64,000 nucleotides of DNA, from positions 2,020,001 to 2,084,000 of the forward strand of contig NZ_CP151587.1 of NCBI RefSeq assembly GCF_038396845.1, read 5' to 3'. Source of the stretch: Gymnodinialimonas sp. 57CJ19. GTDB lineage: Bacteria > Pseudomonadota > Alphaproteobacteria > Rhodobacterales > Rhodobacteraceae. Below the pieces are notes generated by a model. It ran no database searches. It saw only the letters and a list, made by a program, of their open reading frames with translations, and was not told the DNA's origin. This document shows, piece after piece, positions 1 to 64,000 of this stretch. A program made the position numbers and the translations under genes. Numbering within the stretch: position 1 is the stretch's first letter; each line of letters opens with the position of its first letter.

Positions 1-31
1 GTGAACGATGTTCATTTATTGGAGAGCGATG

Positions 32-709
32 ATGTTCAAAACTCTGACAACCTTGGTGAATGGCGCCAATGCCCGCGCAGAAGAGCGGGTTAGGGACCAT
101 TACAGCATTGAATTGATTGACCAAAAGATCCGCGAGGCCGAAGCGAGCCTGAAGGCGGCCAAGTTTTCTCTGGCGTCTTTGATCCAGCGCGAACGCTCGG
201 AGGCGCGTCAGGTGGAGGCGTTGTCGAACCGGATTGCGGACCTGACCCAGCGCACCAAACTGGCGCTGGCCGATGGCCGAGAGGACATGGCGACAGAGGC
301 GGCGGGCGCGATTGCGCAGTTGGAAAACGAGCTGACCCTGCGCCACACCACGGTCGAGCGGTTGGAGACCCGGATCTTGCAGCTGCGTCATTCTGTTGAA
401 GGCGCGACACGGCGGATTACTGATTTAAAACAGGGCGCTATCGCGGCCCGGGCAGCGAAGAAAGAAGCCGATATCCAAAAGCATCTGGGCCGCCACGTGT
501 CCCAAGATACCGCGTTTGAAGAGGCGGAGGAGCTGATTGCCCGGGTCCTGAACCGTGATGACCCATTCGAGCAGACGCAAATCCTGCGCGAAATTGACGA
601 GGGCTTTGACCGCTCGGACATGACCGAACGCCTTAGCGCCGCTGGCTATGGCGACCCCCTGAAATCAACCGCTCAGGACGTGCTGCAACGTCTGCGTGCC
701 GACAAGTAA
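32..709 (+). CDS. pspA: PspA/IM30 family membrane-stress protein
   Basis: The product is about 225 aa, almost entirely charged and helical, with long coiled-coil heptads from residue 20 to 150. It opens with MFKTLTTLVNGANARAEE, typical of PspA/IM30 proteins, which bind the inner membrane surface and help maintain membrane integrity. An in-frame ATG at position 8 would add MFIYWRA, but GGAGAG at 21-26 lies inside that extension and sits 5 nt before the ATG at 32, so I use 32; ATG 29 is an alternative. A YiaA-like membrane protein follows after 24 nt, probably co-transcribed. The family call is firm; a phage-shock role here is inferred. No pspF or pspBC gene is visible. Confidence 0.85.
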   Translation: MFKTLTTLVNGANARAEERVRDHYSIELIDQKIREAEASLKAAKFSLASLIQRERSEARQVEALSNRIADLTQRTKLALADGREDMATEAAGAIAQLENELTLRHTTVERLETRILQLRHSVEGATRRITDLKQGAIAARAAKKEADIQKHLGRHVSQDTAFEEAEELIARVLNRDDPFEQTQILREIDEGFDRSDMTERLSAAGYGDPLKSTAQDVLQRLRADK

Positions 710-733
710 CCAAATCTTAACCGGAGAAGACCT

Positions 734-1009
734 ATGATTGACCGTCACCATAACACACTGATCATGAACCTGAATTTCCTTGGCGTCGCCGTGGCTTATG
801 GCCTTTTGGGCATGTCGCTCTGGCTATCCACGGACATGGCGTTGGCCACTAAAGGCTACTGGGCGATGGGCATTTTGCTGCTGACCCTAAGCCTGATTAA
901 CGTGGTGAAATATCGTTTCGACATGCGCTTCAGCGACGATCGTTTGCGCAAGATTGAAGACGCGCGAAACGAGAAGCTGTTGGAGGACGCGCTTAAAGAA
1001 GACGCGTAA
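734..1009 (+). CDS. YiaA/YiaB-family small inner membrane protein
   Basis: This 91-aa protein has two hydrophobic segments, about residues 12-32 and 41-60, joined by a short loop. A charged cytoplasmic tail rich in Arg, Glu and Lys follows. This is the architecture of the YiaA/B two-helix domain. Its biochemical role is unknown. It follows the PspA-like gene closely, so the pair is probably one transcription unit concerned with the cell envelope. A strong hairpin follows its stop codon. Confidence 0.75.
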   Translation: MIDRHHNTLIMNLNFLGVAVAYGLLGMSLWLSTDMALATKGYWAMGILLLTLSLINVVKYRFDMRFSDDRLRKIEDARNEKLLEDALKEDA

Positions 1010-1036
1010 CACCGGCCCTGCCGGACGTCACTAAAA

Positions 1037-1066
1037 GGGCCGCCGAGGATCAACCCTCGGCGGCCC
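1037..1066. terminator. Bidirectional hairpin terminator between yiaA-like gene and glyA
   Basis: A perfect 12-bp stem (GGGCCGCCGAGG / CCTCGGCGGCCC) encloses a 6-nt loop. It lies between two convergent genes. On the minus strand the stem is followed by TTTTAG, a fair U-tract, so it suits glyA best. On the plus strand the tail AAATTT is weaker. Confidence 0.8.
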
Positions 1067-1133
1067 AAATTTGCGTCGTTAACCAAGACTAACCCGCGAT
1101 GGGGTATATCAATGGTATATCAATCCGAAATCC

Positions 1134-2429
1134 TCAGAGGTTCGGGTAGATCGGGAAACGGTCACACATCTGCTGAACTTCGGCGCGGACTTTCGCCTCG
1201 ACCGCGTCATTGCCGTCCTCGCCGTTCGCGGCCAGACCATCGACCACTTCGACGATCCAATCGGCGATCTGGCGGAACTCGGCCTCACCAAACCCACGGG
1301 TCGTGCCGGCGGGGGAGCCAAGGCGCAGGCCAGAGGTGACCATGGGCTTTTCGGTGTCGAAGGGAATACCGTTCTTGTTGCAGGTGATATGGGCGCGACC
1401 CAGCGCTTTTTCCGTCGCGTTGCCCTTCACACCTTTGGCGCGCAGATCGACCAGCATCAGGTGCGTGTCGGTGCCGCCGGTAACGATGTTCAGCCCCCCC
1501 TTCACCAATTGGTCCGCCAATGCCTGAGCGTTGACGATCACCTGAGCCTGGTAGTCTTTGAACTCGGGGCGCAGGGCCTCACCGAAAGCCACGGCTTTCC
1601 CGGCGATGACATGCATCAGCGGGCCGCCCTGGATGCCGGGGAAGATGGCCGAGTTAACCTTTTTCGCGATGGCTTCGTCGTTGGTCACGATCATACCGCC
1701 CCGAGGCCCGCGCAGGGTTTTGTGGGTCGTGGTCGTGGCGACATGGGCGTGGGGGAAGGGCGAGGGGTAATGGCCCGACGCGACCATGCCCGCGAAATGC
1801 GCCATGTCCACCATCAGATACGCGCCGATCGTATCGGCAATCTCGCGCATCCGCTTGAAGTCAATGATCCGAGGGATGGCAGAGCCGCCCGCGATGATCA
1901 TCTTGGGCTTATGTTCCGCGGTCAGCTCGGCGATCTGGTCATAATCCACGTCCAGCGTGTCTTGGCGTACGCCGTATTGCACGGCATTGAACCATTTTCC
2001 CGACTGGTTTGGCCGCGCGCCGTGGGTCAGGTGACCACCGGCGTCCAGCGACATGCCAAGGATCGTATCGCCGGGCTGCAACAGCGCGGTAAACACACCT
2101 TGGTTCGCCTGAGAGCCAGAGTTGGGCTGCACGTTGGCGAAATCACAGCCAAACAGCTGCTTGGCACGGTCGATCGCCAATTCCTCGGCGATATCAACGT
2201 ATTGGCAGCCGCCGTAGTAGCGACGCCCCGGATACCCTTCGGCGTATTTGTTGGTCATCACGCCGCCCTGGGCCTCCATCACGGCGGCAGAGACGATGTT
2301 CTCGGACGCGATCAGCTCGATCTCGTCGCGCTGACGGCCAAGCTCCTGACGGGTCGCGGCGAAGATTTCGGGGTCACGGGACTCGAGGCTTTCGGTGAAA
2401 AAGCCCGCGTCGGTGTGGGAGGCGGTCAT
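1134..2429 (-). CDS. glyA: Serine hydroxymethyltransferase
   Basis: GlyA is a PLP enzyme that interconverts serine and glycine while charging tetrahydrofolate with a one-carbon unit. The 431-aa product has the usual length. The Schiff-base lysine is K237 in the motif [11 protein letters not shown]. Other family blocks include IELIASEN near residue 35, [15 protein letters not shown] and the C-terminal [15 protein letters not shown]. The frame stays open far upstream, but the family start [11 protein letters not shown] at 2429 has GGAG about 8 nt before it, so I use that. It is transcribed divergently from nadK across a 195-bp gap in which I see no clear regulatory element. Confidence 0.96.
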
Positions 2430-2624
2430 GGCGGATGCTCCTGCATGGCAGTGATTGTCTGGCCAGCGATGTATGGCAGATCGACCGGCCGGGAAAGCCC
2501 GGATTACGGCGCTGCAACAAGGAAATGCGGCATTTGAGGTGCCGATGTTGTCTTGATGAGCATTGTGTTTCCTATAGGCGCGGGCAATGGTCGAGGGGTA
2601 AACCACTGATCGAAAGGGGTCTTG

Positions 2625-3392
2625 ATGCCCTCTGCGCGCAACATTGCGTTTCTGGCGTCCGACACGCCGATGGCCCAAACGGCGAAAACTGCGCTGCAAC
2701 AGCGCTACGGAAGTTTCGCCCCCGAGGAGGCCGATGTGATCGTGGCATTGGGCGGCGATGGCTTCATGTTGTCCACCTTGCACGAAACCCAGGCGCTGCC
2801 GGCGCCCGTCTATGGGATGAACCGTGGCACCGTCGGCTTTTTGATGAACAGCTACAGCGAAGAAGGCCTGATTGCGCGGCTGGAAGCGGCAGAGGAGGCG
2901 GTAATCAACCCCTTGCATATGTGGGCAGAATGCGTGGACGGGACCATCGTGGAGGCTCTGGCCATCAATGAGGTGAGCCTGCTGAGGGAAGGCCCCCAGG
3001 CGGCAAAGCTAAGGATCATCGTGGACGGCAAATTGCGCATGGAGGAACTGGTCTGCGACGGCGCATTGGTCAGCACCCCCGCCGGGTCCACAGCCTATAA
3101 TTACTCGGCCCATGGTCCGATCTTGCCGATCGGGTCGGATGTTCTGGCAATGACAGCCGTTGCCGCCTTCCGCCCCCGGCGTTGGCGCGGGGCCCTGTTG
3201 CCCAAGTCCGCCGTCGTACGGATCGAGGTGGTCGAGGCCGCAAAACGCCCGGTGATGGCGGATGCGGACAGCCGAGCCGTCAAGCAGGTGGCAGCGGTGG
3301 AAATTCGGTCTGAGCCGACGGTAGAGCACCGCATTCTGTTCGATCCCGGCCACGGGCTGGAGGAAAGATTATTGCATGAACAGTTTCAGTAG
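2625..3392 (+). CDS. nadK: NAD kinase
   Basis: The 255-aa protein phosphorylates NAD to NADP. It shows the diagnostic [12 protein letters not shown] motif near residue 43 and the conserved [18 protein letters not shown] block near residue 150. It is short, as in other alphaproteobacterial NAD kinases. I chose ATG 2625 rather than the TTG immediately before it, since AGGGG lies about 6 nt upstream. It is followed by an NADP-linked malic enzyme gene, a sensible metabolic neighbour, but a hairpin-like palindrome lies between them. Confidence 0.95.
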
Positions 3393-3445
3393 AACCAACG
3401 GTCGCAGGTGTCGCAGTGCTCTGGCGCGGGTCCGGTGCTAAAGAC

Positions 3446-3461
3446 AGTTTAACGCTAAACT
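3446..3461 (+). promoter_or_regulatory. Palindrome upstream of maeB (operator or weak terminator)
   Basis: Arms AGTTTA and TAAACT flank a 4-nt centre and are followed by AATTTTTT. The stem is AT-rich and weak for a terminator. It lies 22 nt before the maeB start and just before a GGAGG ribosome site, so it may instead be an operator. Both readings are inference. Confidence 0.4.
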
Positions 3462-3483
3462 AATTTTTTGGGAGGGTGCTGGT

Positions 3484-5760
3484 ATGAGCGATGAGAAGAA
3501 GGATGGTCTGCGCGAGGCGGCGCTTGCGTATCACGAATTTCCCCGCCCCGGTAAGTTGGAAATCCGCGCAACCAAGCCGTTGGCCAATGGCCGCGATCTG
3601 GCCCGTGCCTATAGCCCCGGTGTGGCGGAGGCGAGCCTTGAAATAAAGGCCGACCCGGCCAATGCGGCCCGCTATACCGCGCGCGGCAATTTGGTGGCTG
3701 TGGTGTCGAACGGGACGGCGGTTCTGGGCCTAGGCAACATCGGGGCGCTGGCTTCCAAGCCGGTGATGGAAGGCAAGGCGGTTCTGTTCAAGAAGTTCGC
3801 CAACATTGATTGCTTTGACATTGAGGTGAACGAATCCGACCCCGAAAAGCTGGCCGATATCGTTTGCGCGCTGGAGCCGACCTTTGGCGCCATCAATCTC
3901 GAAGACATCAAGGCGCCCGATTGTTTCATCGTTGAACAACTTTGCCGAGAGCGGATGGGCATCCCGGTTTTCCACGACGACCAACACGGCACGGCCATCG
4001 TTGTGGGCGCGGCCGCGACCAATGCGCTGCGGGTGACCGGCCGGAAGTTCGAAGACATCAAAGTTGTGTCGACCGGCGGCGGCGCGGCGGGGATCGCCTG
4101 CCTCAACATGCTGCTGAAGTTGGGCGTACGGCGCGAGAACGTGTATCTGTGCGATATTGACGGGCTGGTTTATGAGGGCCGCGGCGGCTCGACCCCGCAA
4201 AAGGATGCCTATGCCCAGGGCACCGAGCCCAAGGGGTTGGGCGATGTGATCGAAGGGGCCGATCTGTTCCTTGGCCTGTCGGGACCCGGTGTCTTGACGC
4301 CCGAGATGGTGGCGAAAATGGCGCCCGGCCCGATCATCTTTGCGCTGGCCAATCCGACGCCCGAAATCCTGCCCGATGCCGCCCGCGCCGTGGCGCCCGA
4401 TGCGATTATTGCCACAGGGCGCAGCGATTTTCCCAACCAAGTCAATAACGTCCTGTGTTTCCCCTTCATCTTCCGGGGCGCGTTGGACGTGGGCGCGACC
4501 GAGATCAACGATGCCATGCAGATCGCCTGCATCGAAGGCATTGCCGCCATGGCGCGTGCCACGACAAGCGCCGAAGCCGCCGCCGCCTACAAGGGCGAGC
4601 AGCTGACCTTTGGCCCTGATTATCTGATCCCCAAACCCTTCGACCCGCGCCTGTCCGCCGTGGTCGCCAGTGCCGTGGCGAAGGCGGCCATGGAATCCGG
4701 GGTGGCGACGCGGCCGATAGAAGACCTTGACGCGTATCGCGCCAAATTGAACCAATCGGTGTTCAAATCCGCCCTTGTGATGCGGCCCGTGTTCGAAGCG
4801 GCAGCGACTTCCAAGCGGCAGATCGTCTTTGCCGAGGGCGAAGATGAAAGGGTGCTGCGTGCGGCCCAGGCGATGATTGAGGACACCGCCGACATGCCGA
4901 TCATGATTGGCCGCCCCGAGGTGATCGAGGCGCGCATTGAACGGGCCGGCCTGGTGATCCGCCCCGACAAAGACTTTGAGCTGGTGAACCCGGAGAATGA
5001 TCCAAGATACCGGGATTATTGGGAAACCTACCATTCGATCATGGCAAGGCGCGGCGTGTCACCGGATTTGGCCCGCGCGATCATGCGCACCAACACCACG
5101 GCGATCGGCGCGGTCATGGTACACCGGGGGGAAGCCGACAGCCTGATTTGCGGCACCTTTGGCCAATACCTGTGGCACCTGAACTATGTCACGGAAATCC
5201 TCGGCAGCGACATCCACAAACCGGTGGGTGCGTTGAGCCTTGTGATCCTAGAGGACGGGCCGCTGTTCATCGCGGATTCGCAGATCCACCCGCAACCGAC
5301 CGCCGCGCAGATCGCGGAAACCACGATCGCTTGCGCCCGCCACATGCGCCGCTTTGGGGTCGCGCCGAAGATTGCCCTGTGTTCGGGAAGTCAGTTTGGC
5401 AACCTCGACAGCCATTCAGGCAGGGTGATGCGCGAGGCGCTGGAGATCCTGGACAGTGAGCCGAGGGATTTTGTCTATGAAGGCGAGATGCACGTCGATA
5501 GCGCGTTGAATGAGGAATTGCGGGCCCGCGTGTTCCCCAATTGCCGTCTGGAAGGCGCGGCAAATGCCCTGATCTTCGTCTCCACCGACGCGGCGGGTGC
5601 GACGCGCAACATTCTGAAATCAAAGGCCAACGGGCTGGAGGTTGGTCCGATCCTGATGGGGATGGGCAACAAGGTGCATATCGTGACCCCCTCGATCACC
5701 GCCCGGGGATTGCTGAACATCGCGGCTTTGGCCGGAACGCCGGTTAGCCACTACGGGTAA
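3484..5760 (+). CDS. maeB: NADP-dependent malic enzyme with C-terminal phosphotransacetylase-like domain
   Basis: The 758-aa protein oxidatively decarboxylates malate to pyruvate with NADPH production. Residues 1 to about 430 are the malic-enzyme part: AYSPGVAEAS near 40, VLGLGNIGALASKPVMEGKA, PVFHDDQHGTA, and a nucleotide fold with STGGGAAGIACLNM. Residues from about 435 to the end form a phosphate-acetyltransferase-like domain (IVFAEGEDERVLRAAQ, LCSGSQFGNLDSHSGR). That domain is usually regulatory rather than catalytic in this two-domain class. The length is normal for the fused form. GGAGG lies 8 nt before the ATG. It appears to stand alone. Confidence 0.95.
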   Translation: MSDEKKDGLREAALAYHEFPRPGKLEIRATKPLANGRDLARAYSPGVAEASLEIKADPANAARYTARGNLVAVVSNGTAVLGLGNIGALASKPVMEGKAVLFKKFANIDCFDIEVNESDPEKLADIVCALEPTFGAINLEDIKAPDCFIVEQLCRERMGIPVFHDDQHGTAIVVGAAATNALRVTGRKFEDIKVVSTGGGAAGIACLNMLLKLGVRRENVYLCDIDGLVYEGRGGSTPQKDAYAQGTEPKGLGDVIEGADLFLGLSGPGVLTPEMVAKMAPGPIIFALANPTPEILPDAARAVAPDAIIATGRSDFPNQVNNVLCFPFIFRGALDVGATEINDAMQIACIEGIAAMARATTSAEAAAAYKGEQLTFGPDYLIPKPFDPRLSAVVASAVAKAAMESGVATRPIEDLDAYRAKLNQSVFKSALVMRPVFEAAATSKRQIVFAEGEDERVLRAAQAMIEDTADMPIMIGRPEVIEARIERAGLVIRPDKDFELVNPENDPRYRDYWETYHSIMARRGVSPDLARAIMRTNTTAIGAVMVHRGEADSLICGTFGQYLWHLNYVTEILGSDIHKPVGALSLVILEDGPLFIADSQIHPQPTAAQIAETTIACARHMRRFGVAPKIALCSGSQFGNLDSHSGRVMREALEILDSEPRDFVYEGEMHVDSALNEELRARVFPNCRLEGAANALIFVSTDAAGATRNILKSKANGLEVGPILMGMGNKVHIVTPSITARGLLNIAALAGTPVSHYG

Positions 5761-5865
5761 GCGGCGGAGGCTGAGCGGCGGGCTGGATTGCAGATGCACG
5801 GGACGTGTCGCAGATAGGAGAGTGGCCTGACATGCTGAGGCGGCACAACGTGAGAGGTTATTGCC

Positions 5866-7395
5866 ATGGCTGAGGACAAGGCACTGCCCGAAGGCGCTCG
5901 GCCCCCGTTGGCGCGGGCCGACAGCGCTCCAGAGGCGTTGCAACGGTTGTCCCACGATATCCGCTCGGCCATGTCGGACGTGTTGGGCGGGCTCAGGCTG
6001 GTGGAAACCGCCCGCCTCGATCCCCACGCCCAGACCCAGATTGACCGTATCCGCGCCGCCGCAGACACCTTGGCCACACTGGTCGATGACGCGCTTTTCG
6101 TCGCCACCGGAGAGACACAGATCAGGCCCGAGGAGGATTCCGTCATCGTAGCGGATTGGCTGACGACATTAGGGCAGCGATGGGCGGGGCGCGCCGCCGA
6201 GCGGGGCGGGCGCTTCAAGGTCGTGATAAAAAGCAAGATGCCTGAACGGCTCAGCATTTCTGCCATCAAGCTGGAACGGATCGTGGGTAATCTGGTCGGG
6301 AACGCCCTTGTCCACGGAGAGAAAAGCGACGTGGTGGCCGAAATCTACTGCGAGGCCGACGAGGGCTTTTTCATCTGCGTCAAGGACGGGGGGGGCGGCT
6401 TTCCGGATCATGTCTTGAACGCCGATGACGGCGGTGTTTCCAGCGACAAGGGCAGCGGCCTGGGCCTGTCCATTGCCCGCGCCCTCAGCGCCGAGATCGC
6501 GGCGGATCTTGCGCTGTCGAATGGCTGCGACGGAGCGGGCGGTTGCGCCTGCCTGATGATCCCATGGGACAAGATCATCTGGACTGCGGACCCGGAGCAG
6601 GTGCAAGAGGCACCGGACCTGAGCGGCCTGCGCATTCTGGTGGCGGAAGACAATCTGACGAACCAAACGATCTTGCGGCAGATGCTGGAAGCCATGGGCG
6701 CGGCCCCGGTGTTTGTGACCGACGGCATTGCTGCGATGGATGCGCTCCGACGTGACGAGTTCGATATCGCTTTGCTCGACATCGAGATGCCAAGGATGTC
6801 GGGGTTGGAAGTGATGGAACAGGTTCGCGCCTCTGAAGGGGCTTTGGCCAAGATGCCAATGATCGCAATCACGGCCTACGTTCTGCGCGATAACCGAGAG
6901 GCGATTTACAGCGCCGGTGCCGATGGTATTTTCGGCAAGCCGATTGGATCAAGCGCCCAGTTTGGCCGGTCGATCCTGCGCCATGTGGGCAAGCTACCGG
7001 CCCCCGCAGAGGGGCCAGAGCACGCAGCGCTGGTGGGCGCAGGTCTGGCGCCCAACATGGACGGCTACCGCTTTGAGCAACTGCTCGACGCCGCGGGGCC
7101 AGAGGGCGGCGCCGAGTTGTTGCAGCGGATGGAGGAAGACCTGACCGCCGTGCGCTGCGCTCTGGATGGGGGCATCGCCAAAGTCTCGGTCACAGAGCTG
7201 AGGGCGCAAACCCACATCCTTATCGCCATCGCGGGGGCGGTGGGGGCCGATAGATTGTGCCAATTGGCGGAAGTGTTGAACATCGCGGCGAAGCGGGCGA
7301 AATTGGATCATTTGCCGGTGATATACAGTCATCTGAGGGTGGCGCTTTCGGACCTGCTAGACCTGATCGCGAAACGGCGCGGCACCTCGACGTAG
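5866..7395 (+). CDS. Soluble hybrid sensor histidine kinase with receiver and Hpt-like domain
   Basis: This 509-aa protein has no membrane segment and no recognisable sensor domain. The order is: a phospho-acceptor helix with H30 in RLSHDIRSAM; an ATPase domain with N-box NLVGNALVHG, G1 DGGGGFPD and G2 GSGLGLSIARAL (to about residue 235); a receiver from about 250 with AEDN, phospho-Asp D305 (LLDIEMPRMSG), ITAY and FGKPI; and a C-terminal helical domain with THILIAIAGAVGA. The last matches the Hpt pattern HxLKGxAG with H450 kept but LKG changed to LIA. It could run a whole internal phosphorelay in the cytoplasm. No cognate regulator is adjacent, so the pathway is unknown. GAGAGG supports the start. 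Confidence 0.88.
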   Translation: MAEDKALPEGARPPLARADSAPEALQRLSHDIRSAMSDVLGGLRLVETARLDPHAQTQIDRIRAAADTLATLVDDALFVATGETQIRPEEDSVIVADWLTTLGQRWAGRAAERGGRFKVVIKSKMPERLSISAIKLERIVGNLVGNALVHGEKSDVVAEIYCEADEGFFICVKDGGGGFPDHVLNADDGGVSSDKGSGLGLSIARALSAEIAADLALSNGCDGAGGCACLMIPWDKIIWTADPEQVQEAPDLSGLRILVAEDNLTNQTILRQMLEAMGAAPVFVTDGIAAMDALRRDEFDIALLDIEMPRMSGLEVMEQVRASEGALAKMPMIAITAYVLRDNREAIYSAGADGIFGKPIGSSAQFGRSILRHVGKLPAPAEGPEHAALVGAGLAPNMDGYRFEQLLDAAGPEGGAELLQRMEEDLTAVRCALDGGIAKVSVTELRAQTHILIAIAGAVGADRLCQLAEVLNIAAKRAKLDHLPVIYSHLRVALSDLLDLIAKRRGTST

Positions 7396-7462
7396 GAGCG
7401 CTTGCACCGGCCCGCACATCGCCGCACACTCGATTACTGACGTTCCCGAATGAGGCTCCCTG

Positions 7463-7861
7463 ATGTCCGAGACTACATTGATCGACGAAGCGACCCGCGT
7501 GCGCAAGAATGCCCATGCTCCCTACTCGAATTTCAAGGTCGGCTGCGCCCTTCGATCCGTGGAGGGAAACCTCTATGTGGGCTGCAACGTAGAGAATGTG
7601 GCCTATCCCGAAGGCACCTGCGCCGAGGCCGGGGCGATTGCCGCGATGATTGCCGCAGGCGATACACGCATCGCCGAAGTGGCGGTGATCGCCGACAGTC
7701 CCGCCCCGGTGCCGCCCTGCGGGGGGTGCCGCCAGAAGCTGGCCGAATTTGCCGATCTGGACGCGCCAATCACCATGGCCACCACAGAAGGCAAGACCGA
7801 GGCCACGCAGGTGGGCACCTTGCTGCCGGGTCTGTTCACTGCGGCGCATATGACGAAATGA
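7463..7861 (+). CDS. cdd: Cytidine deaminase
   Basis: Cdd deaminates cytidine and deoxycytidine to uridine and deoxyuridine. The 132-aa product has the zinc and catalytic motifs CAEAGAI (with the proton-shuttle Glu) and PCGGCRQKL, plus the N-terminal HAPYSNFKVGCAL block. This is the homotetrameric short form. It is first of five genes for nucleoside salvage, and its stop codon overlaps the deoA start by 4 nt. Confidence 0.96.
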   Translation: MSETTLIDEATRVRKNAHAPYSNFKVGCALRSVEGNLYVGCNVENVAYPEGTCAEAGAIAAMIAAGDTRIAEVAVIADSPAPVPPCGGCRQKLAEFADLDAPITMATTEGKTEATQVGTLLPGLFTAAHMTK

Positions 7862-9168
7862 GCGACGCCCGCACGATCCTGACGAAACTGCGCCAAGGGG
7901 ACCGCCTGTCAGAGGCAGAGTTGGTCTGGTTTGCCACTGGTCTGGCCTCGGGAGAGGTCACGGACGCCCAAGCGGGCGCTTTCGCCATGGCCGTGTGCCA
8001 GTCGGGGTTGGGAGAGGAAGGGCGCACCTTCCTGACCCGCGCCATGTGCGCCACCGGCGACGTGCTGGATTGGCAGTTGGATGGCCCGGTTCTGGACAAG
8101 CATTCAACCGGGGGCGTGGGCGATTGCGTCTCGCTTCTGCTGGCACCTGCCTTGGCGGCCTGTGGGGCGTTTGTGCCGATGATCTCGGGCCGCGGATTGG
8201 GGCACACGGGCGGCACTCTGGACAAGCTAGAGGCCATTCCCGGCTACAACACCGATGTCTCGCCGGACGACTTGCAAGACATCGTGGCCGATGTGGGCTG
8301 CGCCATTGTGGGGGCCACCGCGGATATCGCCCCGGCTGACAAGCGCCTTTATGCGGTGCGCGATGTGACGGGGACGGTGGCATCGGTTGATCTGATCACC
8401 GCCTCAATCTTGTCCAAGAAGCTTGCCGCCGGGTTGGAGGCGATGGTGCTGGACGTGAAGGTCGGCTCTGGCGCGTTCATGGGGGCAGAAGCCGAAGCGA
8501 TTGCCTTGGCCCAGGCCTTGGTGGCCACGGGGCAGGGGGCGGGGTGCATGACCTCGGCTCTGGTCACGGATATGAACCAACCCCTGGCGCGGAGCGCGGG
8601 CAATGCGCTGGAAATCATCGAAGTGATGGAGGCGCTGACGGGCACGACCCCGGACTCGGCGTTAACCCAATTGACCGTCGCCTTGGGCGGAGAGGTCCTG
8701 GCGCTAGGCGGCCTGGCCGCCGATGCCGCCGATGGCGAAGGCCGGATCAGAACCGCAATCACCAGCGGTGATGCCGCCGCCGTCTTCGGAGAGATGGTCG
8801 CAGAACTGGGCGGCCCCGCAGATTTCGTCGAACGCTGGCCCGACCGGTTGCCTGCCGCCCCGGTGATGATGGATATCCACCCCGGTCAGCCGGGCTATGT
8901 CACCGCCATTGATACCCGCGCCCTGGGCGAGGCCGTGGTGCATCTGGGCGGCGGCAGGATGCGAGAGGACGATCGTATTGATCCGGCGGTCGGCCTGTCG
9001 GAGATCGCACGCTTGGGCATGCAGGTGGACAATGAGGCGCCCCTTGTGCGCATTCACGCCGCCGATGAAGACCAAGGCCGCGCCGTTGCGTCAAGGTTGC
9101 GCCGCGCTTTCACGCTGTCGGACAAACCGATTGATACGCCACCGCTGATCCATGAAAGGATTGCCTGA
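7858..9168 (+). CDS. deoA: Thymidine phosphorylase
   Basis: DeoA cleaves thymidine or deoxyuridine with phosphate to the base and deoxyribose-1-phosphate. The 436-aa product has the family signature region GRGLGHTGGTLDKLEAIPGY near residue 115 and DKHSTGGVGD near residue 82. The reading frame extends upstream inside cdd in another frame, but ATG 7858 forms an ATGA overlap with the cdd stop and gives MSDARTILTKLRQGDRL, the usual family start. Its ribose product feeds the next enzyme, DeoB. Confidence 0.96.
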   Translation: MSDARTILTKLRQGDRLSEAELVWFATGLASGEVTDAQAGAFAMAVCQSGLGEEGRTFLTRAMCATGDVLDWQLDGPVLDKHSTGGVGDCVSLLLAPALAACGAFVPMISGRGLGHTGGTLDKLEAIPGYNTDVSPDDLQDIVADVGCAIVGATADIAPADKRLYAVRDVTGTVASVDLITASILSKKLAAGLEAMVLDVKVGSGAFMGAEAEAIALAQALVATGQGAGCMTSALVTDMNQPLARSAGNALEIIEVMEALTGTTPDSALTQLTVALGGEVLALGGLAADAADGEGRIRTAITSGDAAAVFGEMVAELGGPADFVERWPDRLPAAPVMMDIHPGQPGYVTAIDTRALGEAVVHLGGGRMREDDRIDPAVGLSEIARLGMQVDNEAPLVRIHAADEDQGRAVASRLRRAFTLSDKPIDTPPLIHERIA

Positions 9169-10374
9169 ATGGCAGACACCAAAGGACGGGCTTTTCTAGT
9201 CGTGATGGACTCGGTCGGGGTCGGGCATGCGCCCGATGCGGGGGAGTTCTTCAACGGGGATTTGCCGGATACCGGCGCCCATACCCTTGGCCATATCATC
9301 GAGGCCTGCGCGGCGGGCCGGGCCGACGAAGGCCGCAGCGGCCCGCTTTCCACACCGGTTCTCGATAGCCTTGGTTTGCGGGGAACGCTGGACCCCGACA
9401 ATAGCAACAAGGGGCAGGGCGCGGGCCTGTGGGGCGTCGCGCAAGAGGTAAGTGCCGGCAAGGACACGCCCTCGGGCCATTGGGAGTTGGCGGGCCTGCC
9501 GGTGCCGTTTGATTGGGCCTACTTCCCTGAAAAGACGAACAGTTTCCCGATGGATATCCTGCACGAGGTGCAGCGCCTGTGCGGCACGGACGGCACTTTG
9601 GGAAACCAGCACGCCAGTGGCACCGAAGTGATTGCCCGCCTTGGCGAGCAGCACGAACAAAGCGGGTGGCCGATCTGCTATACCTCGGCCGATAGCGTGT
9701 TCCAGATCGCCGCCCACGAAGAGACCTTTGGCCTCGACCGCTTGCTGCGCCTTTGCGAAGGGCTGGCCCCGATGCTCCATGAACGGCGCATTGGGCGCGT
9801 TATTGCGCGGCCTTTCACGGGCAAGCCGGGGGCTTATGAACGCACCGGAAACCGGCGCGATTACGCGATGGAGCCGCCGCAAAAGACCGTGCTGGATTGG
9901 GCGACGGAGGCCGGGCATCCGGTTATCACCATCGGCAAAATCAGCGACATTTTCGCGGGCCGCAACACCGGAGAGGTTCGCAAAGGCCCGGACGCCGCCT
10001 TGATGGAGCACCTTTTGGATGCGGCCCGAACCGCGCCGGAGGGCGCCTTTGTCTTCGCCAATTTCGTGGAGTTTGACAGCCTTTACGGCCACCGCCGTGA
10101 CGTGGCGGGCTACGCGCGGCATCTGGAGTGGTTTGACGCGGCCCTTGCCCCCGTGCTCGACGCTTTGCGCCCCGATGATCTGTTGATCCTGACAGCCGAC
10201 CACGGCAACGACCCCACCTGGCCCGGCACGGACCACACAAGGGAACGCGTGCCGGTGCTTGCCAAGGGCCCCTATAGCGGGCATCTGGGCGTTCGCGCCT
10301 TCGCCGATGTGGGCGCATCTGTGGCGGCGCATTTGGGCCTGTCGGAACGCGGAGCAGGGGAGAGTTTTCTATGA
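9169..10374 (+). CDS. deoB: Phosphopentomutase
   Basis: DeoB converts (deoxy)ribose-1-phosphate to the 5-phosphate, the step after DeoA. It belongs to the alkaline-phosphatase-like metalloenzymes. The 401-aa product shows the N-terminal metal site (VVMDSVGVGHAPDA), the GKDTPSGHWE block containing the phospho-acceptor Thr, and the C-terminal LTADHGNDPTWPGTDHTRE metal site. The ATG directly abuts the deoA stop, and the stop overlaps the add start by 4 nt. Confidence 0.96.
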   Translation: MADTKGRAFLVVMDSVGVGHAPDAGEFFNGDLPDTGAHTLGHIIEACAAGRADEGRSGPLSTPVLDSLGLRGTLDPDNSNKGQGAGLWGVAQEVSAGKDTPSGHWELAGLPVPFDWAYFPEKTNSFPMDILHEVQRLCGTDGTLGNQHASGTEVIARLGEQHEQSGWPICYTSADSVFQIAAHEETFGLDRLLRLCEGLAPMLHERRIGRVIARPFTGKPGAYERTGNRRDYAMEPPQKTVLDWATEAGHPVITIGKISDIFAGRNTGEVRKGPDAALMEHLLDAARTAPEGAFVFANFVEFDSLYGHRRDVAGYARHLEWFDAALAPVLDALRPDDLLILTADHGNDPTWPGTDHTRERVPVLAKGPYSGHLGVRAFADVGASVAAHLGLSERGAGESFL

Positions 10375-11357
10375 GAGATCTACCAAAGGTTGAATTGCAC
10401 CTTCATATCGAAGGGGCCGCACCGCCCGCCTTCATCCGCGGCCTTGCGCAGGAAAAGCGCATGGATATCAGCGGGATATTCGCCGAAGATGGCGGCTACG
10501 CCTACCGCGATTTCCACCACTTCCTTGAAGTATACGAGGCCGCTTGTTCGGTGCTGACGGGCCCGGAAGAATTTCTGCGCCTGACCAAGGCTGTGCTGGA
10601 AGAAAGCGCCTCCCACGGGGTTGTCTACACCGAGATGTTCATCTCGCCCGATTTCTGCGGTGGCGGCGATGTGGCGGCGTGGCGCGAGTATCTGGCGGCG
10701 ATTGAAGAGGCCGCCCATGCGGTGCCCGACATCACCATGCGCGGGATCGCCACCTGCATCCGCCACTTCGGCGGAGAGCAAGCCAAGCAAGCCGCCCTTT
10801 GTGCCGCTGAAACGGCGGGGGATTTCCTCACGGGCTTTGGCATGGGCGGGGCCGAGGACGCCTTCACGCCCGCCGATTTCAAATGGGCCTTCGATTGCGC
10901 CCGCGAGGCGGGGCTACAGATCACCACCCACGCGGGGGAATGGGGCGGCGCAAAGTCGGTGCGCGACAGCATCGAGGCGCTTTCCCCGTCACGCATCGGC
11001 CACGGGGTACAGGCGATTGACGATCCGGCGCTCTGCGACCTGTTGATCGAGCGCGACATCACGCTGGAGGTTTGCCCCGGCTCGAACGTGTTCCTTGCCT
11101 CCAACGTGTTCAACGGCGAGACACCGCGCCTGGCCAATCACCCGATTGAACGGCTGCGCGAACGCGGCGTGAAGGTCACAATCTCGACCGATGATCCGCC
11201 GTTCTTCCGCACCACAATGACCCAGGAATACGAGAACCTCGCCCGCACCTTCGGTTATGACGAGGCGGTTTTCACAGAGCTAAACCAGGTGGCGCTGGAC
11301 GCTGCATTCTGCGATGACACCACGCGAGAGACGATCCGAAAAAGGCTGACCCAATGA
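10371..11357 (+). CDS. add: Adenosine deaminase (adenosine/adenine deaminase family)
   Basis: This 328-aa TIM-barrel metallo-deaminase converts adenosine to inosine. Visible metal and catalytic motifs are ELHLHIEGA at the N-terminus, THAGEWGG near residue 185, [11 protein letters not shown] near 207 and STDDPPFF near 265. The HIEG variant is also seen in adenine deaminases of the same family, so the exact substrate is less certain than the family. The position between deoB and upp supports nucleoside salvage. Both ends overlap neighbours by 4 nt. Confidence 0.88.
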
Positions 11358-12001
11358 CCGATTCCCAGACCTCCGACCATTTGACCGTCGTGGACCACCC
11401 CCTTGTGCAACACAAGTTGACGCTGATGCGCGATGTGGAGTGCTCGACCAAGTCGTTCCGGCAACTTCTGCGCGAAATCAGTCACTTGCTGGCCTATGAG
11501 GTGACACGCAACCTGCCCATGACCACGGTCACGGTGCAAACGCCGCTGCAACCGATGGAGGCGCCTGCGATCAAGGGCAAGAAGCTGGCGTTGGTGTCGA
11601 TCCTGCGGGCGGGCAACGGTTTGCTGGATGGTATCCTGGAGCTGATCCCGAATGCGCGGGTGGGTTTTGTCGGCCTCTACCGCGACCCTGAAACGCTGCA
11701 ACCGGTGGAATATTACTACAAGGTGCCCGACGCCATGGAGGACCGCCTGACCATCGTGGTTGATCCCATGCTGGCGACGGGGAATTCGACCGTGGCCGCC
11801 GTGAACCGCCTGAAAGAAGGTGGGGCGCGCAACATCCGGTTCCTGTGCTTGCTGGCCTCTCCCGAAGGGGTCGCGCGGATGAAAGAGGCCCATCCCGATG
11901 TGCCAATCGTCACCGCCTCGCTGGACAGCCACCTGAACGATCACGGCTATATCGTACCGGGTCTAGGGGATGCGGGTGACCGCATGTTCGGCACTAAATA
12001 A
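11354..12001 (+). CDS. upp: Uracil phosphoribosyltransferase
   Basis: Upp makes UMP from uracil and PRPP. The 215-aa product has the typical N-terminus ([16 protein letters not shown]), the [11 protein letters not shown] block and the PRPP-binding loop [11 protein letters not shown] near residue 135. It closes the salvage operon: Cdd and DeoA release uracil, which Upp recaptures. I see no convincing terminator in the 72 bp after it. Confidence 0.96.
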
Positions 12002-12073
12002 CCGTTTGAAACTCTTTACTTGGCGTCACATTTCGCACTAGATATCCCCAAGCGTTTATCTGGGGGATATCGC

Positions 12074-13276
12074 ATGTCTATCAAGCATTGGCGCAGTGCC
12101 GCCATTTTGAGTCTTTCCATGGGGCTCGTCCTGCCCAGCGCGGTTTTCGCGCAGGGCGTTCCGGCAGAAGTGCCGTCCTCGTCCTACACCGGCGATCAAT
12201 ATATCGACAGTCAGGGCTGCGTTTTTGTGCGCGTCGGTTTTGGCGCCGCTACCGAATGGGTGCCGCGCGTTGGGCGTGATCGCAACCAGGTTTGTGGTCA
12301 GACGCCGACCAGTGGCGTGGCGCGGACCCAACCGGACCTGACCGCCGACAGCCGCGTCACCGTGATTGGCGGGCCTGCACCTGCGCCAGCAGCCGCACCC
12401 GCACCTGCGCCTGCGCCCGTTGCAGCGGCACCGGCCCCCGTCGTGGCCGCAGCGCCCGCGCCGGTTGCCCCCGCGCCCGCCCCGGTTGTGGCCGCTCCGC
12501 CGGTGCAAGTGACTGCGCCCGCGCCCGTAACCATCACGGCCCCGCAGGTCACAACGGGTTGCCCCAACCTTCCCGCCGCCCACCAGCCCTACTTCAGCGG
12601 CGAAGGTGTCCGCTGTGGTCCGCAGGGCACTTTCCCCGGCACCGTTGGCCCTCAGTCGGGCCTTGGCGGCAGCGCCGAGCCTCGGACCGGCACACCGCGC
12701 AGCTTTGCCCTAAGCGCCCCACCGCCCGGTTACGAGGCGGCCTGGGATGATGGCCGTCTGAACCCGCTTCGCGGCCTGGGCACGCCCACGGGCCAAGCTC
12801 AGATGGAGCAGGTTTGGACCAATACCGTGCCGCGCCGTCTGGTCTCGGTTCCGATCACACGGGGCACGCAGGTGATCACCCGTCGTCAGGCTGCCGCCGC
12901 CGCACTGGCGTCGCGCACCGCCGCGCAGACCCCGTCCACGGGCGCTTTGGCCTCGGCAGAGGTCCGCACGCCAGCCCCACGTGCCCGGTTGCCACTGGGT
13001 GCTGAAGCGGCGGCTGTAGCGCCCTCGAACGAGGTGCGCGTGGGCGCGGGCCATCGCCATGTTCTGGCGGGCACGTTCCAGGGCCAGGGGGACGCAACTA
13101 ACGCCTATAACCGGCTTGCGGCATCGGGGCTTCCGGCGCGGATCGGTCGGATTCAACGGCAGGGGCAAACGCTGTTCGTCGTCATGGCGGGGCCCTACAA
13201 CGACGCGCAATCCCTGGGACGCGCTTTGGTGCAGACCCGTGGCGCAGGCTTTGGCGGCGCTATCACACGCAACTGA
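12074..13276 (+). CDS. Secreted SPOR-domain protein with Ala/Pro-rich linker
   Basis: The frame opens at a TTG at 12020, but ATG 12074, with GGGGGA 7 nt before it, starts a clear Sec signal peptide (charged MSIKHWR, hydrophobic core, cleavage near AVFA-Q at residue 26). The mature 400-aa precursor holds a short conserved domain with Cys residues, then an Ala/Pro/Val-rich low-complexity stretch around residues 100-160. A C-terminal SPOR domain (last 78 residues, ending in [17 protein letters not shown]) normally binds denuded peptidoglycan at division sites. Function beyond cell-wall binding is unknown. A strong terminator follows. Confidence 0.85.
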
Positions 13277-13300
13277 GCCACTGGGCAGATTTCTGAGAAG

Positions 13301-13327
13301 GGGGCGCAGGTTTTGCGCCCCTTTTTT
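13301..13327 (+). terminator. Rho-independent terminator of the SPOR gene
   Basis: The stem GGGGCGCA / TGCGCCCC encloses a 5-nt loop and is followed directly by six T. This is the cleanest intrinsic terminator in the window on the plus strand. It sits 24 nt after the SPOR gene stop and may also limit the convergent minus-strand gene. Confidence 0.9.
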
Positions 13328-13335
13328 GTGGCCAC

Positions 13336-14355
13336 TTAGCTGGTGCAGATCTCTTGCAGGCTGACCCAATCGGCATCGCTCAGCACCGGTTCCCCGGCAA
13401 TGCCGCGCATGGGATCGGCCTCGATCAGGCCCAAGACCTGCTCGCCCGAGACATCGCGAGCGAAGGCGTAGGGTTGCGACGATATCTGCGCCGCCTCGAA
13501 CCGTTCCAGCAGGGCGGCATCGGGCACATGGGCCCCGTCGCGGGACAACAGGCGGGCGGCGTGGGCGTGGATCGCCTCCTCGGCGATTTCGCCGGTGGTC
13601 AGCAGGCGGAAGGTGACGCCAAGGCCCGCTTCGGACAGGAACACCTCCACCGGGTCCGAGGCCGCGACCCGCACGGATTCGGCCAGAAGATAGCCTGCGA
13701 AAACCTCGGGCGTCTCAAAATCCTCGGCCAAGGCGGCAGAGGCGGCAACGATGTTTCCGGGCAGGCCAAGCGTATCGGGGATCGTGGCGGGAAAGATCAC
13801 CAATTGCGGGGCATTCTCGGCCCCAAAGGTGCGCACGGCCAGCCGCAAAAGCGCGGTGCGTCCGCCGCGTCCGGTGCAGGGGCGGCCGGAAATATGGGTC
13901 ATCTGCGCGAGCAATTGCTGGCCGATCTCGACCCGTTTGGCTTCGGGCAGAAGCGAGACCGTCTGCCGGGTCAACGCGCCGGGCAGCCAGAACACCGCCA
14001 GCGCGGCGGCGGTTGCGATGAAGCCCACACCAAGCACCAAACGCAACCTGCCGGGGCGGGGACGGGCCTTGGCAATGGCCGAGCGGATACGTTCGATCGC
14101 GGCGATCATATCGGCATCCGCGATCTCCAGTTCCTCATCGCTGTCGCGAGCCGGGGCGTAGAGTGCGGGGGCCTTACCGGGGTTCAAACGCTCGACCGCG
14201 GGCAAGGACCAATGGCCAAGCGCGTCGCCCGAGGCGGAGGACATCACCAGCGTCGCCTCGCCCAACGACACGACAACCTCGCGCCGCTGTTCGTCGGCCC
14301 GTTCGCGCCAGAGACCAAGGGCCTCCAGCCGATTGTATTGCTCTAGTGCGGTCAT
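13336..14355 (-). CDS. Membrane protein resembling an inactivated M48-type peptidase
   Basis: The 339-aa protein has a cytoplasmic N-terminal region, one transmembrane helix (about residues 105-125) and a C-terminal domain. Residues 183-240 read like the M48 zinc-peptidase core: NAPQLVIFPATIPDTLGLPGNIV, then a helix with FAGYLLAESVRVA where M48 enzymes carry LAHEIGHV. The HExxH histidines are missing, so it should not be an active metallopeptidase. The M48 link is my reading of the pattern, not a search result. It may be a pseudo-enzyme in envelope quality control. It stands alone, convergent with the SPOR gene. Confidence 0.6.
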   Translation of the reverse strand: MTALEQYNRLEALGLWRERADEQRREVVVSLGEATLVMSSASGDALGHWSLPAVERLNPGKAPALYAPARDSDEELEIADADMIAAIERIRSAIAKARPRPGRLRLVLGVGFIATAAALAVFWLPGALTRQTVSLLPEAKRVEIGQQLLAQMTHISGRPCTGRGGRTALLRLAVRTFGAENAPQLVIFPATIPDTLGLPGNIVAASAALAEDFETPEVFAGYLLAESVRVAASDPVEVFLSEAGLGVTFRLLTTGEIAEEAIHAHAARLLSRDGAHVPDAALLERFEAAQISSQPYAFARDVSGEQVLGLIEADPMRGIAGEPVLSDADWVSLQEICTS

Positions 14356-14414
14356 CCGCCTGCCGATCGCCTTATCGCGTTGTTAACCCTTTACCTATAG
14401 GAGGCGGCGGCAAC

Positions 14415-14456
14415 CCTCAATGCAAGGGCCTCAGTGTAAGGGCCTCAATGCAAGGA
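14415..14456. repeat. Three tandem copies of a 14-bp repeat
   Basis: The unit CCTCAATGCAAGGG occurs three times head to tail; the middle copy differs at two positions and the last copy ends in A. It lies between the 3' end of the acyl-CoA ligase gene and the 5' end of the pseudo-peptidase gene, both on the minus strand. The two differences look like point changes in a recent tandem duplication. No function is evident. Confidence 0.8.
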
Positions 14457-14460
14457 GACG

Positions 14461-16092
14461 TCAGAGGGTCTTGGCCAGCCCACGCAGCTCAAACTTCTGA
14501 ATCTTCCCGGTGGAGGTCTTGGGGAGTTCGGTGAACACGACGTTTTTGGGGGTCTTGAAGCCTGCAAGACGTTCGCGGGCGAAGGCGATAAGCTCGGCCT
14601 CGGTCGCTGTCGCGCCTTCCTTCAGCTCGATAAACGCGCAGGGGGTTTCGCCCCACTTGTCATCGGGCTTGGCTACCACGGCGCACAGGGACACGGCGGG
14701 GTGGTGCATCAGCACGCCCTCGACCTCCACCGACGAGATATTCTCGCCGCCCGAGATGATGATATCCTTGGCCCGGTCCGCGATCTGGATGTAGCTGTCA
14801 GGATGTTGCACGGCGATGTCGCCGGTGTGGAAATAACCGCCCCGGAAAGCCTCGGCCGTGGCGTCCGCGTTCTTGTAATAGCCCTTCATGGTGGAGTTGC
14901 CCCGCATCATGATTTCACCGGTCTGAACGCCGTCCATCGCGACCTGATCCATGGTCTCGGGGTCCATCACGGTGATGTGGTCCATATTCGGGAAGGCCAC
15001 CCCCTGACGGGCCTTGATGCCCGCGCGGGCATCGGCGTCAAGCGCGGCCCAGTCCGCATCCTGCCAGACACATTCCGTTGCTGGACCATAAGATTCCGTC
15101 AGGCCGTAGACCTGAGTGACGTGGAAGCCCATGGTTTCGATGGCGGCAAGTGTCGCGGCGGCGGGCGGCGCGCCGGCGGTAAACACTTCGACCGTGTGGG
15201 TGAATTCCCGGCGGTCTGCGTCCTTGGCATTCACCAGCATGTTCAACACGATGGGCGCACCGCCCAGATGGGTGACGCCTTCGTCGGCGATGGCGTTGTA
15301 GATGGCCGCAGCGGTGATATCGCGGCAGCAGACCAAGGTGCCGCCCACGGCGGGCATCATCCACGTGTGGCACCAGTTGTTGCAATGGAACATCGGCACA
15401 ATTGTCAGATAGACGGGGTATAGCGTCATCCGCCAGCTGATCGGCGTGCCCATGGTAATCAGGTAGGCGCCCCGGTGGTGGTAGACGACGCCCTTGGGCC
15501 GACCCGTGGTGCCAGAGGTGTAGTTCAGGGCGATGCTTTCCCATTCGTCCTCGGGCATCTGCCAAGGGGCGTCGGGTGTGCCTTCTTCAAGCAGGTCTTC
15601 ATAGGTCGTGTAACGCCCCGTGGCGGGGTGGCCTGCGTCGGCATCGGGCACTTCGATAATCAACGGGGCGGGGCCGTCCATCGCGGCGATGGCCTGTTCC
15701 ACCAGCGGCAGAAATTGCGTGTCGGCAAGGATCAAGGACGTCTCGGCGTGGTCCAGGATATAGGCCACCGTGGCGGTATCGAGCCGAATGTTAATGGCGT
15801 TAAGGATCGCGCCCGCCGCAGGAACGCCGAAATGCGCCTCGGCATGGGGATAGGTGTTCGGCAGGATCGTCGAGACGACATCACCGGGCTTGATCCCGCG
15901 CTTGGTCAGCGCCGAGGCAAGGCGCGATACACGGGCGTGGTATTGGGCATAGGTCTTGCGGTGGGCCCCGTCGATCACGGCCAAGCGGTTGGGGAACACA
16001 AGGGCGGCACGGGCAAGGTGACTGAGGGGGGTTAGCGGCACAAAGTTGGCGGGGCTTTTTTCAAGCCCGGTCTCGTCCTTCATCCAGCCCAT
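14461..16092 (-). CDS. AMP-forming acyl-CoA synthetase
   Basis: The 543-aa protein activates a carboxylic acid to its CoA thioester through an acyl-adenylate. It shows YTSGTTGRPKGVVYHH near residue 185, YGLTESYGP, GYFHTGDIAV, RAKDIIISGGENISS and the catalytic-lysine tail KTSTGKIQKFELR. The N-terminus EKSPANFVPLTPLSHLARAA places it with medium/short-chain ligases such as the DmdB-like and plant AAE groups, so a 3-methylthiopropionate or short-chain fatty acid substrate is possible but not shown. The frame continues far upstream; I use ATG 16092, which has a GGAGGAGAG ribosome site. No partner gene is adjacent, although a beta-oxidation cluster begins 1 kb away. Confidence 0.92.
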   Translation of the reverse strand: MGWMKDETGLEKSPANFVPLTPLSHLARAALVFPNRLAVIDGAHRKTYAQYHARVSRLASALTKRGIKPGDVVSTILPNTYPHAEAHFGVPAAGAILNAINIRLDTATVAYILDHAETSLILADTQFLPLVEQAIAAMDGPAPLIIEVPDADAGHPATGRYTTYEDLLEEGTPDAPWQMPEDEWESIALNYTSGTTGRPKGVVYHHRGAYLITMGTPISWRMTLYPVYLTIVPMFHCNNWCHTWMMPAVGGTLVCCRDITAAAIYNAIADEGVTHLGGAPIVLNMLVNAKDADRREFTHTVEVFTAGAPPAAATLAAIETMGFHVTQVYGLTESYGPATECVWQDADWAALDADARAGIKARQGVAFPNMDHITVMDPETMDQVAMDGVQTGEIMMRGNSTMKGYYKNADATAEAFRGGYFHTGDIAVQHPDSYIQIADRAKDIIISGGENISSVEVEGVLMHHPAVSLCAVVAKPDDKWGETPCAFIELKEGATATEAELIAFARERLAGFKTPKNVVFTELPKTSTGKIQKFELRGLAKTL

Positions 16093-16437
16093 CGTTCTCT
16101 CCTCCCCAAGATAAATCAGCCGCCAAAACTGTCGAAATTCTTGCCGGATGAATGAAGCAAAGGGAAGGAAAAAGTCCGCCCACCCCCGTGGAGTAAAGAG
16201 AGAGAGGGGCTGGCGGAGTGGCGACAGGAGGGCATGCACCCTGTCGCCGGGGACAAGAACTTCACGGGGCAGCACCCGGTTTCCGTCGCACAAATGTGAG
16301 AAATCGGCACGACAACGCCGAAAATACCGCGACAGAAGGGAAAATGAGGCCGATGGCAGCCACAGGGAATTGTGTTGCACGGCGGTTTCGTGCAAACTTA
16401 TCCACAATCAAAAAACAACAAATCACATGAGGCAAGT
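16093..16437. other. 345-bp divergent intergenic region
   Basis: This gap separates the acyl-CoA ligase (minus) from the beta-barrel gene (plus). It holds a hairpin at 16221-16247 with arms GCGACAGG / CCTGTCGC around an 11-nt loop and no U-tract. A promoter-like element at 16375-16403 is listed separately. The phrase TTTATCTTGGGGAGG, read on the minus strand just before the ligase start, includes its ribosome site. No ORF here looks real. Confidence 0.6.
16375..16403 (+). promoter_or_regulatory. Sigma-70-like promoter overlapped by an inverted repeat
   Basis: TTGCAC (16375-16380) and TTATCC (16398-16403) are spaced by 17 nt, a good -35/-10 pair 34 nt before the beta-barrel start codon. A perfect 7-bp inverted repeat, TTGCACG / CGTGCAA with a 7-nt spacer (16375-16395), covers the -35 and most of the spacer. 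That is where a repressor would block RNA polymerase. The regulator is unknown. Confidence 0.55.
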
Positions 16438-17004
16438 ATGCAGTATCTCCGCGCAATCGCGTGCGTGGCTATGGTGGGAGTCTCTGCCCCCGTAAGCGCG
16501 CAAACCACAGACTGGACCGGCTTTTACGCCGGTGCTCAACTTGAGAACGCTAACGTCTCGATCGAGACGACAAGCGGCACCGAGACCAACAGTGGCAGTG
16601 GCCTGATGTTTGGGGCCGCCGGTGGCTATCGCTTCGATCTGGGCGATGTGGTCATGGGGGCGACCTTTGGGGCGCAGTTCGGCAATGTGGGCGTTACGGA
16701 ATTGACGCCTTCTGCGATGCCGGACCCGACCTTGGACACGCTGCTGCGGGCGGGGATCGAGTTGGGCTATGACCTGGGGCCGGTGCTGGTCACCGGCGGG
16801 GTCGGGCAGACTTTTGCGATCATGACCGATACTTCGAACCAGCGGCGTTCCGAGTTTGGGTCGTACTTCGCTTTCGGTGCAGACTACATGCTGACGGAAG
16901 AGATCATGGTGGGCGCCGATGTGACCCGCACGATCCTGAACGACTTTTCGGGATCGGATATGTCGGCCACGTCGATCGGCATCGGGGCTGCTTACCGGTT
17001 CTGA
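16438..17004 (+). CDS. Outer membrane beta-barrel protein (OmpA-like/opacity type)
   Basis: This 188-aa precursor begins with a signal peptide (MQYLRAIACVAMVGVSAPVSAQ) and continues with WTGFYAGAQL, a classic opening of small 8-strand outer-membrane barrels. Alternating hydrophobic and polar strands run to the C-terminal GIGAAYRF, with the terminal Phe used by the BAM machinery. I chose ATG 16438 over upstream in-frame starts because of the signal peptide and GAGG 6 nt before. The gene is monocistronic with its own promoter and a strong terminator. Ligand or role is unknown. Confidence 0.85.
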   Translation: MQYLRAIACVAMVGVSAPVSAQTTDWTGFYAGAQLENANVSIETTSGTETNSGSGLMFGAAGGYRFDLGDVVMGATFGAQFGNVGVTELTPSAMPDPTLDTLLRAGIELGYDLGPVLVTGGVGQTFAIMTDTSNQRRSEFGSYFAFGADYMLTEEIMVGADVTRTILNDFSGSDMSATSIGIGAAYRF

Positions 17005-17068
17005 GCCTGCTCAAGCGTGAGCAGGGCCGTAAGTGCCTGAAACCAAACGGTTTCGCATTGTTATACAA

Positions 17069-17104
17069 GAAAGGGCCGGGCCTGATTGCAGGCCCGGCCC
17101 TTTC
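17069..17104. terminator. Bidirectional terminator, perfect 16-bp stem
   Basis: Arms 17069-17084 and 17089-17104 are perfectly complementary around a 4-nt loop (ATTG). The A-rich 5' and T-rich 3' ends of the stem provide U-tracts in both directions. It separates the beta-barrel gene from the convergent fadJ gene and serves both. Confidence 0.9.
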
Positions 17105-17122
17105 GTTTGACGGGCGCGCCCC

Positions 17123-19324
17123 TCAGGCGGCCTTGCTGTCCACACCTTCGCCGAAGCGGCCATAGAAGCTTTGACCCTTCTCGGCCATTTCGCGCAGCAG
17201 CGCTGGGCATTCGAAGCGCTCGCCATACGCTGCCGTCAACTGGTCACACCGCTCGGCGGCGTAGGGCGTGCCGAGGATGTCGAGCCACGAGAACGGACCC
17301 CCGGACCAAGGCGCGAAGCCCCAGCCCAGAATGGCGCCGACGTCGCCTTCGCGGATGTCCATCAAAACGCCTGCCTCCAACGCGCGGACGGCTTCCAGAA
17401 CCTGCGCGAACAGCAGGCGGTGCTGCACGTCGGTCAACTCGGGCTGTTCGTCCTTCACGTCGTAGCGTTCGCGCAGACCGTCCCAAAGACCGGTGCGCTT
17501 GCCCTTTTCGTCGTAGCTGTAGAAGCCCGCGTTGGCCTTGCGGCCCAGACGGCCTTCTTCTTCCATCCAGAAGATCAGCTCATCCGTGGCGTCGTCATAG
17601 TTCGGATCACCTGCCTTGGTTGCCCGGGCAATCTTGGCACCGAGATCAATCGAGGTCTCGTCGGTCAGCTGAAGCGGCCCCAGAGGCATGCCGACCAGCT
17701 TGGCGGCATTTTCGATCAGGGCGGGCTCCACCCCTTCCTGCAACATCCGCACGCCTTCGTTGACGTAAGGCAGGATGCAGCGGTTGGCGTAGAAGAAACG
17801 CTCATCATTGACCACGATGGGCGTCTTGCGGATCTGGCGCACGAAATCGAGCGCCTTGGCCACGGCCACGTCACCGGTTTGCTTGCCCTTGATGATCTCC
17901 ACCAGCGCCATCTTATCGACGGGCGAGAAGAAGTGGATGCCGATGAACTGTTCTGCCCGCGCGGAGGCTTTGGCGAGCATGGTGATGGGCAGGGTGGAGG
18001 TGTTGGTGGCGAAGATGCCGTCTTCCAGCATCGCGGCCTCGGCCTTCTGCGTCACCTCGGCCTTGACCTTGGGGTCTTCGAACACCGCTTCCACGATCAG
18101 GTCACAGCCCTTGAGCGCGTCGTAGTCGGTGGTGGCGGTGATCTGGCCGAGCACCTTTGCCTTCTTCTCTTCCGTCACCTTGCCGCGCTTCATGCCCTTG
18201 TCGAGGATGCCTTCCGCGTGGGCCTTGCCCTTGTCGGCGCTTTCCTGCGCCGCGTCGATCAGCACAACTTCGATCCCGGCCAGAGCGGAGACATAGGCAA
18301 TGCCCGCGCCCATCATGCCAGCGCCAAGGATGCCGACCTTCTTCACCGTCTGGTCCGGCACATCGGGGCGGTTTGCGCCCTTCTCCAGCGCTTCCTTGTT
18401 GATGAACAGGGACCGGATCATCGCCGAAGACGACGGGTGCATCAGGATTTCGGTGAAGTACCGCGCCTCGATCTTCAGGGCGGTGTCGAAATCCACCAGA
18501 GCGCCTTCATAGATAGAGGACAACAGCGCCTTGGCCGCCGGGTAGACGCCCTTGGTCTTGCCGTGGATCATCGCACTGGCGCCCACGAAGGTCATGAAGC
18601 CCGCGGGGTGGTAGGGCGCACCGCCGGGCATCTTGTAGCCCTTGGCGTCCCAGGGTTTGACGATGTCGGCGGGGGAGGCGTTTAGCACCCAATCCTTGGC
18701 GGCCTGCAACAGGTCTTCGGCCGGGACGACATTGTCGATCAGCTGCGCGGATTTGGCTTTCTTCGGGTCCAGCATCCGCCCTTCCAGCAGGACGGGGGCT
18801 GCGGCCATGGCACCGACCATGCGGGAATAGCGGGTGGTGCCGCCCGCGCCGGGGAACAGGCCTAGAAGGATTTCCGGCAGGCCGATCTTGGCCTTGGGGT
18901 TGTCGGCCATGACGCGGTGGTGACAGGCAAGCGCGATTTCGGTGCCGATGCCGGCACAGGTGCCGGGGATGGCGCAGGCGATGGGCTTGCCGCCCTTGTT
19001 GGTCTTGGGCTCCATGCCCGCGCGTTCGATCTTGCGCAGGATGCGGTGGCCGTTCATCGTGAAGTTGAACAGGCCCTCGGCGGGGTTGTCACCGGACTCG
19101 GCCCGGATCGTGGCCAGCACGTTGAGGTCCATGCCACCCGCGAAGGTGGACTTGCCCGACGTGATGACGATGCCCTTGACGGCGTCATCGGCGAGCGCCT
19201 GATCGACCAGTTGCTCGCAGGTGTCGAACGCCTCACGCGCCAACACGTTCATCGACTTGCCGGGCACATCCCAAGTAATAACGGCAACGCCATCGGCGCC
19301 AATTTCCATGGTAAAGTCGCTCAT
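17123..19324 (-). CDS. fadJ: Enoyl-CoA hydratase / 3-hydroxyacyl-CoA dehydrogenase (FadB/FadJ-type alpha subunit)
   Basis: The 733-aa multifunctional protein carries steps two and three of fatty acid beta-oxidation. The N-terminal third is the crotonase domain (TFAGGMDLNVL near residue 60 and PGTCAGIGTEIALACHHRVM for the oxyanion hole). A NAD-binding Rossmann region follows, with GILGAGMMGAGIAYVSALAG near residue 330, then two dehydrogenase C-terminal domains (FFSPVDKMALVEIIKG and ANRCILPYVNEGVRM). The start overlaps the upstream NTF2-like gene by 4 nt (ATGA), and the thiolase lies before that. This gives a FadA-x-FadJ operon on the minus strand. Confidence 0.94.
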   Translation of the reverse strand: MSDFTMEIGADGVAVITWDVPGKSMNVLAREAFDTCEQLVDQALADDAVKGIVITSGKSTFAGGMDLNVLATIRAESGDNPAEGLFNFTMNGHRILRKIERAGMEPKTNKGGKPIACAIPGTCAGIGTEIALACHHRVMADNPKAKIGLPEILLGLFPGAGGTTRYSRMVGAMAAAPVLLEGRMLDPKKAKSAQLIDNVVPAEDLLQAAKDWVLNASPADIVKPWDAKGYKMPGGAPYHPAGFMTFVGASAMIHGKTKGVYPAAKALLSSIYEGALVDFDTALKIEARYFTEILMHPSSSAMIRSLFINKEALEKGANRPDVPDQTVKKVGILGAGMMGAGIAYVSALAGIEVVLIDAAQESADKGKAHAEGILDKGMKRGKVTEEKKAKVLGQITATTDYDALKGCDLIVEAVFEDPKVKAEVTQKAEAAMLEDGIFATNTSTLPITMLAKASARAEQFIGIHFFSPVDKMALVEIIKGKQTGDVAVAKALDFVRQIRKTPIVVNDERFFYANRCILPYVNEGVRMLQEGVEPALIENAAKLVGMPLGPLQLTDETSIDLGAKIARATKAGDPNYDDATDELIFWMEEEGRLGRKANAGFYSYDEKGKRTGLWDGLRERYDVKDEQPELTDVQHRLLFAQVLEAVRALEAGVLMDIREGDVGAILGWGFAPWSGGPFSWLDILGTPYAAERCDQLTAAYGERFECPALLREMAEKGQSFYGRFGEGVDSKAA

Positions 19325-20286
19325 TTGCGCATCCTTTTCTGAATTTCTCGCATGGTCGGCAGTTTGTCCGTGACCTTGACGGTCGGATCGGAGGGCGTCT
19401 CATGCGACAGTGAGTTGGTGACAGAGCTGCATTTCCACTGACCGTCCGCGAACGTCAGCATCATGCGGCTTTTTATCGGGCCAAAGACGATGTCATCGTC
19501 TTTGGTAATGGTGGTGTGGTGGTAGCCAAGTATCCGATCCTCCGAGAGGAATTCGGCATAACGCGCGCTTCGGCGCATCCGCGCGGAGCCAAAGTTGTTC
19601 AACTGGGTCACGATCAGGTCGAAGAACGCACGTCCATCCTGGGGGGCCGCCACGGTGTGATCGGTGGCGAAGAAATGGGCGGAGAAAGGGAAGGTGAACA
19701 GGTCACACCAGCCCTCAAAACTTGGAGAGTTCACGACGCCGTCCAAGGAATTGAGGAACACCTGATAAATCGGCTCGGCCCGTGTCTGGTAACCACGGAT
19801 ATTGGACTTTGCGTCTGCCCATCTTTCTTCAAAACAGCCCGGATCGGACCGCAGAAGCGACAGGGGAAAACGGCTGCCGGTCAGTTCATGATCGGCTTCC
19901 GTTACCTTCCAGCCTCCATCCAACAAACGCAGGATCAACCGGTTGCCGTAGGCGGGTATTACCGACGTGGCATTGCGCAGCACATGGGTCGTGTGCCAGC
20001 CCTCGATCGTGGTTTCATCCAGGTAACGCGCTTGTTTCACAAGGCGGATGTAGTGGGTCACTTGCTGGGATTTCAGAGCCTGCACGACGCTTGAGACATC
20101 GCCGCGCAGGTCTTCGTCCGTCTCCAGAACCGTTTCGTCCGTACCCGTGCGAAAGATGAAGGGCAGGGCAACGTGATCCACGAAACCCGCGACGTCGTCC
20201 GCCATCAAGGCAGCAGAGGTACAATCCAGCCAGTCCTGATAAATCAGGTGCGGGTCGCGCATCAGGTCTGGCGGATCAAGGGGCAT
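19321..20286 (-). CDS. Unknown protein with two tandem NTF2/SnoaL-like domains
   Basis: I do not recognise a named family. The 321-aa product looks like an internal duplication. Residues about 15-135 and 165-295 share the same plan: an opening helix with a small-molecule-pocket look (DWLDCTSAALMADDVAGFVDHV / FLNSLDGVVNSPSFEGWCDLF), a middle helix, then strands ending in DGGWKVTEAD and DGQWKCSSVT. Such (D)G.WK endings are typical of NTF2-like folds. It has no signal peptide. It is translationally coupled to fadJ by a 4-nt overlap and follows the thiolase by 60 bp, so a role in acyl-CoA metabolism is likely but unproven. The ribosome site is weak. Confidence 0.7.
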   Translation of the reverse strand: MPLDPPDLMRDPHLIYQDWLDCTSAALMADDVAGFVDHVALPFIFRTGTDETVLETDEDLRGDVSSVVQALKSQQVTHYIRLVKQARYLDETTIEGWHTTHVLRNATSVIPAYGNRLILRLLDGGWKVTEADHELTGSRFPLSLLRSDPGCFEERWADAKSNIRGYQTRAEPIYQVFLNSLDGVVNSPSFEGWCDLFTFPFSAHFFATDHTVAAPQDGRAFFDLIVTQLNNFGSARMRRSARYAEFLSEDRILGYHHTTITKDDDIVFGPIKSRMMLTFADGQWKCSSVTNSLSHETPSDPTVKVTDKLPTMREIQKRMRK

Positions 20287-20346
20287 TGCATCGCTCGTTT
20301 CTTGGAAAAAGTGGTGTTCAGGGGCCGTCAGGGGGGCTCTCCCAGA

Positions 20347-21558
20347 TTATACCCGTTCCAGAATAGTGGCGGACCCCATACCCGCCGCAACGCACAGCGT
20401 GGCCAAGCCGGTTTCCTTGTCCGCACGCTCCATCTCATCAAGCAGCGTGCCAAGGATCATCGCCCCGGTCGCCCCCAGAGGGTGGCCCATGGCAATGGCA
20501 CCGCCGTTCACGTTGACCTTTGCATGGTCCACATCGAAGGCCTGCAAGAAGCGCAGGACGACAGCGGCGAAGGCTTCGTTGACCTCGAACAGGTCGATGT
20601 CGTTGATGTTCATGCCATTTTCCATCAGGATCTTGGTGGTCACGGGCACGGGACCGGTGAGGTTGATGGTGGGATCGGTGCCGATCTTGGCGTTGGCACG
20701 GATACGGGCGCGGGGCTTGAGGCCCCACTTCTCGCCAAACTCCTTGTTGCCGACCAGGATCGCCGCGGAACCGTCAACGATGCCCGAGGAATTGCCGGCG
20801 TGGTGGATGTGGTTGATCGCCTCCAGATGGGGGTACTTCATCAAGGCTACCGCATCGAAACCGGGCATTGTCTCGCCCATGTCCTTGAACGCGGGCTTGA
20901 GCGAGCCGAGGGACTGCATATCCGTCTGAGGGCGCAAGTATTCGTCTTTATCAAGGATCGTCAGGCCGTTTTGATCGCGCACCGTGATCACCGACTTGTC
21001 GAAATGGCCCGCGTCCCAGGCCGCCTTGGCGCGGCGCTGGCTTTCGACCGAATATTCATCGACCTGATCGCGGGTGAAGCCGTATTCCGTCGCGATAATG
21101 TCGGCAGAAATCCCCTGCGGCACGAAGTAACTGCCCATGGCAAGTTGCGGATCGACGGCCATGGCGGCACCATCGCTGCCCATGGCGACGCGGCCCATCA
21201 TCTCGACCCCGCCTGCGATATAGCCGTCACCGGCGCCGCCCTTGATCTGGTTGGCGGCGAGGTTCACCGCCTCCAGACCCGACGCGCAAAAGCGGTTGAT
21301 GGCGAGGCCGGGGATACTCTCATCCAGGTCCGAAGCCAGCACCGCGGCGCGCGCGAGGCAGCCGCCTTGCTCCATCACCTGGGTGACGTTGCCCCAGATC
21401 ACGTCTTCGACGGCGTGGCCTTCAAGCCCATTGCGTTCCTTGAGGGTGTTCAGCGTAAACGCAGAGAGCCGCGCCGAGGTGACCTCGTGTAGGGCGCCGT
21501 CGCGGCGACCTTTGCCGCGTGGGGTACGGATGGCATCGTAAATATAGGCGTCGGTCAT
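20347..21558 (-). CDS. fadA: Acetyl-CoA C-acyltransferase (thiolase)
   Basis: The 403-aa thiolase performs the last step of beta-oxidation, cleaving 3-ketoacyl-CoA. The nucleophilic Cys lies in NRFCASGLEAVN near residue 90. The C-terminal GGAIAMGHPLGATGAM and CVAAGMGSATI carry the catalytic His and second Cys. The frame extends upstream, but ATG 21558 gives the family start MTDAYIYDAIRTPRGKG with AAGGA 7 nt before. It is the first recognised beta-oxidation gene of the operon with the NTF2-like gene and fadJ. A small unknown ORF ends 11 bp upstream. Confidence 0.94.
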   Translation of the reverse strand: MTDAYIYDAIRTPRGKGRRDGALHEVTSARLSAFTLNTLKERNGLEGHAVEDVIWGNVTQVMEQGGCLARAAVLASDLDESIPGLAINRFCASGLEAVNLAANQIKGGAGDGYIAGGVEMMGRVAMGSDGAAMAVDPQLAMGSYFVPQGISADIIATEYGFTRDQVDEYSVESQRRAKAAWDAGHFDKSVITVRDQNGLTILDKDEYLRPQTDMQSLGSLKPAFKDMGETMPGFDAVALMKYPHLEAINHIHHAGNSSGIVDGSAAILVGNKEFGEKWGLKPRARIRANAKIGTDPTINLTGPVPVTTKILMENGMNINDIDLFEVNEAFAAVVLRFLQAFDVDHAKVNVNGGAIAMGHPLGATGAMILGTLLDEMERADKETGLATLCVAAGMGSATILERV

Positions 21559-21569
21559 GGGATGATCCT

Positions 21570-21860
21570 TCAATTCAAGTCGGTAAGGCCGGCATGATCG
21601 CCCCAAAGGGCGACAGCGGCGGCGATGGTAATCCCGTTCAGAAACGGGGATGTGCGGGAATACAGTGGAACGGTCTTGGCGCTCTGGGTTTGGCCGATGG
21701 CAGGGAACCCGCCCGAAGCATTGGGGGTTAGCGCGGCAGTGGGCGGCCTGCCGCGCAATGCGATCGACACCGCGCCGAGCGCCTTCTGCACGGCCAATGG
21801 CACCGCGCCATTGGTGACTGCGCCCAAGCAAGAGCCAATGTTGAGCCGAGCGGACGTCAT
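21570..21860 (-). CDS. Small hypothetical protein upstream of the thiolase gene
   Basis: This 96-aa ORF is not a family I recognise. A strong ribosome site (GGGAGG, about 7 nt before the ATG) and mostly G/C third codon positions argue that it is translated. The protein has two weakly hydrophobic stretches (residues 8-33 and 73-87) and no charged core. It ends 11 bp before fadA and may be co-translated with it. Its start overlaps a shorter upstream ORF by 4 nt. It could still be chance in GC-rich DNA. Confidence 0.45.
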   Translation of the reverse strand: MTSARLNIGSCLGAVTNGAVPLAVQKALGAVSIALRGRPPTAALTPNASGGFPAIGQTQSAKTVPLYSRTSPFLNGITIAAAVALWGDHAGLTDLN

Positions 21861-22027
21861 CGATGCACCTCCCGGAGGGACACGATGATCGTAGCTGCGA
21901 GGGGCGGTTGAGCGCAGGCTCCGGTCAAGACAGCGGTTGCCCCATCAGCCGCAAGAGGGGGTGCAATCACACCCGCCGCATCCACCATCGCAAGATGGCG
22001 GTGAGCAATCGACTCCGCCGCATCCAT
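21857..22027 (-). CDS. Possible 56-aa ORF overlapping the yidD-like 3' end
   Basis: It begins at ATG 22027 with AAGGAGG 5-6 nt before, inside the 3' part of the YidD-like gene in another frame, and runs 88 nt past that gene's stop. It ends in an ATGA overlap with the next small ORF. The ribosome-like site also encodes Glu-Gly-Gly in the YidD-like frame, so it may be coincidental. The product (MDAAESIAHRHLAMVDAAGV...) is not recognised. Confidence 0.25.
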   Translation of the reverse strand: MDAAESIAHRHLAMVDAAGVIAPPLAADGATAVLTGACAQPPLAATIIVSLREVHR

Positions 22028-22469
22028 CGGCGCCTCCTTCAACAGGGGTGCCAACCTTGTCGGGCGTCGGTTGCGCATCGGCTGACCCAGCCACGCAGAA
22101 GGCGGGCAGGGCGAAGAAGCACCAGCCAACCTCGGTGCAGTCGCAAGCGTTGTCGACCCAGCGCCCTGCACGGCTTTCGCGGCGTTTACCCTTGCGGCCC
22201 CGGCGCGGTGGGCGGGCATGCTCGTCCGCCCGATCTGCATGAACGGCACAATTGGCGCGCAGGGTTTCGGACGCCAAACGGCAGTCTCGGGACCGTTGCC
22301 GGATCGCCGGGATCGCGCCCCAAAGCCCGCTGTCGCGGATCGCGTGCTTGGCATGGCCGGAACAGCCCGTACCGCCGTGCAGCACGGAGTGGGCACAGCG
22401 AAATCCCTTGTACGGAGAAATATACCGCTGATACCCCCAGATTGCCCCAAGGGCGAGTTTACTGACCAT
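21945..22469 (-). CDS. yidD: YidD-family membrane insertion factor with Cys-rich tail
   Basis: Residues 1-75 match the YidD pattern: a hydrophobic helix, WGYQRYISPYKGFRCAHSV, GTGCSGHAKHAIRDSGLWGA and RQRSRDC. YidD proteins assist YidC-dependent membrane insertion. Unlike typical YidD (70-90 aa), this one is 174 aa. It continues with a basic linker, a second hydrophobic stretch (VGWCFFALPAFCVAGSA) and a C-terminal tail holding seven Cys in its last 27 residues, suggestive of metal binding. I use ATG 22469; the frame stays open to a TTG at 22508. It is not beside rnpA or yidC, so it is a stray or divergent paralogue. Confidence 0.75.
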   Translation of the reverse strand: MVSKLALGAIWGYQRYISPYKGFRCAHSVLHGGTGCSGHAKHAIRDSGLWGAIPAIRQRSRDCRLASETLRANCAVHADRADEHARPPRRGRKGKRRESRAGRWVDNACDCTEVGWCFFALPAFCVAGSADAQPTPDKVGTPVEGGADGCGGVDCSPPSCDGGCGGCDCTPSCG

Positions 22470-22551
22470 GGCCAAGCGTCCCGTGGTTGTTTCCGGGAAC
22501 ACTGCCAAGCCGCGCGAGGAGATACTAGGGGGAATGGGGGGGCGAATTGGG

Positions 22552-23172
22552 TCATGCCGGGAACGCAGGCTCCATCAGGTCATAGGGATGCTTCCAGCCC
22601 GGCGTGTCACTGATCCGCGTGAGCCAAGCGTCAATGGCTGGATAGTCCGCGCGGGTGAAGGAGAACGGCTCGTCGTAAAAGAGGTATCCGGCACAGCTGA
22701 TGTCGGCGCAGCTGATCGCGTCGCCTGCCAGCCAGTCACGTTGGGACAGCTCGCCCTCAAGGACCTTCAGGGCCGCTTTCAGGCGACCCACATGGAAAGC
22801 AATGACATCGGCGTTGCGCTTTTCCTCGGGAAGGAAATTCATCAAGAACCGCAGAGGCCCGGCAATGCCCGAGACCTTCTGGTTGTCAAAGATCGTCCAG
22901 CGCAGGACGTTGCGCGGCGTATCGCCGGTAAGTTTGCCCGTGGTCTCCATGACCCAATGCTGGATCACGCCCGATTGGGTCATGATCTCGTCCCCGGTAT
23001 CGAGGACGGGGATTTCCCCCATGGGGTTGATGGCGCGAAACTCTGGGCTGCGGGCCTCGCCGTTGAAGAAATCAACATGGCGCGGCTGCCAAGGGATGCC
23101 GGCCAGCTCCAAAGCCAGCGCCGCCTTGTAAGCGTTGCCGCTTTCGCCGAAGCAGTAAAGAACGTTGGTCAT
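22552..23172 (-). CDS. Glutathione S-transferase family protein
   Basis: The 206-aa product has the thioredoxin-like N-terminal domain (LYCFGESGNAYKAALALELAG, then NPMGEIPVLDTGDEIMTQSGVI with the cis-Pro and the QS pair that contacts glutathione). An all-helical C-terminal domain contains LAGDAISCADISCAGYL. GGAGG 8 nt before ATG 23172 fixes the start. The substrate is unknown. It lies between beta-oxidation genes but with sizeable gaps on both sides. Confidence 0.88.
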   Translation of the reverse strand: MTNVLYCFGESGNAYKAALALELAGIPWQPRHVDFFNGEARSPEFRAINPMGEIPVLDTGDEIMTQSGVIQHWVMETTGKLTGDTPRNVLRWTIFDNQKVSGIAGPLRFLMNFLPEEKRNADVIAFHVGRLKAALKVLEGELSQRDWLAGDAISCADISCAGYLFYDEPFSFTRADYPAIDAWLTRISDTPGWKHPYDLMEPAFPA

Positions 23173-23271
23173 TGCATGCGCCTCCCAAGCGTCGCGCGTT
23201 GTTTCAAGCGGCTTTGGGGGTTTCACACCCCCAAATGTGACCTTTCCCAAGGGAAAGATCACGCCCCCGTG

Positions 23272-23500
23272 CGATATTTTTGAAAAGATGAAGGGGCCCG
23301 TAACGCTTCGTTAACGCTGAAGCGCCAAAGTGGGGTTGCGGAACAGGCTGCGAAGCCGATGACCGTAAAAGGTGAAGGCGTCGTGTCGTTCAGTGAAGCG
23401 CCCCCCGCATGTTTGCGTGAGTCGAGTGCTGCAGAACTTTGGGGAACACTCGGTTCGACACGGCGTACTTCGGCCCTGCTTCATCTTTTCAAAAATATCG
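23272..23500. repeat. 22-bp perfect inverted repeat flanking 185 bp
   Basis: Arms 23272-23293 and 23479-23500 are exact reverse complements and carry the core ATTTTTGAAAAGATGAAG. They enclose 185 bp with no convincing gene; a 68-aa minus-strand ORF is not supported. No target-site duplication is evident at the edges. This element fills most of the 356-bp gap between the GST gene and the next gene upstream. It may be a small non-autonomous element, or two independent copies of a recurrent post-gene motif in opposite orientation. Confidence 0.8.
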
Positions 23501-23528
23501 AATCCTCCCTGCGCCAAGGGCGCTTTCG

Positions 23529-23741
23529 TTAGCGTTTTCTGTCTTCCAGCTCAGAGTTGAAGATCCTGATCCGGGCGATGAATTTCTCGTCGTTAAGGAC
23601 GCTGCCCCAGTTTTCGAACACAAAGGACAGGAACTCTCCCTCATCCAAGCCCGCCTCCTTTGAGAGGCCGCGCAATTTGCGGTAGCCGTCTTCGGTCATC
23701 GCGATATTTGTGCGGCGTGTCAGACGTAGGCGTTTCGGCAT
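23529..23741 (-). CDS. Small ribbon-helix-helix-like protein
   Basis: This 70-aa protein begins with a basic strand-like stretch (RLRLTRRTNIAMTEDGYRKL) followed by two helices (KLRGLSKEAGLDEGEFLSFVFENW). That is the plan of ribbon-helix-helix DNA-binding proteins. The fold is inferred from pattern. AGGGA precedes the start. It lies 58 bp downstream of the acyl-CoA dehydrogenase on the same strand, so the two are probably co-transcribed. It could be a small regulator of that operon. Confidence 0.6.
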   Translation of the reverse strand: MPKRLRLTRRTNIAMTEDGYRKLRGLSKEAGLDEGEFLSFVFENWGSVLNDEKFIARIRIFNSELEDRKR

Positions 23742-23799
23742 GGTGTCCCTTTCTGATCCAAGGCGCGCCCTGAGGAAGGGCGCGCCTCGACTATGCCGC

Positions 23800-25575
23800 T
23801 TAGAAGTTGGCCGCGTCCAGCGCCATCACCGCATCTCCGCCCGCTTGAATGCGGGCCAGGTGGGTTGCTGTCATCGGCAGAGTGCGGGTCATGTAGAACC
23901 GCCCGGTGGCCAGCTTGGTCTCGTGGAAGACCGGGTCCGAGGTGCCATCGGCTAGCGCCTTGAGCGACGCTTTTGCCATCATGCCCCACATCAGGCCCAG
24001 GCAGGTGTGGCCGAAGAGGTGCATGAAGTCGGTGGAGCCGGACAGCGCGTTGTTGGGGTTCTTCATGCCTTCCTGCATGAAGTACATGCCCGCCGCTTGC
24101 AGGTCTTTGGAGGCGGCTTTCAGCGGCGCGATGAAGTCTTCCAAGCCGTCGACGTCTGCGTTGTCCTTGCAGAAGCCCTTGACCAGATCGAAGAACGCCA
24201 TGACGTGCTTGCCGCCGTCTTGCGCCAGCTTGCGGCCTACGAGGTCCAGCGCTTGGACACCGTTGGCGCCCTCGTAGATCATTGCGATACGGGCGTCTCG
24301 GGCGAATTGGGACATGCCCCATTCCTCGATATAGCCGTGGCCGCCGTAGACCTGCTGGGCCTGCACGGTCATGTCGAAACCCTTGTCCGTCAGGAAGCCC
24401 TTGATCACCGGCGTGAGTAGCGAGATCAGGCCGTCGGCGTCCTTGTCTTCAGAGCGGTGGGCGGCGTCGATCAGCGTCGAGCCCCAGAGAAGGAAAGCGC
24501 GGCCCGCTTCGGCGAAGCTTTTCTGCTCCATCAGGTTGCGACGGATATCGGGGTGGACGATCAGCGGATCGGCGGGGCCGTCGGGGTTCTCGGCGCCGGT
24601 GACGGCGCGGCCCTGCAGACGGTCCTTGGCGTAGTCGAGCGCGTTCTGGTAGGCGGCCTCGGCCTGGGCCAAGCCCTGCATGCCGACGCCCAGACGGGCT
24701 TCGTTCATCATCGTGAACATCGCGCGCATGCCTTTGTGCTCTTCGCCCAGAAGGTAGCCGGTGGCCTCGTCATAGTTCATCACGCAGGTCGAATTGCCGT
24801 GGATGCCCATCTTTTCTTCGATCTTGCCGCAGCTTACGCCGTTGCGGTCGCCCAGGCTGCCGTCCTCGTTCACGTGGAACTTCGGCACGATGAACAGCGA
24901 CACGCCTTTGATGCCCTCGGGGCCGCCCACGATCTTGCCCAACACCAGGTGAATGATGTTGTCGGACATGTCGTGTTCACCGGCGGAGATGAAGATCTTC
25001 TGGCCAGTGATCTTGTAGGAGCCGTCGTCTTGCGGCTCGGCCTTGGTGCGCATCAGGCCCAGATCGGTGCCGCAGTGGGGCTCTGTCAGGTTCATGGTGC
25101 CGGTCCATTCGCAGGTCACCATCTTGGGCAGGTATTTCGCTTTCTGCTCGTCAGAGCCGTGCACCAAGATGGCGGAGGCCGCGCCGTGGGTCAGGCCCTG
25201 GTACATGGTGAAAGCCATGTTGGCGGAAGAGAACATCTCGCCGACCGCCGTGTTCATCACGTAAGGAAGCCCCATGCCGCCGAATTCTTCGGGCATGTCG
25301 ATGCCGGGCCAGCCGCCTTCGGCCATCTGGTCAAACGCCGCCTTGAAGCCTGTGGGCGTGCGCACCACGCCGTTTTCCATCACACAGCCTTCGGTGTCGC
25401 CCACCACGTTCAACGGGGTCAGGACCTCGGACGAGATCTTGCCGGCTTCTTCAAGGATGGCGCCGGTGAATTCCCGGTCCAGATCGCCGTAGCCGGGGGT
25501 CTGAAGGTCCGAGATGTTCAGCACGTCGTGCAAAATGAACTGTGTGTCTTTCGTCGGGGCGGTGTAGCGCGGCAT
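23800..25575 (-). CDS. Acyl-CoA dehydrogenase (long form)
   Basis: This 591-aa FAD enzyme catalyses the first beta-oxidation step, inserting the alpha-beta double bond. It shows [13 protein letters not shown] and [11 protein letters not shown] (FAD-binding region), [12 protein letters not shown] (C-terminal FAD contact) and [22 protein letters not shown] with the likely catalytic Glu. The extra C-terminal domain and the start [20 protein letters not shown] group it with long FadE-type and DmdC-like dehydrogenases. DmdC acts on methylthiopropionyl-CoA, but nothing here proves that substrate. It follows a MerR regulator gene by 24 bp, so one transcript is likely. Confidence 0.93.
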
Positions 25576-25599
25576 TGGTGTCTCCCTTGGTGTTTAGCG

Positions 25600-25989
25600 T
25601 CAGGCGGCGGACTCTTTGCTGGTCAGCATTTCCGTCACCAACGTCATCTGGTTGCGCAGCTCGTCGATGGCTTCATCAAGTTCGGCGCGTTGTTTCTCCA
25701 TGTCGGCAAGGCGGGCTCGGGCAATGGAAAGCGTGCTGACAAGCTGCGTTTGTTGGCTATCGTCTACGGTGTAGAGGTCCAGCAGCTGCCGGATCTCTTC
25801 CAGCGAGAACCCAAAGCGCTTGCCGCGCAGGATCAATTTCAGGCGGGCACGGTCGCGACGGGTAAAGAGGCGGCGCTGACCTTCCCGGATGGGGTGGAGC
25901 AATTCCTTGGACTCGTAGAAGCGCAGGGTACGAGGCGTGACGTCATAGGCATCACACATCTCGCGGATGGTCATGGTTTCGGTTGTCAT
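25600..25989 (-). CDS. MerR-family regulator of acyl-CoA metabolism
   Basis: The winged-helix head reads MTIREMCDAYDVTPRTLRFYESKELLHPIREGQRRLFTRRD. A coiled coil follows (residues about 75-125) for dimerisation. There are no C-terminal Cys ligands, so it is not a metal sensor; this subclass (LiuR-like) controls acyl-CoA and branched-chain amino acid catabolism. It lies directly before the acyl-CoA dehydrogenase on the same strand, with a palindromic site 77 bp upstream. The start is uncertain: MTTETM at 25989 fits the family, but in-frame ATGs also exist at 26016 and 26025. Confidence 0.85.
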   Translation of the reverse strand: MTTETMTIREMCDAYDVTPRTLRFYESKELLHPIREGQRRLFTRRDRARLKLILRGKRFGFSLEEIRQLLDLYTVDDSQQTQLVSTLSIARARLADMEKQRAELDEAIDELRNQMTLVTEMLTSKESAA

Positions 25990-26065
25990 TGTGTCGGTCT
26001 CACTAAGATCAAACATTACATTCAATACCCCATGTGCGAGTCATGGGCATAGTCTACAAGGATGG

Positions 26066-26099
26066 GTGACGTTTACGTAACTCGGACGTTGCGTCACTC
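26066..26099 (-). promoter_or_regulatory. Tandem LiuR-like operator candidates upstream of merR-ACAD operon
   Basis: The 16-bp imperfect palindrome GTGACGTTTACGTAAC (26066-26081) matches, from memory, operators of LiuR-type MerR proteins. A second box, GACGTTGCGTC (26086-26096), follows at once and is itself a GACG-N3-CGTC inverted repeat. They lie upstream of the MerR gene and acyl-CoA dehydrogenase. The rest of the 384-bp gap (25990-26373) shows no gene and no clear terminator. Confidence 0.6.
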
Positions 26100-26373
26100 C
26101 GAGGCTTACGAAAGGTTAACTAAGTTGCCCCTACGTCCCGAGCAATTTTCGCTCAGCTCAAAAGCACGCTCTGTGCTGTTCTTTTATGGTTGAATGCGGT
26201 GCATTCACTGGGGTGCAGACTACCTAGAGGGGACCTAAAGGTTAATGACCGGAGGGCAATGCCAAACACTATAGCTATGCGCTGACCGGGTAGCGCATAT
26301 GCCGAATTGGCTATGCTCAGACGTGTCACGGCACATCTTGGTCGACATAAGTGGGGGAGTTAGTTGAGCGCGC

Positions 26374-26745
26374 CTAGATCGAGACAGAGGCGTCGCGCAG
26401 GGATTTTAGCTCGGAAATGATTTCATCCAGCTCGGCGCGGCGGGCGTTGAGCTCTTCCAGCTGACGGTCCGCCTTGGCGATCCAGACATCGCGCTGGCCT
26501 TCCCAGCCTTCACCGCGGTCGTAGATTTCCAGCCATTGGCGAATTTCTTCGAGGGAGAACCCAAACCGACGCCCGCGCAGGATCAGGGTCATTCGGGCGA
26601 CCTCACGGGGGCCATAAAACCTTGCGCGTCCTTCACGCTCGGGCGAGAGGAGTTCAATATACTCATAGTGACGCAACGTCCGGGGCGTGACCTCGAACCT
26701 TGCGCACATCTCTTTAAAATTGAGCCGATCCTCGGCCATGATCAT
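26374..26745 (-). CDS. Second MerR-family regulator, paralogue of its neighbour
   Basis: This 123-aa protein has the same plan as the adjacent MerR protein: LNFKEMCARFEVTPRTLRHYEYIELLSPEREGRARFYGPREVARM, LRGRRFGFSLEEIRQWL and a C-terminal coiled coil. The two are clearly related (GFSLEEIRQ shared) and look like an old tandem duplication. No metal-binding Cys are present. ATG 26745 has AAGGA 4 nt before; ATG 26739 is an alternative. It is divergent from a thioesterase gene, and a spaced repeat CTTGCGT / ACGCAAG (26808-26814, 26849-26855) lies between them as a possible operator. Confidence 0.82.
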   Translation of the reverse strand: MIMAEDRLNFKEMCARFEVTPRTLRHYEYIELLSPEREGRARFYGPREVARMTLILRGRRFGFSLEEIRQWLEIYDRGEGWEGQRDVWIAKADRQLEELNARRAELDEIISELKSLRDASVSI

Positions 26746-26863
26746 CCGTTCCTTCCAGTTTCCGGCGCCAGTATGCCGCGAGTTGCGCGGGTTGTTAAGT
26801 AAAACCCCTTGCGTCCCAACAGGCAGAGCGCGACATCTAAGGGATGTAACGCAAGAGGGGCCC

Positions 26864-27301
26864 ATGGCGAACGAGTTTACAGCAGGCGACAGGGCCAATC
26901 TGGTGCGGCAGTTCATTGAGACGATGCCATTTGCCAAGGCTTTGCAGATGAAGATGGAAGAAATGGCCGACGGCACGGCGGTGATTTCGATGCCCTATTC
27001 ACCGGAGATCGTTGGCGATCCGGCGACAGGCGTGATCCATGGCGGCGCGGTGTCGGCCCTGATGGATACCTGCGGCGGTGCTGCGGTGATGTGCCACCCG
27101 CGGACCAAAGCGGCCACGGCGACCTTGGATTTGCGCATCGACTATATGCGTCCCGCCACCCCCGGAGACCGGATCACCGCCCGCGCCCATTGCTATAATG
27201 TCACGCGGTCCGTGGCGTTCGTCCGGGCCGAGGCCTTTGACGGTGACGCAAGCCGCCCCGTGGCCTCGGCCACCGGCGCATTTACCATGGCGGGGGGATA
27301 A
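26864..27301 (+). CDS. PaaI-type hotdog thioesterase
   Basis: The 145-aa single-hotdog protein should hydrolyse acyl- or aryl-CoA thioesters. The motif GVIHGGAVSALMDTCGGAAV near residue 55 carries the catalytic-site pattern of PaaI-like enzymes. LDLRIDYMRPATPGDRITARA follows. It is divergent from a MerR gene and is followed 4 bp later by a second hotdog protein and then a MATE exporter, all probably one operon. Confidence 0.88.
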   Translation: MANEFTAGDRANLVRQFIETMPFAKALQMKMEEMADGTAVISMPYSPEIVGDPATGVIHGGAVSALMDTCGGAAVMCHPRTKAATATLDLRIDYMRPATPGDRITARAHCYNVTRSVAFVRAEAFDGDASRPVASATGAFTMAGG

Positions 27302-27305
27302 GGAT

Positions 27306-27827
27306 ATGGCTCGACCCCGCCCGGAACCCGTTCACGTCGTCAAAGAACGCCGAGACCGCGCCCTTGCGGCGTTGGTGTCGGGGGTGCCGTATATCTCGAC
27401 CATGGGGATCAGCTTTGATCGTCGCGGAGATGAATTGACGGCCGTTCTGAATTACCAGGACAAGTTGATTGGAAACCAGTTGTTGCCGGCGATCCACGGG
27501 GGGGCCACGGCCTCGTTCCTGGAGGTCACGGCAATCGTGGAGTTGGGGTTTCATCTGTTGTGGGACGAGATCGAGACAGGGCGATTGGATGCCGACAGCC
27601 TGACGCCCGAGACCTTGCCCGGTATGCCCAAGACGATTGATTTTACCGTAGATTACCTGCGCGCGGGTCTGCCACGCGATGCCTACGCGCGCGCGACGGT
27701 CAACCGATCGGGGCGGCGCTATGCCAGCGTTCATGTGGAGGCGTGGCAGGACAATCGCCAGAAGCTGTTTGCCCAGGCGACGGGACATTTCCTGATGCCT
27801 GCCAGCAAGGATAGCGGGACAGGTTAG
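27306..27827 (+). CDS. PaaI-like thioesterase, diverged second copy
   Basis: This 173-aa hotdog-fold protein resembles its upstream neighbour: LPAIHGGATASFLEVTAIVEL, then TIDFTVDYLRAGLPRDAYARATV. It carries a 15-20 residue insertion after the central helix. Tandem hotdog genes like these may form hetero-oligomers, but that is inference. ATG 27306 is preceded by an A/G-rich run; the upstream extension of the frame runs through the first thioesterase and is rejected. Confidence 0.84.
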   Translation: MARPRPEPVHVVKERRDRALAALVSGVPYISTMGISFDRRGDELTAVLNYQDKLIGNQLLPAIHGGATASFLEVTAIVELGFHLLWDEIETGRLDADSLTPETLPGMPKTIDFTVDYLRAGLPRDAYARATVNRSGRRYASVHVEAWQDNRQKLFAQATGHFLMPASKDSGTG

Positions 27828-27833
27828 GGGCCG

Positions 27834-29177
27834 ATGACCACGCCAGCCGCTGCCAGCACCCCGCCGCAACCTCTGACCCACAAGCGGATCCTGAAGATCG
27901 CTCTGCCAATCGTGGTGTCCAACGCAACGGTGCCGCTGTTGGGGATCGTGGATGTGGGCGTTGTGGGGCAGATGGGCGACGCGGCCCCGATTGGGGCCGT
28001 GGGCATCGGTGCGATCATCCTGACCAGCGTGTTCTGGATCTTTGGCTTTCTGCGCATGGGCACCGTCGGCTTGGTGGGACAGGCCGAGGGGGCGGGGGAT
28101 CTGGCCGAGGTTTCGGCGATCTTGACGCGCGCGCTGATTGTCGCCGGGGGCGGGGGGCTGGTGCTGATCGCGGCTTATCCGATAATCGTCTTCGCCGCGT
28201 TTTCGTGGGAGCCCACGACGCCCGAGGTCGAGGCGCTGGCCCGACAGTATCTGTTCATTCGTATCTGGACCGCGCCCTTTGCGATTTCGGTCTATGCGCT
28301 GACGGGCTGGTTGGTTGCGCAAGAGCGCACCGGGGCGGTCTTTGCGGTGCAGTTGATCATGAACAGCATCAACATCGCGCTGAATTTCCTGTTTGTCCTG
28401 GGCTTTGGCTGGGGCGTGGAGGGCGTGGCCCTGTCCACGGCGATTGCCGAGATCATCGGCGCGGGCGTGGGCCTGTGGTTTTGCCGCAATGCATTTGCAC
28501 GGCCCGCATGGCGCGATTGGCCCCGGGTGTTTGACCGGGTGCGCCTGATCAAGATGGCGTTGTTGAACGTGGATATCCTGATCCGCTCGGCGCTGTTGGT
28601 GGCGATGTTCACCTCGTTCACGTTTCTGGGCGCCCAGTTTGGAGAGGTCACATTGGCGGCCAATGAGGTGTTGATCCAGTTCCTCTACCTGACCGCGCAC
28701 GCCATGGACGGCTTCGCCTTTGCCGCAGAAACCTTGATCGCAAGGGCCTTTGGGCGCGGAGATCGGGGGCGTCTGCGCCGCTCGGCTGCGATGACGTCGG
28801 TTTGGGGATTGGGCACATGCGTGGCCCTTGGTGTGGCGTTTTGGTTGGGGGGGCCGTGGTTGATTGATCTGCTGGCCAAGGACCCAGAGGTGCAGGCGGC
28901 GGCGCGGTCGTATCTGCCGTGGATGGTGCTTGCCCCGGTGGCCGGCTGCGCGGCCTGGATGCTGGACGGGGTCTTCATTGGCGCCGCACAGGGACGCGAT
29001 ATGCGCAACATGATGATTGTGAGCGCGGTCATCTATGTGGCGGCGGCGGCGGTATTGATCCCATGGCTGGGAAATCACGGCGTCTGGGCGGCCTTGTTGG
29101 TATCGTTCGCGGCGCGGGGTGTGAGTTTGGGCACGCGCTATCCGGCGTTGGAGCGTATGGCGGGGGCCGGTTCTTGA
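27834..29177 (+). CDS. MATE-family (DinF-like) efflux transporter
   Basis: The 447-aa protein has about twelve hydrophobic helices in two related halves, each opening with an equivalent of the LKIALPIVVSNATVPLLGIVDVGVVG block. That is the layout of MATE cation-coupled drug/metabolite exporters of the DinF branch. It begins 6 bp after the second thioesterase gene and is probably co-transcribed. Substrate is unknown; export of an acid released by the thioesterases is conceivable. Confidence 0.9.
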   Translation: MTTPAAASTPPQPLTHKRILKIALPIVVSNATVPLLGIVDVGVVGQMGDAAPIGAVGIGAIILTSVFWIFGFLRMGTVGLVGQAEGAGDLAEVSAILTRALIVAGGGGLVLIAAYPIIVFAAFSWEPTTPEVEALARQYLFIRIWTAPFAISVYALTGWLVAQERTGAVFAVQLIMNSINIALNFLFVLGFGWGVEGVALSTAIAEIIGAGVGLWFCRNAFARPAWRDWPRVFDRVRLIKMALLNVDILIRSALLVAMFTSFTFLGAQFGEVTLAANEVLIQFLYLTAHAMDGFAFAAETLIARAFGRGDRGRLRRSAAMTSVWGLGTCVALGVAFWLGGPWLIDLLAKDPEVQAAARSYLPWMVLAPVAGCAAWMLDGVFIGAAQGRDMRNMMIVSAVIYVAAAAVLIPWLGNHGVWAALLVSFAARGVSLGTRYPALERMAGAGS

Positions 29178-29180
29178 GTT

Positions 29181-29203
29181 GTATTTGCCAAGATGAAGCA
29201 GGG
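29181..29203 (+). repeat. Recurrent post-stop motif (copy after MATE gene)
   Basis: Starting 3 nt after the MATE stop codon, this stretch contains TATTTGCCAAGATGAAGCAG. The same AAGATGAAGCAGGG core, in the same orientation relative to the gene, follows the small ribbon-helix-helix gene on the minus strand (23479-23500). It has no strong hairpin. Confidence 0.6.
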
Positions 29204-29262
29204 AGCCGGTGGGCGATCGCGTGCGTTTGCGCGTGGGGCCGGTGCGTGGTGCCAGTGGCGGA

Positions 29263-29616
29263 TTAGAGGAGCGTGTCCAGAGCCTCGGTCGGGCGGCCAA
29301 TTTTGGCCGACGTGGGGGTGGAGAGGATCGGGCGTTCGATCAGGATCGGGTGGTGCACCATGGCTTTGATAAGTGTGGCATCGTCGGCGTCTTTGAGGTT
29401 TTGGTCTTTATAGATGCTTTCGCCCCGGCGCATCATGTCACGCGGGGGGAGGGCGAGTTTGGAGAGCAGGTCTGTGATCTCGGCCTCGGAAGGGGGCTCT
29501 TTCAGGTAGAGGCGCAGGGTCGGCTCTATGCCTGCGGCTTGCAGGTGGGCCAGGGCGGCGCGGGATTTGGAGCAGCGCGGGTTGTGCCAGAGGGTGAAGG
29601 GGGGTGTTACGTCCAT
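29263..29616 (-). CDS. ArsC/YfgD-like reductase family protein
   Basis: The 117-aa thioredoxin-fold protein has the active-site block [17 protein letters not shown] and the C-terminal arginine-containing region [17 protein letters not shown]. These are shared by glutaredoxin-dependent arsenate reductases and the YfgD subgroup. No arsenic genes are nearby, so arsenate reduction is uncertain. Its start lies inside the last 10 nt of pyrD, giving translational coupling. Confidence 0.85.
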
Positions 29617-30656
29617 TCGGAAACTCCTGTGCCGACGGCTTGGGCGACATTTTCGAAGCCATCGCGTTGCAGGCGCGCGTCGAGCCCTTGAGCGATTTTC
29701 GTCACCATGGAGAGGCCCCCATAGACGAGGCCCGTGTAGAGTTGCACGGCAGAGGCCCCGGCGCGGATTTTGGCGTAGGCCTGTTCCGCATTGGCCACGC
29801 CGCCGACCCCGATGAGGGGCAGTTTGCCTTCGGTCAGTTGCGACAGGCGGGCGAGGGTGCGGGTGGATTTTTCAAACAACGGCTGCCCGGAGAGCCCGCC
29901 TTGTTCGCCGCCGTGGCGGCTTTGCAGGCCAGTGCGATCCAGCGTCGTGTTGGTGGCGATGATGCCTTGGAGGTGGCCGCTTTCGAGGGCGACTTCGGCG
30001 ATGTCGGCCAGTTCGGCCTCGGACAGATCGGGGGCGATCTTGAGGAAGAGGGCAACGCGGGTGTCGGTGCGGGAGGCGTCGACCTGTTCGATGATCGCGC
30101 GCAGGGCTGCTTTGCCTTGCAGGTCGCGCAGTTTCTCGGTGTTGGGGGAAGAGACATTGATTGTGGCGAAATCAATGTGCGGTGCGCAGGCGCGGAAGAC
30201 CTGGGCGAAGTCGGCGACACGATCAGAGCTGTCCTTGTTAGCGCCGAGGTTGAGGCCGATGGGGATTTCGCGGGGGAGGCCATCGAGGCGGGCGGCGATG
30301 GCCTCCATCCCGTCGTTGTTGAAGCCGAAGCGGTTGATCGCGGCGCGGTCCTCGGCAAGGCGGAAGAGACGCGGGCGCGGGTTGCCGGGTTGGGGGCGCG
30401 GGGTGGCGGCACCCAGTTCGATAAAGCCGAAGCCTGCCCGTTGCAGGGGCCCCGCGACGGTGGCGTTCTTGTCAAAGCCTGCGGCAAGGCCGACCGGGTT
30501 GGGCATCGCCAGCCCGGCGATCTGGGTTTGCAGCCGGGACGAGGTGAACGGCCCCGCGACAGGGCCGAGGCCCGCCTTCAGGGCCAGCAAGGCAAGGCCA
30601 TGAGCCCGTTCTGGATCCATACAACGCAGGAGGGGGAGGCCCAGTTTTTCCAGCAT
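29607..30656 (-). CDS. pyrD: Dihydroorotate dehydrogenase (quinone), class 2
   Basis: PyrD oxidises dihydroorotate to orotate at the membrane, passing electrons to quinone through FMN. The 349-aa product has the N-terminal amphipathic helix of class 2 enzymes, [21 protein letters not shown], the catalytic serine in [13 protein letters not shown] near residue 170, TNTTLDR, and the phosphate-binding [22 protein letters not shown]. It abuts the DUF952 gene (no gap) and overlaps the ArsC-like gene by 10 nt, so the three form one minus-strand operon. Confidence 0.95.
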
Positions 30657-30992
30657 CTACAGCCCCTCGGGGAAGATATGGGTGCCGTTCTCGAACGGCA
30701 GGGGCTTGTGCCAAACCACGTCGGCCAACCGCAAGGGGCCATAGAGGTGGGGGAACAGCGCCCCGCCCCGTGAAGGTTCCCATTTGAGGCCATCGCCAAG
30801 AGTGTCGGCATCGAGAGCGGCAAGCACCAAGCCGTCCACATCGGCGAAGTATTTCGCCGCCGTCTCTGCGGCCTGCTCGGCAGTGGAGAAGTGGATGTAG
30901 CCATCGGCCATGTCGATCGGCGCGCCCGAGGTTTCGCCTTGTGCCTGAAGGGCGGCCCATTCGTCCGCCCGCAATATCTTGAAAATCATCAT
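30657..30992 (-). CDS. DUF952-family protein
   Basis: This 111-aa protein begins MMIFKILRADEWAALQAQG and contains DGYIHFSTAEQAAETAAKYFAD and FPHLYGPLRLADVVW. These are hallmarks of DUF952, a small family of unknown function. I use ATG 30992 because the longer frame (to 31079) adds an unconserved extension. It directly precedes pyrD on the same strand. Confidence 0.83.
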   Translation of the reverse strand: MMIFKILRADEWAALQAQGETSGAPIDMADGYIHFSTAEQAAETAAKYFADVDGLVLAALDADTLGDGLKWEPSRGGALFPHLYGPLRLADVVWHKPLPFENGTHIFPEGL

Positions 30993-31116
30993 GGGCGTCG
31001 TTTCCCCCGCAGGCGTCGCTACGTCAAGTGTCACCGTCTCGTCATCTAGCGCCTTTACTTGGACGTGACACGCGGCCAAGCTGCGACCAGTTCAACAATA
31101 ACTTGGGGAGAATTCC

Positions 31117-32715
31117 ATGCTTTCTCGTATTCTGGGCTCGACTGCCATGATGGCGGGGCTTGCTGTTGCGGCGCCTGTTGCGGCGGACACAACGCTGCAC
31201 CTGCTGCACATTAACGATCTGCACAGCCGTATTCAGCCGATCAACCGCTTTGATTCCACCTGTAGCGCCGAAGATGACGCCGCGGGCGAATGCTTTGGCG
31301 GCGTGGCGCGCGTCGCCACCGCGATCAACACCCTGCGCGGTGAGTTGGAAGCCGCTGGCGAAAACGTCCTTGTTCTGGATGCGGGCGACCAGTTCCAGGG
31401 CTCTCTGATGTACACCACCTACAAGGGCGACGTGGAAGCGGAGTTCATGGAGGCGATCGGCTTTGACGTCATGGCCGTGGGCAACCACGAGTTCGATGAC
31501 GGCCCCGAGAACCTTGCCCGCTTCGTTGAAATGACCAGCTTCCCGATCATTTCGGGCAACCTGGACCTGTCGCAGAGCAACGTGTTGACCGACGAGATGA
31601 TCCCCGACCATGTCGTGCTGGATGTGAACGGCGTGCAGGTCGGCATCGTCTCGGCCCTGGCGGTGGATACGGCGGAAACGTCGTCGCCCGGTCCCAATGT
31701 CATCTTCCAGGACGAGGTTGATGCGCTTCAGGCAGATGTGGATGCGCTGACAGAGCAAGGCGTGAACATCATCATCGCCCTGACCCACGTGGGCCTGCCA
31801 GCCGATATCCGCATTGCGGAAGCCGTGACAGGTATTGATGTGATCGTGGGCGGCCATTCGCACACCTATCTGTCGTCCTCGGACCCGGACCGTGCGGGCG
31901 CATATCCGACGATGGCAACCAACCCCGATGGCGACTTCGTGCCAATCGTGCAGGCCTATGCGTACTCCAAGTATCTGGGCCACCTGGAGGTGACGTTTGA
32001 TGACGACGGCAACGTGGTCTACGCCTCGGGCGATACGATGGTGCTGGATGCGTCCGTGACGCCCGACCCGGAAATAGCGGCCCGCGTGGCCGAATTGGGC
32101 GGCCCGATTGAAGAGGCGATGTCGGTTGTGATCGGCGAAACCTCGGACATCATCGACGGGTCACGCGATACCTGCCGGGCGATGGAATGCCCGATGGGCA
32201 ACCTTGTGGCAGACGCCATGCTGGAGCGCGTGCGCGAGCAGGGCATTGACGTGGCGATCCAGAACGGCGGCGGTCTGCGGGCCACCATCGACGCGGGCGA
32301 AATCACCATGGGTGAGGTCTTCACCGTGCTGCCGTTCCAGAACACGCTGGCCACGTTCCAGCTGACCGGCGCGGGCATCGTTGAAGCGTTGGAGAACGGC
32401 GTCAGCGCCGTGGAAGAAGGCGCAGGCCGCTTCCCGCAGGTGTCGGGCATGACCTACACCTATGATCCTGCGGCAGAGCCCGGTTCGCGCATCGTTTCCG
32501 TCGAGATCGGCGGAGAGCCGCTGGACCCAGAAGCCACCTACGGTGTTGTGTCCAACAACTACATGCGCGGTGGCGGTGACGGTTATGCCAGCTTCACCAC
32601 AGCCGACAATGCCTATGACTTTGGCCCCGGCCTGGAGCAGGTGGTGGCGGATTACATCATGGCGGCAGAAGGCTACACACCCTACACCGACGGGCGCATC
32701 GCTGCCGTAGAGTAA
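31117..32715 (+). CDS. Periplasmic 5'-nucleotidase (UshA-like)
   Basis: The 532-aa precursor has a signal peptide (residues 1-23, ending VAAD). The N-terminal metallophosphoesterase domain carries HINDLHS, VLDAGDQFQG, GNHEFDDG and GGHSHT, the two-metal site. The C-terminal 5'-nucleotidase domain (from about residue 345) has QNGGGLRATIDAGEIT and SNNYMRGGGDGYASF for nucleoside binding. It should release nucleosides and phosphate from external nucleotides, feeding salvage enzymes such as those at 7.4-12 kb. A terminator follows. Confidence 0.93.
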   Translation: MLSRILGSTAMMAGLAVAAPVAADTTLHLLHINDLHSRIQPINRFDSTCSAEDDAAGECFGGVARVATAINTLRGELEAAGENVLVLDAGDQFQGSLMYTTYKGDVEAEFMEAIGFDVMAVGNHEFDDGPENLARFVEMTSFPIISGNLDLSQSNVLTDEMIPDHVVLDVNGVQVGIVSALAVDTAETSSPGPNVIFQDEVDALQADVDALTEQGVNIIIALTHVGLPADIRIAEAVTGIDVIVGGHSHTYLSSSDPDRAGAYPTMATNPDGDFVPIVQAYAYSKYLGHLEVTFDDDGNVVYASGDTMVLDASVTPDPEIAARVAELGGPIEEAMSVVIGETSDIIDGSRDTCRAMECPMGNLVADAMLERVREQGIDVAIQNGGGLRATIDAGEITMGEVFTVLPFQNTLATFQLTGAGIVEALENGVSAVEEGAGRFPQVSGMTYTYDPAAEPGSRIVSVEIGGEPLDPEATYGVVSNNYMRGGGDGYASFTTADNAYDFGPGLEQVVADYIMAAEGYTPYTDGRIAAVE

Positions 32716-32747
32716 ACCTCTACCTGACGGAAATTTAATCAAATTTG

Positions 32748-32776
32748 ATCGGCGCGGGGCAACCTGCGCCGATTTT
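32748..32776 (+). terminator. Terminator after the 5'-nucleotidase gene
   Basis: Arms ATCGGCGC / GCGCCGAT around a 10-nt loop are followed by TTT. The hairpin ends about 60 nt after the stop codon. Confidence 0.8.
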
Positions 32777-32896
32777 CATTTGCTATGCAACCCGCGCAAT
32801 CCGGGTCTTCCGAAACGCATACTGGTCCATTTCGTTAGCGCTATCATATTGGGTGTCAGAGACCACAAGCCACCTGACAACGATAGGAATTGCACC

Positions 32897-33064
32897 ATGG
32901 CTAACTTGTTCAAAGACCTCCGCGTGGCCGCCCAAAAACGTGCCGCATACAACCGTACCGTCGCCGAAATCTCGGCTCTGCCCGTAGAACTGGCCGTTGA
33001 AGATCTGGGTCTGCACCCGGAAGACGCCCACAAGATTGCGCTGCGTTCGGTTTACGGCCGCTGA
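32897..33064 (+). CDS. DUF1127-family small protein
   Basis: The 55-aa product (MANLFKDLRVAAQKRAAYNRTVAEISALPVE...) has the basic, helical pattern of DUF1127. Some members of this alphaproteobacterial family bind RNA and respond to stress. The last part (DLGLHPEDAHKIALRSVYGR) is usual for the family. AGGA precedes ATG 32897; the longer frame is not supported. It is followed 21 bp later by a YedK-type gene. Confidence 0.8.
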   Translation: MANLFKDLRVAAQKRAAYNRTVAEISALPVELAVEDLGLHPEDAHKIALRSVYGR

Positions 33065-33085
33065 AATACCGGGTCTATTGGGGCC

Positions 33086-33766
33086 ATGTGTGGCCGAATG
33101 ACGATGACCCATCCCAACGACGCTATGGCGCAGCTGTTTGAGGCGGCGCCGGCAAACGACCTCCCCCATGTGCCGAATTACAACGTCTGCCCCACGAACG
33201 CGGTGGCCGTCGTCACGGCGCGGGCGGGGGGCGCAGAAAGCGCCGACAGGGCGTTTCGCCCCATGCGATGGGGATTTGTGCCCCATTGGTACAAGAAGCC
33301 CAATGACGGCCCCCTACTTATCAATGCCCGTGCGGAAACGATTGCCGAGAAACCGGCGTTTCGCGCCGCCGTGCGCACACGGCGGTGCCTGATCCCGGCG
33401 ACCGGATTCTATGAATGGACCAAGGGCGAGGATGACGCGCGACTGCCGTGGTATTTCTCGCGCCCTGACGGTGCGCCGATGGTGTTCGCCGGGATTTGGC
33501 AGGTCTGGGACAAGGGGGAAGAACCGTTGACCACCTGCGCCATTATCACGACCGGCGCCTCTGATTGGATGGCAAAGACCCATCACCGCGAGCCCGTGGT
33601 GGTCGCGCCCGAGGATTGGGCGACGTGGTTGGGGGAAACCGCTGCCAAAGCCGCCCCCCTGATGCGCCCCGCACCTGAGGGCGCGTTTCAGCGTTGGCGC
33701 GTGGACCGGGAAGTGAACTCGAACCGTGCCCGCGGGGCAGGGCTCATCGCTCCGCTTGCGGCCTAG
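33086..33766 (+). CDS. SOS-response-associated peptidase / HMCES (YedK) family protein
   Basis: YedK-type proteins crosslink to abasic sites in single-stranded DNA through Cys2, exposed after Met removal. Here the start is MCGRM, so Cys2 is present. Other conserved parts are VCPTN, RWGFVPHW, NARAET, CLIPATGFYEW and THHREPVVV with the active-site His. The 226-aa length is normal. Its stop codon overlaps that of the convergent channel gene (shared CTAG). I see no convincing SOS box upstream. Confidence 0.93.
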   Translation: MCGRMTMTHPNDAMAQLFEAAPANDLPHVPNYNVCPTNAVAVVTARAGGAESADRAFRPMRWGFVPHWYKKPNDGPLLINARAETIAEKPAFRAAVRTRRCLIPATGFYEWTKGEDDARLPWYFSRPDGAPMVFAGIWQVWDKGEEPLTTCAIITTGASDWMAKTHHREPVVVAPEDWATWLGETAAKAAPLMRPAPEGAFQRWRVDREVNSNRARGAGLIAPLAA

Positions 33767-34713
33767 TCCGGCTGGAATAGCGCCCCAGAGATAATGGCCC
33801 GAACGGTGTGGATCGTCAGCACGGCGAGCGCCAAGGCCAGCGCGATCAACAGGCCATAACCCAACACCAGATGCAGCGTTGATCCCGTCAGCTCCGCAAA
33901 GCGGAAGCTGGCGGTTGTGATCGCGGCCAAGGGAAAGGACAGGGCCCAGAATGACAGGGCAAAGGGCAGGCGCAATAATGCCGGCAATTGTAGCGCGACA
34001 AGGGCTGTGAAGAAGTAGCCAAGGTTGATCAACATCCGCCCCCCCGCGTCGAGGGTGCCATCGTGAAACGCCACCCAGGTCAAGAATGCCAAGGCGGGCG
34101 GCGCGATCAGGATCACGATGGTTGGGCGCAGCTTTTCGGGCAGGGGGTCGTGGAAAATCAACCGGTTGAAGACAAGCGTGAGAAGTACGAGCCAGAATAA
34201 GAGGCCCACGGCGAAGAAGTACCAGCTCAGCTCAACATAGCCCAAGGGGATGCCGCCAAAAGGCGCCATCACGTTGCCCACCGCAGGGATGAACCACGCG
34301 GGCGAAAGCTGCCCCGGCCCAAACGCCCGGTGGCTGATCCAGGCGGAAATCACCACCAACGTCAGCACGCCTTGGGACGTGGCCCCGAGCAGCCAGATGA
34401 CATGGGCCGCGTCGGGCAGAAGCGGGTGCAGGAACGTCGCCATCAACAGCGCCGAGATGCTCGCCGCCGGAAAGAACGCCAGCTTTACCGGGTGGTGCCA
34501 TTCGGCCTCCATCGCCTTGGGATGGCGGATCATCTTGACGACGAACAAGACAATCAGGCCAATAAACAGCACCGAGCCAAGGGCACCGACCGCAACCGAG
34601 ATCGCGTCCAACCCCGCCGCGCGGGTCGCAAGCGAGAGGCCAAAGACCCCCATGGCGGTGGTGAAAAGCGCAATGGGCGCATGGGCGAGTTTGCTATGGG
34701 GCGCGGCGGTCAT
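33763..34713 (-). CDS. TDT/SLAC1-family transporter (TehA-like)
   Basis: The 316-aa protein has about ten transmembrane helices. The motif HPVKLAFFPAASISALLMAT resembles the pore-lining helix with the gating Phe of TehA/SLAC1 anion channels. The family moves small anions such as chloride, nitrate, malate or sulfite, or confers tellurite tolerance. It overlaps the upstream carboxymuconolactone-decarboxylase-like gene by 4 nt, forming a two-gene unit. Its promoter region carries a candidate TetR operator, tying it to the adjacent catabolic cluster. Confidence 0.85.
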   Translation of the reverse strand: MTAAPHSKLAHAPIALFTTAMGVFGLSLATRAAGLDAISVAVGALGSVLFIGLIVLFVVKMIRHPKAMEAEWHHPVKLAFFPAASISALLMATFLHPLLPDAAHVIWLLGATSQGVLTLVVISAWISHRAFGPGQLSPAWFIPAVGNVMAPFGGIPLGYVELSWYFFAVGLLFWLVLLTLVFNRLIFHDPLPEKLRPTIVILIAPPALAFLTWVAFHDGTLDAGGRMLINLGYFFTALVALQLPALLRLPFALSFWALSFPLAAITTASFRFAELTGSTLHLVLGYGLLIALALALAVLTIHTVRAIISGALFQPD

Positions 34714-35270
34714 GGGGCGGCGTCCGCAAAGGGAGTGGCGGCGAGATTGGCGGCAATATCACCGTCGATTGGCACCGAGAACGTGTTCACGATGAAGCCC
34801 AGGGTGGAATAGAAACCGACCGTGGCGAACAGATCCAACACGCCTTGCGAAGTGACCAAAGATGTCAGCTCTGCCAAGGTTTGCGGGGTCAAACGGGCGT
34901 TGGCCAAAACCTCATCCACGGCGCCCGCGATTGTGGCGTCTTCCGGGTCCATCGCCTCGAGCGGGCCGCGCAGGGTCGCGATCCTGGCGTCCGAAAACCC
35001 CAAGGCGCGGGCCCGGTCCACATGGTGGGCCCATTCGTAATCGGAGTTCAATGCAACGGCGGCCCGCAGGATCACCACCTCGGACCGGACCCGGCCAAGG
35101 CTGGTGTCCAACACCACATGTTGCCGCAGGTTGGCCCAAGCCAGCACCAGAGCCGGATGATGGGCCATGGTGCGGTAAACATTAAGCTTTCCGGCAAAGG
35201 CATCGTCGAGATCGGCCAAAACATCGGGCCAAGCATTGGCGGGAATAGGGGCCAGATTGGGGTGTGTCAT
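34710..35270 (-). CDS. Carboxymuconolactone decarboxylase-like (AhpD-fold) protein
   Basis: The 186-aa all-helical protein carries RSEVVILRAAVALNSDYEWAHHVDRARALGFSDARI, the signature of the CMD/AhpD superfamily. The CxxC pair of peroxidase members is absent, as in the decarboxylase/lactonase-like branch. The reaction is unknown; ring-cleavage product metabolism is plausible from context. I use ATG 35270 with AGGA upstream; the longer frame lacks conservation. A palindromic TetR-type site lies 105 bp before the start. Confidence 0.83.
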   Translation of the reverse strand: MTHPNLAPIPANAWPDVLADLDDAFAGKLNVYRTMAHHPALVLAWANLRQHVVLDTSLGRVRSEVVILRAAVALNSDYEWAHHVDRARALGFSDARIATLRGPLEAMDPEDATIAGAVDEVLANARLTPQTLAELTSLVTSQGVLDLFATVGFYSTLGFIVNTFSVPIDGDIAANLAATPFADAAP

Positions 35271-35374
35271 GTCAGCTGTCCTGCGCGTGCGTGCCCGGTT
35301 GAGCAGTCGGGGTAAGCGGATCGGGGCGGTGAAATTGCGACTTGGCATAGCAATTATGCCCCATGGCTCGCCTT

Positions 35375-35396
35375 TTAGTTATAGGGTGATAAATAA
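35375..35396. promoter_or_regulatory. Candidate TetR operator, site 1
   Basis: The 9-4-9 palindrome has arms TTAGTTATA and GATAAATAA, two mismatches from the consensus TTATTTATC-N4-GATAAATAA shared by five sites between 35.3 and 47.1 kb. It lies between the divergent CMD-like gene and the FAD monooxygenase, 32 nt before the monooxygenase start. Confidence 0.75.
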
Positions 35397-35428
35397 GAAG
35401 GGAAGCGGCTAATCCAGAGGTAGGTTTC

Positions 35429-36622
35429 TTGACGCGAACAGTGGCAATTATCGGTGGCTCGATTGGCGGGCTGTTCGCGGCGGCGACGCTGCGAAATGCG
35501 GGGTGGAACGTCAAGGTGTTTGAGCGCTCCTCGGTCGCCTTGGCGGGGCGCGGGGCGGGGATTGTGACCCATCCCCAGTTGCTCGACGCGCTGACAGAGG
35601 TGGGGGCGGATACATCGGACCTTGGCGTACTGGTCTACGACCGGGTGGCCTTTGACCGCGACGGCGCCCCCTGCGCAACGCTGCCCTATCCGCAAATCGT
35701 GACGTCCTGGGACCGGATGCACCAGACGTTGCGCCGATTGATCCCGGACGCGTCTTACCACTTGGGCGAATCCTTGGTGAGCTATTCGGAGGATGCCGAG
35801 GGCGTCTCATTGACCTTTGCCAGCGGGGCAGAGGAGCGGGTGGATATGCTGGTGGGCGCCGATGGCTTCCGCTCGGCCGTGCGGGGGCAGCTTTTGCCCG
35901 AGGTGCAACCGCAATACGCGGGCTATGTCGTGTGGCGGGCCTTGGCCCCGGAGGCCGCCCTGTCGCCGCAAATTCGCGAACGTCTGTTCAACGTGTTCGG
36001 CCTGTTCCTTCCCACGGGTACGCAGATTGTGGGCTACCCGATTGCCGGGGAGAACAACGACCTGCGCCCCGGTCATCGGCGCTATAACTTTGTTTGGTAC
36101 GTGCCCTGTGCCGCCGATGATCTGGATGCGATGCTGACCGATGCAAGCGGCAAACGGCATGGCATTTCCATTCCGCCGCCACTGGTGCGCGATGAGGTCG
36201 TCGCCGAGATGGAGGCGAAGGCCGAGCAGGTCCTGCCCGATGTGTTCCGTCATGTGCTTCGCCAAAGCGAACGGCCCTTTTTCACGCCGATCTACGACCA
36301 CCTGTCCCCCGTTTTCGCGCGGGGCAGGGTGGCACTGGCCGGCGATGCCGCTTGCGTGGCGCGGCCCCATGTGGGGATGGGCGTGACCAAAGCGGCCCAA
36401 GATGCCCTGGCCCTTGCGCGGCATGTGAGCGGGGATGTGGAGGCGGGCCTACAGGCCTATTCGGAGGAGCGCGCGCGCGCCTCCCGCGCCGCCTACGCGC
36501 GGTCGCAGATGCTGGGGCAATTCATGGCGCAAGCGCCCGAACACGGCGACCCGATGGATGGGCGCCATAACCCCCATATGGCAGAGATCATGCGCCAGAC
36601 GGCCGTGGCGGATTTCGATTAG
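35429..36622 (+). CDS. FAD-dependent monooxygenase, 2,6-dihydroxypyridine 3-hydroxylase-like
   Basis: The 397-aa flavoprotein monooxygenase has the dinucleotide motif VAIIGGSIGGLFAA at its N-terminus, DMLVGADGFRSAVR near residue 140 (DG motif) and VALAGDAACVARPHVGMGVTKA near residue 300 (GD motif). The overall look is closest to 2,6-dihydroxypyridine 3-monooxygenases and related aromatic hydroxylases. The exact substrate is unknown. It appears to start at TTG 35429: AGAGG lies 8 nt before, no ATG is near, and the first residues MTRTVAIIGG fit the family. It overlaps the convergent GST gene by 4 nt. Confidence 0.88.
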   Translation: MTRTVAIIGGSIGGLFAAATLRNAGWNVKVFERSSVALAGRGAGIVTHPQLLDALTEVGADTSDLGVLVYDRVAFDRDGAPCATLPYPQIVTSWDRMHQTLRRLIPDASYHLGESLVSYSEDAEGVSLTFASGAEERVDMLVGADGFRSAVRGQLLPEVQPQYAGYVVWRALAPEAALSPQIRERLFNVFGLFLPTGTQIVGYPIAGENNDLRPGHRRYNFVWYVPCAADDLDAMLTDASGKRHGISIPPPLVRDEVVAEMEAKAEQVLPDVFRHVLRQSERPFFTPIYDHLSPVFARGRVALAGDAACVARPHVGMGVTKAAQDALALARHVSGDVEAGLQAYSEERARASRAAYARSQMLGQFMAQAPEHGDPMDGRHNPHMAEIMRQTAVADFD

Positions 36623-37203
36623 GCGCGCAGTTCCTCGTAAGATGTCATGACCACGGCGCGGTAGGCGGGCCGCGTTTGCAACTGTTCGTACCACCGCGCG
36701 ACCTGGGGGCTAAGGGGATCACACAGATCGCAGGCGCGCACCATCATCGCGCCTGCCGCGATATCGGCCATGCCAAAGCTGTCTCCGCCAAGCCACTGGG
36801 TCTTGCGCAATTGCCATTCCAGGGGTGCCACGGCGGCCAGAAACGTGGCCTTCAATGCCTCGGCATCCTTGGTGCGATCTGCCGGAGCGGTGCGGACAAG
36901 CTCATAGAACATTTGCAGAAAGGCTGGTTGCAGGGTGGAGGTGGTGTACTCCATCCACTGGTCAGCCAAGGGCGGCACACCCCCGGCAAGGTGCCGCAAA
37001 ATGGCATGGCTTTCCCACAAGGTCAGATCACCGTCTTGCAGCACCGGCACGCGGGGCACGGGGGTCATCACTTTGAACGTGGCTGTATCGGTGCCGCCGT
37101 ATTTCCCGCCAACAATATGATGGTCGAACGGCACTGCACTTTCGGACAAGGCCCACAGGACTTTCTGCACATTGACCGAACTTGGCCGCCCCCAAAGGAT
37201 CAT
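36619..37203 (-). CDS. Glutathione S-transferase family protein
   Basis: This 194-aa GST has the N-terminal thioredoxin-fold domain (MILWGRPSSVNVQKVLWAL, with the likely catalytic Ser pair, and VPRVPVLQDGDLTLWESHAI). The helical C-terminal domain contains LGGDSFGMADIAAGAMM. A strong ribosome site (GGAGGTGAT) precedes ATG 37203. It follows the cyclase gene by 11 bp, so the two are co-transcribed. GSTs in catabolic clusters often act as isomerases or detoxify intermediates; that role is inferred. Confidence 0.88.
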   Translation of the reverse strand: MILWGRPSSVNVQKVLWALSESAVPFDHHIVGGKYGGTDTATFKVMTPVPRVPVLQDGDLTLWESHAILRHLAGGVPPLADQWMEYTTSTLQPAFLQMFYELVRTAPADRTKDAEALKATFLAAVAPLEWQLRKTQWLGGDSFGMADIAAGAMMVRACDLCDPLSPQVARWYEQLQTRPAYRAVVMTSYEELRA

Positions 37204-37214
37204 CGGATCACCTC

Positions 37215-38171
37215 CTACTTGATCGCTTGCGGGTTGATCGGAGAGCCCGCCGCACCGGGAATATGCAGGGGAGGGGCGGTGAAAAGGAACTCGTAGACGC
37301 CATCCTCGGCGCAATCTTCGCCCAATTCTTTCAGATAGAAAATCTCTCCCATCGAAATGCCGATGGCGGGGATCACGACCCAGTGCCATGGCTGATTGGC
37401 CTCGTCCGTTTCATTGGGGCGCACCTCGCACCCCCAAGTGTCAGCGCAGATGGCGGCGATGTCGTGGGCTTTGATCCAGCGGGCGGTCTCGAACGACAGG
37501 CCCGGTGCATCGCCGCCCGCGTAGCCGGTCCAATCTTCGGCGGCGAGGCAGCGTTCCTGATGGCCGGTGCGCACGATCACAAAATCGCCCTTGCGGATTT
37601 CGACCCCCTGCGCCGCCGCGCAGCCATCCAGATCGGCGTTGGTGATGCCATAACCGTCCTCCAGACTATCGACATCCTTCCAGCGCGCGATATCCAGCAG
37701 CACGCCGCGCCCGACCATCTTGTCGCGCACATGCTCGATCCCCAACCGCTTCGCGCCGTTCACCGTCACATCGGTCGCGGGGTAGCCGTTGTACATCTGC
37801 TCATCCAGGAAGATATGACACAGCGCGTCCCACTGGGTGCTACCCTGACAGGGCAGGTTAATCGCGTCGTCGGCGTAGCGCAGGTACGCCTTGCCGTCGC
37901 CATCCTGTTCACCTTGGACCGCATCGGTGCCGGTGGCCAACATCTGATGGATCAGGTTCCATCGACCTCCAAACAGGCCGGATTGGATTTTCTCTTTCAG
38001 ATCAAGGCCAAGGGCAAAGGTCTTCCCCTTGCGAACCAGCTTTGCCGCCGCCACCACATCATCGGCTGTGACATTGTTCAACGTCCCGATTTGGTCGTCA
38101 TCGCCCCACCGTCCCCAGTTGGAGAGCTCTTTCGCGGTATCATAAATGTCCTGACGGGTCAGCTTGGCCAT
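37215..38171 (-). CDS. Cyclase-family metal-dependent hydrolase
   Basis: The 318-aa protein belongs to the putative-cyclase family that includes kynurenine formamidase and isatin hydrolase, which open amides or lactams with a bound metal. In those enzymes the motif is HxGTHxDxxxH; here it reads QGSTQWDALCH, with Gln replacing both His positions, as in a longer subgroup (STQWD). The rest (GVLLDIARWK, FVIVRTGHQE, CEVRPNE) matches. It starts the operon with the GST gene, 27 bp from a TetR-type operator. A ring- or amide-opening step is likely. Confidence 0.82.
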   Translation of the reverse strand: MAKLTRQDIYDTAKELSNWGRWGDDDQIGTLNNVTADDVVAAAKLVRKGKTFALGLDLKEKIQSGLFGGRWNLIHQMLATGTDAVQGEQDGDGKAYLRYADDAINLPCQGSTQWDALCHIFLDEQMYNGYPATDVTVNGAKRLGIEHVRDKMVGRGVLLDIARWKDVDSLEDGYGITNADLDGCAAAQGVEIRKGDFVIVRTGHQERCLAAEDWTGYAGGDAPGLSFETARWIKAHDIAAICADTWGCEVRPNETDEANQPWHWVVIPAIGISMGEIFYLKELGEDCAEDGVYEFLFTAPPLHIPGAAGSPINPQAIK

Positions 38172-38197
38172 GGTCCTGTCCTCCCAAACAGCGTTTC

Positions 38198-38219
38198 TTA
38201 ATGATCGAATGATAAATAG
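38198..38219. promoter_or_regulatory. Candidate TetR operator, site 2
   Basis: Arms TTAATGATC and GATAAATAG around a 4-nt centre. It lies between the divergent cyclase (26 nt away) and OsmC-TetR (41 nt away) units, so it would give autoregulation of the TetR gene. Confidence 0.75.
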
Positions 38220-38260
38220 ATGCTAGCGTTGGGTTAACGAACACGCAACAGGGGGGATCA

Positions 38261-38752
38261 ATGGCAGATCAATCAATCAAAACCTTTGACGTTGTCTTTG
38301 AAGGTAAGGGCGTCGCGTCGGGGAAAATGCGCAACGATATTTCGGTCGAATGGCCGATGATGAAAGAGACGTTTGAACTGGCCACCGATGAAGGCCCGTT
38401 CCATGGCGGTGACGGCACCGCGCCGCCGCCTCTGGCCCTGTTCACCGCCGCGCTGACGGGCTGCCTGATGACCCAGATCCGGGCCTTCGCCAAGCGCCTG
38501 AAGATCGACCTGCGCGGGGTGGAAGTGGACGCCCGCCTGCATTGGAAGGGCGAGCAGCAGGGCAACGATCCCTACGTGACTGCGCCCGTCGGTTTCTCGC
38601 TTGATGTGGCGTTGGACAGTGACGCCAGTGCCGATCAGCAACGCGCACTGCTGGACGCCGCCAAGAAAGGCTGCTTTCTAGAGCAGAGCCTTGCGGAGGG
38701 CGTTATCGTCGGCCACCGCCTGAAATTAGACAACGAATGGCATGATGCGTGA
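38261..38752 (+). CDS. OsmC-family protein
   Basis: The 163-aa product has the OsmC/Ohr fold pattern: PPPLALFTAALTGCLMTQIRAFAKRLKIDLRGVEVDA near residue 50-90, and a second Cys in KKGCFLEQSLAEG near residue 133. The two Cys form the peroxidase pair in this superfamily, used against organic hydroperoxides. In a catabolic cluster it could protect from oxygenase by-products. Its stop overlaps the TetR gene start by 4 nt (GTGA). Confidence 0.87.
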   Translation: MADQSIKTFDVVFEGKGVASGKMRNDISVEWPMMKETFELATDEGPFHGGDGTAPPPLALFTAALTGCLMTQIRAFAKRLKIDLRGVEVDARLHWKGEQQGNDPYVTAPVGFSLDVALDSDASADQQRALLDAAKKGCFLEQSLAEGVIVGHRLKLDNEWHDA

Positions 38753-39414
38753 CAAGTGAACCTGACCCGACCGCCCCGACCGAGCCCCCCAAGCAGCCGC
38801 GCCGTCGCCTGTCATCGGAGGAGCGTCGGCAAGAGTTTTTGACCAAAGCGATCGAGTTCTTCGCGCAGGAGGGGTTTGAATCCTCAACCCGGGAGTTGGC
38901 CCGCCGATTGGGGGTCACGCAGCCTTTGTTATATCGGTACTTCCCGTCAAAAAGTGACCTGATCGCAGAGGTTTACGATGCGGTCTACGTGAAGCGCTGG
39001 CAGGATGAATGGGGCACTTTGTTGCGCGACCGCTCGCGTCCATTGCGGGAGCGTCTGGTGGAATTCTACGACGCCTATACCGAGGTCGTCTTTCACAACG
39101 ACTGGATGCGCATCTTCCTTTTTTCGGGCCTGAAAGGCGTCGATATAAACCGCCGCTACATGCAGTTGGTCCGCGAGCGCATTCTGGAGCCGATCCTGCA
39201 AGAGATTCGTTTTGACGCGGGATTGGATTCGCTTGACCCCTCCGATGAAGAGGTCGAGGCCGCCTGGATCATGCACGGCGGCATTTACTATTACGGCGTG
39301 CGGACGCTGATCTACGAAGTCTCGATCCTGAACAACAAATCCTTCGTGATCGAGACGGCGATTGATAGCTTCCTGCTGCAAATTCCTTCGATCAGGGATG
39401 CCGCATCGAATTGA
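38749..39414 (+). CDS. TetR-family transcriptional regulator
   Basis: The 221-aa regulator has an N-terminal HTH (FLTKAIEFFAQEGFESSTRELARRLGVTQPLLYRYFPSKSDLIAEVY, about residues 30-75). Its C-terminal ligand domain resembles regulators of the TetR_C type with FHNDWMRIFLFSGLKG. It starts at GTG 38749, overlapping the OsmC stop. It is the only regulator gene inside the 34.7-51 kb catabolic cluster. Five matching palindromes lie in the cluster's promoters, one of them before its own operon, so I propose it represses the whole set and senses a pathway compound. Confidence 0.9.
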   Translation: MTSEPDPTAPTEPPKQPRRRLSSEERRQEFLTKAIEFFAQEGFESSTRELARRLGVTQPLLYRYFPSKSDLIAEVYDAVYVKRWQDEWGTLLRDRSRPLRERLVEFYDAYTEVVFHNDWMRIFLFSGLKGVDINRRYMQLVRERILEPILQEIRFDAGLDSLDPSDEEVEAAWIMHGGIYYYGVRTLIYEVSILNNKSFVIETAIDSFLLQIPSIRDAASN

Positions 39415-39455
39415 TTTTAAACGGTTCTATTGGTTTTCCAATTTCTCCTTGCTAG

Positions 39456-39477
39456 TTATTTATAGATTGATAAATTA
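39456..39477. promoter_or_regulatory. Candidate TetR operator, site 3
   Basis: Arms TTATTTATA and GATAAATTA around a 4-nt centre, 38 nt before the molybdenum-hydroxylase FAD-subunit start. With site 5 it is among the two best matches to the consensus. Confidence 0.8.
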
Positions 39478-39515
39478 GCCCTATTGGCGCATTGCGCGGC
39501 TTTGGGGGGGAAGAC

Positions 39516-40334
39516 ATGAAAGCGGCAGAGTTTCTTTATGAACGACCTGCTTCCGTTGCAGAGGCGCTGGCGCTGCTGGCGGACGAAGACCGCGACGCGA
39601 CGCCTTTGGCAGGCGGGCAAAGCCTGATGCCGATGATGAATTTCCGCCTGGCGCAACCGGGCACCTTGGTCGATCTTTCGGCGTTGGAGGACCTGCGCGG
39701 CATCACCCTGAGTGACGGGATGGTGCGCATCGGCGCGATGACCCGCTATGTGGAATTGGTCCGCTCTGGGGTGGTGGCCGATCACGCGCCGTTGTTGGCG
39801 ATGGCTTTGCCCCACATCGCCCACGCCGCCGTGCGTAACCGGGGCACCATTGGCGGCAGCGTTGCCTTGGCTGATCCGGCAGCCGAAATGCCCGCGCTGT
39901 TGCTGGCGTTGGATGCGCAGATCACGGTGCAATCGGCCGAAGGCACCACCACCCACGGGGCCACGGACTTCTTCCTTGGCATGTATGAGACCGCGTTGGA
40001 GGAGGGGGAGCTTGTGTCTGAGATCGCCATTCCAGTTGCCGCGCCGACCGACCGCTTCGCCTTTTATGAATTGGCCCGGCGCCACGGCGATTACGCGATG
40101 GCCGGTGTCGCTGTGGCGCGGCGCGACAACGCCCACCGCGTCGCGTTTTTCTCGATATCTGACAGGGCGTTACGGGCCTTCGACGCGGAAGAGGTGTTGG
40201 ACAAGGGCGGCAGTGTGATCGACGCCGTCGCCGCCTTGGCCGAGCTTCCGTACTCCGGCGACCTCAATGCCGCCATCCCCACGAAAAAGCACCTGTCAGG
40301 CGTCGTCCTGACCCGCGCGTTGGAGGCGTTGTGA
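39516..40334 (+). CDS. Molybdenum hydroxylase, FAD-binding medium subunit (CoxM-like)
   Basis: The 272-aa subunit passes electrons from the iron-sulfur subunit through FAD. The FAD-binding motifs are ATPLAGGQSLMPMMNFRLA near residue 30 and RNRGTIGGSVALADPAAEMPALLLAL near residue 110. It is first of three adjacent subunit genes (medium-small-large) of a xanthine dehydrogenase/CO dehydrogenase-family enzyme. ATG 39516 is taken; an upstream in-frame start is less likely. A TetR-type operator lies just before it. Confidence 0.93.
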   Translation: MKAAEFLYERPASVAEALALLADEDRDATPLAGGQSLMPMMNFRLAQPGTLVDLSALEDLRGITLSDGMVRIGAMTRYVELVRSGVVADHAPLLAMALPHIAHAAVRNRGTIGGSVALADPAAEMPALLLALDAQITVQSAEGTTTHGATDFFLGMYETALEEGELVSEIAIPVAAPTDRFAFYELARRHGDYAMAGVAVARRDNAHRVAFFSISDRALRAFDAEEVLDKGGSVIDAVAALAELPYSGDLNAAIPTKKHLSGVVLTRALEAL

Positions 40335-40337
40335 GCC

Positions 40338-40808
40338 ATGACTGACACTCAAACAATCTCTGTCACCGTGAACGGCGAGACCGCAAGCGCCGCCGTGCCG
40401 GTGCGCCAGAACCTGGTGGATTTTCTGCGCAACACTCTGGGTCTGACGGGCAGCCACGTGGGCTGTGAGCACGGTGTGTGCGGCGCCTGTACGCTGGAAG
40501 TGGACGGCGCCATGGTGCGCGGTTGCCTGATGCTTGCGGTGCAAGCGGACGGCGCAAAAGTCACCACGATCGAGGGCTACGGCGACCGGGCCGCGGCACT
40601 GCGAGCGGCGTTTATCGACCGCAATGCCTTGCAATGCGGCTATTGCACCCCGGGCATGTTGGCCAGCGCACTGGAATATGTGGAAGGCGGCGGCGGAGCC
40701 GATCGCGCCGCCATCCGAGAGCACCTTTCCGGCAACTATTGCCGCTGCACCGGCTACCAATCCATTGTCGATGCCGTGTGCGACGTGATCGAGGGGGAAA
40801 GCTCATGA
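40338..40808 (+). CDS. Molybdenum hydroxylase, 2Fe-2S small subunit (CoxS-like)
   Basis: The 156-aa subunit holds two 2Fe-2S clusters. The plant-type cluster ligands are in GCEHGVCGACTLEVDG and the following Cys. The second cluster ligands are in CGYCTPGM and NYCRCTGY. The length and motif order are standard. It starts 3 nt after the FAD subunit and overlaps the large subunit by 4 nt. Confidence 0.96.
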   Translation: MTDTQTISVTVNGETASAAVPVRQNLVDFLRNTLGLTGSHVGCEHGVCGACTLEVDGAMVRGCLMLAVQADGAKVTTIEGYGDRAAALRAAFIDRNALQCGYCTPGMLASALEYVEGGGGADRAAIREHLSGNYCRCTGYQSIVDAVCDVIEGESS

Positions 40809-43180
40809 GCGGCCCTCTGACGATTTTTGACAAGCCCAATTCCCTTATCGGCAAGCCCGTTGACCGCCCCGATGCCAAGCGTCTCTTGCAGGGGCGCGGC
40901 AAGTTTGTGGACGATATCCAACTGCCCCGCATGGTCCACGCGGCCTTTGTGCGGGCGCCCGTGGCCCATGGGCGGATCGTGTCGATTGATCTTGATGAGG
41001 CCCGCGCCGTGCCCGGCGTCATCGCCATCTATACCGGGGCTGATCTGGCCGATCATGTGGAGCCTTACGTGGGCGTGCTCAGCCATATGGTGGGCCTGCG
41101 CTCAGCGCCGCAAATGCCTTTGGCCATCGATACCGTCCGCTGGACCGGAGAGCCGGTGGTGATGGTTGTCGCCAGCTCTCGGGCTGTGGCCGAGGACGCG
41201 GCGGCGCTGGTCTTCGTGGACATCGAAGACCTGCCCCCCGCCACAGATATGGAGCGCGCGTTGGAACCTGACGCGCCGGTGATCCACCCGGATTTCGGCA
41301 ATAACCTTGCCTGGGAACGCACCGTTGAGGCGGGCGATCCAGACGCCGCTTTTGCCCGCGATGACGTGAGTGTGGTCGAGCGCACGTTCCGTTTCGGTCG
41401 CCACACCGGCGTGACCCTGGAGACCCGCGCCAGCGTCGTGGATTATGACCCTTCCGAGGACACGCTGACCTGCCACTACTCGGGCCAAGCGCCTCATATG
41501 ATGCAATTTATCTTCGCCAAGCACTTGGGCTTGCCGGAAGAAAACGTGCGCGTGATCTCGAATGATGTGGGCGGGTCTTTCGGGATCAAGATCCACACCT
41601 ATGGCGATGAGATTGCCACGGCAGCGGCCGCGAAACTGCTGCAACGCCCGGTGAAGTTTGTGGCGGATCGGCTGGAAAGCTTCCTTACCGACATTCACGC
41701 CCGTGACCATGTGGTGCACGGGCGCATCGCAGTCACCCCAGAGGGGGAAATCGCGGCACTTGCCTTTGATGACATCACCGGCATCGGCCCTTATTCGATG
41801 TATCCGCGCACCTCGGCGATAGAGGCGAACCAGATCCTGAACCTGACCGGGGCGCCCTATGCGCTGGAGAACTACCGCGCCAACGCCAAGGTGGTATTCC
41901 AGAACAAGAACCTGATGTGCCAATATCGCGCTGTGGGGCACCCGATTGCCATGGCGGTGGCCGATGGCCTGCTAGAGGAAGCGGCCCATAAGATCGGCAT
42001 GGATGTGGTCGAAATCCGTCGCCGCAACCTTGTTAAAGATGACGCCTATCCCTGCACCTCGGCCACGGGGATGAAGCTGGATGACCTGAGCCATCACAAG
42101 ACGCTGGATAAGCTGATCGAGACGATGGATTACGACGCCAAAAGGGCGGAACACGCGGCGCTGCGCGCAGAGGGTATCCACCGCGGCCTTGGCCTCGTTT
42201 CGATGATCGAGGTCACGAACCCCAGCCCGATGTTCTACGGCATCGGCGGCGCGCCGATTGCCAGCCAGGACGGCTCTACCATCCGGCTGGAGGCGGGCGG
42301 GGCGATCCATGTGTCGTCCTCGGTCACCGAGCAGGGGCAGGGCACCAACACGATCCTTGCGCAGATCGCGGCCGGGGTTTTTGGCGTCGCAATGGACCGG
42401 GTGAAGGTGACGACCGGTGACACGAAAACCACGCCTTACGGCGGTGGAACATGGGCGTCACGGGGCGCCGGGATCGGAGGGGAGGCGACACTGCAAGCCG
42501 CCCACGCCCTGAAAGAACAGGTGTTGGACATCGCGGGCGTGATCCTGCAAGCCAAGCCGGAAGCCCTTGATATTGTTGAAGGTCATGTCACCGACAAGGA
42601 CGGCACCCAACGCATGAGCCTAAGCGATCTGGCCCGCACCGTTTACTACCGAGGCAATGAATTGCCTTCAGACATGACACCGGAACTCGTGGCCACCCGC
42701 CACTACCGCGTCACCGATTTTCCCTTCGTTTTCACCAATGCCGCCATGGCCGCCGAGGTCGAGTTGGACCCGGACACGGGATTTGTAAAAATCCTCAACT
42801 TCTGGGCGGTGGAAGATTGCGGCCGGGTGATTAACCCCAAGCTGGTCGACGAACAAATTCGCGGGGGTGTGATCCAAGGCATCGGGGGCGCGTTCTACGA
42901 GGAGTGCATCTACTCCGAGGACGGCCAGTTTGAGAACGCGACCATGGCCGATTACCTTGTGCCGATGGCGTTTGAGATGCCCGACATCACCATTGCCCAC
43001 GTGGAAACGCCCACCAAAACCAGTGTCCTTGGTGCCAAAGGCGCAGGCGAGGCCGGGACCGGCGGCGCGCCGGCCGCTTTGTTGAACGCGGTGAACGATG
43101 CGCTTCGCCCCTTGGACGCACAAATCCACCAAATGCCCATGACGCCCGAGCGCATTCTAAAAGCGCTCGGCACTGTTTAG
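40805..43180 (+). CDS. Molybdenum hydroxylase, large catalytic subunit (CoxL-like, not CO dehydrogenase)
   Basis: The 791-aa subunit binds the molybdopterin-cytosine dinucleotide cofactor and carries out hydroxylation with water. It has GRGKFVDDIQLPRMVHAAFVRAP at the N-terminus, NDVGGSFGIK near 240 and the C-terminal LGAKGAGEAGTGGAPAAL with the catalytic Glu. Form I CO dehydrogenase carries a VAYRCSFR loop; here the equivalent reads CQYRAVGHP, so CO oxidation is unlikely. Hydroxylation of an N-heteroaromatic ring or an aldehyde is more likely. No chaperone genes (coxD-G or xdhC) are adjacent, so maturation must use genes elsewhere. Confidence 0.92.
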   Translation: MSGPLTIFDKPNSLIGKPVDRPDAKRLLQGRGKFVDDIQLPRMVHAAFVRAPVAHGRIVSIDLDEARAVPGVIAIYTGADLADHVEPYVGVLSHMVGLRSAPQMPLAIDTVRWTGEPVVMVVASSRAVAEDAAALVFVDIEDLPPATDMERALEPDAPVIHPDFGNNLAWERTVEAGDPDAAFARDDVSVVERTFRFGRHTGVTLETRASVVDYDPSEDTLTCHYSGQAPHMMQFIFAKHLGLPEENVRVISNDVGGSFGIKIHTYGDEIATAAAAKLLQRPVKFVADRLESFLTDIHARDHVVHGRIAVTPEGEIAALAFDDITGIGPYSMYPRTSAIEANQILNLTGAPYALENYRANAKVVFQNKNLMCQYRAVGHPIAMAVADGLLEEAAHKIGMDVVEIRRRNLVKDDAYPCTSATGMKLDDLSHHKTLDKLIETMDYDAKRAEHAALRAEGIHRGLGLVSMIEVTNPSPMFYGIGGAPIASQDGSTIRLEAGGAIHVSSSVTEQGQGTNTILAQIAAGVFGVAMDRVKVTTGDTKTTPYGGGTWASRGAGIGGEATLQAAHALKEQVLDIAGVILQAKPEALDIVEGHVTDKDGTQRMSLSDLARTVYYRGNELPSDMTPELVATRHYRVTDFPFVFTNAAMAAEVELDPDTGFVKILNFWAVEDCGRVINPKLVDEQIRGGVIQGIGGAFYEECIYSEDGQFENATMADYLVPMAFEMPDITIAHVETPTKTSVLGAKGAGEAGTGGAPAALLNAVNDALRPLDAQIHQMPMTPERILKALGTV

Positions 43181-43198
43181 CCCCTTGAAGGAGACCCC

Positions 43199-43819
43199 AT
43201 GACAACGCTTTGTTACGCCAAGAAAACCTGCTCGATCGGCATTCATGTTCTGTTAGAAGAAATCGGCATTCCTTATGATCTGAAGATCGTGGACTTCTCG
43301 AAGAAAGAGCAGAAGACGCCGGAGTATCTGGCGCTTAACCCCAAGGGAAAGGTTGCCGCATTGGTGCGCGATGACGGAAGTGTGGTTACGGAATACGCGG
43401 CAATCGCCATGTATCTGGCGCTGGAGCATCCCGAGAAAAACCTGATGCCCACGGACACCGAAGGCATGATCCGCACGCTAGAGGCGATGGATTTCATTAT
43501 TGGCACCGTCCACATGCTGTCGTGGCGCATGTTCCGACGCCCCGATGCGTACTCGGACATCCCCGAGGCGGTGGAACAGCTGAAGGTGCGCGGGAAAGAG
43601 GCCATGATGGCCGCGTTCGACGTGGTGGATGAGCAGTTGGAGGGCAAGGAGTGGCTGATGGGCGATTACTCCATCGCCGATACCGCGCTCTATTATAACG
43701 AATACTGGGCCGTAGATGTGGCCGGTTGGGATCTGCCGCCGAACGTGCGTGCCCATTACGAGCGGATGAAGCAGCGCCCCGCGGTGCAAGCAAACCGGAA
43801 GCTGGAAGGCGTGGCTTAA
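43199..43819 (+). CDS. Glutathione S-transferase family protein
   Basis: The 206-aa GST begins MTTLCYAKKTCSIGIHVLLEEIG, with a CSIG-type active site as in beta-class and maleylacetoacetate-isomerase-like GSTs. LNPKGKVAALVRDDGSVVTEYAAI (cis-Pro loop) and WLMGDYSIADTALY in the helical domain follow. AAGGAGA precedes the ATG. It lies 18 bp after the large hydroxylase subunit, so it is the fourth gene of that operon. It is distinct in sequence from the GST at 36.6 kb. Confidence 0.9.
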   Translation: MTTLCYAKKTCSIGIHVLLEEIGIPYDLKIVDFSKKEQKTPEYLALNPKGKVAALVRDDGSVVTEYAAIAMYLALEHPEKNLMPTDTEGMIRTLEAMDFIIGTVHMLSWRMFRRPDAYSDIPEAVEQLKVRGKEAMMAAFDVVDEQLEGKEWLMGDYSIADTALYYNEYWAVDVAGWDLPPNVRAHYERMKQRPAVQANRKLEGVA

Positions 43820-43904
43820 GCCGTCTACCATAGAGCAATGGCAGCGCCGGGCAGGGATGCCCGGCGTTTTGCGTTCAGCCATGGGGGCAGAGGAGGAGCC
43901 GAGA

Positions 43905-44288
43905 GTGCAACAGCATGAAGCGGGGTGTCTGTGCGGGAAGCTACGGGTCGCGGCGACAGGGGCACCGGTGCGGGTCGGGCTGTGCCATTGCTTGGACTGC
44001 CGCAAGCACCATGGGGCGTTGTTCTACGGGGCGGCGATATGGCCAAAGGATGCCGTGCAGATCAAAGGGGACTTCGGCGCGTATCAGGGGCGGTGCTTTT
44101 GCCTAACCTGCGGGTCATCTGTTTTTGCGCAATCGGGGGACGAGACAGAGGTTCACCTTGGCGCGTTCGACCAGCCGGATCGTTTTCGCCCCACTTATGA
44201 AGTCTGGGTTGAGCGGCGCGAAGCGTGGCTGCCGCCCTTCCCGGAAATGACCGGGTTCCAGCGCAATCGCGAGAACCCGGACGGCTGA
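43905..44288 (+). CDS. GFA-family (CENP-V/GFA domain) zinc protein
   Basis: The 127-aa protein has the Cys clusters of this fold: GCLCGKLRV, GLCHCLDCRKHHGA and CFCLTCGSSVFA, which bind two zinc ions. Family members include glutathione-dependent formaldehyde-activating enzyme, but most have unknown substrates. I prefer GTG 43905, with GAGGAG about 7 nt before, because the family normally begins just before the first Cys motif; an ATG at 43857 would add 16 residues. It is convergent with the cupin gene. Confidence 0.82.
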   Translation: MQQHEAGCLCGKLRVAATGAPVRVGLCHCLDCRKHHGALFYGAAIWPKDAVQIKGDFGAYQGRCFCLTCGSSVFAQSGDETEVHLGAFDQPDRFRPTYEVWVERREAWLPPFPEMTGFQRNRENPDG

Positions 44289-44291
44289 CGA

Positions 44292-44825
44292 CTACTTGGC
44301 CTCTAGATCGCCAGTTTCATTCACCCGCAGACCCGTGGCATGGCTTGCCTCCAGCACGCTGGGGGCCCATTCGACGCGACCGCCGTCGCCGGTGGTCTCT
44401 TTCGAGCCGATGATTGCCATCAACATCGCTGGAGCGTCCCCGATATTGCGGAACCCGCGATAGATGCCGGGCGGGAAGGAGATGACGTCGAAGGGCTCAA
44501 TCTCGATTTCCTTGTCGCCATCCTCGCCCCAAACCGCAGCCCAACGGCCGGTAAGGGGGATGAAGACCTCGATCGTTTCATGGGCATGAAGGGCCGCGCC
44601 TTTGCCGGGCTCTGCTCCCACATAGGTGATCCCGAAGTAGCGCGAATCCACGATGGAGGGGGCAAGCCCCGCATCCTCGGTCACGCCGCGCCCGATCACG
44701 TTGTAGATATCGCGCTCATACTCCGGAATCCGGGTGTCTACGAACGCCTGGGGTGAGGCCTTGAGGTCCCGATAGCGGGCCACGCGCGCCTGCATTTCCT
44801 CTACGCTGATGTCCTTGATCTCCAT
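44292..44825 (-). CDS. Cupin-domain protein
   Basis: The 177-aa protein has one cupin barrel. Metal-ligand motif 1 is GAALHAHETIEVFIPLTGRWAAVWG (two His and a Glu) and motif 2 is PFDVISFPPGIYRGFRN, with the usual second-motif His missing. It may be an isomerase, dioxygenase or binding protein. AGGAGATTAGGA gives a good start at 44825. It is the last gene of a minus-strand operon with the deacetylase-like gene and the TRAP binding protein. Confidence 0.82.
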   Translation of the reverse strand: MEIKDISVEEMQARVARYRDLKASPQAFVDTRIPEYERDIYNVIGRGVTEDAGLAPSIVDSRYFGITYVGAEPGKGAALHAHETIEVFIPLTGRWAAVWGEDGDKEIEIEPFDVISFPPGIYRGFRNIGDAPAMLMAIIGSKETTGDGGRVEWAPSVLEASHATGLRVNETGDLEAK

Positions 44826-44827
44826 TC

Positions 44828-45712
44828 CTAATCTCCTGTTACCCGTGTCAATTCAGTCCGATACCAATCGCCAAGCTGGCTGGCGGTCATCCATTGCGTG
44901 CCCTCATGGCCGCCGACGTAATCCAGCAGTTCCTCCAGATATTTGATCCTGTGGGGCACGCCGGTGATGTAGGGATGCACCGAGATCGCCATGACGCGCG
45001 GACTGGTCGCGCCCTCGGCATAGAGGCGGTCAAACTGGTCGCGGCCCCGGGTCAGGAACTCGTCCGAGCGGTGGCCTTGCAGGGCGTAGACGGCGATGTC
45101 GTTGGTCTCGACCGAATAGGGCAGGGTGGTGACGCGGCCAAACGGGGTGGCGACGTCTTGGGGCAGGTCATCAATCACCCAATCGGCCACATATTCCACC
45201 CCATGTTTGCGCAGTAGATCCAGCGTCTCTTCGGTTTCGGTCAGCCCGGGGCTTTCCCAGGCGCGAGGGCGGGTGCCGCAGAAGGATTCGATTTGATCCA
45301 AGGCCTTGGCAATCGCGCCCTCTTGATCGTCCAGCCGGTGCATGGGGCCTTGCAGATGGCCGTGGCCCATGAACTCCCATCCGGCCTCAAGTGCGGCACC
45401 CGCAACACGGGGATAGCTGGCGCAGACGTTGCCGTTGATCGCCAGGGATGCGGGAATGCCGCGGTCTACAAGCGCCTGATATTGCCGCCAAAAGCCGGAT
45501 CTCATGCCGTATTCGTGCCAGCTCCAATTCGGGACATCGGGTAGCAGGGGCTGGCCCATTGGGGGCGGCAACACCGTGCGGGGCATCGGGTTTTCGATGC
45601 GCCATTCCTCGACATTGACGATCACCCAAACGGCGACGCGTTTACCGTCTGGAAGGCGCAGTTTCGGGCGATCAACAATAGCTTGATAGGGGATGCGATC
45701 GGACAGGGCCAT
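44828..45712 (-). CDS. Polysaccharide deacetylase-fold hydrolase (PuuE/allantoinase-like)
   Basis: The 294-aa protein has the NodB fold seen in PuuE allantoinases and cyclic imide hydrolases: VAVWVIVNVEEWRIENPMPR near residue 25, LAINGNVCASYPRVAGAALEAGWEFMGHGHLQGPM near 100, and ISVHPYITGVPHRIKYLEELL near 245. That branch hydrolyses C-N bonds in small cyclic ureides or imides rather than chitin. The exact substrate is unknown. It ends 2 nt before the cupin gene start. I use ATG 45712 with GGAG upstream. Confidence 0.85.
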   Translation of the reverse strand: MALSDRIPYQAIVDRPKLRLPDGKRVAVWVIVNVEEWRIENPMPRTVLPPPMGQPLLPDVPNWSWHEYGMRSGFWRQYQALVDRGIPASLAINGNVCASYPRVAGAALEAGWEFMGHGHLQGPMHRLDDQEGAIAKALDQIESFCGTRPRAWESPGLTETEETLDLLRKHGVEYVADWVIDDLPQDVATPFGRVTTLPYSVETNDIAVYALQGHRSDEFLTRGRDQFDRLYAEGATSPRVMAISVHPYITGVPHRIKYLEELLDYVGGHEGTQWMTASQLGDWYRTELTRVTGD

Positions 45713-45757
45713 AACGCGCACTCCGGTGCAGAATGTTGGGGGGAGGGGGATGGAAAA

Positions 45758-45779
45758 GGGCGGCCCGTAAAGGCCGCCC
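45758..45779 (-). terminator. Hairpin between dctP-like and deacetylase genes
   Basis: An 8-bp GC stem (GGGCGGCC / GGCCGCCC) with a 6-nt loop is followed on the minus strand by TTTTCC. It sits 15 nt after the TRAP binding-protein stop. It probably acts as a partial terminator or 3' stabiliser that gives more binding protein than downstream enzymes. Confidence 0.7.
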
Positions 45780-45794
45780 CGATCAACGTCGTGC

Positions 45795-46871
45795 TTACTC
45801 GACGGTGTAGGTGTACGGCCATTCGTAGCCGGTTTCATCCACCGCGCTGAGGTAGGCTTGCATCACCTCGGTCCCCGGCATTCCGCGGCTATCGGCCTCG
45901 GCTGCTTGCTGGCCGGGGAATGAGGCGAGGGATTCGGCCCATCCGCTGCGCACCTCTGGTTCGATTTCCGAGATCATGGCCCCGGCTTCGGCCAGCCCTT
46001 CAAGACCCGAAACCTGACGCGCGTTCAGCGATGTACCCGCCTGTGCCTCGTAGGCCGCTCCGACTTCAAGGATGATCGCCTGCACGTCTTCCGGCAACCG
46101 CGAGAGACTGCGTTCGTTCATGGTCAAGGCGTTTACGCCCATCGCGCCAAACCCGATCAAGGTATAATGGGGCGCGGGTTCGTAGAAGCGGAAGCCAAGG
46201 TAGGCAGAGGGGAACATCAGCCAGCCATTATAGACGCCCGTTTGCAGCGACAGATAGCCGTCAGGCAGCGTCGATTGCACCGGTTGCGCGCCGGCAAATT
46301 CCAACCATGGCAGGTTGGGACCCGCACCGCCGATCTTCACGCCTTGCAGATCTTCGACCGTCTCCCAAGGGTCGGTGGTGCCAAGGTGGTAGTTGTCCCA
46401 CCCGTGCAGGCCCAAAAGCACTTGGCCGTATTCCGCGGTGAACTGTTCCTCTAGCCAAGGCACCTGATCGTAGACGGCACGAGCGGCTGCCATCTGCTGT
46501 TCAGAATCCTGCGGGCCGAAGGGCGCGTAGTAGGGGAAGTTGTGCAAGAACAGCTTGGCGGGCTCGAAGCACATGCAATAGGCGCCGATGTCGAGGATGC
46601 CGTTTTCAACAGACTCCAATGTCTCCGCCACGCCCGCGATGGAGCCGCCGTAGCCTTCAACGAATGTGATGGTGTGATCGGTTTCTTCTTCCACACGCCG
46701 CACGACCTCGGGGACAAAAAAGTCCGCTACGTCAGAGACATAGACCGTCGGCCCGTTGGGGTGCCCGGCGCCGATGCGCAGGGTGAAATCATCCGCCAGC
46801 GCCGCGCCCGAGCCTAATGTCAGTGCGGCCGCCGCAAGGGTCGTCCCTCGTAAAAAAGCCAGTGTTGCCAT
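45795..46871 (-). CDS. dctP: TRAP transporter periplasmic binding protein
   Basis: The 358-aa precursor has a signal peptide (residues 1-26, cleaved near ALAD). The mature protein follows the TRAP solute-receptor plan: LRIGAGHPNGPTVYVSDVADFFVPEVVRRVEEET, GDxLxxQ-like gating elements, ETVEDLQGVKIGGAGPNLPWLEFAGA and LQTGVYNGWLMF. TRAP receptors usually bind organic acids through an Arg. GGAGGAG precedes the ATG. It is divergent from the membrane subunit genes, with two TetR-type operators in between. Confidence 0.9.
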   Translation of the reverse strand: MATLAFLRGTTLAAAALTLGSGAALADDFTLRIGAGHPNGPTVYVSDVADFFVPEVVRRVEEETDHTITFVEGYGGSIAGVAETLESVENGILDIGAYCMCFEPAKLFLHNFPYYAPFGPQDSEQQMAAARAVYDQVPWLEEQFTAEYGQVLLGLHGWDNYHLGTTDPWETVEDLQGVKIGGAGPNLPWLEFAGAQPVQSTLPDGYLSLQTGVYNGWLMFPSAYLGFRFYEPAPHYTLIGFGAMGVNALTMNERSLSRLPEDVQAIILEVGAAYEAQAGTSLNARQVSGLEGLAEAGAMISEIEPEVRSGWAESLASFPGQQAAEADSRGMPGTEVMQAYLSAVDETGYEWPYTYTVE

Positions 46872-46948
46872 TGTTTTCTCCTCCCATTGATGGCGATAGT
46901 TCGTCAGCGACCCGCTGTTGTTTTGGTCCGTCCGTTCGGATGCTTCCC

Positions 46949-46970
46949 TTATTTATCGGTCGCTAATCTA
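46949..46970. promoter_or_regulatory. Candidate TetR operator, site 4 (half-conserved)
   Basis: The left arm TTATTTATC is perfect; the right arm GCTAATCTA is degraded (four mismatches). It lies 77 nt before dctP, in the divergent region shared with dctQ. Spacing to site 5 is 68 bp centre to centre, about 6.5 helical turns. Confidence 0.6.
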
Positions 46971-47016
46971 GCGTACTTCCTCACAAAACGGCGCATCGGT
47001 CAAGCTTTCTGGCTCA

Positions 47017-47038
47017 CTATTTATCGACCGCTAAATAA
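47017..47038. promoter_or_regulatory. Candidate TetR operator, site 5
   Basis: Arms CTATTTATC and GCTAAATAA, each with one mismatch to the consensus, lie 70 nt before the dctQ start. Together with site 4 this doubles the operator at the transporter promoters. Confidence 0.78.
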
Positions 47039-47108
47039 CAGCTTGACCCACGGCGCTGATCCAGTAGCGTTTCCAAAATTGTCGCAGGCAACGGACGGGG
47101 AGGGTCTA

Positions 47109-47633
47109 ATGGGCGTGCCGATCAAACTATCACGGGGCATACACTTGGTGTCGGCTTTTTGGACTATGGCGCTGGCGTTGCTTATCTTTTGCGACGTCAT
47201 GGGTCGTAAGTTCCTGGGCACGCCGGTGCCTGGAACGAAAGAGATTTTGCAAAACTCGGTGGTCTCCATCGCCTTTTTGCAGCTGCCCCTTGCGATCTAT
47301 TCCGGCTCCATGTTGCGGACCTCGGTGTTTGCCGATGCGGTGCCAGTGGGCCTGCGTCGTATCCTGCGCACGATATCGGCGCTTCTGGGGATCACGGTTT
47401 TTGTGGCCCTTGTCTGGAGCACGAGCGACTCGTTCTTCGACGCCTACCGGATCGGCGAGTACGAGGGCGAAGGGTCGCTGCGCGTGCCCACATGGCCCGT
47501 GCGGGGCGTCGTTCTGGTGATGTCGGGCTTCGTCGCCTTGGCGTATCTGCAAATGATCGTGCTCGACTGGATGGGCAAGCTGGAAAACGAAATTGAAGCG
47601 CCGGGAGCGATGGCTCCGGCACACGTGGATTGA
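47109..47633 (+). CDS. dctQ: TRAP transporter small membrane subunit
   Basis: The 174-aa protein has four transmembrane helices, as in DctQ subunits: residues about 10-30, 45-65, 85-108 and 133-155, with GTPVPGTKEILQNSVVSIAFLQLPLA as the conserved second-helix region. I use ATG 47109, preceded by GGGAGGG; the frame upstream runs through the promoter region with its operators. The large subunit follows after 13 nt. Confidence 0.88.
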   Translation: MGVPIKLSRGIHLVSAFWTMALALLIFCDVMGRKFLGTPVPGTKEILQNSVVSIAFLQLPLAIYSGSMLRTSVFADAVPVGLRRILRTISALLGITVFVALVWSTSDSFFDAYRIGEYEGEGSLRVPTWPVRGVVLVMSGFVALAYLQMIVLDWMGKLENEIEAPGAMAPAHVD

Positions 47634-47646
47634 GGGGAGAGCCGTA

Positions 47647-48969
47647 ATGGGAGGTGATATCGTCCTGTGGATGCTGGGTCTCTTGATCCTGTTGATCTTG
47701 CTGGGCACGCATATTGGCGTGGCCTTGGCCGTCTGTTCGGGCCTTGGTGTCTATCTGATGCTGGGCAGCTTCGAGGCCGCAATCTCGATCCTTGGCAACA
47801 CGGCCTACGAGGCGATCCGAAAGGACGTTTTCGTGGTGATCCCGCTGTTTGTCTTGATGGGAGATTTCATATCTAGGTCCGGGGCGGCGGGGGATTTGTA
47901 CCGCATCTGCGACCGTAGCCTCAAGCGTCTGCCGGGACGTCTGGCCATTGCGACCATTGCCGGGAACACGGTTTTTGCGGCTGTAACGGGCGTGTCCATT
48001 GCCGCCGCTGCCGCCTTTTCGCGCATCGCTTATCCCGAGATGAAAAAGGCAGGCTACAAACGCACCTTCGCGTTGGGGGCCGTGGCCGGTTCGGCCTGTC
48101 TGGGGATGTTGATCCCGCCGTCGGTCTTGTTGATCGTCTGGGCGATCCTGACGGAATTGAGCGTCGGGGCCTTGTTCATCGCCGGCGTCATCCCCGGTAT
48201 CATGCTGGCCCTGATGTTTGCTGCTTTCGTCATCATCTCGGTCGCCCACAAGCCGGAGATCGCCCCGTCGTTCCAAGCGGAACTGGTGCCGCTGACCAAG
48301 CAAGAGGTGCGGTCCGAGTTGATCGGCGGCTTGGGCATTCTGGGGCTTATCATGTTGGTGATCGGCGGCATCTGGAAGGGGTTCTTCACCCCGACCGAAG
48401 CGGCAGGATTTGGCGCGATTGGCGCGTTCATCATTGGCCTGATCAAAGGCATGCGCGGCAAGGAAATCCTGGAGGCAATCTATCAGGCGGGCCGCACGAC
48501 GGCGCCGATCATGTTCCTGCTGATCACCGCCCAGATGTATTCGCGGCTTCTGGCGATTGGCGGCGCGGTGCCGTTCATTCAGGGGTTGTTCTTCAACCTT
48601 GGGGCCGAGCCGTGGATGATCATCGGATTGATGATGCTGATCTGGATCGTGCTTGGCATGCTGGTCGATTCCGTGTCGATCATCCTTTTGACGGTGCCGA
48701 TCTTCTCTCCCATTGCGGTGGTGCTGGGGATTGACCCGGTGGCCTTCGCGATCTTCGGCATCCTGGTGATCGAGGCGGGCCTTCTGACGCCCCCGTTCGG
48801 ATTGCTTGTCTACACGGTCAAAGGCGCAGTGCCGGACCCCTCCGTCACGTTGGGAGAGATCTTTCTGGGCTCTACGCCCTATTTCATCCTGATCCTGTTG
48901 GCGGCGTTGATTGTGTTGTTCATCCCCAGCCTTGCCACCTGGCTGCCGGAAGTCATGTTCGGACGATAG
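47647..48969 (+). CDS. dctM: TRAP transporter large membrane subunit
   Basis: The 440-aa permease has about twelve transmembrane segments and the DctM signatures: FVVIPLFVLMGDFISRSGAAGDLY near residue 60, GVSIAAAAAFSRIAYPEMKKAGY near 120 and GSACLGMLIPPSVLLIVWA near 150. It couples sodium entry to uptake of the solute delivered by DctP. It ends with a good terminator, so the downstream luciferase-like gene probably has its own promoter. Confidence 0.93.
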   Translation: MGGDIVLWMLGLLILLILLGTHIGVALAVCSGLGVYLMLGSFEAAISILGNTAYEAIRKDVFVVIPLFVLMGDFISRSGAAGDLYRICDRSLKRLPGRLAIATIAGNTVFAAVTGVSIAAAAAFSRIAYPEMKKAGYKRTFALGAVAGSACLGMLIPPSVLLIVWAILTELSVGALFIAGVIPGIMLALMFAAFVIISVAHKPEIAPSFQAELVPLTKQEVRSELIGGLGILGLIMLVIGGIWKGFFTPTEAAGFGAIGAFIIGLIKGMRGKEILEAIYQAGRTTAPIMFLLITAQMYSRLLAIGGAVPFIQGLFFNLGAEPWMIIGLMMLIWIVLGMLVDSVSIILLTVPIFSPIAVVLGIDPVAFAIFGILVIEAGLLTPPFGLLVYTVKGAVPDPSVTLGEIFLGSTPYFILILLAALIVLFIPSLATWLPEVMFGR

Positions 48970-48995
48970 CCGCCCTGGGCGTTTGATCCCTGCTT

Positions 48996-49024
48996 AAAAG
49001 CCCCGCCAACACCGCGGGGCTTTT
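48996..49024 (+). terminator. Terminator after dctM
   Basis: Stem AAAAGCCCCGC / GCGGGGCTTTT (11 bp) with a 7-nt loop; the 3' arm ends in TTTT. It separates the TRAP genes from the luciferase-like gene. Confidence 0.88.
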
Positions 49025-49147
49025 GCAAATTGGGTGCCCGAAGTCGGGCTATCAACTTTTCTAATGGAAGCGGCGATTCCTTTTGATTTTCCCTACAGGC
49101 GCTGCGGCACATATCCTGAACCTGTAACTGGAAGCGGAGACTGCACC

Positions 49148-50257
49148 ATGGACCTTGGGTTCTTCACGATGCCAATTCACCCCATCGACAAGGACTGGCG
49201 CAAATGCCTGGCCGAAGATCGGGAGGCGTTTTTGCTGGCCGACGAGTTGGGCTTCACCGAGGCCTATGTGGGAGAGCATGTCACCGACAAGGCCGAGCAG
49301 ATCGTGAGCTGCACGATGTTCATCGCCTCGCTGGCTTCCGCCGTGAAGAACATGCGCCTTGGGACCGGTACGGTGAACCTGCCCAACAGCCACCCCGCCA
49401 ATGTTGCGGCGCAAGTGGCGATGCTTGACCACATGCTGGATGGACGGTTCAACTTTGGTATCTCTCCCGGTGGTCTGGCCTCGGACGCAGAGGCCTTCGG
49501 CAACCTCGACGCGGACCGGCAAGAGATGTTCCTGGAGTGTATCAACACGGTTCTGAAGATCTGGGAAAGCGACGCGCCCTATAACATCGAAGGCAAGTAT
49601 TGGAACGTCTCGACGGAGCGGACCGCGATGACTGAAATTGGCCAGGGCATCATGCCCAAGCCTTTGCAAAACGACCCGCATCCGCCCATCGTCGTGACCG
49701 CCGTTGCCCCCTTCTCCAAGGGCGTGACAGAGGCCGCCGCGCGGGGGTGGGACCCGATCTCGGCTAACTTCCTGATGCCCCAATGGGTCGCGTCCCATTG
49801 GCCGAAATATAAAGAGGGCTGCGAACGCGTAGGCCGCACCGCGGACATGGCGAACTGGCGGGTGGCAAAGTCGGTCTTCGTGGCCGACGATATGGACACG
49901 GCGCGGGCCTATGCAACCGATCCCAACAGCCCCTATCGCTTCTATTACAGCCAGTTGTTCACCAAACTGAAAAAACACGGGCGCATTAATCTGTTCAAGG
50001 AACACCGCGATCAGCCCGATGACGAGGTGACGTTGGACCACGTTTGCGAACGGTTGATTATCTGGGGCACGCCCGACAAAGTGGCTGATGAATTGCTATC
50101 GTTCCGAGAGGAGACCGGCCAATTCGGCACGCTTTTGGTGGCGGGCAAGGATTGGGCCGACGTAGAACTGTCGCGTCGCAATATGGTGCTTCTGGCTGAG
50201 CGGGTGAAACCGGCCGTCGATGCGGCAGAGGCAAAAGCCACAGTAAGGGGCGTATGA
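49148..50257 (+). CDS. LLM-class flavin-dependent monooxygenase
   Basis: The 369-aa luciferase-like TIM-barrel protein starts MDLGFFTMPIHP and contains LADELGFTEAYVGEH, LGTGTVNLPNSHPANVAAQVAMLDHMLDGRFNFGISPGG and the C-terminal IIWGTPDKVADELLSF. These enzymes use reduced FMN supplied by a separate reductase to hydroxylate or open substrates; RutA (uracil) and trigonelline ring-opening enzymes belong here. No reductase gene is next to it. It overlaps the alpha/beta hydrolase gene by 4 nt, so the two act in sequence. No TetR-type site was found before it. Confidence 0.9.
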   Translation: MDLGFFTMPIHPIDKDWRKCLAEDREAFLLADELGFTEAYVGEHVTDKAEQIVSCTMFIASLASAVKNMRLGTGTVNLPNSHPANVAAQVAMLDHMLDGRFNFGISPGGLASDAEAFGNLDADRQEMFLECINTVLKIWESDAPYNIEGKYWNVSTERTAMTEIGQGIMPKPLQNDPHPPIVVTAVAPFSKGVTEAAARGWDPISANFLMPQWVASHWPKYKEGCERVGRTADMANWRVAKSVFVADDMDTARAYATDPNSPYRFYYSQLFTKLKKHGRINLFKEHRDQPDDEVTLDHVCERLIIWGTPDKVADELLSFREETGQFGTLLVAGKDWADVELSRRNMVLLAERVKPAVDAAEAKATVRGV

Positions 50258-51051
50258 TGGCGGATCGCAGCAACCGGATTGATCTGGGCACCCACGCGCT
50301 CAACACGCGCATGGATGGGCGGGGGGAGGAATGGATTATCCTTTCCAACTCCCTCGGGGCGGACCTGACCATGTGGGACGAACAGATTGAGGTTTTGACC
50401 ACGAAATATCACGTCCTACGCTACGACACGCGCGGCCATGGGGGCAGTGACACCGTGGGGGCAACAACATTCGCGGACCTCAACAGCGACGTTATCGCCC
50501 TGATGGATGCGCTGGAGATCGAGACCGCCGCCTTCATGGGGCTTTCCATGGGCGGCATGACGGGCATGGGATTGGCGGTGGATCACGCCGACAGGATCAC
50601 CCGCGTTGTCTGCGCCGATGGCCGCGCCGACGCGCCGCCGCCATTCCAAGCCATGTGGGATGGCCGCATCGCTGCCGTAGAGGAAGGGGGCCTGGAGGCG
50701 ATTGTGGAGGGCACCTTGGCCTCTTGGTTCACCGAGGATTGGCGCAACGCCAACCCCGCGCGTCTGGCTGAAATCCGCGCCATGGTGCTGGCCAATGATC
50801 CGCAGGGATATATCGCGTGTTGTCATGCCTTGAAGGGCCTGGATTGCTTGCGGCACCTTCCGCAAGCGAAGGCCCCGATCCTTTATGTGGGCGGCGATAA
50901 AGACATGGGCGCGGCCCCTGCGGTGATGCAGGAAATGGCCGATGCAACGCCGGGCGGTGTTTACCACTCGATCCCTGATGCGGCCCATGTGGCCAACATC
51001 AATGCCCCCGAGGCGTTCAACGCCGCGATTGCAGAATTCCTGGACCTATAA
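50254..51051 (+). CDS. Alpha/beta hydrolase (PcaD/RutD-like)
   Basis: The 265-aa protein has the alpha/beta-hydrolase plan: [20 protein letters not shown] (oxyanion region), [10 protein letters not shown], the nucleophile elbow GLSMGGMTG near residue 98, and [14 protein letters not shown] with the catalytic His. Close relatives include 3-oxoadipate enol-lactonase and the RutD aminoacrylate hydrolase. Coupled translation with the LLM monooxygenase suggests it hydrolyses that enzyme's product. It overlaps the convergent cobQ gene by 6 nt. Confidence 0.9.
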
Positions 51052-52491
51052 AGAGACATTCAGGAGGGCGTCGACATTCATCACGCCCTCCAGATGCGCG
51101 GCCAAGGCGTCCAGAGTTGTCTCGACCGTGGCGTCATAGCTAACCGTGGCGGCCGTGCCGAATTGCGCCAGCCACGCGCCCCGGAACCGGTCATCGCGGA
51201 ACATGCCATGCAGATAGCTACCGCTGACCCGCCCGTTGAGGCTGATCGCGCCCTCGGGGTTGCCGTTCACTTGGGCAAAGGGGCGGGCGCAATCGGCGCC
51301 CTGGGTGCGCCCGATGTGGATTTCATAGCCATTGAAGAGTGTCTCCGATGGCGCGTGAACCGCCGCCACCTGCGTCAGCCGTTTGTCGCCCGTCATCACG
51401 GTTTCCACATCCAACAGCCCAAGGCCGGGGTCAGTGCCTGCTGGCCCCTCGATCCCGTCGGGGTCCGCGATGGATGTGCCAAGCATCTGATATCCGCCGC
51501 AAATGCCCAAGACGTGCCCGCCTCGGCGCAGATGCGCGGCAAGGTCCACATCCCATCCCTGCGCCCGCAGATAGGCCAGATCGCCCCGGGTGGATTTGCT
51601 GCCGGGGATGATCACCACATCGGCGTCGCCGGGAATGGCCTCTCCCGCCGAAAGCATCGTCAGGCGCACGCCGGGTTCTAGGGCCAGCGGGTCCATATCG
51701 TCGAAGTTCGCAATGCGTGACAGGCGCAGGCAGACGATATGCAACCCCTCCGCTTTGGTGCGTGTGGTGATGTCCAGCGCGTCTTCGGCGGGAAGGTTGG
51801 CCGCATCGGAAAACCACGGGATCACCCCAAAACCGCGCCATCCGGTGTGCTGTTCTATCAGCCTGTAGCCGTCGTCAAACAGGCGCGGATCGCCGCGAAA
51901 CTTGTTGACCATGAAGCCACGCACCAGGGCGGCATCCTCGGGCGATATCACCGCCTGCGTGCCCACGATCTGCGCAATAACGCCGCCTCGGTCGATGTCT
52001 CCGCAGAGCACCACGGGCGTCTGCGTGGCCCGCGCGAAGCCCATGTTGGCGATGTCTCCGGCGCGCAAGTTCACCTCCGCCGGAGATCCCGCGCCCTCTA
52101 CGATCACCAGATCATGTTGCGATTTCAGGCGGTTGAAGCTTTCCAGCACGGATTCCAGCAACTGCGGCTTCAGCTTGGCATATTCCCGAGCCCGCGCGGT
52201 TGTCAGGCGCTTGCCCTGCACGACCACCTGGCTTCCTGTCTCGGATTCGGGCTTGAGCAAGACCGGGTTCATATCCGTATGCGGCGCCAGCCCGCAGGCC
52301 AAAGCCTGCAACGCCTGCGCGCGCCCGATCTCTCCGCCATCCGCCGTGACGGCTGCGTTATTGGACATGTTCTGCGGCTTGAACGGCGCCACGCTGAGGC
52401 CGCGCGCCCGTGCAATCCGGCAAAGGCCCGCCACGAGCATCGACTTACCCACATTGGACCCCGTCCCCTGGATCATCACCGCACGGCTCAT
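51046..52491 (-). CDS. cobQ: Cobyric acid synthase
   Basis: CobQ amidates four side chains of adenosylcobyrinate diamide using glutamine and ATP. The 481-aa product has the N-terminal ATP loop [22 protein letters not shown], then [13 protein letters not shown], and a C-terminal class I glutamine amidotransferase-like domain with [14 protein letters not shown] (nucleophile Cys). ATG 52491 is used; the frame stays open to a TTG at 52509. It reads away from the rest of the cobalamin cluster, 253 bp downstream of the cobO gene. Confidence 0.95.
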
Positions 52492-52589
52492 GTTGGACGC
52501 ATTCCGCAAATGTTCTGCATTTGTTTAATTTTCTTCAACGTCCTGATAGACAATATGAGTTAGCGGAAACTGCAACACAGTCGGATTCC

Positions 52590-52670
52590 ATGTCAGAACG
52601 CACATACAACCGTTTCATGACCATCGCCTCTGTGGTGATCTTTGGCGGCTTCGCCCTCGCGATCACGTAG
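52590..52670 (+). CDS. Possible 26-aa single-helix membrane peptide
   Basis: In the 253-bp gap between cobQ and cobO a short plus-strand ORF encodes MSERTYNRFMTIASVVIFGG followed by FALAIT, one charged end and one membrane-length helix. There is no strong ribosome site. It may be real, since such tiny membrane peptides occur, or chance. The gap also has small hairpins (52678-52689 and 52694-52712) without U-tracts. Confidence 0.25.
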   Translation: MSERTYNRFMTIASVVIFGGFALAIT

Positions 52671-52744
52671 CTGAACAGGTTCCTGAACCGGCTGCCCGGA
52701 GTGGAGCCGGGCATGGCATCAATGATGCGCGCGCCCCTTTCCAT

Positions 52745-53353
52745 TCAGAACTCCACGCCTTTCTGCGCCATGACCCCATCGCGGAACGGGTGCTTTACCA
52801 GCGTCATTTCGGTCACCAGATCGGCGGCCTCGATCAGTTCCGGCTTGGCATTGCGGCCTGTCAGGCACACATGGGTCATCCGGGGCTTTTGGTGCAGCAG
52901 AAAATCCACCACCTCGTCGATATCCAGATAATCATAGCGCAGGGCGATGTTGATTTCATCGAGCAGAACGAAACCAATCTCCGGATCGAGGATTTGCTCT
53001 TGCGCGATTTTCCAACCGTTCTGCGCCGCCGCAATGTCACGTTCCTTATCCTGCGTTTCCCAGGTAAAGCCTTCGCCCGACACGAAAAAACGGCACTCAT
53101 CGGCAAAGCGTTCGCGCAGGAACGACTTCTCTCCGGTGTCGCGATCCCCTTTGATGAATTGCACCACAGCGCAGCCGAGCCCGTGTTGGATCGACCGCAT
53201 CACCATGCCGAACCCGCTAGAGGACTTCCCCTTGCCCGGGCCGGTGTGGACGATGATCAGACCTTTCTCCTCGGTCTTGGTTTCCATCATCTTGTCTCGC
53301 GCGGCTTTGATCTTGCGCATCTTCTCGGTGTGGCGGGCGTTGTCGTCGGTCAT
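52745..53353 (-). CDS. cobO: Cob(I)yrinic acid a,c-diamide adenosyltransferase (CobA/CobO type)
   Basis: This enzyme attaches the adenosyl ligand to the cobalt of corrinoids. The 202-aa product has the P-loop IIVHTGPGKGKSSSGFGMVMR, GFVLLDEINIALRYDYLD and VCLTGRNAKPELIEAADLVTEM, all typical of the family. It is divergent from the riboswitch-controlled cobalamin operon. The cobQ gene lies downstream on the same strand. Confidence 0.95.
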   Translation of the reverse strand: MTDDNARHTEKMRKIKAARDKMMETKTEEKGLIIVHTGPGKGKSSSGFGMVMRSIQHGLGCAVVQFIKGDRDTGEKSFLRERFADECRFFVSGEGFTWETQDKERDIAAAQNGWKIAQEQILDPEIGFVLLDEINIALRYDYLDIDEVVDFLLHQKPRMTHVCLTGRNAKPELIEAADLVTEMTLVKHPFRDGVMAQKGVEF

Positions 53354-53444
53354 CGGCGTTCTCCTTGCGGCATTCGGCTTTGGGAAGGCTTGGCGGCTAA
53401 CGCTCCGATTGACAAGGGCTTCAGCCCATGAACAGGGTTCTCGT

Positions 53445-53613
53445 CGATGGTGCCTGCGGCGAAAGCCAATGGCCTAAGAGGGAACGCGGTGCGATACCGC
53501 GGCTGCCCCCGCAACTGTAAGCGGTAAGCGCCCCCGCGTATGCCACTGAATTCACAGCGAATTCGGGAAGGCGCGAGGCGCGTGTTGACCCGCGAGCCAG
53601 GAGACCTGCCGTC
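53445..53613 (+). promoter_or_regulatory. Cobalamin riboswitch
   Basis: The leader contains the expected elements in order: GGTGCC, GAAAGCCAATGGCCTAAGAG then GGAACGCGGTG, GGCTGCCCCCGCAACTGTAA, GCCACTGAATTC, GGGAAGGC and the B12 box GAGCCAGGAGACCTGCC (to about 53609). Outer helix P1 can form between GATGG (53445-53449) and CCGTC (53609-53613). The GGAGGAGGACC ribosome site of the first gene lies 35 nt after it, so control of translation is likely. B12 should switch the operon off. It occupies most of the 307-bp gap after cobO. Confidence 0.95.
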
Positions 53614-53660
53614 GGCTATTGAAACGTTAATCCCGGGCGGGGTGCCCCGGAGGAGGACCG

Positions 53661-54056
53661 ATGACGAACGACCAACCCCAAAAAGCGGCGACCGAAGTGC
53701 TGGTTTGTGTGAAATGCTTGCGCGGCACCGACGCACCGGCAGAGGGCATTCGCCCCGGACAGGCGCTCTATGACGCACTGATCCAACGCGAGATGCCCGA
53801 AGGCGTCACCATTCGCCCGATGGAGTGCCTGCAAAACTGCGATAGCGGCTGTTCCGTGGCGATCCGGGGCGGTGACGCCCGATGGACCTATGTTTACGGA
53901 AATTTCCTTGAGGCGTCGCATCCCGACATGCTGGCCGAAGGGATCGCCCTTTATCACGAAACCGACGACGGTTTGATCCCGTGGCGCGCGCGCCCCGAGC
54001 ATTTCAAACGCAACTGCATCGCGCGCATTCCGCCCGTTACGAATAAGGAGGCCTGA
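53661..54056 (+). CDS. DUF1636 metal-binding protein of the cobalamin operon
   Basis: The 131-aa protein looks like a thioredoxin-like ferredoxin: VLVCVKCLRG near residue 16 and MECLQNCDSGCSVAIRG near residue 54 give the Cys ligands, and a YVYGNF block follows. DUF1636 proteins are seen beside cobalamin genes and are thought to handle metal or a 2Fe-2S cluster; the precise role is unknown. It is the first gene after the riboswitch and ends 3 nt before cobW. Confidence 0.85.
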   Translation: MTNDQPQKAATEVLVCVKCLRGTDAPAEGIRPGQALYDALIQREMPEGVTIRPMECLQNCDSGCSVAIRGGDARWTYVYGNFLEASHPDMLAEGIALYHETDDGLIPWRARPEHFKRNCIARIPPVTNKEA

Positions 54057-54059
54057 GCA

Positions 54060-55112
54060 ATGGCTGATCTGGCAAAACTTCCCGTCACTGTAGTCACGGG
54101 TTTTCTCGGCTCTGGTAAGACCACGCTGATCTCGCACCTGATCCAGAACCCCGGCGGCAAACGCTTGGCCGTGGTGGTGAACGAATTTGGCGATGTGGGC
54201 GTGGACGGCGAAATCCTGAAAGGCTGCGCCATTCCCGATTGTCCCGCGGAAAACATCATGGAGCTCGCCAATGGCTGCATCTGCTGCACCGTCGCCGATG
54301 ACTTCATTCCGACGATCGAGGCGCTGATGGCGCTGGACCCGCGCCCGGAACATATCCTGATCGAGACCTCTGGCCTGGCCCTGCCCAAGCCGCTGCTCAA
54401 GGCGTTTGACTGGCCCGATATCCGCTCCAAGATTACCGTAGACGGCGTGATTGCTCTGGCCGATGCCGAGGCTGTCGCGGCGGGTCGCTTCGCCCCTGAT
54501 GTGGCGAAAGTGGACGCGCAGCGTTTGGCCGACGACAGCATCGACCACGAAACACCCCTGTCCGAGGTGTTCGAGGATCAGATCTCTTGCGCCGATATCA
54601 TCTTGCTCACCAAACCCGATCTTGCGGGCCCGGAAGGTGTTGCCAAGGCCAAGGCGATCATCGCCGCCGAAGCCCCGCGCGTTTTGCCGGTGGTCGAGGT
54701 TGCCGAAGGCGCCATTGATCCGCGTATCATCCTTGGGCTCGAGGCCGCCGCCGAAGACGATATGGACGCACGTCCGTCGCACCACGACGGCCACGACGAC
54801 CACGAGCATGACGACTTCGAAAGCGTCGTGATCGACATCCCCGAGGTTTCTGACCCTTTGGAACTGGTCGCCCAGATTGAGGAATTGGCAAACGCCCAGA
54901 ACATCCTGCGGGTCAAAGGCTATGCCAGCGTCGCGGGCAAGCCGATGCGTCTGCTCGTCCAAGCCGTGGGCGCGCGGGTGCGGCATCAGTACGACCGTCC
55001 TTGGGGCGCGGATGAGCCGCGCGCTGGTCGCCTTGTGGTGATTGCCGAGCACGATGACGTCTCCCCTGACGCCATCCGCGCCGTGTTGGCCCCGGCCGTC
55101 GCCGCTGAGTAG
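54060..55112 (+). CDS. cobW: CobW-family GTPase, cobalt chaperone
   Basis: CobW delivers cobalt to the CobNST chelatase with GTP. The 350-aa product has the Walker A loop GFLGSGKTT, the metal-binding CxCC motif in NGCICCTVADDF, ILLTKPDL as the guanine-specificity loop and a His-rich loop (SHHDGHDDHEHDD, about residues 240-252). The C-terminal CobW domain follows. It lies directly before cobN, which supports the cobalt role over other COG0523 metals. Confidence 0.95.
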   Translation: MADLAKLPVTVVTGFLGSGKTTLISHLIQNPGGKRLAVVVNEFGDVGVDGEILKGCAIPDCPAENIMELANGCICCTVADDFIPTIEALMALDPRPEHILIETSGLALPKPLLKAFDWPDIRSKITVDGVIALADAEAVAAGRFAPDVAKVDAQRLADDSIDHETPLSEVFEDQISCADIILLTKPDLAGPEGVAKAKAIIAAEAPRVLPVVEVAEGAIDPRIILGLEAAAEDDMDARPSHHDGHDDHEHDDFESVVIDIPEVSDPLELVAQIEELANAQNILRVKGYASVAGKPMRLLVQAVGARVRHQYDRPWGADEPRAGRLVVIAEHDDVSPDAIRAVLAPAVAAE

Positions 55113-55118
55113 CGTGTC

Positions 55119-58100
55119 ATGCACGTCGTCTTCCGCGAAAGCCACGGGTTAGAAGAGACCGAGACCCCAACCGATCTGGCGCAAACGCCAGCGGATTTGG
55201 TGGTGCTGTCGCTCTCGGATTCTGACCTTGGGGCTTTCGCGGCGGGCTGGCATCGGGCCAATGGCGCTTTGCCGTCCCTGCGGCTGGCCAATATCGTGGC
55301 GCTAAAGCACCCGTTGTCCGTTGATACGTACGTGGAACAAACGCTTGTGGGCGCGAAAGGCATCTTGATCCGCCTGATCGGCGGAGTGCCTTATTGGCCC
55401 TACGGGTTGCAACAGATTGCGGCCCTGTGCCGGGAGAAGGGTATCGCGTTGGCGGTGCTTCCGGCCGATGGGCGCGATGATACGCGGCTTGACGAAATCT
55501 CGACCCTACCGGTGTCGACCCTGCGCCGTTTACAGCATCTTTGCGACGCGGGAGGAGAGGTCGCGGCCCACGCGGCACTGGCGCAAATGGCACTGGCTTC
55601 AGGCCTTTACGCGGGCCCGGTCGCCGGGGCGAAGGGCCTGCCAAGCGTCGGCGGATGGACCCCGGAAGACGGTGTCTGCTGTCCGGTCCTGGCGGGGGAG
55701 GGCGACAAGCCCCTGATCCTTGTGACGTTCTACCGATCGTACCTCGTGGCGGCAGACCTTGCGCCGATCCGGTCCATTTTCGCTGCGTTGCGCGATCAGG
55801 GTTTCGCGGTGATGGGCCTGTTTGCGCCGTCCCTCAAAGCCCCCGGCGCGGCAGAGTGGATGGCCCGCCAAGTGGCCCACCTGGCACCTGTGGCCATCGT
55901 CAACGCTACGTCGTTTTCCGGCAAGGGGGCAGGGGGCATGTCCCCGCTGGACGGGGCCGGGGTGCCGGTGTTCCAGATCGCCATGGCCACCTCCACCCAA
56001 GCCGCATGGGAAGAAGCTGAGCGCGGCCTGTCACCGGCTGATCTCGCCATGCATGTGGTATTGCCCGAGGTGGACGGGCGCATCCTTGCGGGCGTTGCCT
56101 CGTTCAAAGAACCCGACGCGCGTGATGTCGATCTGCAATTCGCCCGCCAAGCTCACACCCCCCATTGGGAACGGGTGACTCAGCTGGCCGCGCGGGTCGC
56201 CGCTTGGCACAAGCTGGCCGCGAAGCCGCCCTCGGATCGGGTGCCGGCCCTGGTGCTGTCCACCTATCCGGGCCGTGATTGGAACGCGGCCCATGCCGTG
56301 GGCCTGGATGCGATTGCCTCTGCCAATGCAATCCTTAACGATCTTAACGAAGCAGGCTATCGCGCCCGCGGCGCGGTCACGGGCGATGACCTGCAAGGCG
56401 CGGCGCTCACCTGGCCTTTCGCCGACTACAAGGCCGCGCTTTCACGTCTGCCACAATCCCTTCAAGATGCGCTCCACGCCGCGTGGGGCACCTGCGAGGA
56501 GGACGCGGCAGCGTCCGAAGAGGGGCTGCTTTTGCCCATATTGTCGCGCGGGAACGCCCTTGTTGCCCTGCAACCGGAACGCGGCACGCCCGCGCTTCGG
56601 GATGAGGAATACCACGACCTGTCGCGCGTCCCCCGCCACGGCTATGTGGCGTTCTACCTTTGGATGCAGACCCACGCAGACGCGCTTGTTCACATCGGTG
56701 CCCACGGCACGTTGGAATGGCTTCCGGGCAAATCCGTGGCCCTGTCCGACGCTTGCTGGCCCGATGCGCTGACCGGCGTCTTGCCGGTGATCTATCCGTT
56801 TATCGTCAACGACCCCGGTGAGGCAGCGCAAGCCAAGCGCCGGATCGGGGCGGTTACCTTGGGCCACATCCCGCCGCCGATGAAAGCGTCCCGTACGCCT
56901 ACACGGTTGGTGCGTCTGGAAGCCCTGCTGGATGAGTTTTCCAACGCCGATGGGCTTGATCCCAAACGCCGCGACAGGCTGCAAAGCGACATTAGGGTCG
57001 AGGCGCAAGCCCTTGGTGTGGAAGGGGATTTGGGCCTTGATGCCGCGTCGTGCTCGGCCGAGGCAATTACCCGGATTGATGGCTTCGTGTGCGACGTGAA
57101 GGAAAGCCAGTTTGGCGACGGGCTGCATGTGTGGGGCCAGCCGGAATTGGGGCAATCGACCTTCGACAGCACCTCCTCGGCCCTCGCGGAACGCTCGGCC
57201 CTCCTCGCAGCGCTGGACGGCAAGCGCATTGCCGCGGGGCCGTCTGGTTCCCCCTATCGGGGGCGCTCGGACGTACTGCCCACGGGGCGAAACCTGTTCA
57301 CCACCGATCCCCGCTCGGTGCCGTCGCGCGCGGCGTACGCACAGGGGTGCGTGCTGGCCGATGAACTGATGCGCCGTCACCTGCAAGACGAGGGCGATTG
57401 GCCCAAAGGGCTGATCGTGGACCTCTGGGGCTCCGCCACCATGCGCACCGCCGGTGAAGAATTCGCCATGGCCTTGGCTCTTCTGGGCGTGCGTCCGCTC
57501 TGGGATGAAGGGTCCGAGCGTGTCTCCGGGATCGAAGTCCTACCGATCGCCGAACTCGACCGGCCCCGCATCGACGTGACCCTGCGCGTCTCGGGCCTGT
57601 TCCGGGACGTGTTCCCGACCCTGTCGGCCCTGTTCAACCAAGCGGTCCGCAGCCTTGCGGCACGGGACGAAGCACCGGATTGGAACCCCTATGTGGGCGG
57701 TGATACGGCTCGCGTTTTCGGCCCCGCGCCGGGCAGTTTTGGCGTCGGGATCGGGCCGCAGATTGGCGATTACTCCGAGGCCGCAAAGGCCGCGGCAGGC
57801 GAGGCATGGATTGCCGCCTCTGCCTATGCATTGGACGGTGACAGCATCCGCAAAGACCAAAACGCGTTGCGCACCCGCGTGGCCCAGGCCGACGCTTTCG
57901 TACACCTGCAAGACCTCCCCGAGACAGATATCTTGCTGGCCGAAGACTACGCCACCCACGAGGCAGGGTTTCTGGCAGCCCAATCCCTGACGGGTGGCAG
58001 CGCCAAGGCCTATCACCTTGATGTCACAGACCCAAATCGCCCCCGTGCCCGTGGCCTGACCGAGGAGATTGCCCGCGTCGTCCTTGCCCGCGCCGCCAAC

Positions 58101-58391
58101 CCCGATTGGATCGCCGGGATGCGCCGCCACGGCTTTCGCGGCGCGGCAGAGATCGCCGCAACCCTAGAGAATATGGCCGCCTTTGCGCAACTGGCCCCCG
58201 TCGTGCCGTCGCATTTGTTTGACGCTTATTACGACGCTACCCTTGGGAACGCAGAGGTCACGTCGTTCCTGCAAGACGCCAATCCAGGCGCTTTGGCCGC
58301 GATGCAGGACCGCTTCGCCGCGCTCCATGCCGCGCACCTCTGGCAGTCGCGTCGCAACTCGATCCTCGCGGAACTGGAAGTGTCGTCATGA
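55119..58391 (+). CDS. cobN: Cobaltochelatase subunit CobN
   Basis: CobN is the large subunit that binds hydrogenobyrinate diamide and inserts cobalt with CobS and CobT. The 1090-aa product shows the family regions [17 protein letters not shown] near 205, [19 protein letters not shown] near 378, [22 protein letters not shown] near 528 and [24 protein letters not shown] near 768. It is shorter than the classical Pseudomonas enzyme of about 1275 aa, as in related Rhodobacteraceae. cobS and cobT are not in this window. It overlaps cobG by 4 nt. Confidence 0.95.
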
Positions 58392-59512
58392 GAGGTCCAG
58401 CTGTCAAAGGCTGGTGCCCCGGTGCCTATCGCCCCATGGCGTCGGGCGACGGGTTGGTTGTGCGGATACGCCCATGGTTGGGCGAGGTCAGCGTGGATCA
58501 GGTCAAGGCATTGGCCTTGGTGGCAGAGAAATTTGGCACGGGCATGATTGACCTCACCAGCCGGGCAAACCTGCAAATTCGCGGGGTGACCGAAGCAGAT
58601 CATGACGCGGTCATCGAGGCGCTTTTGTCGGCAGACCTGCTGGACGACGACCCGGCACAGGAGGGGCGGCGAAACCTTGTGATGACGCCGGAATGGTCGG
58701 CGGGGGATTTGACCCATCGGCTGGCGTCGGACTGGTTGAAGTTGTTGCCGGAACTCCCTGATTTGCCTTCGAAGTTTGGCTATGTGATCGACACAAGTGA
58801 TGCGCCTTGGATCAGCGATGCGCCCGGTGATATTCGGCTGGAGCGCGGCGCCGTTGACCCGCTGATCCTTGTCGCAGATGGCGCGGCGTACGGTCTGCCC
58901 GTGACAGAGGCCACTGCGATGGCGGCCCTCAAGGATCTGGTCGCATGGTTTGTCGAGAGTGGCGGCCGCGCATCGGGTCGTATGGCAAAGCACCTGAAGA
59001 CCACCTCCTTGCCGGATGTTTGGTTAACGGCGGCGCGGCGGCATGATGAAAGCCCGTGCAGCAGTACCTACGGCACCATCCTTGGCGTGCCCTTCGGGCA
59101 GGTAGAGACCGCTGCCTTGCGGCGGCTAACCGAAGACACAGCGCTGAAAGCTTTGCGGATTTTGCCAGGCCGACGGCTCCTCGCCATGGGCTCTTCGCCG
59201 CAAATCGCCGAAGGGTTCTGCGCCCCCGATGATATCTTGTTGAAGGTGCACGCCTGCACGGGCGCGCCGGGCTGTGCGCAGGCACTGGGCCCCACTCGCG
59301 CCCTCGCGCGACGCTTGGCGCAAGACCTGCCCCTTGGTGAAAGCCTCCATGTCTCTGGCTGCGCCAAGGGCTGCGCCTTTCCCCGCAGGGCGGATCGCAC
59401 CTTGGTCGCTGCCAACGGCGGGTTCGATCTTGTCACCAACGGCGCACCGTGGGATGCGCCCACCAAACGCGGCTTGCCCGCAACCCTTAGTTTCAAGGAT
59501 ATCCAAGCCTGA
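58388..59512 (+). CDS. cobG: Precorrin-3B synthase
   Basis: CobG is the oxygen-dependent monooxygenase that prepares precorrin-3A for ring contraction; it belongs to the nitrite/sulfite-reductase-like family. The 374-aa product has [19 protein letters not shown] at the start, [17 protein letters not shown] near residue 295 and [11 protein letters not shown] near residue 322, the Cys ligands for the 4Fe-4S cluster. Its presence shows the aerobic cobalamin route. Confidence 0.92.
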
Positions 59513-59514
59513 CC

Positions 59515-60144
59515 ATGCCCTATGAATACGAGAAAAACGGTGCCGCGATATATCTGGAGAGCTTCGCCACGATCCGGGCCGAGGCTAATCTGGCACGCTT
59601 CACCCCCGAGGATGAGCAAGTCGTCGTCCGCATGATCCACGCGGCGGGGCTTGTCGGGTTGGAGGATGACGTCCACATCGCCCCCGGCATGGTGACATCG
59701 GCTCGCGCCGCCCTCGACTCGGGCGCCCCGATTTTCTGCGACGCCTATATGGTGAGCGAAGGCGTCACCCGCAAACGTTTGCCCGCGGACAACGACGTGA
59801 TCTGCACGCTCCGCGACGCCCGCGTGCCCGCGCTGGCGGCAGAGTTGGGCACAACCCGGTCGGCCGCGGCATTGGAGCTATGGCGCGACCGTCTGGAAGG
59901 CGCTGTCGTGGCTATCGGGAACGCGCCGACCGCTCTGTTCCATTTGCTGGAAATGCTGGAAGATCCAAGCTGTCCCCGTCCGGCCGCCATCATCGGCTGC
60001 CCTGTGGGGTTCGTCGGGGCGCGCGAAAGCAAAGACGCCCTCTGGGAAGCCGCCCCGGTGCCGTCCCTGATCGTGAAGGGGCGCCTCGGCGGTTCCGCCA
60101 TCACGGTCGCGGCAATCAACGCCATCGCGAGCCGCGCGGAATGA
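59515..60144 (+). CDS. cobH: Precorrin-8X methylmutase
   Basis: CobH moves the C-11 methyl group to C-12 to give hydrogenobyrinate. The 209-aa product has MPYEYEKNGAAIYLESFATIRAEA at the start with the active-site His in RMIHAAG near residue 43, and GNAPTALFHLLEML plus GCPVGFVGARESK in the second half. It overlaps cobI by 4 nt. Confidence 0.95.
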   Translation: MPYEYEKNGAAIYLESFATIRAEANLARFTPEDEQVVVRMIHAAGLVGLEDDVHIAPGMVTSARAALDSGAPIFCDAYMVSEGVTRKRLPADNDVICTLRDARVPALAAELGTTRSAAALELWRDRLEGAVVAIGNAPTALFHLLEMLEDPSCPRPAAIIGCPVGFVGARESKDALWEAAPVPSLIVKGRLGGSAITVAAINAIASRAE

Positions 60145-60878
60145 GCGGGCAAGGGACAGGTACAATCCACGGCGTGGGCCTCGGCCCCGGAGACCCGGAC
60201 CTGATGAGCGTCCGGGCGGACCGTCTTGTACGCGGCGCCAAGCATGTGGCGTTCTTCCGCAAGTTGGGCCGTGGTGGCCGAGCCCGCTCCATTGTCGAAG
60301 GGATGCTGCGCGAGGATGTTGTTGAGTTCCCGATGGAATATCCCGTCACCACGGAAATTCCCCTCAGCGATCCGCGTTACAATGAAGTTTTGTCAGGCTT
60401 CTACGAGACCTGCGCCGACCGTCTGCGGACGCTTTCTGCGACGGGCGAAGACGTTGTGGTTTTGTGCGAAGGTGACCCGTTCTTCTACGGCTCTTTCATG
60501 CATCTCTATACGCGCCTGAGCGCCGCCCGTGACGTGCGCGTCATACCTGCGATCACCGGCATGTCGGCGGCGTGGACAGCCTCGGGCGCGCCGATTACCT
60601 GGGGCGATGATATCCTGTCCACGGTCATGGGAACCCTGGACGAGGCAACCTTGACCGATGCAATGACGCGGGCCGACGCCTTGGTGGTGATGAAGATTGG
60701 CCGTAACCTGCCCAAGGTGCGCCGCGCCTTGCACGCGGCGGGCAAATATGACCGCGCGGTACTGGTGGAATACGCCAGCATGGAGGGGCAAACGGTACGG
60801 CCGTTGGGGGAATACACCGAGAAAACATTGCCCTATTTCTCGATCATCGTGGTCCATGGGCAGGGGCGGCGACCATGA
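60141..60878 (+). CDS. cobI: Precorrin-2 C(20)-methyltransferase
   Basis: CobI uses SAM to methylate C-20 of precorrin-2. The 245-aa product starts with the SAM-site strand HGVGLGPGDPDLMSVRADRLV and contains VVLCEGDPFFYGSFMHLYTRL and IPAITGMSAAW. The frame is open upstream through cobH, but ATG 60141 overlaps the cobH stop (ATGA) and fits the family start. Confidence 0.95.
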   Translation: MSGQGTGTIHGVGLGPGDPDLMSVRADRLVRGAKHVAFFRKLGRGGRARSIVEGMLREDVVEFPMEYPVTTEIPLSDPRYNEVLSGFYETCADRLRTLSATGEDVVVLCEGDPFFYGSFMHLYTRLSAARDVRVIPAITGMSAAWTASGAPITWGDDILSTVMGTLDEATLTDAMTRADALVVMKIGRNLPKVRRALHAAGKYDRAVLVEYASMEGQTVRPLGEYTEKTLPYFSIIVVHGQGRRP

Positions 60879-61651
60879 GCGATGAGGCAGCAAACGGTTG
60901 GGTCGTGATCGCCGGTCTCGGGCCGGGGGCAGAGGGGTTGATAACCCCCGACGCACAAGCCGCGATTGACGCGGCCACCGATATCGTAGGCTACATTCCT
61001 TACGTGCGTCGCATCGCGCCGCGCCCGGGGCTGACCCTTCACGAAAGCGATAATCGCGTGGAGCTGGACCGCGCCGCCCATGCGCTGGACATGGCACAGG
61101 CGGGCCGCCGGGTTGTGGTTGTGAGCTCTGGCGATCCCGGCGTTTTCGCCATGGCCTCGGCAGTGTTTGAGGCGGTTGAGGCGGGGCCACAGGCATGGCG
61201 CGCGCTTGAAATCCGCGTCCTGCCCGGCATCACCGCCATGCTGGCCGCCTCTGCTGCCGCTGGCGCACCCTTGGGCCATGATTTCTGCTGCATCAACCTG
61301 TCCGACAACCTCAAGCCCTGGTCCCTGATCGAAAGCCGTTTGCGCCTTGCCGCACAGGCCGACTTCGCCATGGCGTTTTACAACCCCCGCTCCAAATCGC
61401 GGCCCGAGGGGTTTGTTAAAACCCTCGATATCCTGCGCGAATGCTGCGAGCCGGAACGGGTGATTATCTTTGCCCGTGCCGTTTCCACACCGGATCAGGC
61501 GATCAACGTCACCACCTTGGCGGATGCGACGCCCGACATGGCGGACATGAGGACGGTTGTGTTGGTCGGCTCGTCCCTGACGCGCTTGATCCCGCGCGAT
61601 GGCGCACCGATTGTTTACACGCCGCGTTCCGTGGCGAAGGATGCGGAATGA
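60875..61651 (+). CDS. cobJ: Precorrin-3B C(17)-methyltransferase
   Basis: CobJ methylates C-17 and contracts the ring, ejecting C-20. The 258-aa product shows VIAGLGPGAEGLITPDAQAAI, VVVVSSGDPGVFAMASAVFEAV and LPGITAMLAASAAAGAPLGHDFCCINLSD, standard for CobJ. It overlaps cobI by 4 nt. Its last 37 nt overlap the 3' end of the convergent cobK. Confidence 0.95.
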   Translation: MSDEAANGWVVIAGLGPGAEGLITPDAQAAIDAATDIVGYIPYVRRIAPRPGLTLHESDNRVELDRAAHALDMAQAGRRVVVVSSGDPGVFAMASAVFEAVEAGPQAWRALEIRVLPGITAMLAASAAAGAPLGHDFCCINLSDNLKPWSLIESRLRLAAQADFAMAFYNPRSKSRPEGFVKTLDILRECCEPERVIIFARAVSTPDQAINVTTLADATPDMADMRTVVLVGSSLTRLIPRDGAPIVYTPRSVAKDAE

Positions 61652-62379
61652 TCCAGCCACGCCAAAACTTGCGCGACCTCGTGGGCCTCCGGGCGGTTCG
61701 GGATCGCGGGGCGGTCGATCATGATGACCGGCAAGCCAAGGGTGCGGGCAGCCTCGATCTTGGCATAAGCGCCTGTGCCTCCAGCATTTTTGGACACCAC
61801 GAGGTCGATGTCATGGGCCTCCATCAGGGCTTGGTCATCGGCCAAGGTAAACGGCCCACGCGATACAAGAACTTGCGTGCGCGGCAGGGGCAGCGCGGCC
61901 TTGGGCGGGTCCACCAGACGCAACAGATAAAAATGCTGCGGGTTGGGCGCGAAGTCGGCCAAATGCATCCGCCCCACGGCCAGCATGACGCGCAAGGCAG
62001 GCCGGTTCAAGGCTGCGACCGCTCCGGAAATATCGGGCACATGGGTCCAGTTGTCGCCCGGCTGCGCCTCCCAAGGGGCACGGGTCAGCGCGATCAGCGG
62101 AACCTCAGCCATGGAGCAAGCAGAGATCGCGTTGGCGCTCATCTGCGCGGCAAAGGGATGGGTGGCATCGACCACATGGGTGATCTTCTCGGCCCGCAGG
62201 TATTCCGCCAAGCCGCCCGCGCCGCCGAAGCCACCGACACGCTGCGGCAGAGGCTGTCGCACGGGCCGCTCAACCCGCCCCGCAAAGGACACGACGCCCG
62301 CAATCCCGGCCTCGGCCACCGCGCGGGCCAGCGCCGTGGCCTCCATCGTGCCGCCAAGGATCAAAAGGTTGGGTGTCAT
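61615..62379 (-). CDS. cobK: Precorrin-6A reductase
   Basis: CobK reduces precorrin-6A with NADPH. The 254-aa product opens with LLILGGTMEATALARAVAEAG and has VDATHPFAAQMSANA near residue 88, VMLAVGRMHLADF and VVSKNAGGTGAYAKIEAARTLGLPVIMIDRP. It runs against the surrounding operon: the 3' end overlaps cobJ by 37 nt and the start codon shares two bases with the cobL start (CATG at 62377-62380). Its promoter must therefore lie inside the cobL coding sequence. GGAG 9 nt upstream supports the start. Confidence 0.93.
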   Translation of the reverse strand: MTPNLLILGGTMEATALARAVAEAGIAGVVSFAGRVERPVRQPLPQRVGGFGGAGGLAEYLRAEKITHVVDATHPFAAQMSANAISACSMAEVPLIALTRAPWEAQPGDNWTHVPDISGAVAALNRPALRVMLAVGRMHLADFAPNPQHFYLLRLVDPPKAALPLPRTQVLVSRGPFTLADDQALMEAHDIDLVVSKNAGGTGAYAKIEAARTLGLPVIMIDRPAIPNRPEAHEVAQVLAWLDHSASFATERGV

Positions 62380-63574
62380 GGCTGAAGCTCCGTGGATCAC
62401 GATTGTCGGACTGACCGAGGATGGACCGGACGGGTTGTCCCCCGCAAGCGCCGTGGCCTTGGCGCGGGCCGAAATCATCATGGGGCCGAAACGGCACTTG
62501 AGCCTGTTGCCCGAAGGCGGCGCACGGCGCATCGAATGGCCCGTACCCTTTGCCGACGGGATTGCGGTGTTGAAAGGCCTGAAAGGGCAGCGGGTCGTGG
62601 TGCTCGTGTCGGGCGATCCGTTTTGGTACGGGGCCGGGCGGGCGATCTCCAAGGCGTTTGACCGATCCGAGTGGCAGGCGCTTCCCGCGCCATCGGTCTT
62701 TACCCTTGCGGCGGCGCGGATGGGCTGGCCGGTGGAAGATACCCTGTGCATCGGGCTCCATGCGGCGCCTCTGGCACGGTTGCGGCCCTATCTGGCCCCC
62801 GGGCTTCGGGCGATCGTGCTGCTGCGCGACGGGGCGGCGGTGGCGGAATTGGCCACCTACCTAGAAACGCAGGACTTCGCGGACACCTCCCTAACCGTGG
62901 CAGAGGCGCTTGGCGGGCCGCGCGAAAAACTGCGCGTGCTCGATGTTGAAGCGGCGAAGACGGGCTCCTTCGATGCCCCCCTTTGTGTCGCCCTGAAAGT
63001 GGCCGGAAAGGGCGCGGCAATCCCCTTGGTCTCTGGCCGCCCGGATGAGCTGTTTGAGACAGATGGCGTGATGACCAAACGCCCGATGCGTGCGTTGACC
63101 CTTTCGGCCCTTGCCCCCCGCGCGGGCGAGCATCTTTGGGACATCGGCGGCGGCTCCGGCACCATCGCGGTGGAATGGGCCTTGGCGCACAGCACCTGCA
63201 CCGCCAGCGTGGTCGAGATCCGCGAAGATCGCGCTGCGTTGATCCGCGCCAATGCGGCGGCCTTTGGCTTGGACCGGATCAAGCTTCATCTTGGTGAGGC
63301 CGTAGCGCAGCTTGCAAATTTGCCCCAGCCCGACGCCGTGTTTATTGGCGGCGGCCTGTCCGAGACGCTCCTGGAAAAGGTCACGGCCCTGCCTTCCGGC
63401 ACAAGGATCGTGGCCAACGGCGTGACCCTGGAGGCCGAGGCCCTTCTGACCGCCGCCCAAGCTCGCCATGGCGGCGATTTGATGCGTGTGGAAATCGCCC
63501 ATGCAGCCCCCCTTGGCGGTAAACGGGCGTGGCAATCAGCCTATCCCGTGGTGCAATGGAGCGTGGTTCTATGA
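62378..63574 (+). CDS. cobL: Precorrin-6Y C5,15-methyltransferase (decarboxylating)
   Basis: CobL methylates C-5 and C-15 and decarboxylates the C-12 acetate. The 398-aa two-domain protein has an N-terminal CobI-like methyltransferase domain (WITIVGLTEDGPDGLSPASAVAL, VVVLVSGDPFWYGAGRAI). The C-terminal Rossmann methyltransferase domain contains GEHLWDIGGGSGTIAVEWALAH near residue 250. ATG 62378 with AAAGG upstream is used; the long upstream frame lies antisense to cobK and is rejected. It overlaps the next gene by 4 nt. Confidence 0.94.
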   Translation: MAEAPWITIVGLTEDGPDGLSPASAVALARAEIIMGPKRHLSLLPEGGARRIEWPVPFADGIAVLKGLKGQRVVVLVSGDPFWYGAGRAISKAFDRSEWQALPAPSVFTLAAARMGWPVEDTLCIGLHAAPLARLRPYLAPGLRAIVLLRDGAAVAELATYLETQDFADTSLTVAEALGGPREKLRVLDVEAAKTGSFDAPLCVALKVAGKGAAIPLVSGRPDELFETDGVMTKRPMRALTLSALAPRAGEHLWDIGGGSGTIAVEWALAHSTCTASVVEIREDRAALIRANAAAFGLDRIKLHLGEAVAQLANLPQPDAVFIGGGLSETLLEKVTALPSGTRIVANGVTLEAEALLTAAQARHGGDLMRVEIAHAAPLGGKRAWQSAYPVVQWSVVL

Positions 63575-63945
63575 TCGTCGCGGGTTTCGGATTTCGCACC
63601 TCTGCCACAGTCGATAGCCTGGCCGATGCTTACGGCCGGGCAGGGGGCGGGGCGGGGCGCTTGGCCACTACTGCCGACAAGGCACGATCGGATGCGATGA
63701 TCGCCTTCTCCGCGCAGTCGGGGGTGTCCCTCGTTGGGGTTTTTCCTGATGATCTGACCAAACAGGCAACTATAACTCTTTCAACGACTTCACAAAAACA
63801 ACGCAGCGTGGGCTCCGTGGCCGAGGCCGCAGCGCTGGCCGCCGCGGGTCCCGGTGCCCGCTTGCTGGCCCCGCGCGTGATCTCGGCGGACCGATTGGCA
63901 ACCTGTGCGCTCGCGTCCACATTTCCGGAAGGAGAGACATCATGA
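63571..63945 (+). CDS. cobE: CobE / CbiG C-terminal-domain cobalamin protein
   Basis: The 124-aa protein (MIVAGFGFRTSATVDSLADAY) has the VAGFGFR start and SVAEAAALAAAGPGARLLAPRVISADRLATCALA end of the CobE/CbiG-C family. In aerobic pathways it is needed for cobalamin synthesis, though its exact step is not settled. It overlaps cobL and cobM by 4 nt each, confirming one operon. Confidence 0.88.
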   Translation: MIVAGFGFRTSATVDSLADAYGRAGGGAGRLATTADKARSDAMIAFSAQSGVSLVGVFPDDLTKQATITLSTTSQKQRSVGSVAEAAALAAAGPGARLLAPRVISADRLATCALASTFPEGETS

Positions 63946-64000
63946 CCGTGCACTTCATCGGCGCAGGCCCCGGCGCGCCGGACCTTCTGACGCTGCGCGG
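63942..64000 (+). CDS. cobM: Precorrin-4 C(11)-methyltransferase, 5' fragment cut by the window end
   Basis: Only the first 19 complete codons are inside the window (MTVHFIGAGPGAPDLLTLR). The GAGPGAPDLLT motif is the SAM-binding start of CobM/CbiF. GGAGAG lies 5-6 nt before the ATG, and the start overlaps the cobE stop by 4 nt. The remainder should lie directly beyond the window. Confidence 0.85.
   Translation, partial: MTVHFIGAGPGAPDLLTLR

Follow-up and report, generated by a model that had tools for sequence, protein, structure and literature searches.

In the genome of Gymnodinialimonas sp. 57CJ19, five similar palindromes lie within a gene cluster that encodes a TetR-family protein, raising the question of whether this protein controls the cluster through these sites. 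We analysed 64,000 nt of GCF_038396845.1 (NZ_CP151587.1, positions 2,020,001–2,084,000), referred to as the window, and compared it with related genomes. On the sequence comparisons described below, the protein is very probably a local, autoregulated, ligand-released repressor over about 19 genes (33763–51051), which would form seven transcription units.

Gene content of the cluster

The genes around the five sites had been correctly assigned in the preliminary description. Genes for a TDT/SLAC1 transporter (33763–34713, minus strand, PF03595) and a CMD-family protein (34710–35348, minus, PF02627) are followed by an FAD monooxygenase (FMO; 35429–36622, plus), whose nearest solved relative is 2,6-dihydroxypyridine hydroxylase, and by a GST (36619 to about 37203) and a cyclase (37215–38171, PF04199), both on the minus strand in a putative cyclase/GST unit. 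The gene for an OsmC-family protein (38261–38752, plus; PF02566, with NF041052 above cut-off) would be the first of the TetR transcription unit, in which the TetR gene (38749–39414, plus, 221 aa; PF00440, E 8.8e-14) overlaps the OsmC stop by 4 bases. The FAD, FeS and Mo subunits of a Mo hydroxylase come next (39516–43180, plus); the Mo subunit has quinoline 2-oxidoreductase as its nearest solved relative, and the start of the first gene was read as ATG 39516, whereas the mechanical ORF starts at 39492. A GST of the Mo hydroxylase operon (43199–43819, plus), a GFA protein (43857–44288, plus), a cupin (44292–44825, minus), a PuuE/polysaccharide-deacetylase-like protein (44828 to about 45712, minus; nearest solved relative PuuE allantoinase), DctP (45795–46871, minus), DctQ (47109–47633, plus) and DctM (47593–48969, plus) follow.

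Two further conserved genes, overlooked earlier, lie behind dctQM on the same strand and reach 51051. They encode a luciferase-like monooxygenase (about 49148–50257, plus; nearest solved relative 3,6-diketocamphane 1,6-monooxygenase) and a PcaD-like hydrolase (50254–51051, plus; 259.7 bits against a cut-off of 255.85 for the curated PcaD profile). Since no operator was found between DctM and the luciferase-like gene, these two were included by predicted operon structure and shared neighbourhood. The palindromes had been taken to mark the limits of the regulon; they are indeed confined to the cluster, but the span so drawn was too narrow for the predicted operons.

Position and specificity of the palindromic sites

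The palindrome TTATTTATC-N4-GATAAATAA had been placed at 35375, 38198, 39456, 46949 and 47017; these coordinates are exact, but none of the five 22-mers is an exact copy of it, the mismatches being 2, 3, 2, 4 and 2 in coordinate order. All five are intergenic, as described before, and carry no strand assignment. Operator 1 (35375–35396; C9 to A) separates CMD/TDT (minus) from FMO (plus), operator 2 (38198–38219) separates cyclase/GST (minus) from OsmC/TetR (plus), and operator 3 (39456–39477; C9 to A) is upstream of the Mo hydroxylase operon. Operators 4 (46949–46970) and 5 (47017–47038), both with A15 to C, occupy the DctP and DctQ sides of the dctP/dctQ intergenic region, respectively. Searching the window with up to 3 mismatches to the palindrome returned 4 matches, a number seen in 0 of 100 shuffles (expected 0.00), the site at 46949 being missed because of its 4 mismatches. 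In a matrix built from the five sites they score 30.1–37.8 bits and the next best window position 6.2, of which only the gap is informative because the same sites trained the matrix.

The preliminary description had noticed the full motif only here, and had suggested a genome-wide scan and a comparison with orthologues of the TetR gene; both bore out the proposal. A degenerate pattern derived from the sites and allowed up to 3 mismatches matched exactly five places in the 3,861,607-base genome, all of them the cluster sites (about 0.24 expected under independent bases), and the reversed control pattern gave one forward match. Co-occurrence held in the genus and in the family: all 5 TetR-positive congeners had 3–6 forward matches and all 7 TetR-negative congeners at most one match in all, and every one of the 12 motif-rich genomes among 394 family members carried the TetR protein at E 1e-60 or better, a threshold that defined a TetR-positive set of 16 genomes (in G079, a group-B TetR was also found at 49% identity). 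Several counts speak against a wholly clean regulon. A match occurs at least once in 171 of the 394 family genomes, mostly as a single chance-like hit, so that single matches carry no meaning; two congeners have one or two matches beyond the cluster; and G063 has three forward matches with no TetR at 1e-40, which counts against the proposed regulon.

Conservation of the sites at individual promoters

Among related loci a site was found upstream of MoM in 21 of 22, of the cyclase in 21 of 21, of DctP and of DctQ in 19 of 19 each, and of FMO in 16 of 19 main-group loci. The FMO site was absent from L027, L036 and L109 in the locus comparison, and from L110. In loci where rearrangement has inverted, shuffled or split the cluster, the sites remain beside their genes.

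In a de novo search made without the earlier matrix, the promoters of FMO, MoM, the cyclase, DctP and DctQ in 11–12 main-group loci again yielded this palindrome, judged against a shuffled control that amounts to one shuffle per set; the group-B list covered 8 of 15 loci. Upstream of FMO this search found no good site for L036, L109 and L110, and no credible motif appeared upstream of GST1 in group C (20.7 versus 17.7 shuffled). A count of perfect palindromes around TetR genes was set aside as too noisy. The idea that operators 4 and 5 keep a fixed helical phase was also considered, and was dropped because the spacing of the two sites between DctP and DctQ ranges from 59 bp (L111) to 141 bp (L029).

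Promoter placement and mode of regulation

A dimer of the TetR protein would bind the five 22-bp palindromes and, when bound, repress the seven units, its own OsmC–TetR unit included, until a substrate or intermediate of the pathway releases it. Promoter positions were judged from conservation among relatives, with the alphaproteobacterial consensus CTTGAC/CTATAT as background; a plain promoter scan alone was uninformative (4 promoter-like sites versus 5.8 in shuffles). On this basis operators 2 and 3 would cover core promoter elements (for operator 2 the putative cyclase −10, TATCAT), operator 4 would lie over the dctP start, and operator 5 directly upstream of the putative dctQ −35, TTGACC. 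At FMO and operator 1 no core element could be assigned; the sole recurring letters upstream of FMO, TCGC (10 of 16, shuffle mean 1.1), are not a known core element. A site upstream of the −35, like operator 5, is not the commonest repressor position and counts against a repression model.

The TetR protein might instead bind the sites and activate some promoters, chiefly that of dctQM. There operator 5 directly adjoins the putative −35 on its upstream side, and in 17 of 19 loci the DctQ-proximal operator is followed after 0–8 nt by TTGAC or TTGAG (shuffle mean 0.27). We consider this unlikely, since repression is the common mode in the TetR family and the operators at dctP, the cyclase and the Mo hydroxylase lie on or after the putative core promoter, which fits repression.

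Covariation of the recognition helix with the operator

By analogy with the half-site contacts of the Tet repressor's recognition residues given in PMC7102968 and PMC2723105, the half-site GATAA would have its G read by Arg48 (like Arg28), with Gln58 (like Gln38) at the A and Pro59 and Tyr62 (like Pro39 and Tyr42) at the next T-rich pairs. Gln-Pro recognition helices occur with T:A at the Mo-hydroxylase promoter in 22 of 22 cases and Gln-Ser helices with G at the same base pair in 15 of 15, although few independent changes underlie this covariation, the 15 Gln-Ser rows being one clade. The base pair that covaries is the one reported in PMC7102968 and PMC2723105 to be touched by Pro39 of classical TetR.

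That the palindromes serve another regulator, with the TetR protein merely a neighbour, is highly improbable: LysR-type genes do stand beside the cluster in several relatives (L031, L112, L123, L029), but none is among the scanned cluster ORFs of the window, variation in the site letters follows that of the TetR recognition helix, and the sites are kept in G234, where about 22 kb separates TetR from the Mo genes. It is scarcely credible that the sites have no protein of their own and are simply an AT-rich repeat, promoter sequence or UP-element: they are AT-rich and intergenic and G045, G205 and G350 give many matches, but the control pattern is also frequent in those three genomes against a sum of 0–1 in the 12 TetR carriers rich in the motif, the de novo runs repeatedly recovered the half-site letters and their symmetry, and TetR-negative genus members are without sites, so that the five-place genome scan, the family control counts and the presence and absence in the genus all contradict it. 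The claim that the cluster's own TetR protein is the controller is instead favoured by specificity, co-occurrence, covariation with the helix and sites that travel with rearranged genes. An ordinary repressor switch of this type is well supported, at the level of sequence, by helix and DNA site changing together among relatives.

We tentatively add a joint reading, to which we give somewhat less than even credence. In its first part, a natural switch from Gln-Pro...Tyr-Arg to Gln-Ser...Phe-(Asn/Lys/Arg) would trade TTATC for TGATC (or AGATC) at a single base pair and so separate two paralogous Mo-hydroxylase regulons that can share one genome; both kinds of TetR are present in G153. In its second, the operators would keep one half-site in good order, the other carrying a conserved defect whose position depends on the promoter. 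The damaged pair would be the Arg-read one at the FMO and Mo-hydroxylase promoters and the Gln-read one at the dctP/dctQ promoters. If true, a single repressor would have a fixed and evolutionarily kept order of operator release.

Pathway and significance

The cluster probably serves to break down a heteroaromatic compound, perhaps one containing N, that the TRAP transporter would import. As background candidates, caffeine C-8 oxidation, homarine and trigonelline were weighed and not adopted, and no paper on such a gene set was found in an open-licence library. The comparisons link one probable regulator, without prior annotation, to about 19 genes for an uncharacterised pathway of uptake and oxidation. 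This makes the regulator a handle for finding the pathway substrate and provides exact candidate operators that could serve in a gel shift or a biosensor. The two helix types offer a natural test pair for specificity change in a TetR-type recognition helix, and this switch and the promoter-specific half-site defects are points worth a bench test.

Comparison with known regulators

The protein carries the TetR_N domain (PF00440, 51.5 bits versus a cut-off of 24), and its predicted structure (ten helices, no strands, pLDDT 87.3) agrees with the all-helical fold of about 200 residues, with a ligand and dimerisation domain at the C-terminus, typical of the family. As expected for such regulators, a palindromic candidate operator, operator 2, lies near its own putative promoter, before OsmC–TetR. 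Among named NCBIfam TetR equivalogs (FasR, AcuR, TetR and others), 13 families matched at E 0.001 or better and none at its cut-off. The TetR N-terminal domain is shared with FasR (38.5 bits) and with AcuR (acrylate; 28.6 bits), but the curated cut-offs are far higher, at 330 and 247 bits, so membership of either group is not claimed; the TetR profile NF010319 gave 31 bits against 265.

The half-sites of tetO are 3 bp apart, whereas in the five window sites 4 bp lie between position 9 and G14. Classical TetR serves tetracycline export, in contrast to the catabolic cluster here, and has Thr40, Trp43 and His44 where this recognition helix (58–64, QPLLYRY) has Leu60, Arg63 and Tyr64. The Arg28-Gln38-Pro39-Tyr42 pattern is nevertheless present, as Arg48, Gln58, Pro59 and Tyr62 are invariant in 34 aligned relatives. 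Set against the residue table of PMC2723105, Thr47-Arg48, Gly55, Gln58-Pro59 and Leu61-Tyr62 correspond, with identical spacing, to Thr27-Arg28, Gly35, Gln38-Pro39 and Leu41-Tyr42 of TetR. The CTAT core given in PMC2723105 as common to TetR and AmtR has TTAT as its counterpart here, and outward from the centre the half-site reads G, A, T, A, in keeping with the G+2 and A+3 of TetR described in PMC7102968.

Five proposed intergenic operators in a nineteen-gene cluster

The preliminary description had placed a five-site palindromic regulon under the cluster's own TetR-family regulator (TetR; 38749–39414, (+), 221 aa), and its observation of the sites was right in essence. All five 22-mers are present and intergenic, at 35375 (operator 1), 38198 (operator 2), 39456 (operator 3), 46949 (operator 4) and 47017 (operator 5); the printed palindrome stands as their consensus, and no copy matches it exactly (2, 3, 2, 4 and 2 differing positions, respectively). 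Scored by a matrix trained on the same five sites, they reached 30.1–37.8 bits versus 6.2 bits for the next best window position. A degenerate pattern (≤3 mismatches) was derived from the five sites, so that their own matches are no test and the absence of further matches is one; scanned over the whole 3,861,607-base genome, it found these five as the sole matches (chance expectation about 0.24 for independent bases; 1 match for the reversed control pattern), as the proposed regulon predicts.

Comparisons with Pfam, NCBIfam and PDB identified 19 genes, in seven predicted units (33763–51051), flanked by a YedK/HMCES-type protein on the left and a CobB/CobQ-type protein on the right. From left to right, the units encode a TDT transporter and CMD protein (−), FAD monooxygenase (FMO, +), cyclase and GST (−), OsmC and TetR (+), three-subunit Mo hydroxylase, GST and GFA (+), DctP, a PuuE-like protein and cupin (−), and DctQ, DctM, a luciferase-like monooxygenase and a PcaD-like hydrolase (+). 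Since the OsmC and TetR genes overlap by four bases, control through operator 2 should extend to TetR, which would thus be autoregulated.

The known relatives of the encoded enzymes point to a pathway in which a heteroaromatic ring would be hydroxylated and opened, with helpers handling glutathione and peroxide and the TRAP transporter feeding it. Clusters of relatives additionally hold a flavin reductase, a beta-keto acid cleavage enzyme and a redoxin. Solved relatives of the TRAP binding protein are remote (best 50 bits), so the substrate is not readable from them; the chances that it is an N-heteroaromatic are about even. The PF04199 cyclase (37215–38171) is the best-conserved cluster protein in most relatives mapped. 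The metal-site motif of its family is HxGTHxDxxxH, at the position of which it bears QGSTQWDxxxH, and its single solved relative at E 0.001 is 5ibz, an uncharacterised protein. Elsewhere in the window, 28001–30000 shows strong strand asymmetry (GC skew 0.207, AT skew −0.274), far exceeding the remainder.

Operators accompany TetR and the cluster genes

A search of 147 genomes matched TetR in 18 at E ≤1e-20, own genome counted. The co-occurrence expected for the regulon was borne out in the genus: five congeners with TetR (G002, G004, G007, G011, G012) had 3 to 6 forward pattern matches each, and seven without it at E 1e-20 (G001, G003, G005, G006, G008, G009, G010) had at most one match in total each. 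Presence of the cyclase follows that of TetR (6/13 genomes, own counted), indicating that the cluster is present or absent as one. Among 394 family genomes (own counted), 171 had at least one pattern match and 41 had TetR at 1e-40; in 16 of the latter the TetR match reached at least 1e-60. Twelve genomes were motif-rich (larger strand count ≥4 and reversed control sum ≤1, a threshold set after inspecting the match table and applied by eye), all within these 16 and none among the 378 others (Fisher p 7e-20 over the 394 genomes, themselves not independent). The remaining four (G234, G237, G253, G455) had 2–5 forward matches, G237 being set aside by a control count of 3.

Some TetR-positive genomes hold matches outside the cluster (G012:C1:1427164 and 2090069; G004:C1:1376562; G268:C2:38713 and C89:14631, palindromic pattern), possibly additional regulon members or chance. 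Remote Mo-hydroxylase matches adjoin the site of locus L139 (G268:C2). Of the cluster genes, TetR-OsmC and cyclase-GST alone were seen, with two sites, in the 19.9 kb fetched for L035 (G077), and the genome has five forward matches; its remaining cluster genes may lie elsewhere.

Conservation and REARRANGEMENT were mapped in 23 main-group loci (window counted, duplicates excluded) using the window's proteins and a symmetric matrix. A site lay ≤300 bp upstream of the cyclase in 21/21 loci having the gene, of DctP and of DctQ in 19/19 each, of the Mo subunit (MoM) in 21/22 and of FMO in 16/19 (absent in L027, L036 and L109); in the 22nd MoM locus, L109, a site at 7290 precedes the first MoM match. 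FMO was relocated behind PuuE with its site retained (L104, L106, L108), and TRAP genes (L105) or Mo genes (L112, L113) were inverted together with their sites. In G234 (L110, L111), the Mo-gene site is about 22 kb away from TetR, and FMO has no site scoring ≥12. Common descent of the flanks does not by itself readily account for sites that track their genes through such rearrangements. L109 gave two separate matches each for MoM and DctM, which suggests frameshifts or assembly errors.

The operator covaries with the recognition helix

The 250 bp preceding the gene for the Mo-hydroxylase FAD subunit were searched with a detector that kept the motif frame and credited no letter at position 6 or 17; of 55 TetR loci, 14 without this gene within 6 kb were left unscored, and L131 (Gln-Ser, without adjacent Mo hydroxylase) was outside the scored set. 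All 22 TetRs with a TQPL(L/I)YRYF helix had a T6/A17 operator. In group B (15 Gln-Ser loci whose more distant TetRs adjoin a related Mo hydroxylase and, in most cases, a different TRAP transporter), the helix is TQSL(L/I)F(N/K/R)YF, and the operators had G6 in 15/15 and C17 in 13/15 (T in L127, G in L130). Within a clade, rows do not count as independent, and these 15 form one clade (100/100). Best sites of the 37 loci had p 0.005–0.015 (200 shuffles per locus). No operator of the motif frame was detected upstream of the FAD-subunit gene in SHAVIYRHF loci beside a related Mo hydroxylase (L040, L042, L116; p 0.08–0.90) or in L134 (SQALIF; p 0.10). In L114 a Gln-Pro helix goes with a T-type operator. 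The Mo subunit of this locus clusters with the SHAV loci, apart from the main Gln-Pro clade (100/100; long branch). Group C (5 loci in which a more distant TetR adjoins TRAP genes and some or all of luciferase-like, hydrolase and GST genes, Mo hydroxylase not within 6 kb) had Gln-Pro helices and TTTATC half-sites at DctP in 5/5. The regulon is supported by genome scan and co-occurrence, both of them checks proposed in the preliminary description, and by a covariation beyond its view.

LysR-type genes, possibly a second regulator, adjoin luciferase-like or TRAP genes at L031:2350–3264 and L029:4216–5103 (assigned by Pfam) and at L112:10078–11025 and L123:2842–3768 (by similarity).

Promoter arrangement and operator asymmetry

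Promoter letters were sought with the operators as anchors. In 12/21 loci, TTGAC started 15–21 nt ahead of the cyclase-proximal operator (shuffle mean 0.13). The window belongs to the nine without it, and its promoter scan, in which sites were no more numerous than in shuffles, gave TTAACC-17-TATCAT for the cyclase, with TATCAT within operator 2. CTTG abutted the MoM operator in 17/21 loci (shuffle mean 0.76), and TTGAC started 28–40 nt before the DctP-proximal operator in 15/19 (0.24). Operators placed over the −10 or start would fit repression by occlusion. At the DctQ-proximal operator, TTGAC or TTGAG started 0–8 nt downstream in 17/19 loci (0.27); operator 5, directly upstream of the putative dctQ −35, would suit either repression or activation there. 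TetR-family regulators are usually released from DNA by a compound of the pathway they control, and such a compound would release this TetR from its operators.

Operator symmetry is broken in a promoter-specific and conserved manner. C9 is replaced by A in 16/16 FMO and 18/21 MoM sites and in 0/33 cyclase and 0/37 TRAP sites, and A15 by C in 35/37 TRAP sites when these are read toward DctQ; the A15 counts elsewhere are 0/16 for FMO, 0/21 for MoM and 0/33 for cyclase sites. Sites within one class share descent. These asymmetries either set affinity promoter by promoter or accommodate embedded promoter letters; the MoM operators of L029, L104 and L107 contain TATAAT. A local TetR-controlled catabolic regulon is ordinary as a kind; what merits a bench test is the proposed natural specificity switch, together with the fixed asymmetries of the operators.

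Comparison with classical TetR

In classical TetR, Arg28 and Gln38 are reported to form hydrogen bonds to operator bases +2 and +3, and Gln38, Pro39 and Thr40 to be important for specificity (PMC7102968); Pro39 is reported to contact two thymidines in adjacent pairs (PMC2723105). In the window's TetR, whose structure model has a helix at residues 58–64 (pLDDT 87.3), Thr47-Arg48, Gly55, Gln58-Pro59 and Leu61-Tyr62 are spaced as Thr27-Arg28, Gly35, Gln38-Pro39 and Leu41-Tyr42 of classical TetR. With sequence alignment and spacing as the guide, rather than the structure of a complex, G14, A15, T16 and A17 counted outward correspond to +2 to +5 of the classical TetR operator. In this contact scheme, the asymmetric pairs would be the Arg-read (C9) and Gln-read (A15) pairs, each altered in one half-site. 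The proline change between groups is accompanied by Tyr62 to Phe and a change at Arg63. By the outward count, pair 6/17, which goes from T:A in one group to G:C in the other, would then be a pair whose thymine Pro39 touches in classical TetR, and the switching residue would be that proline.
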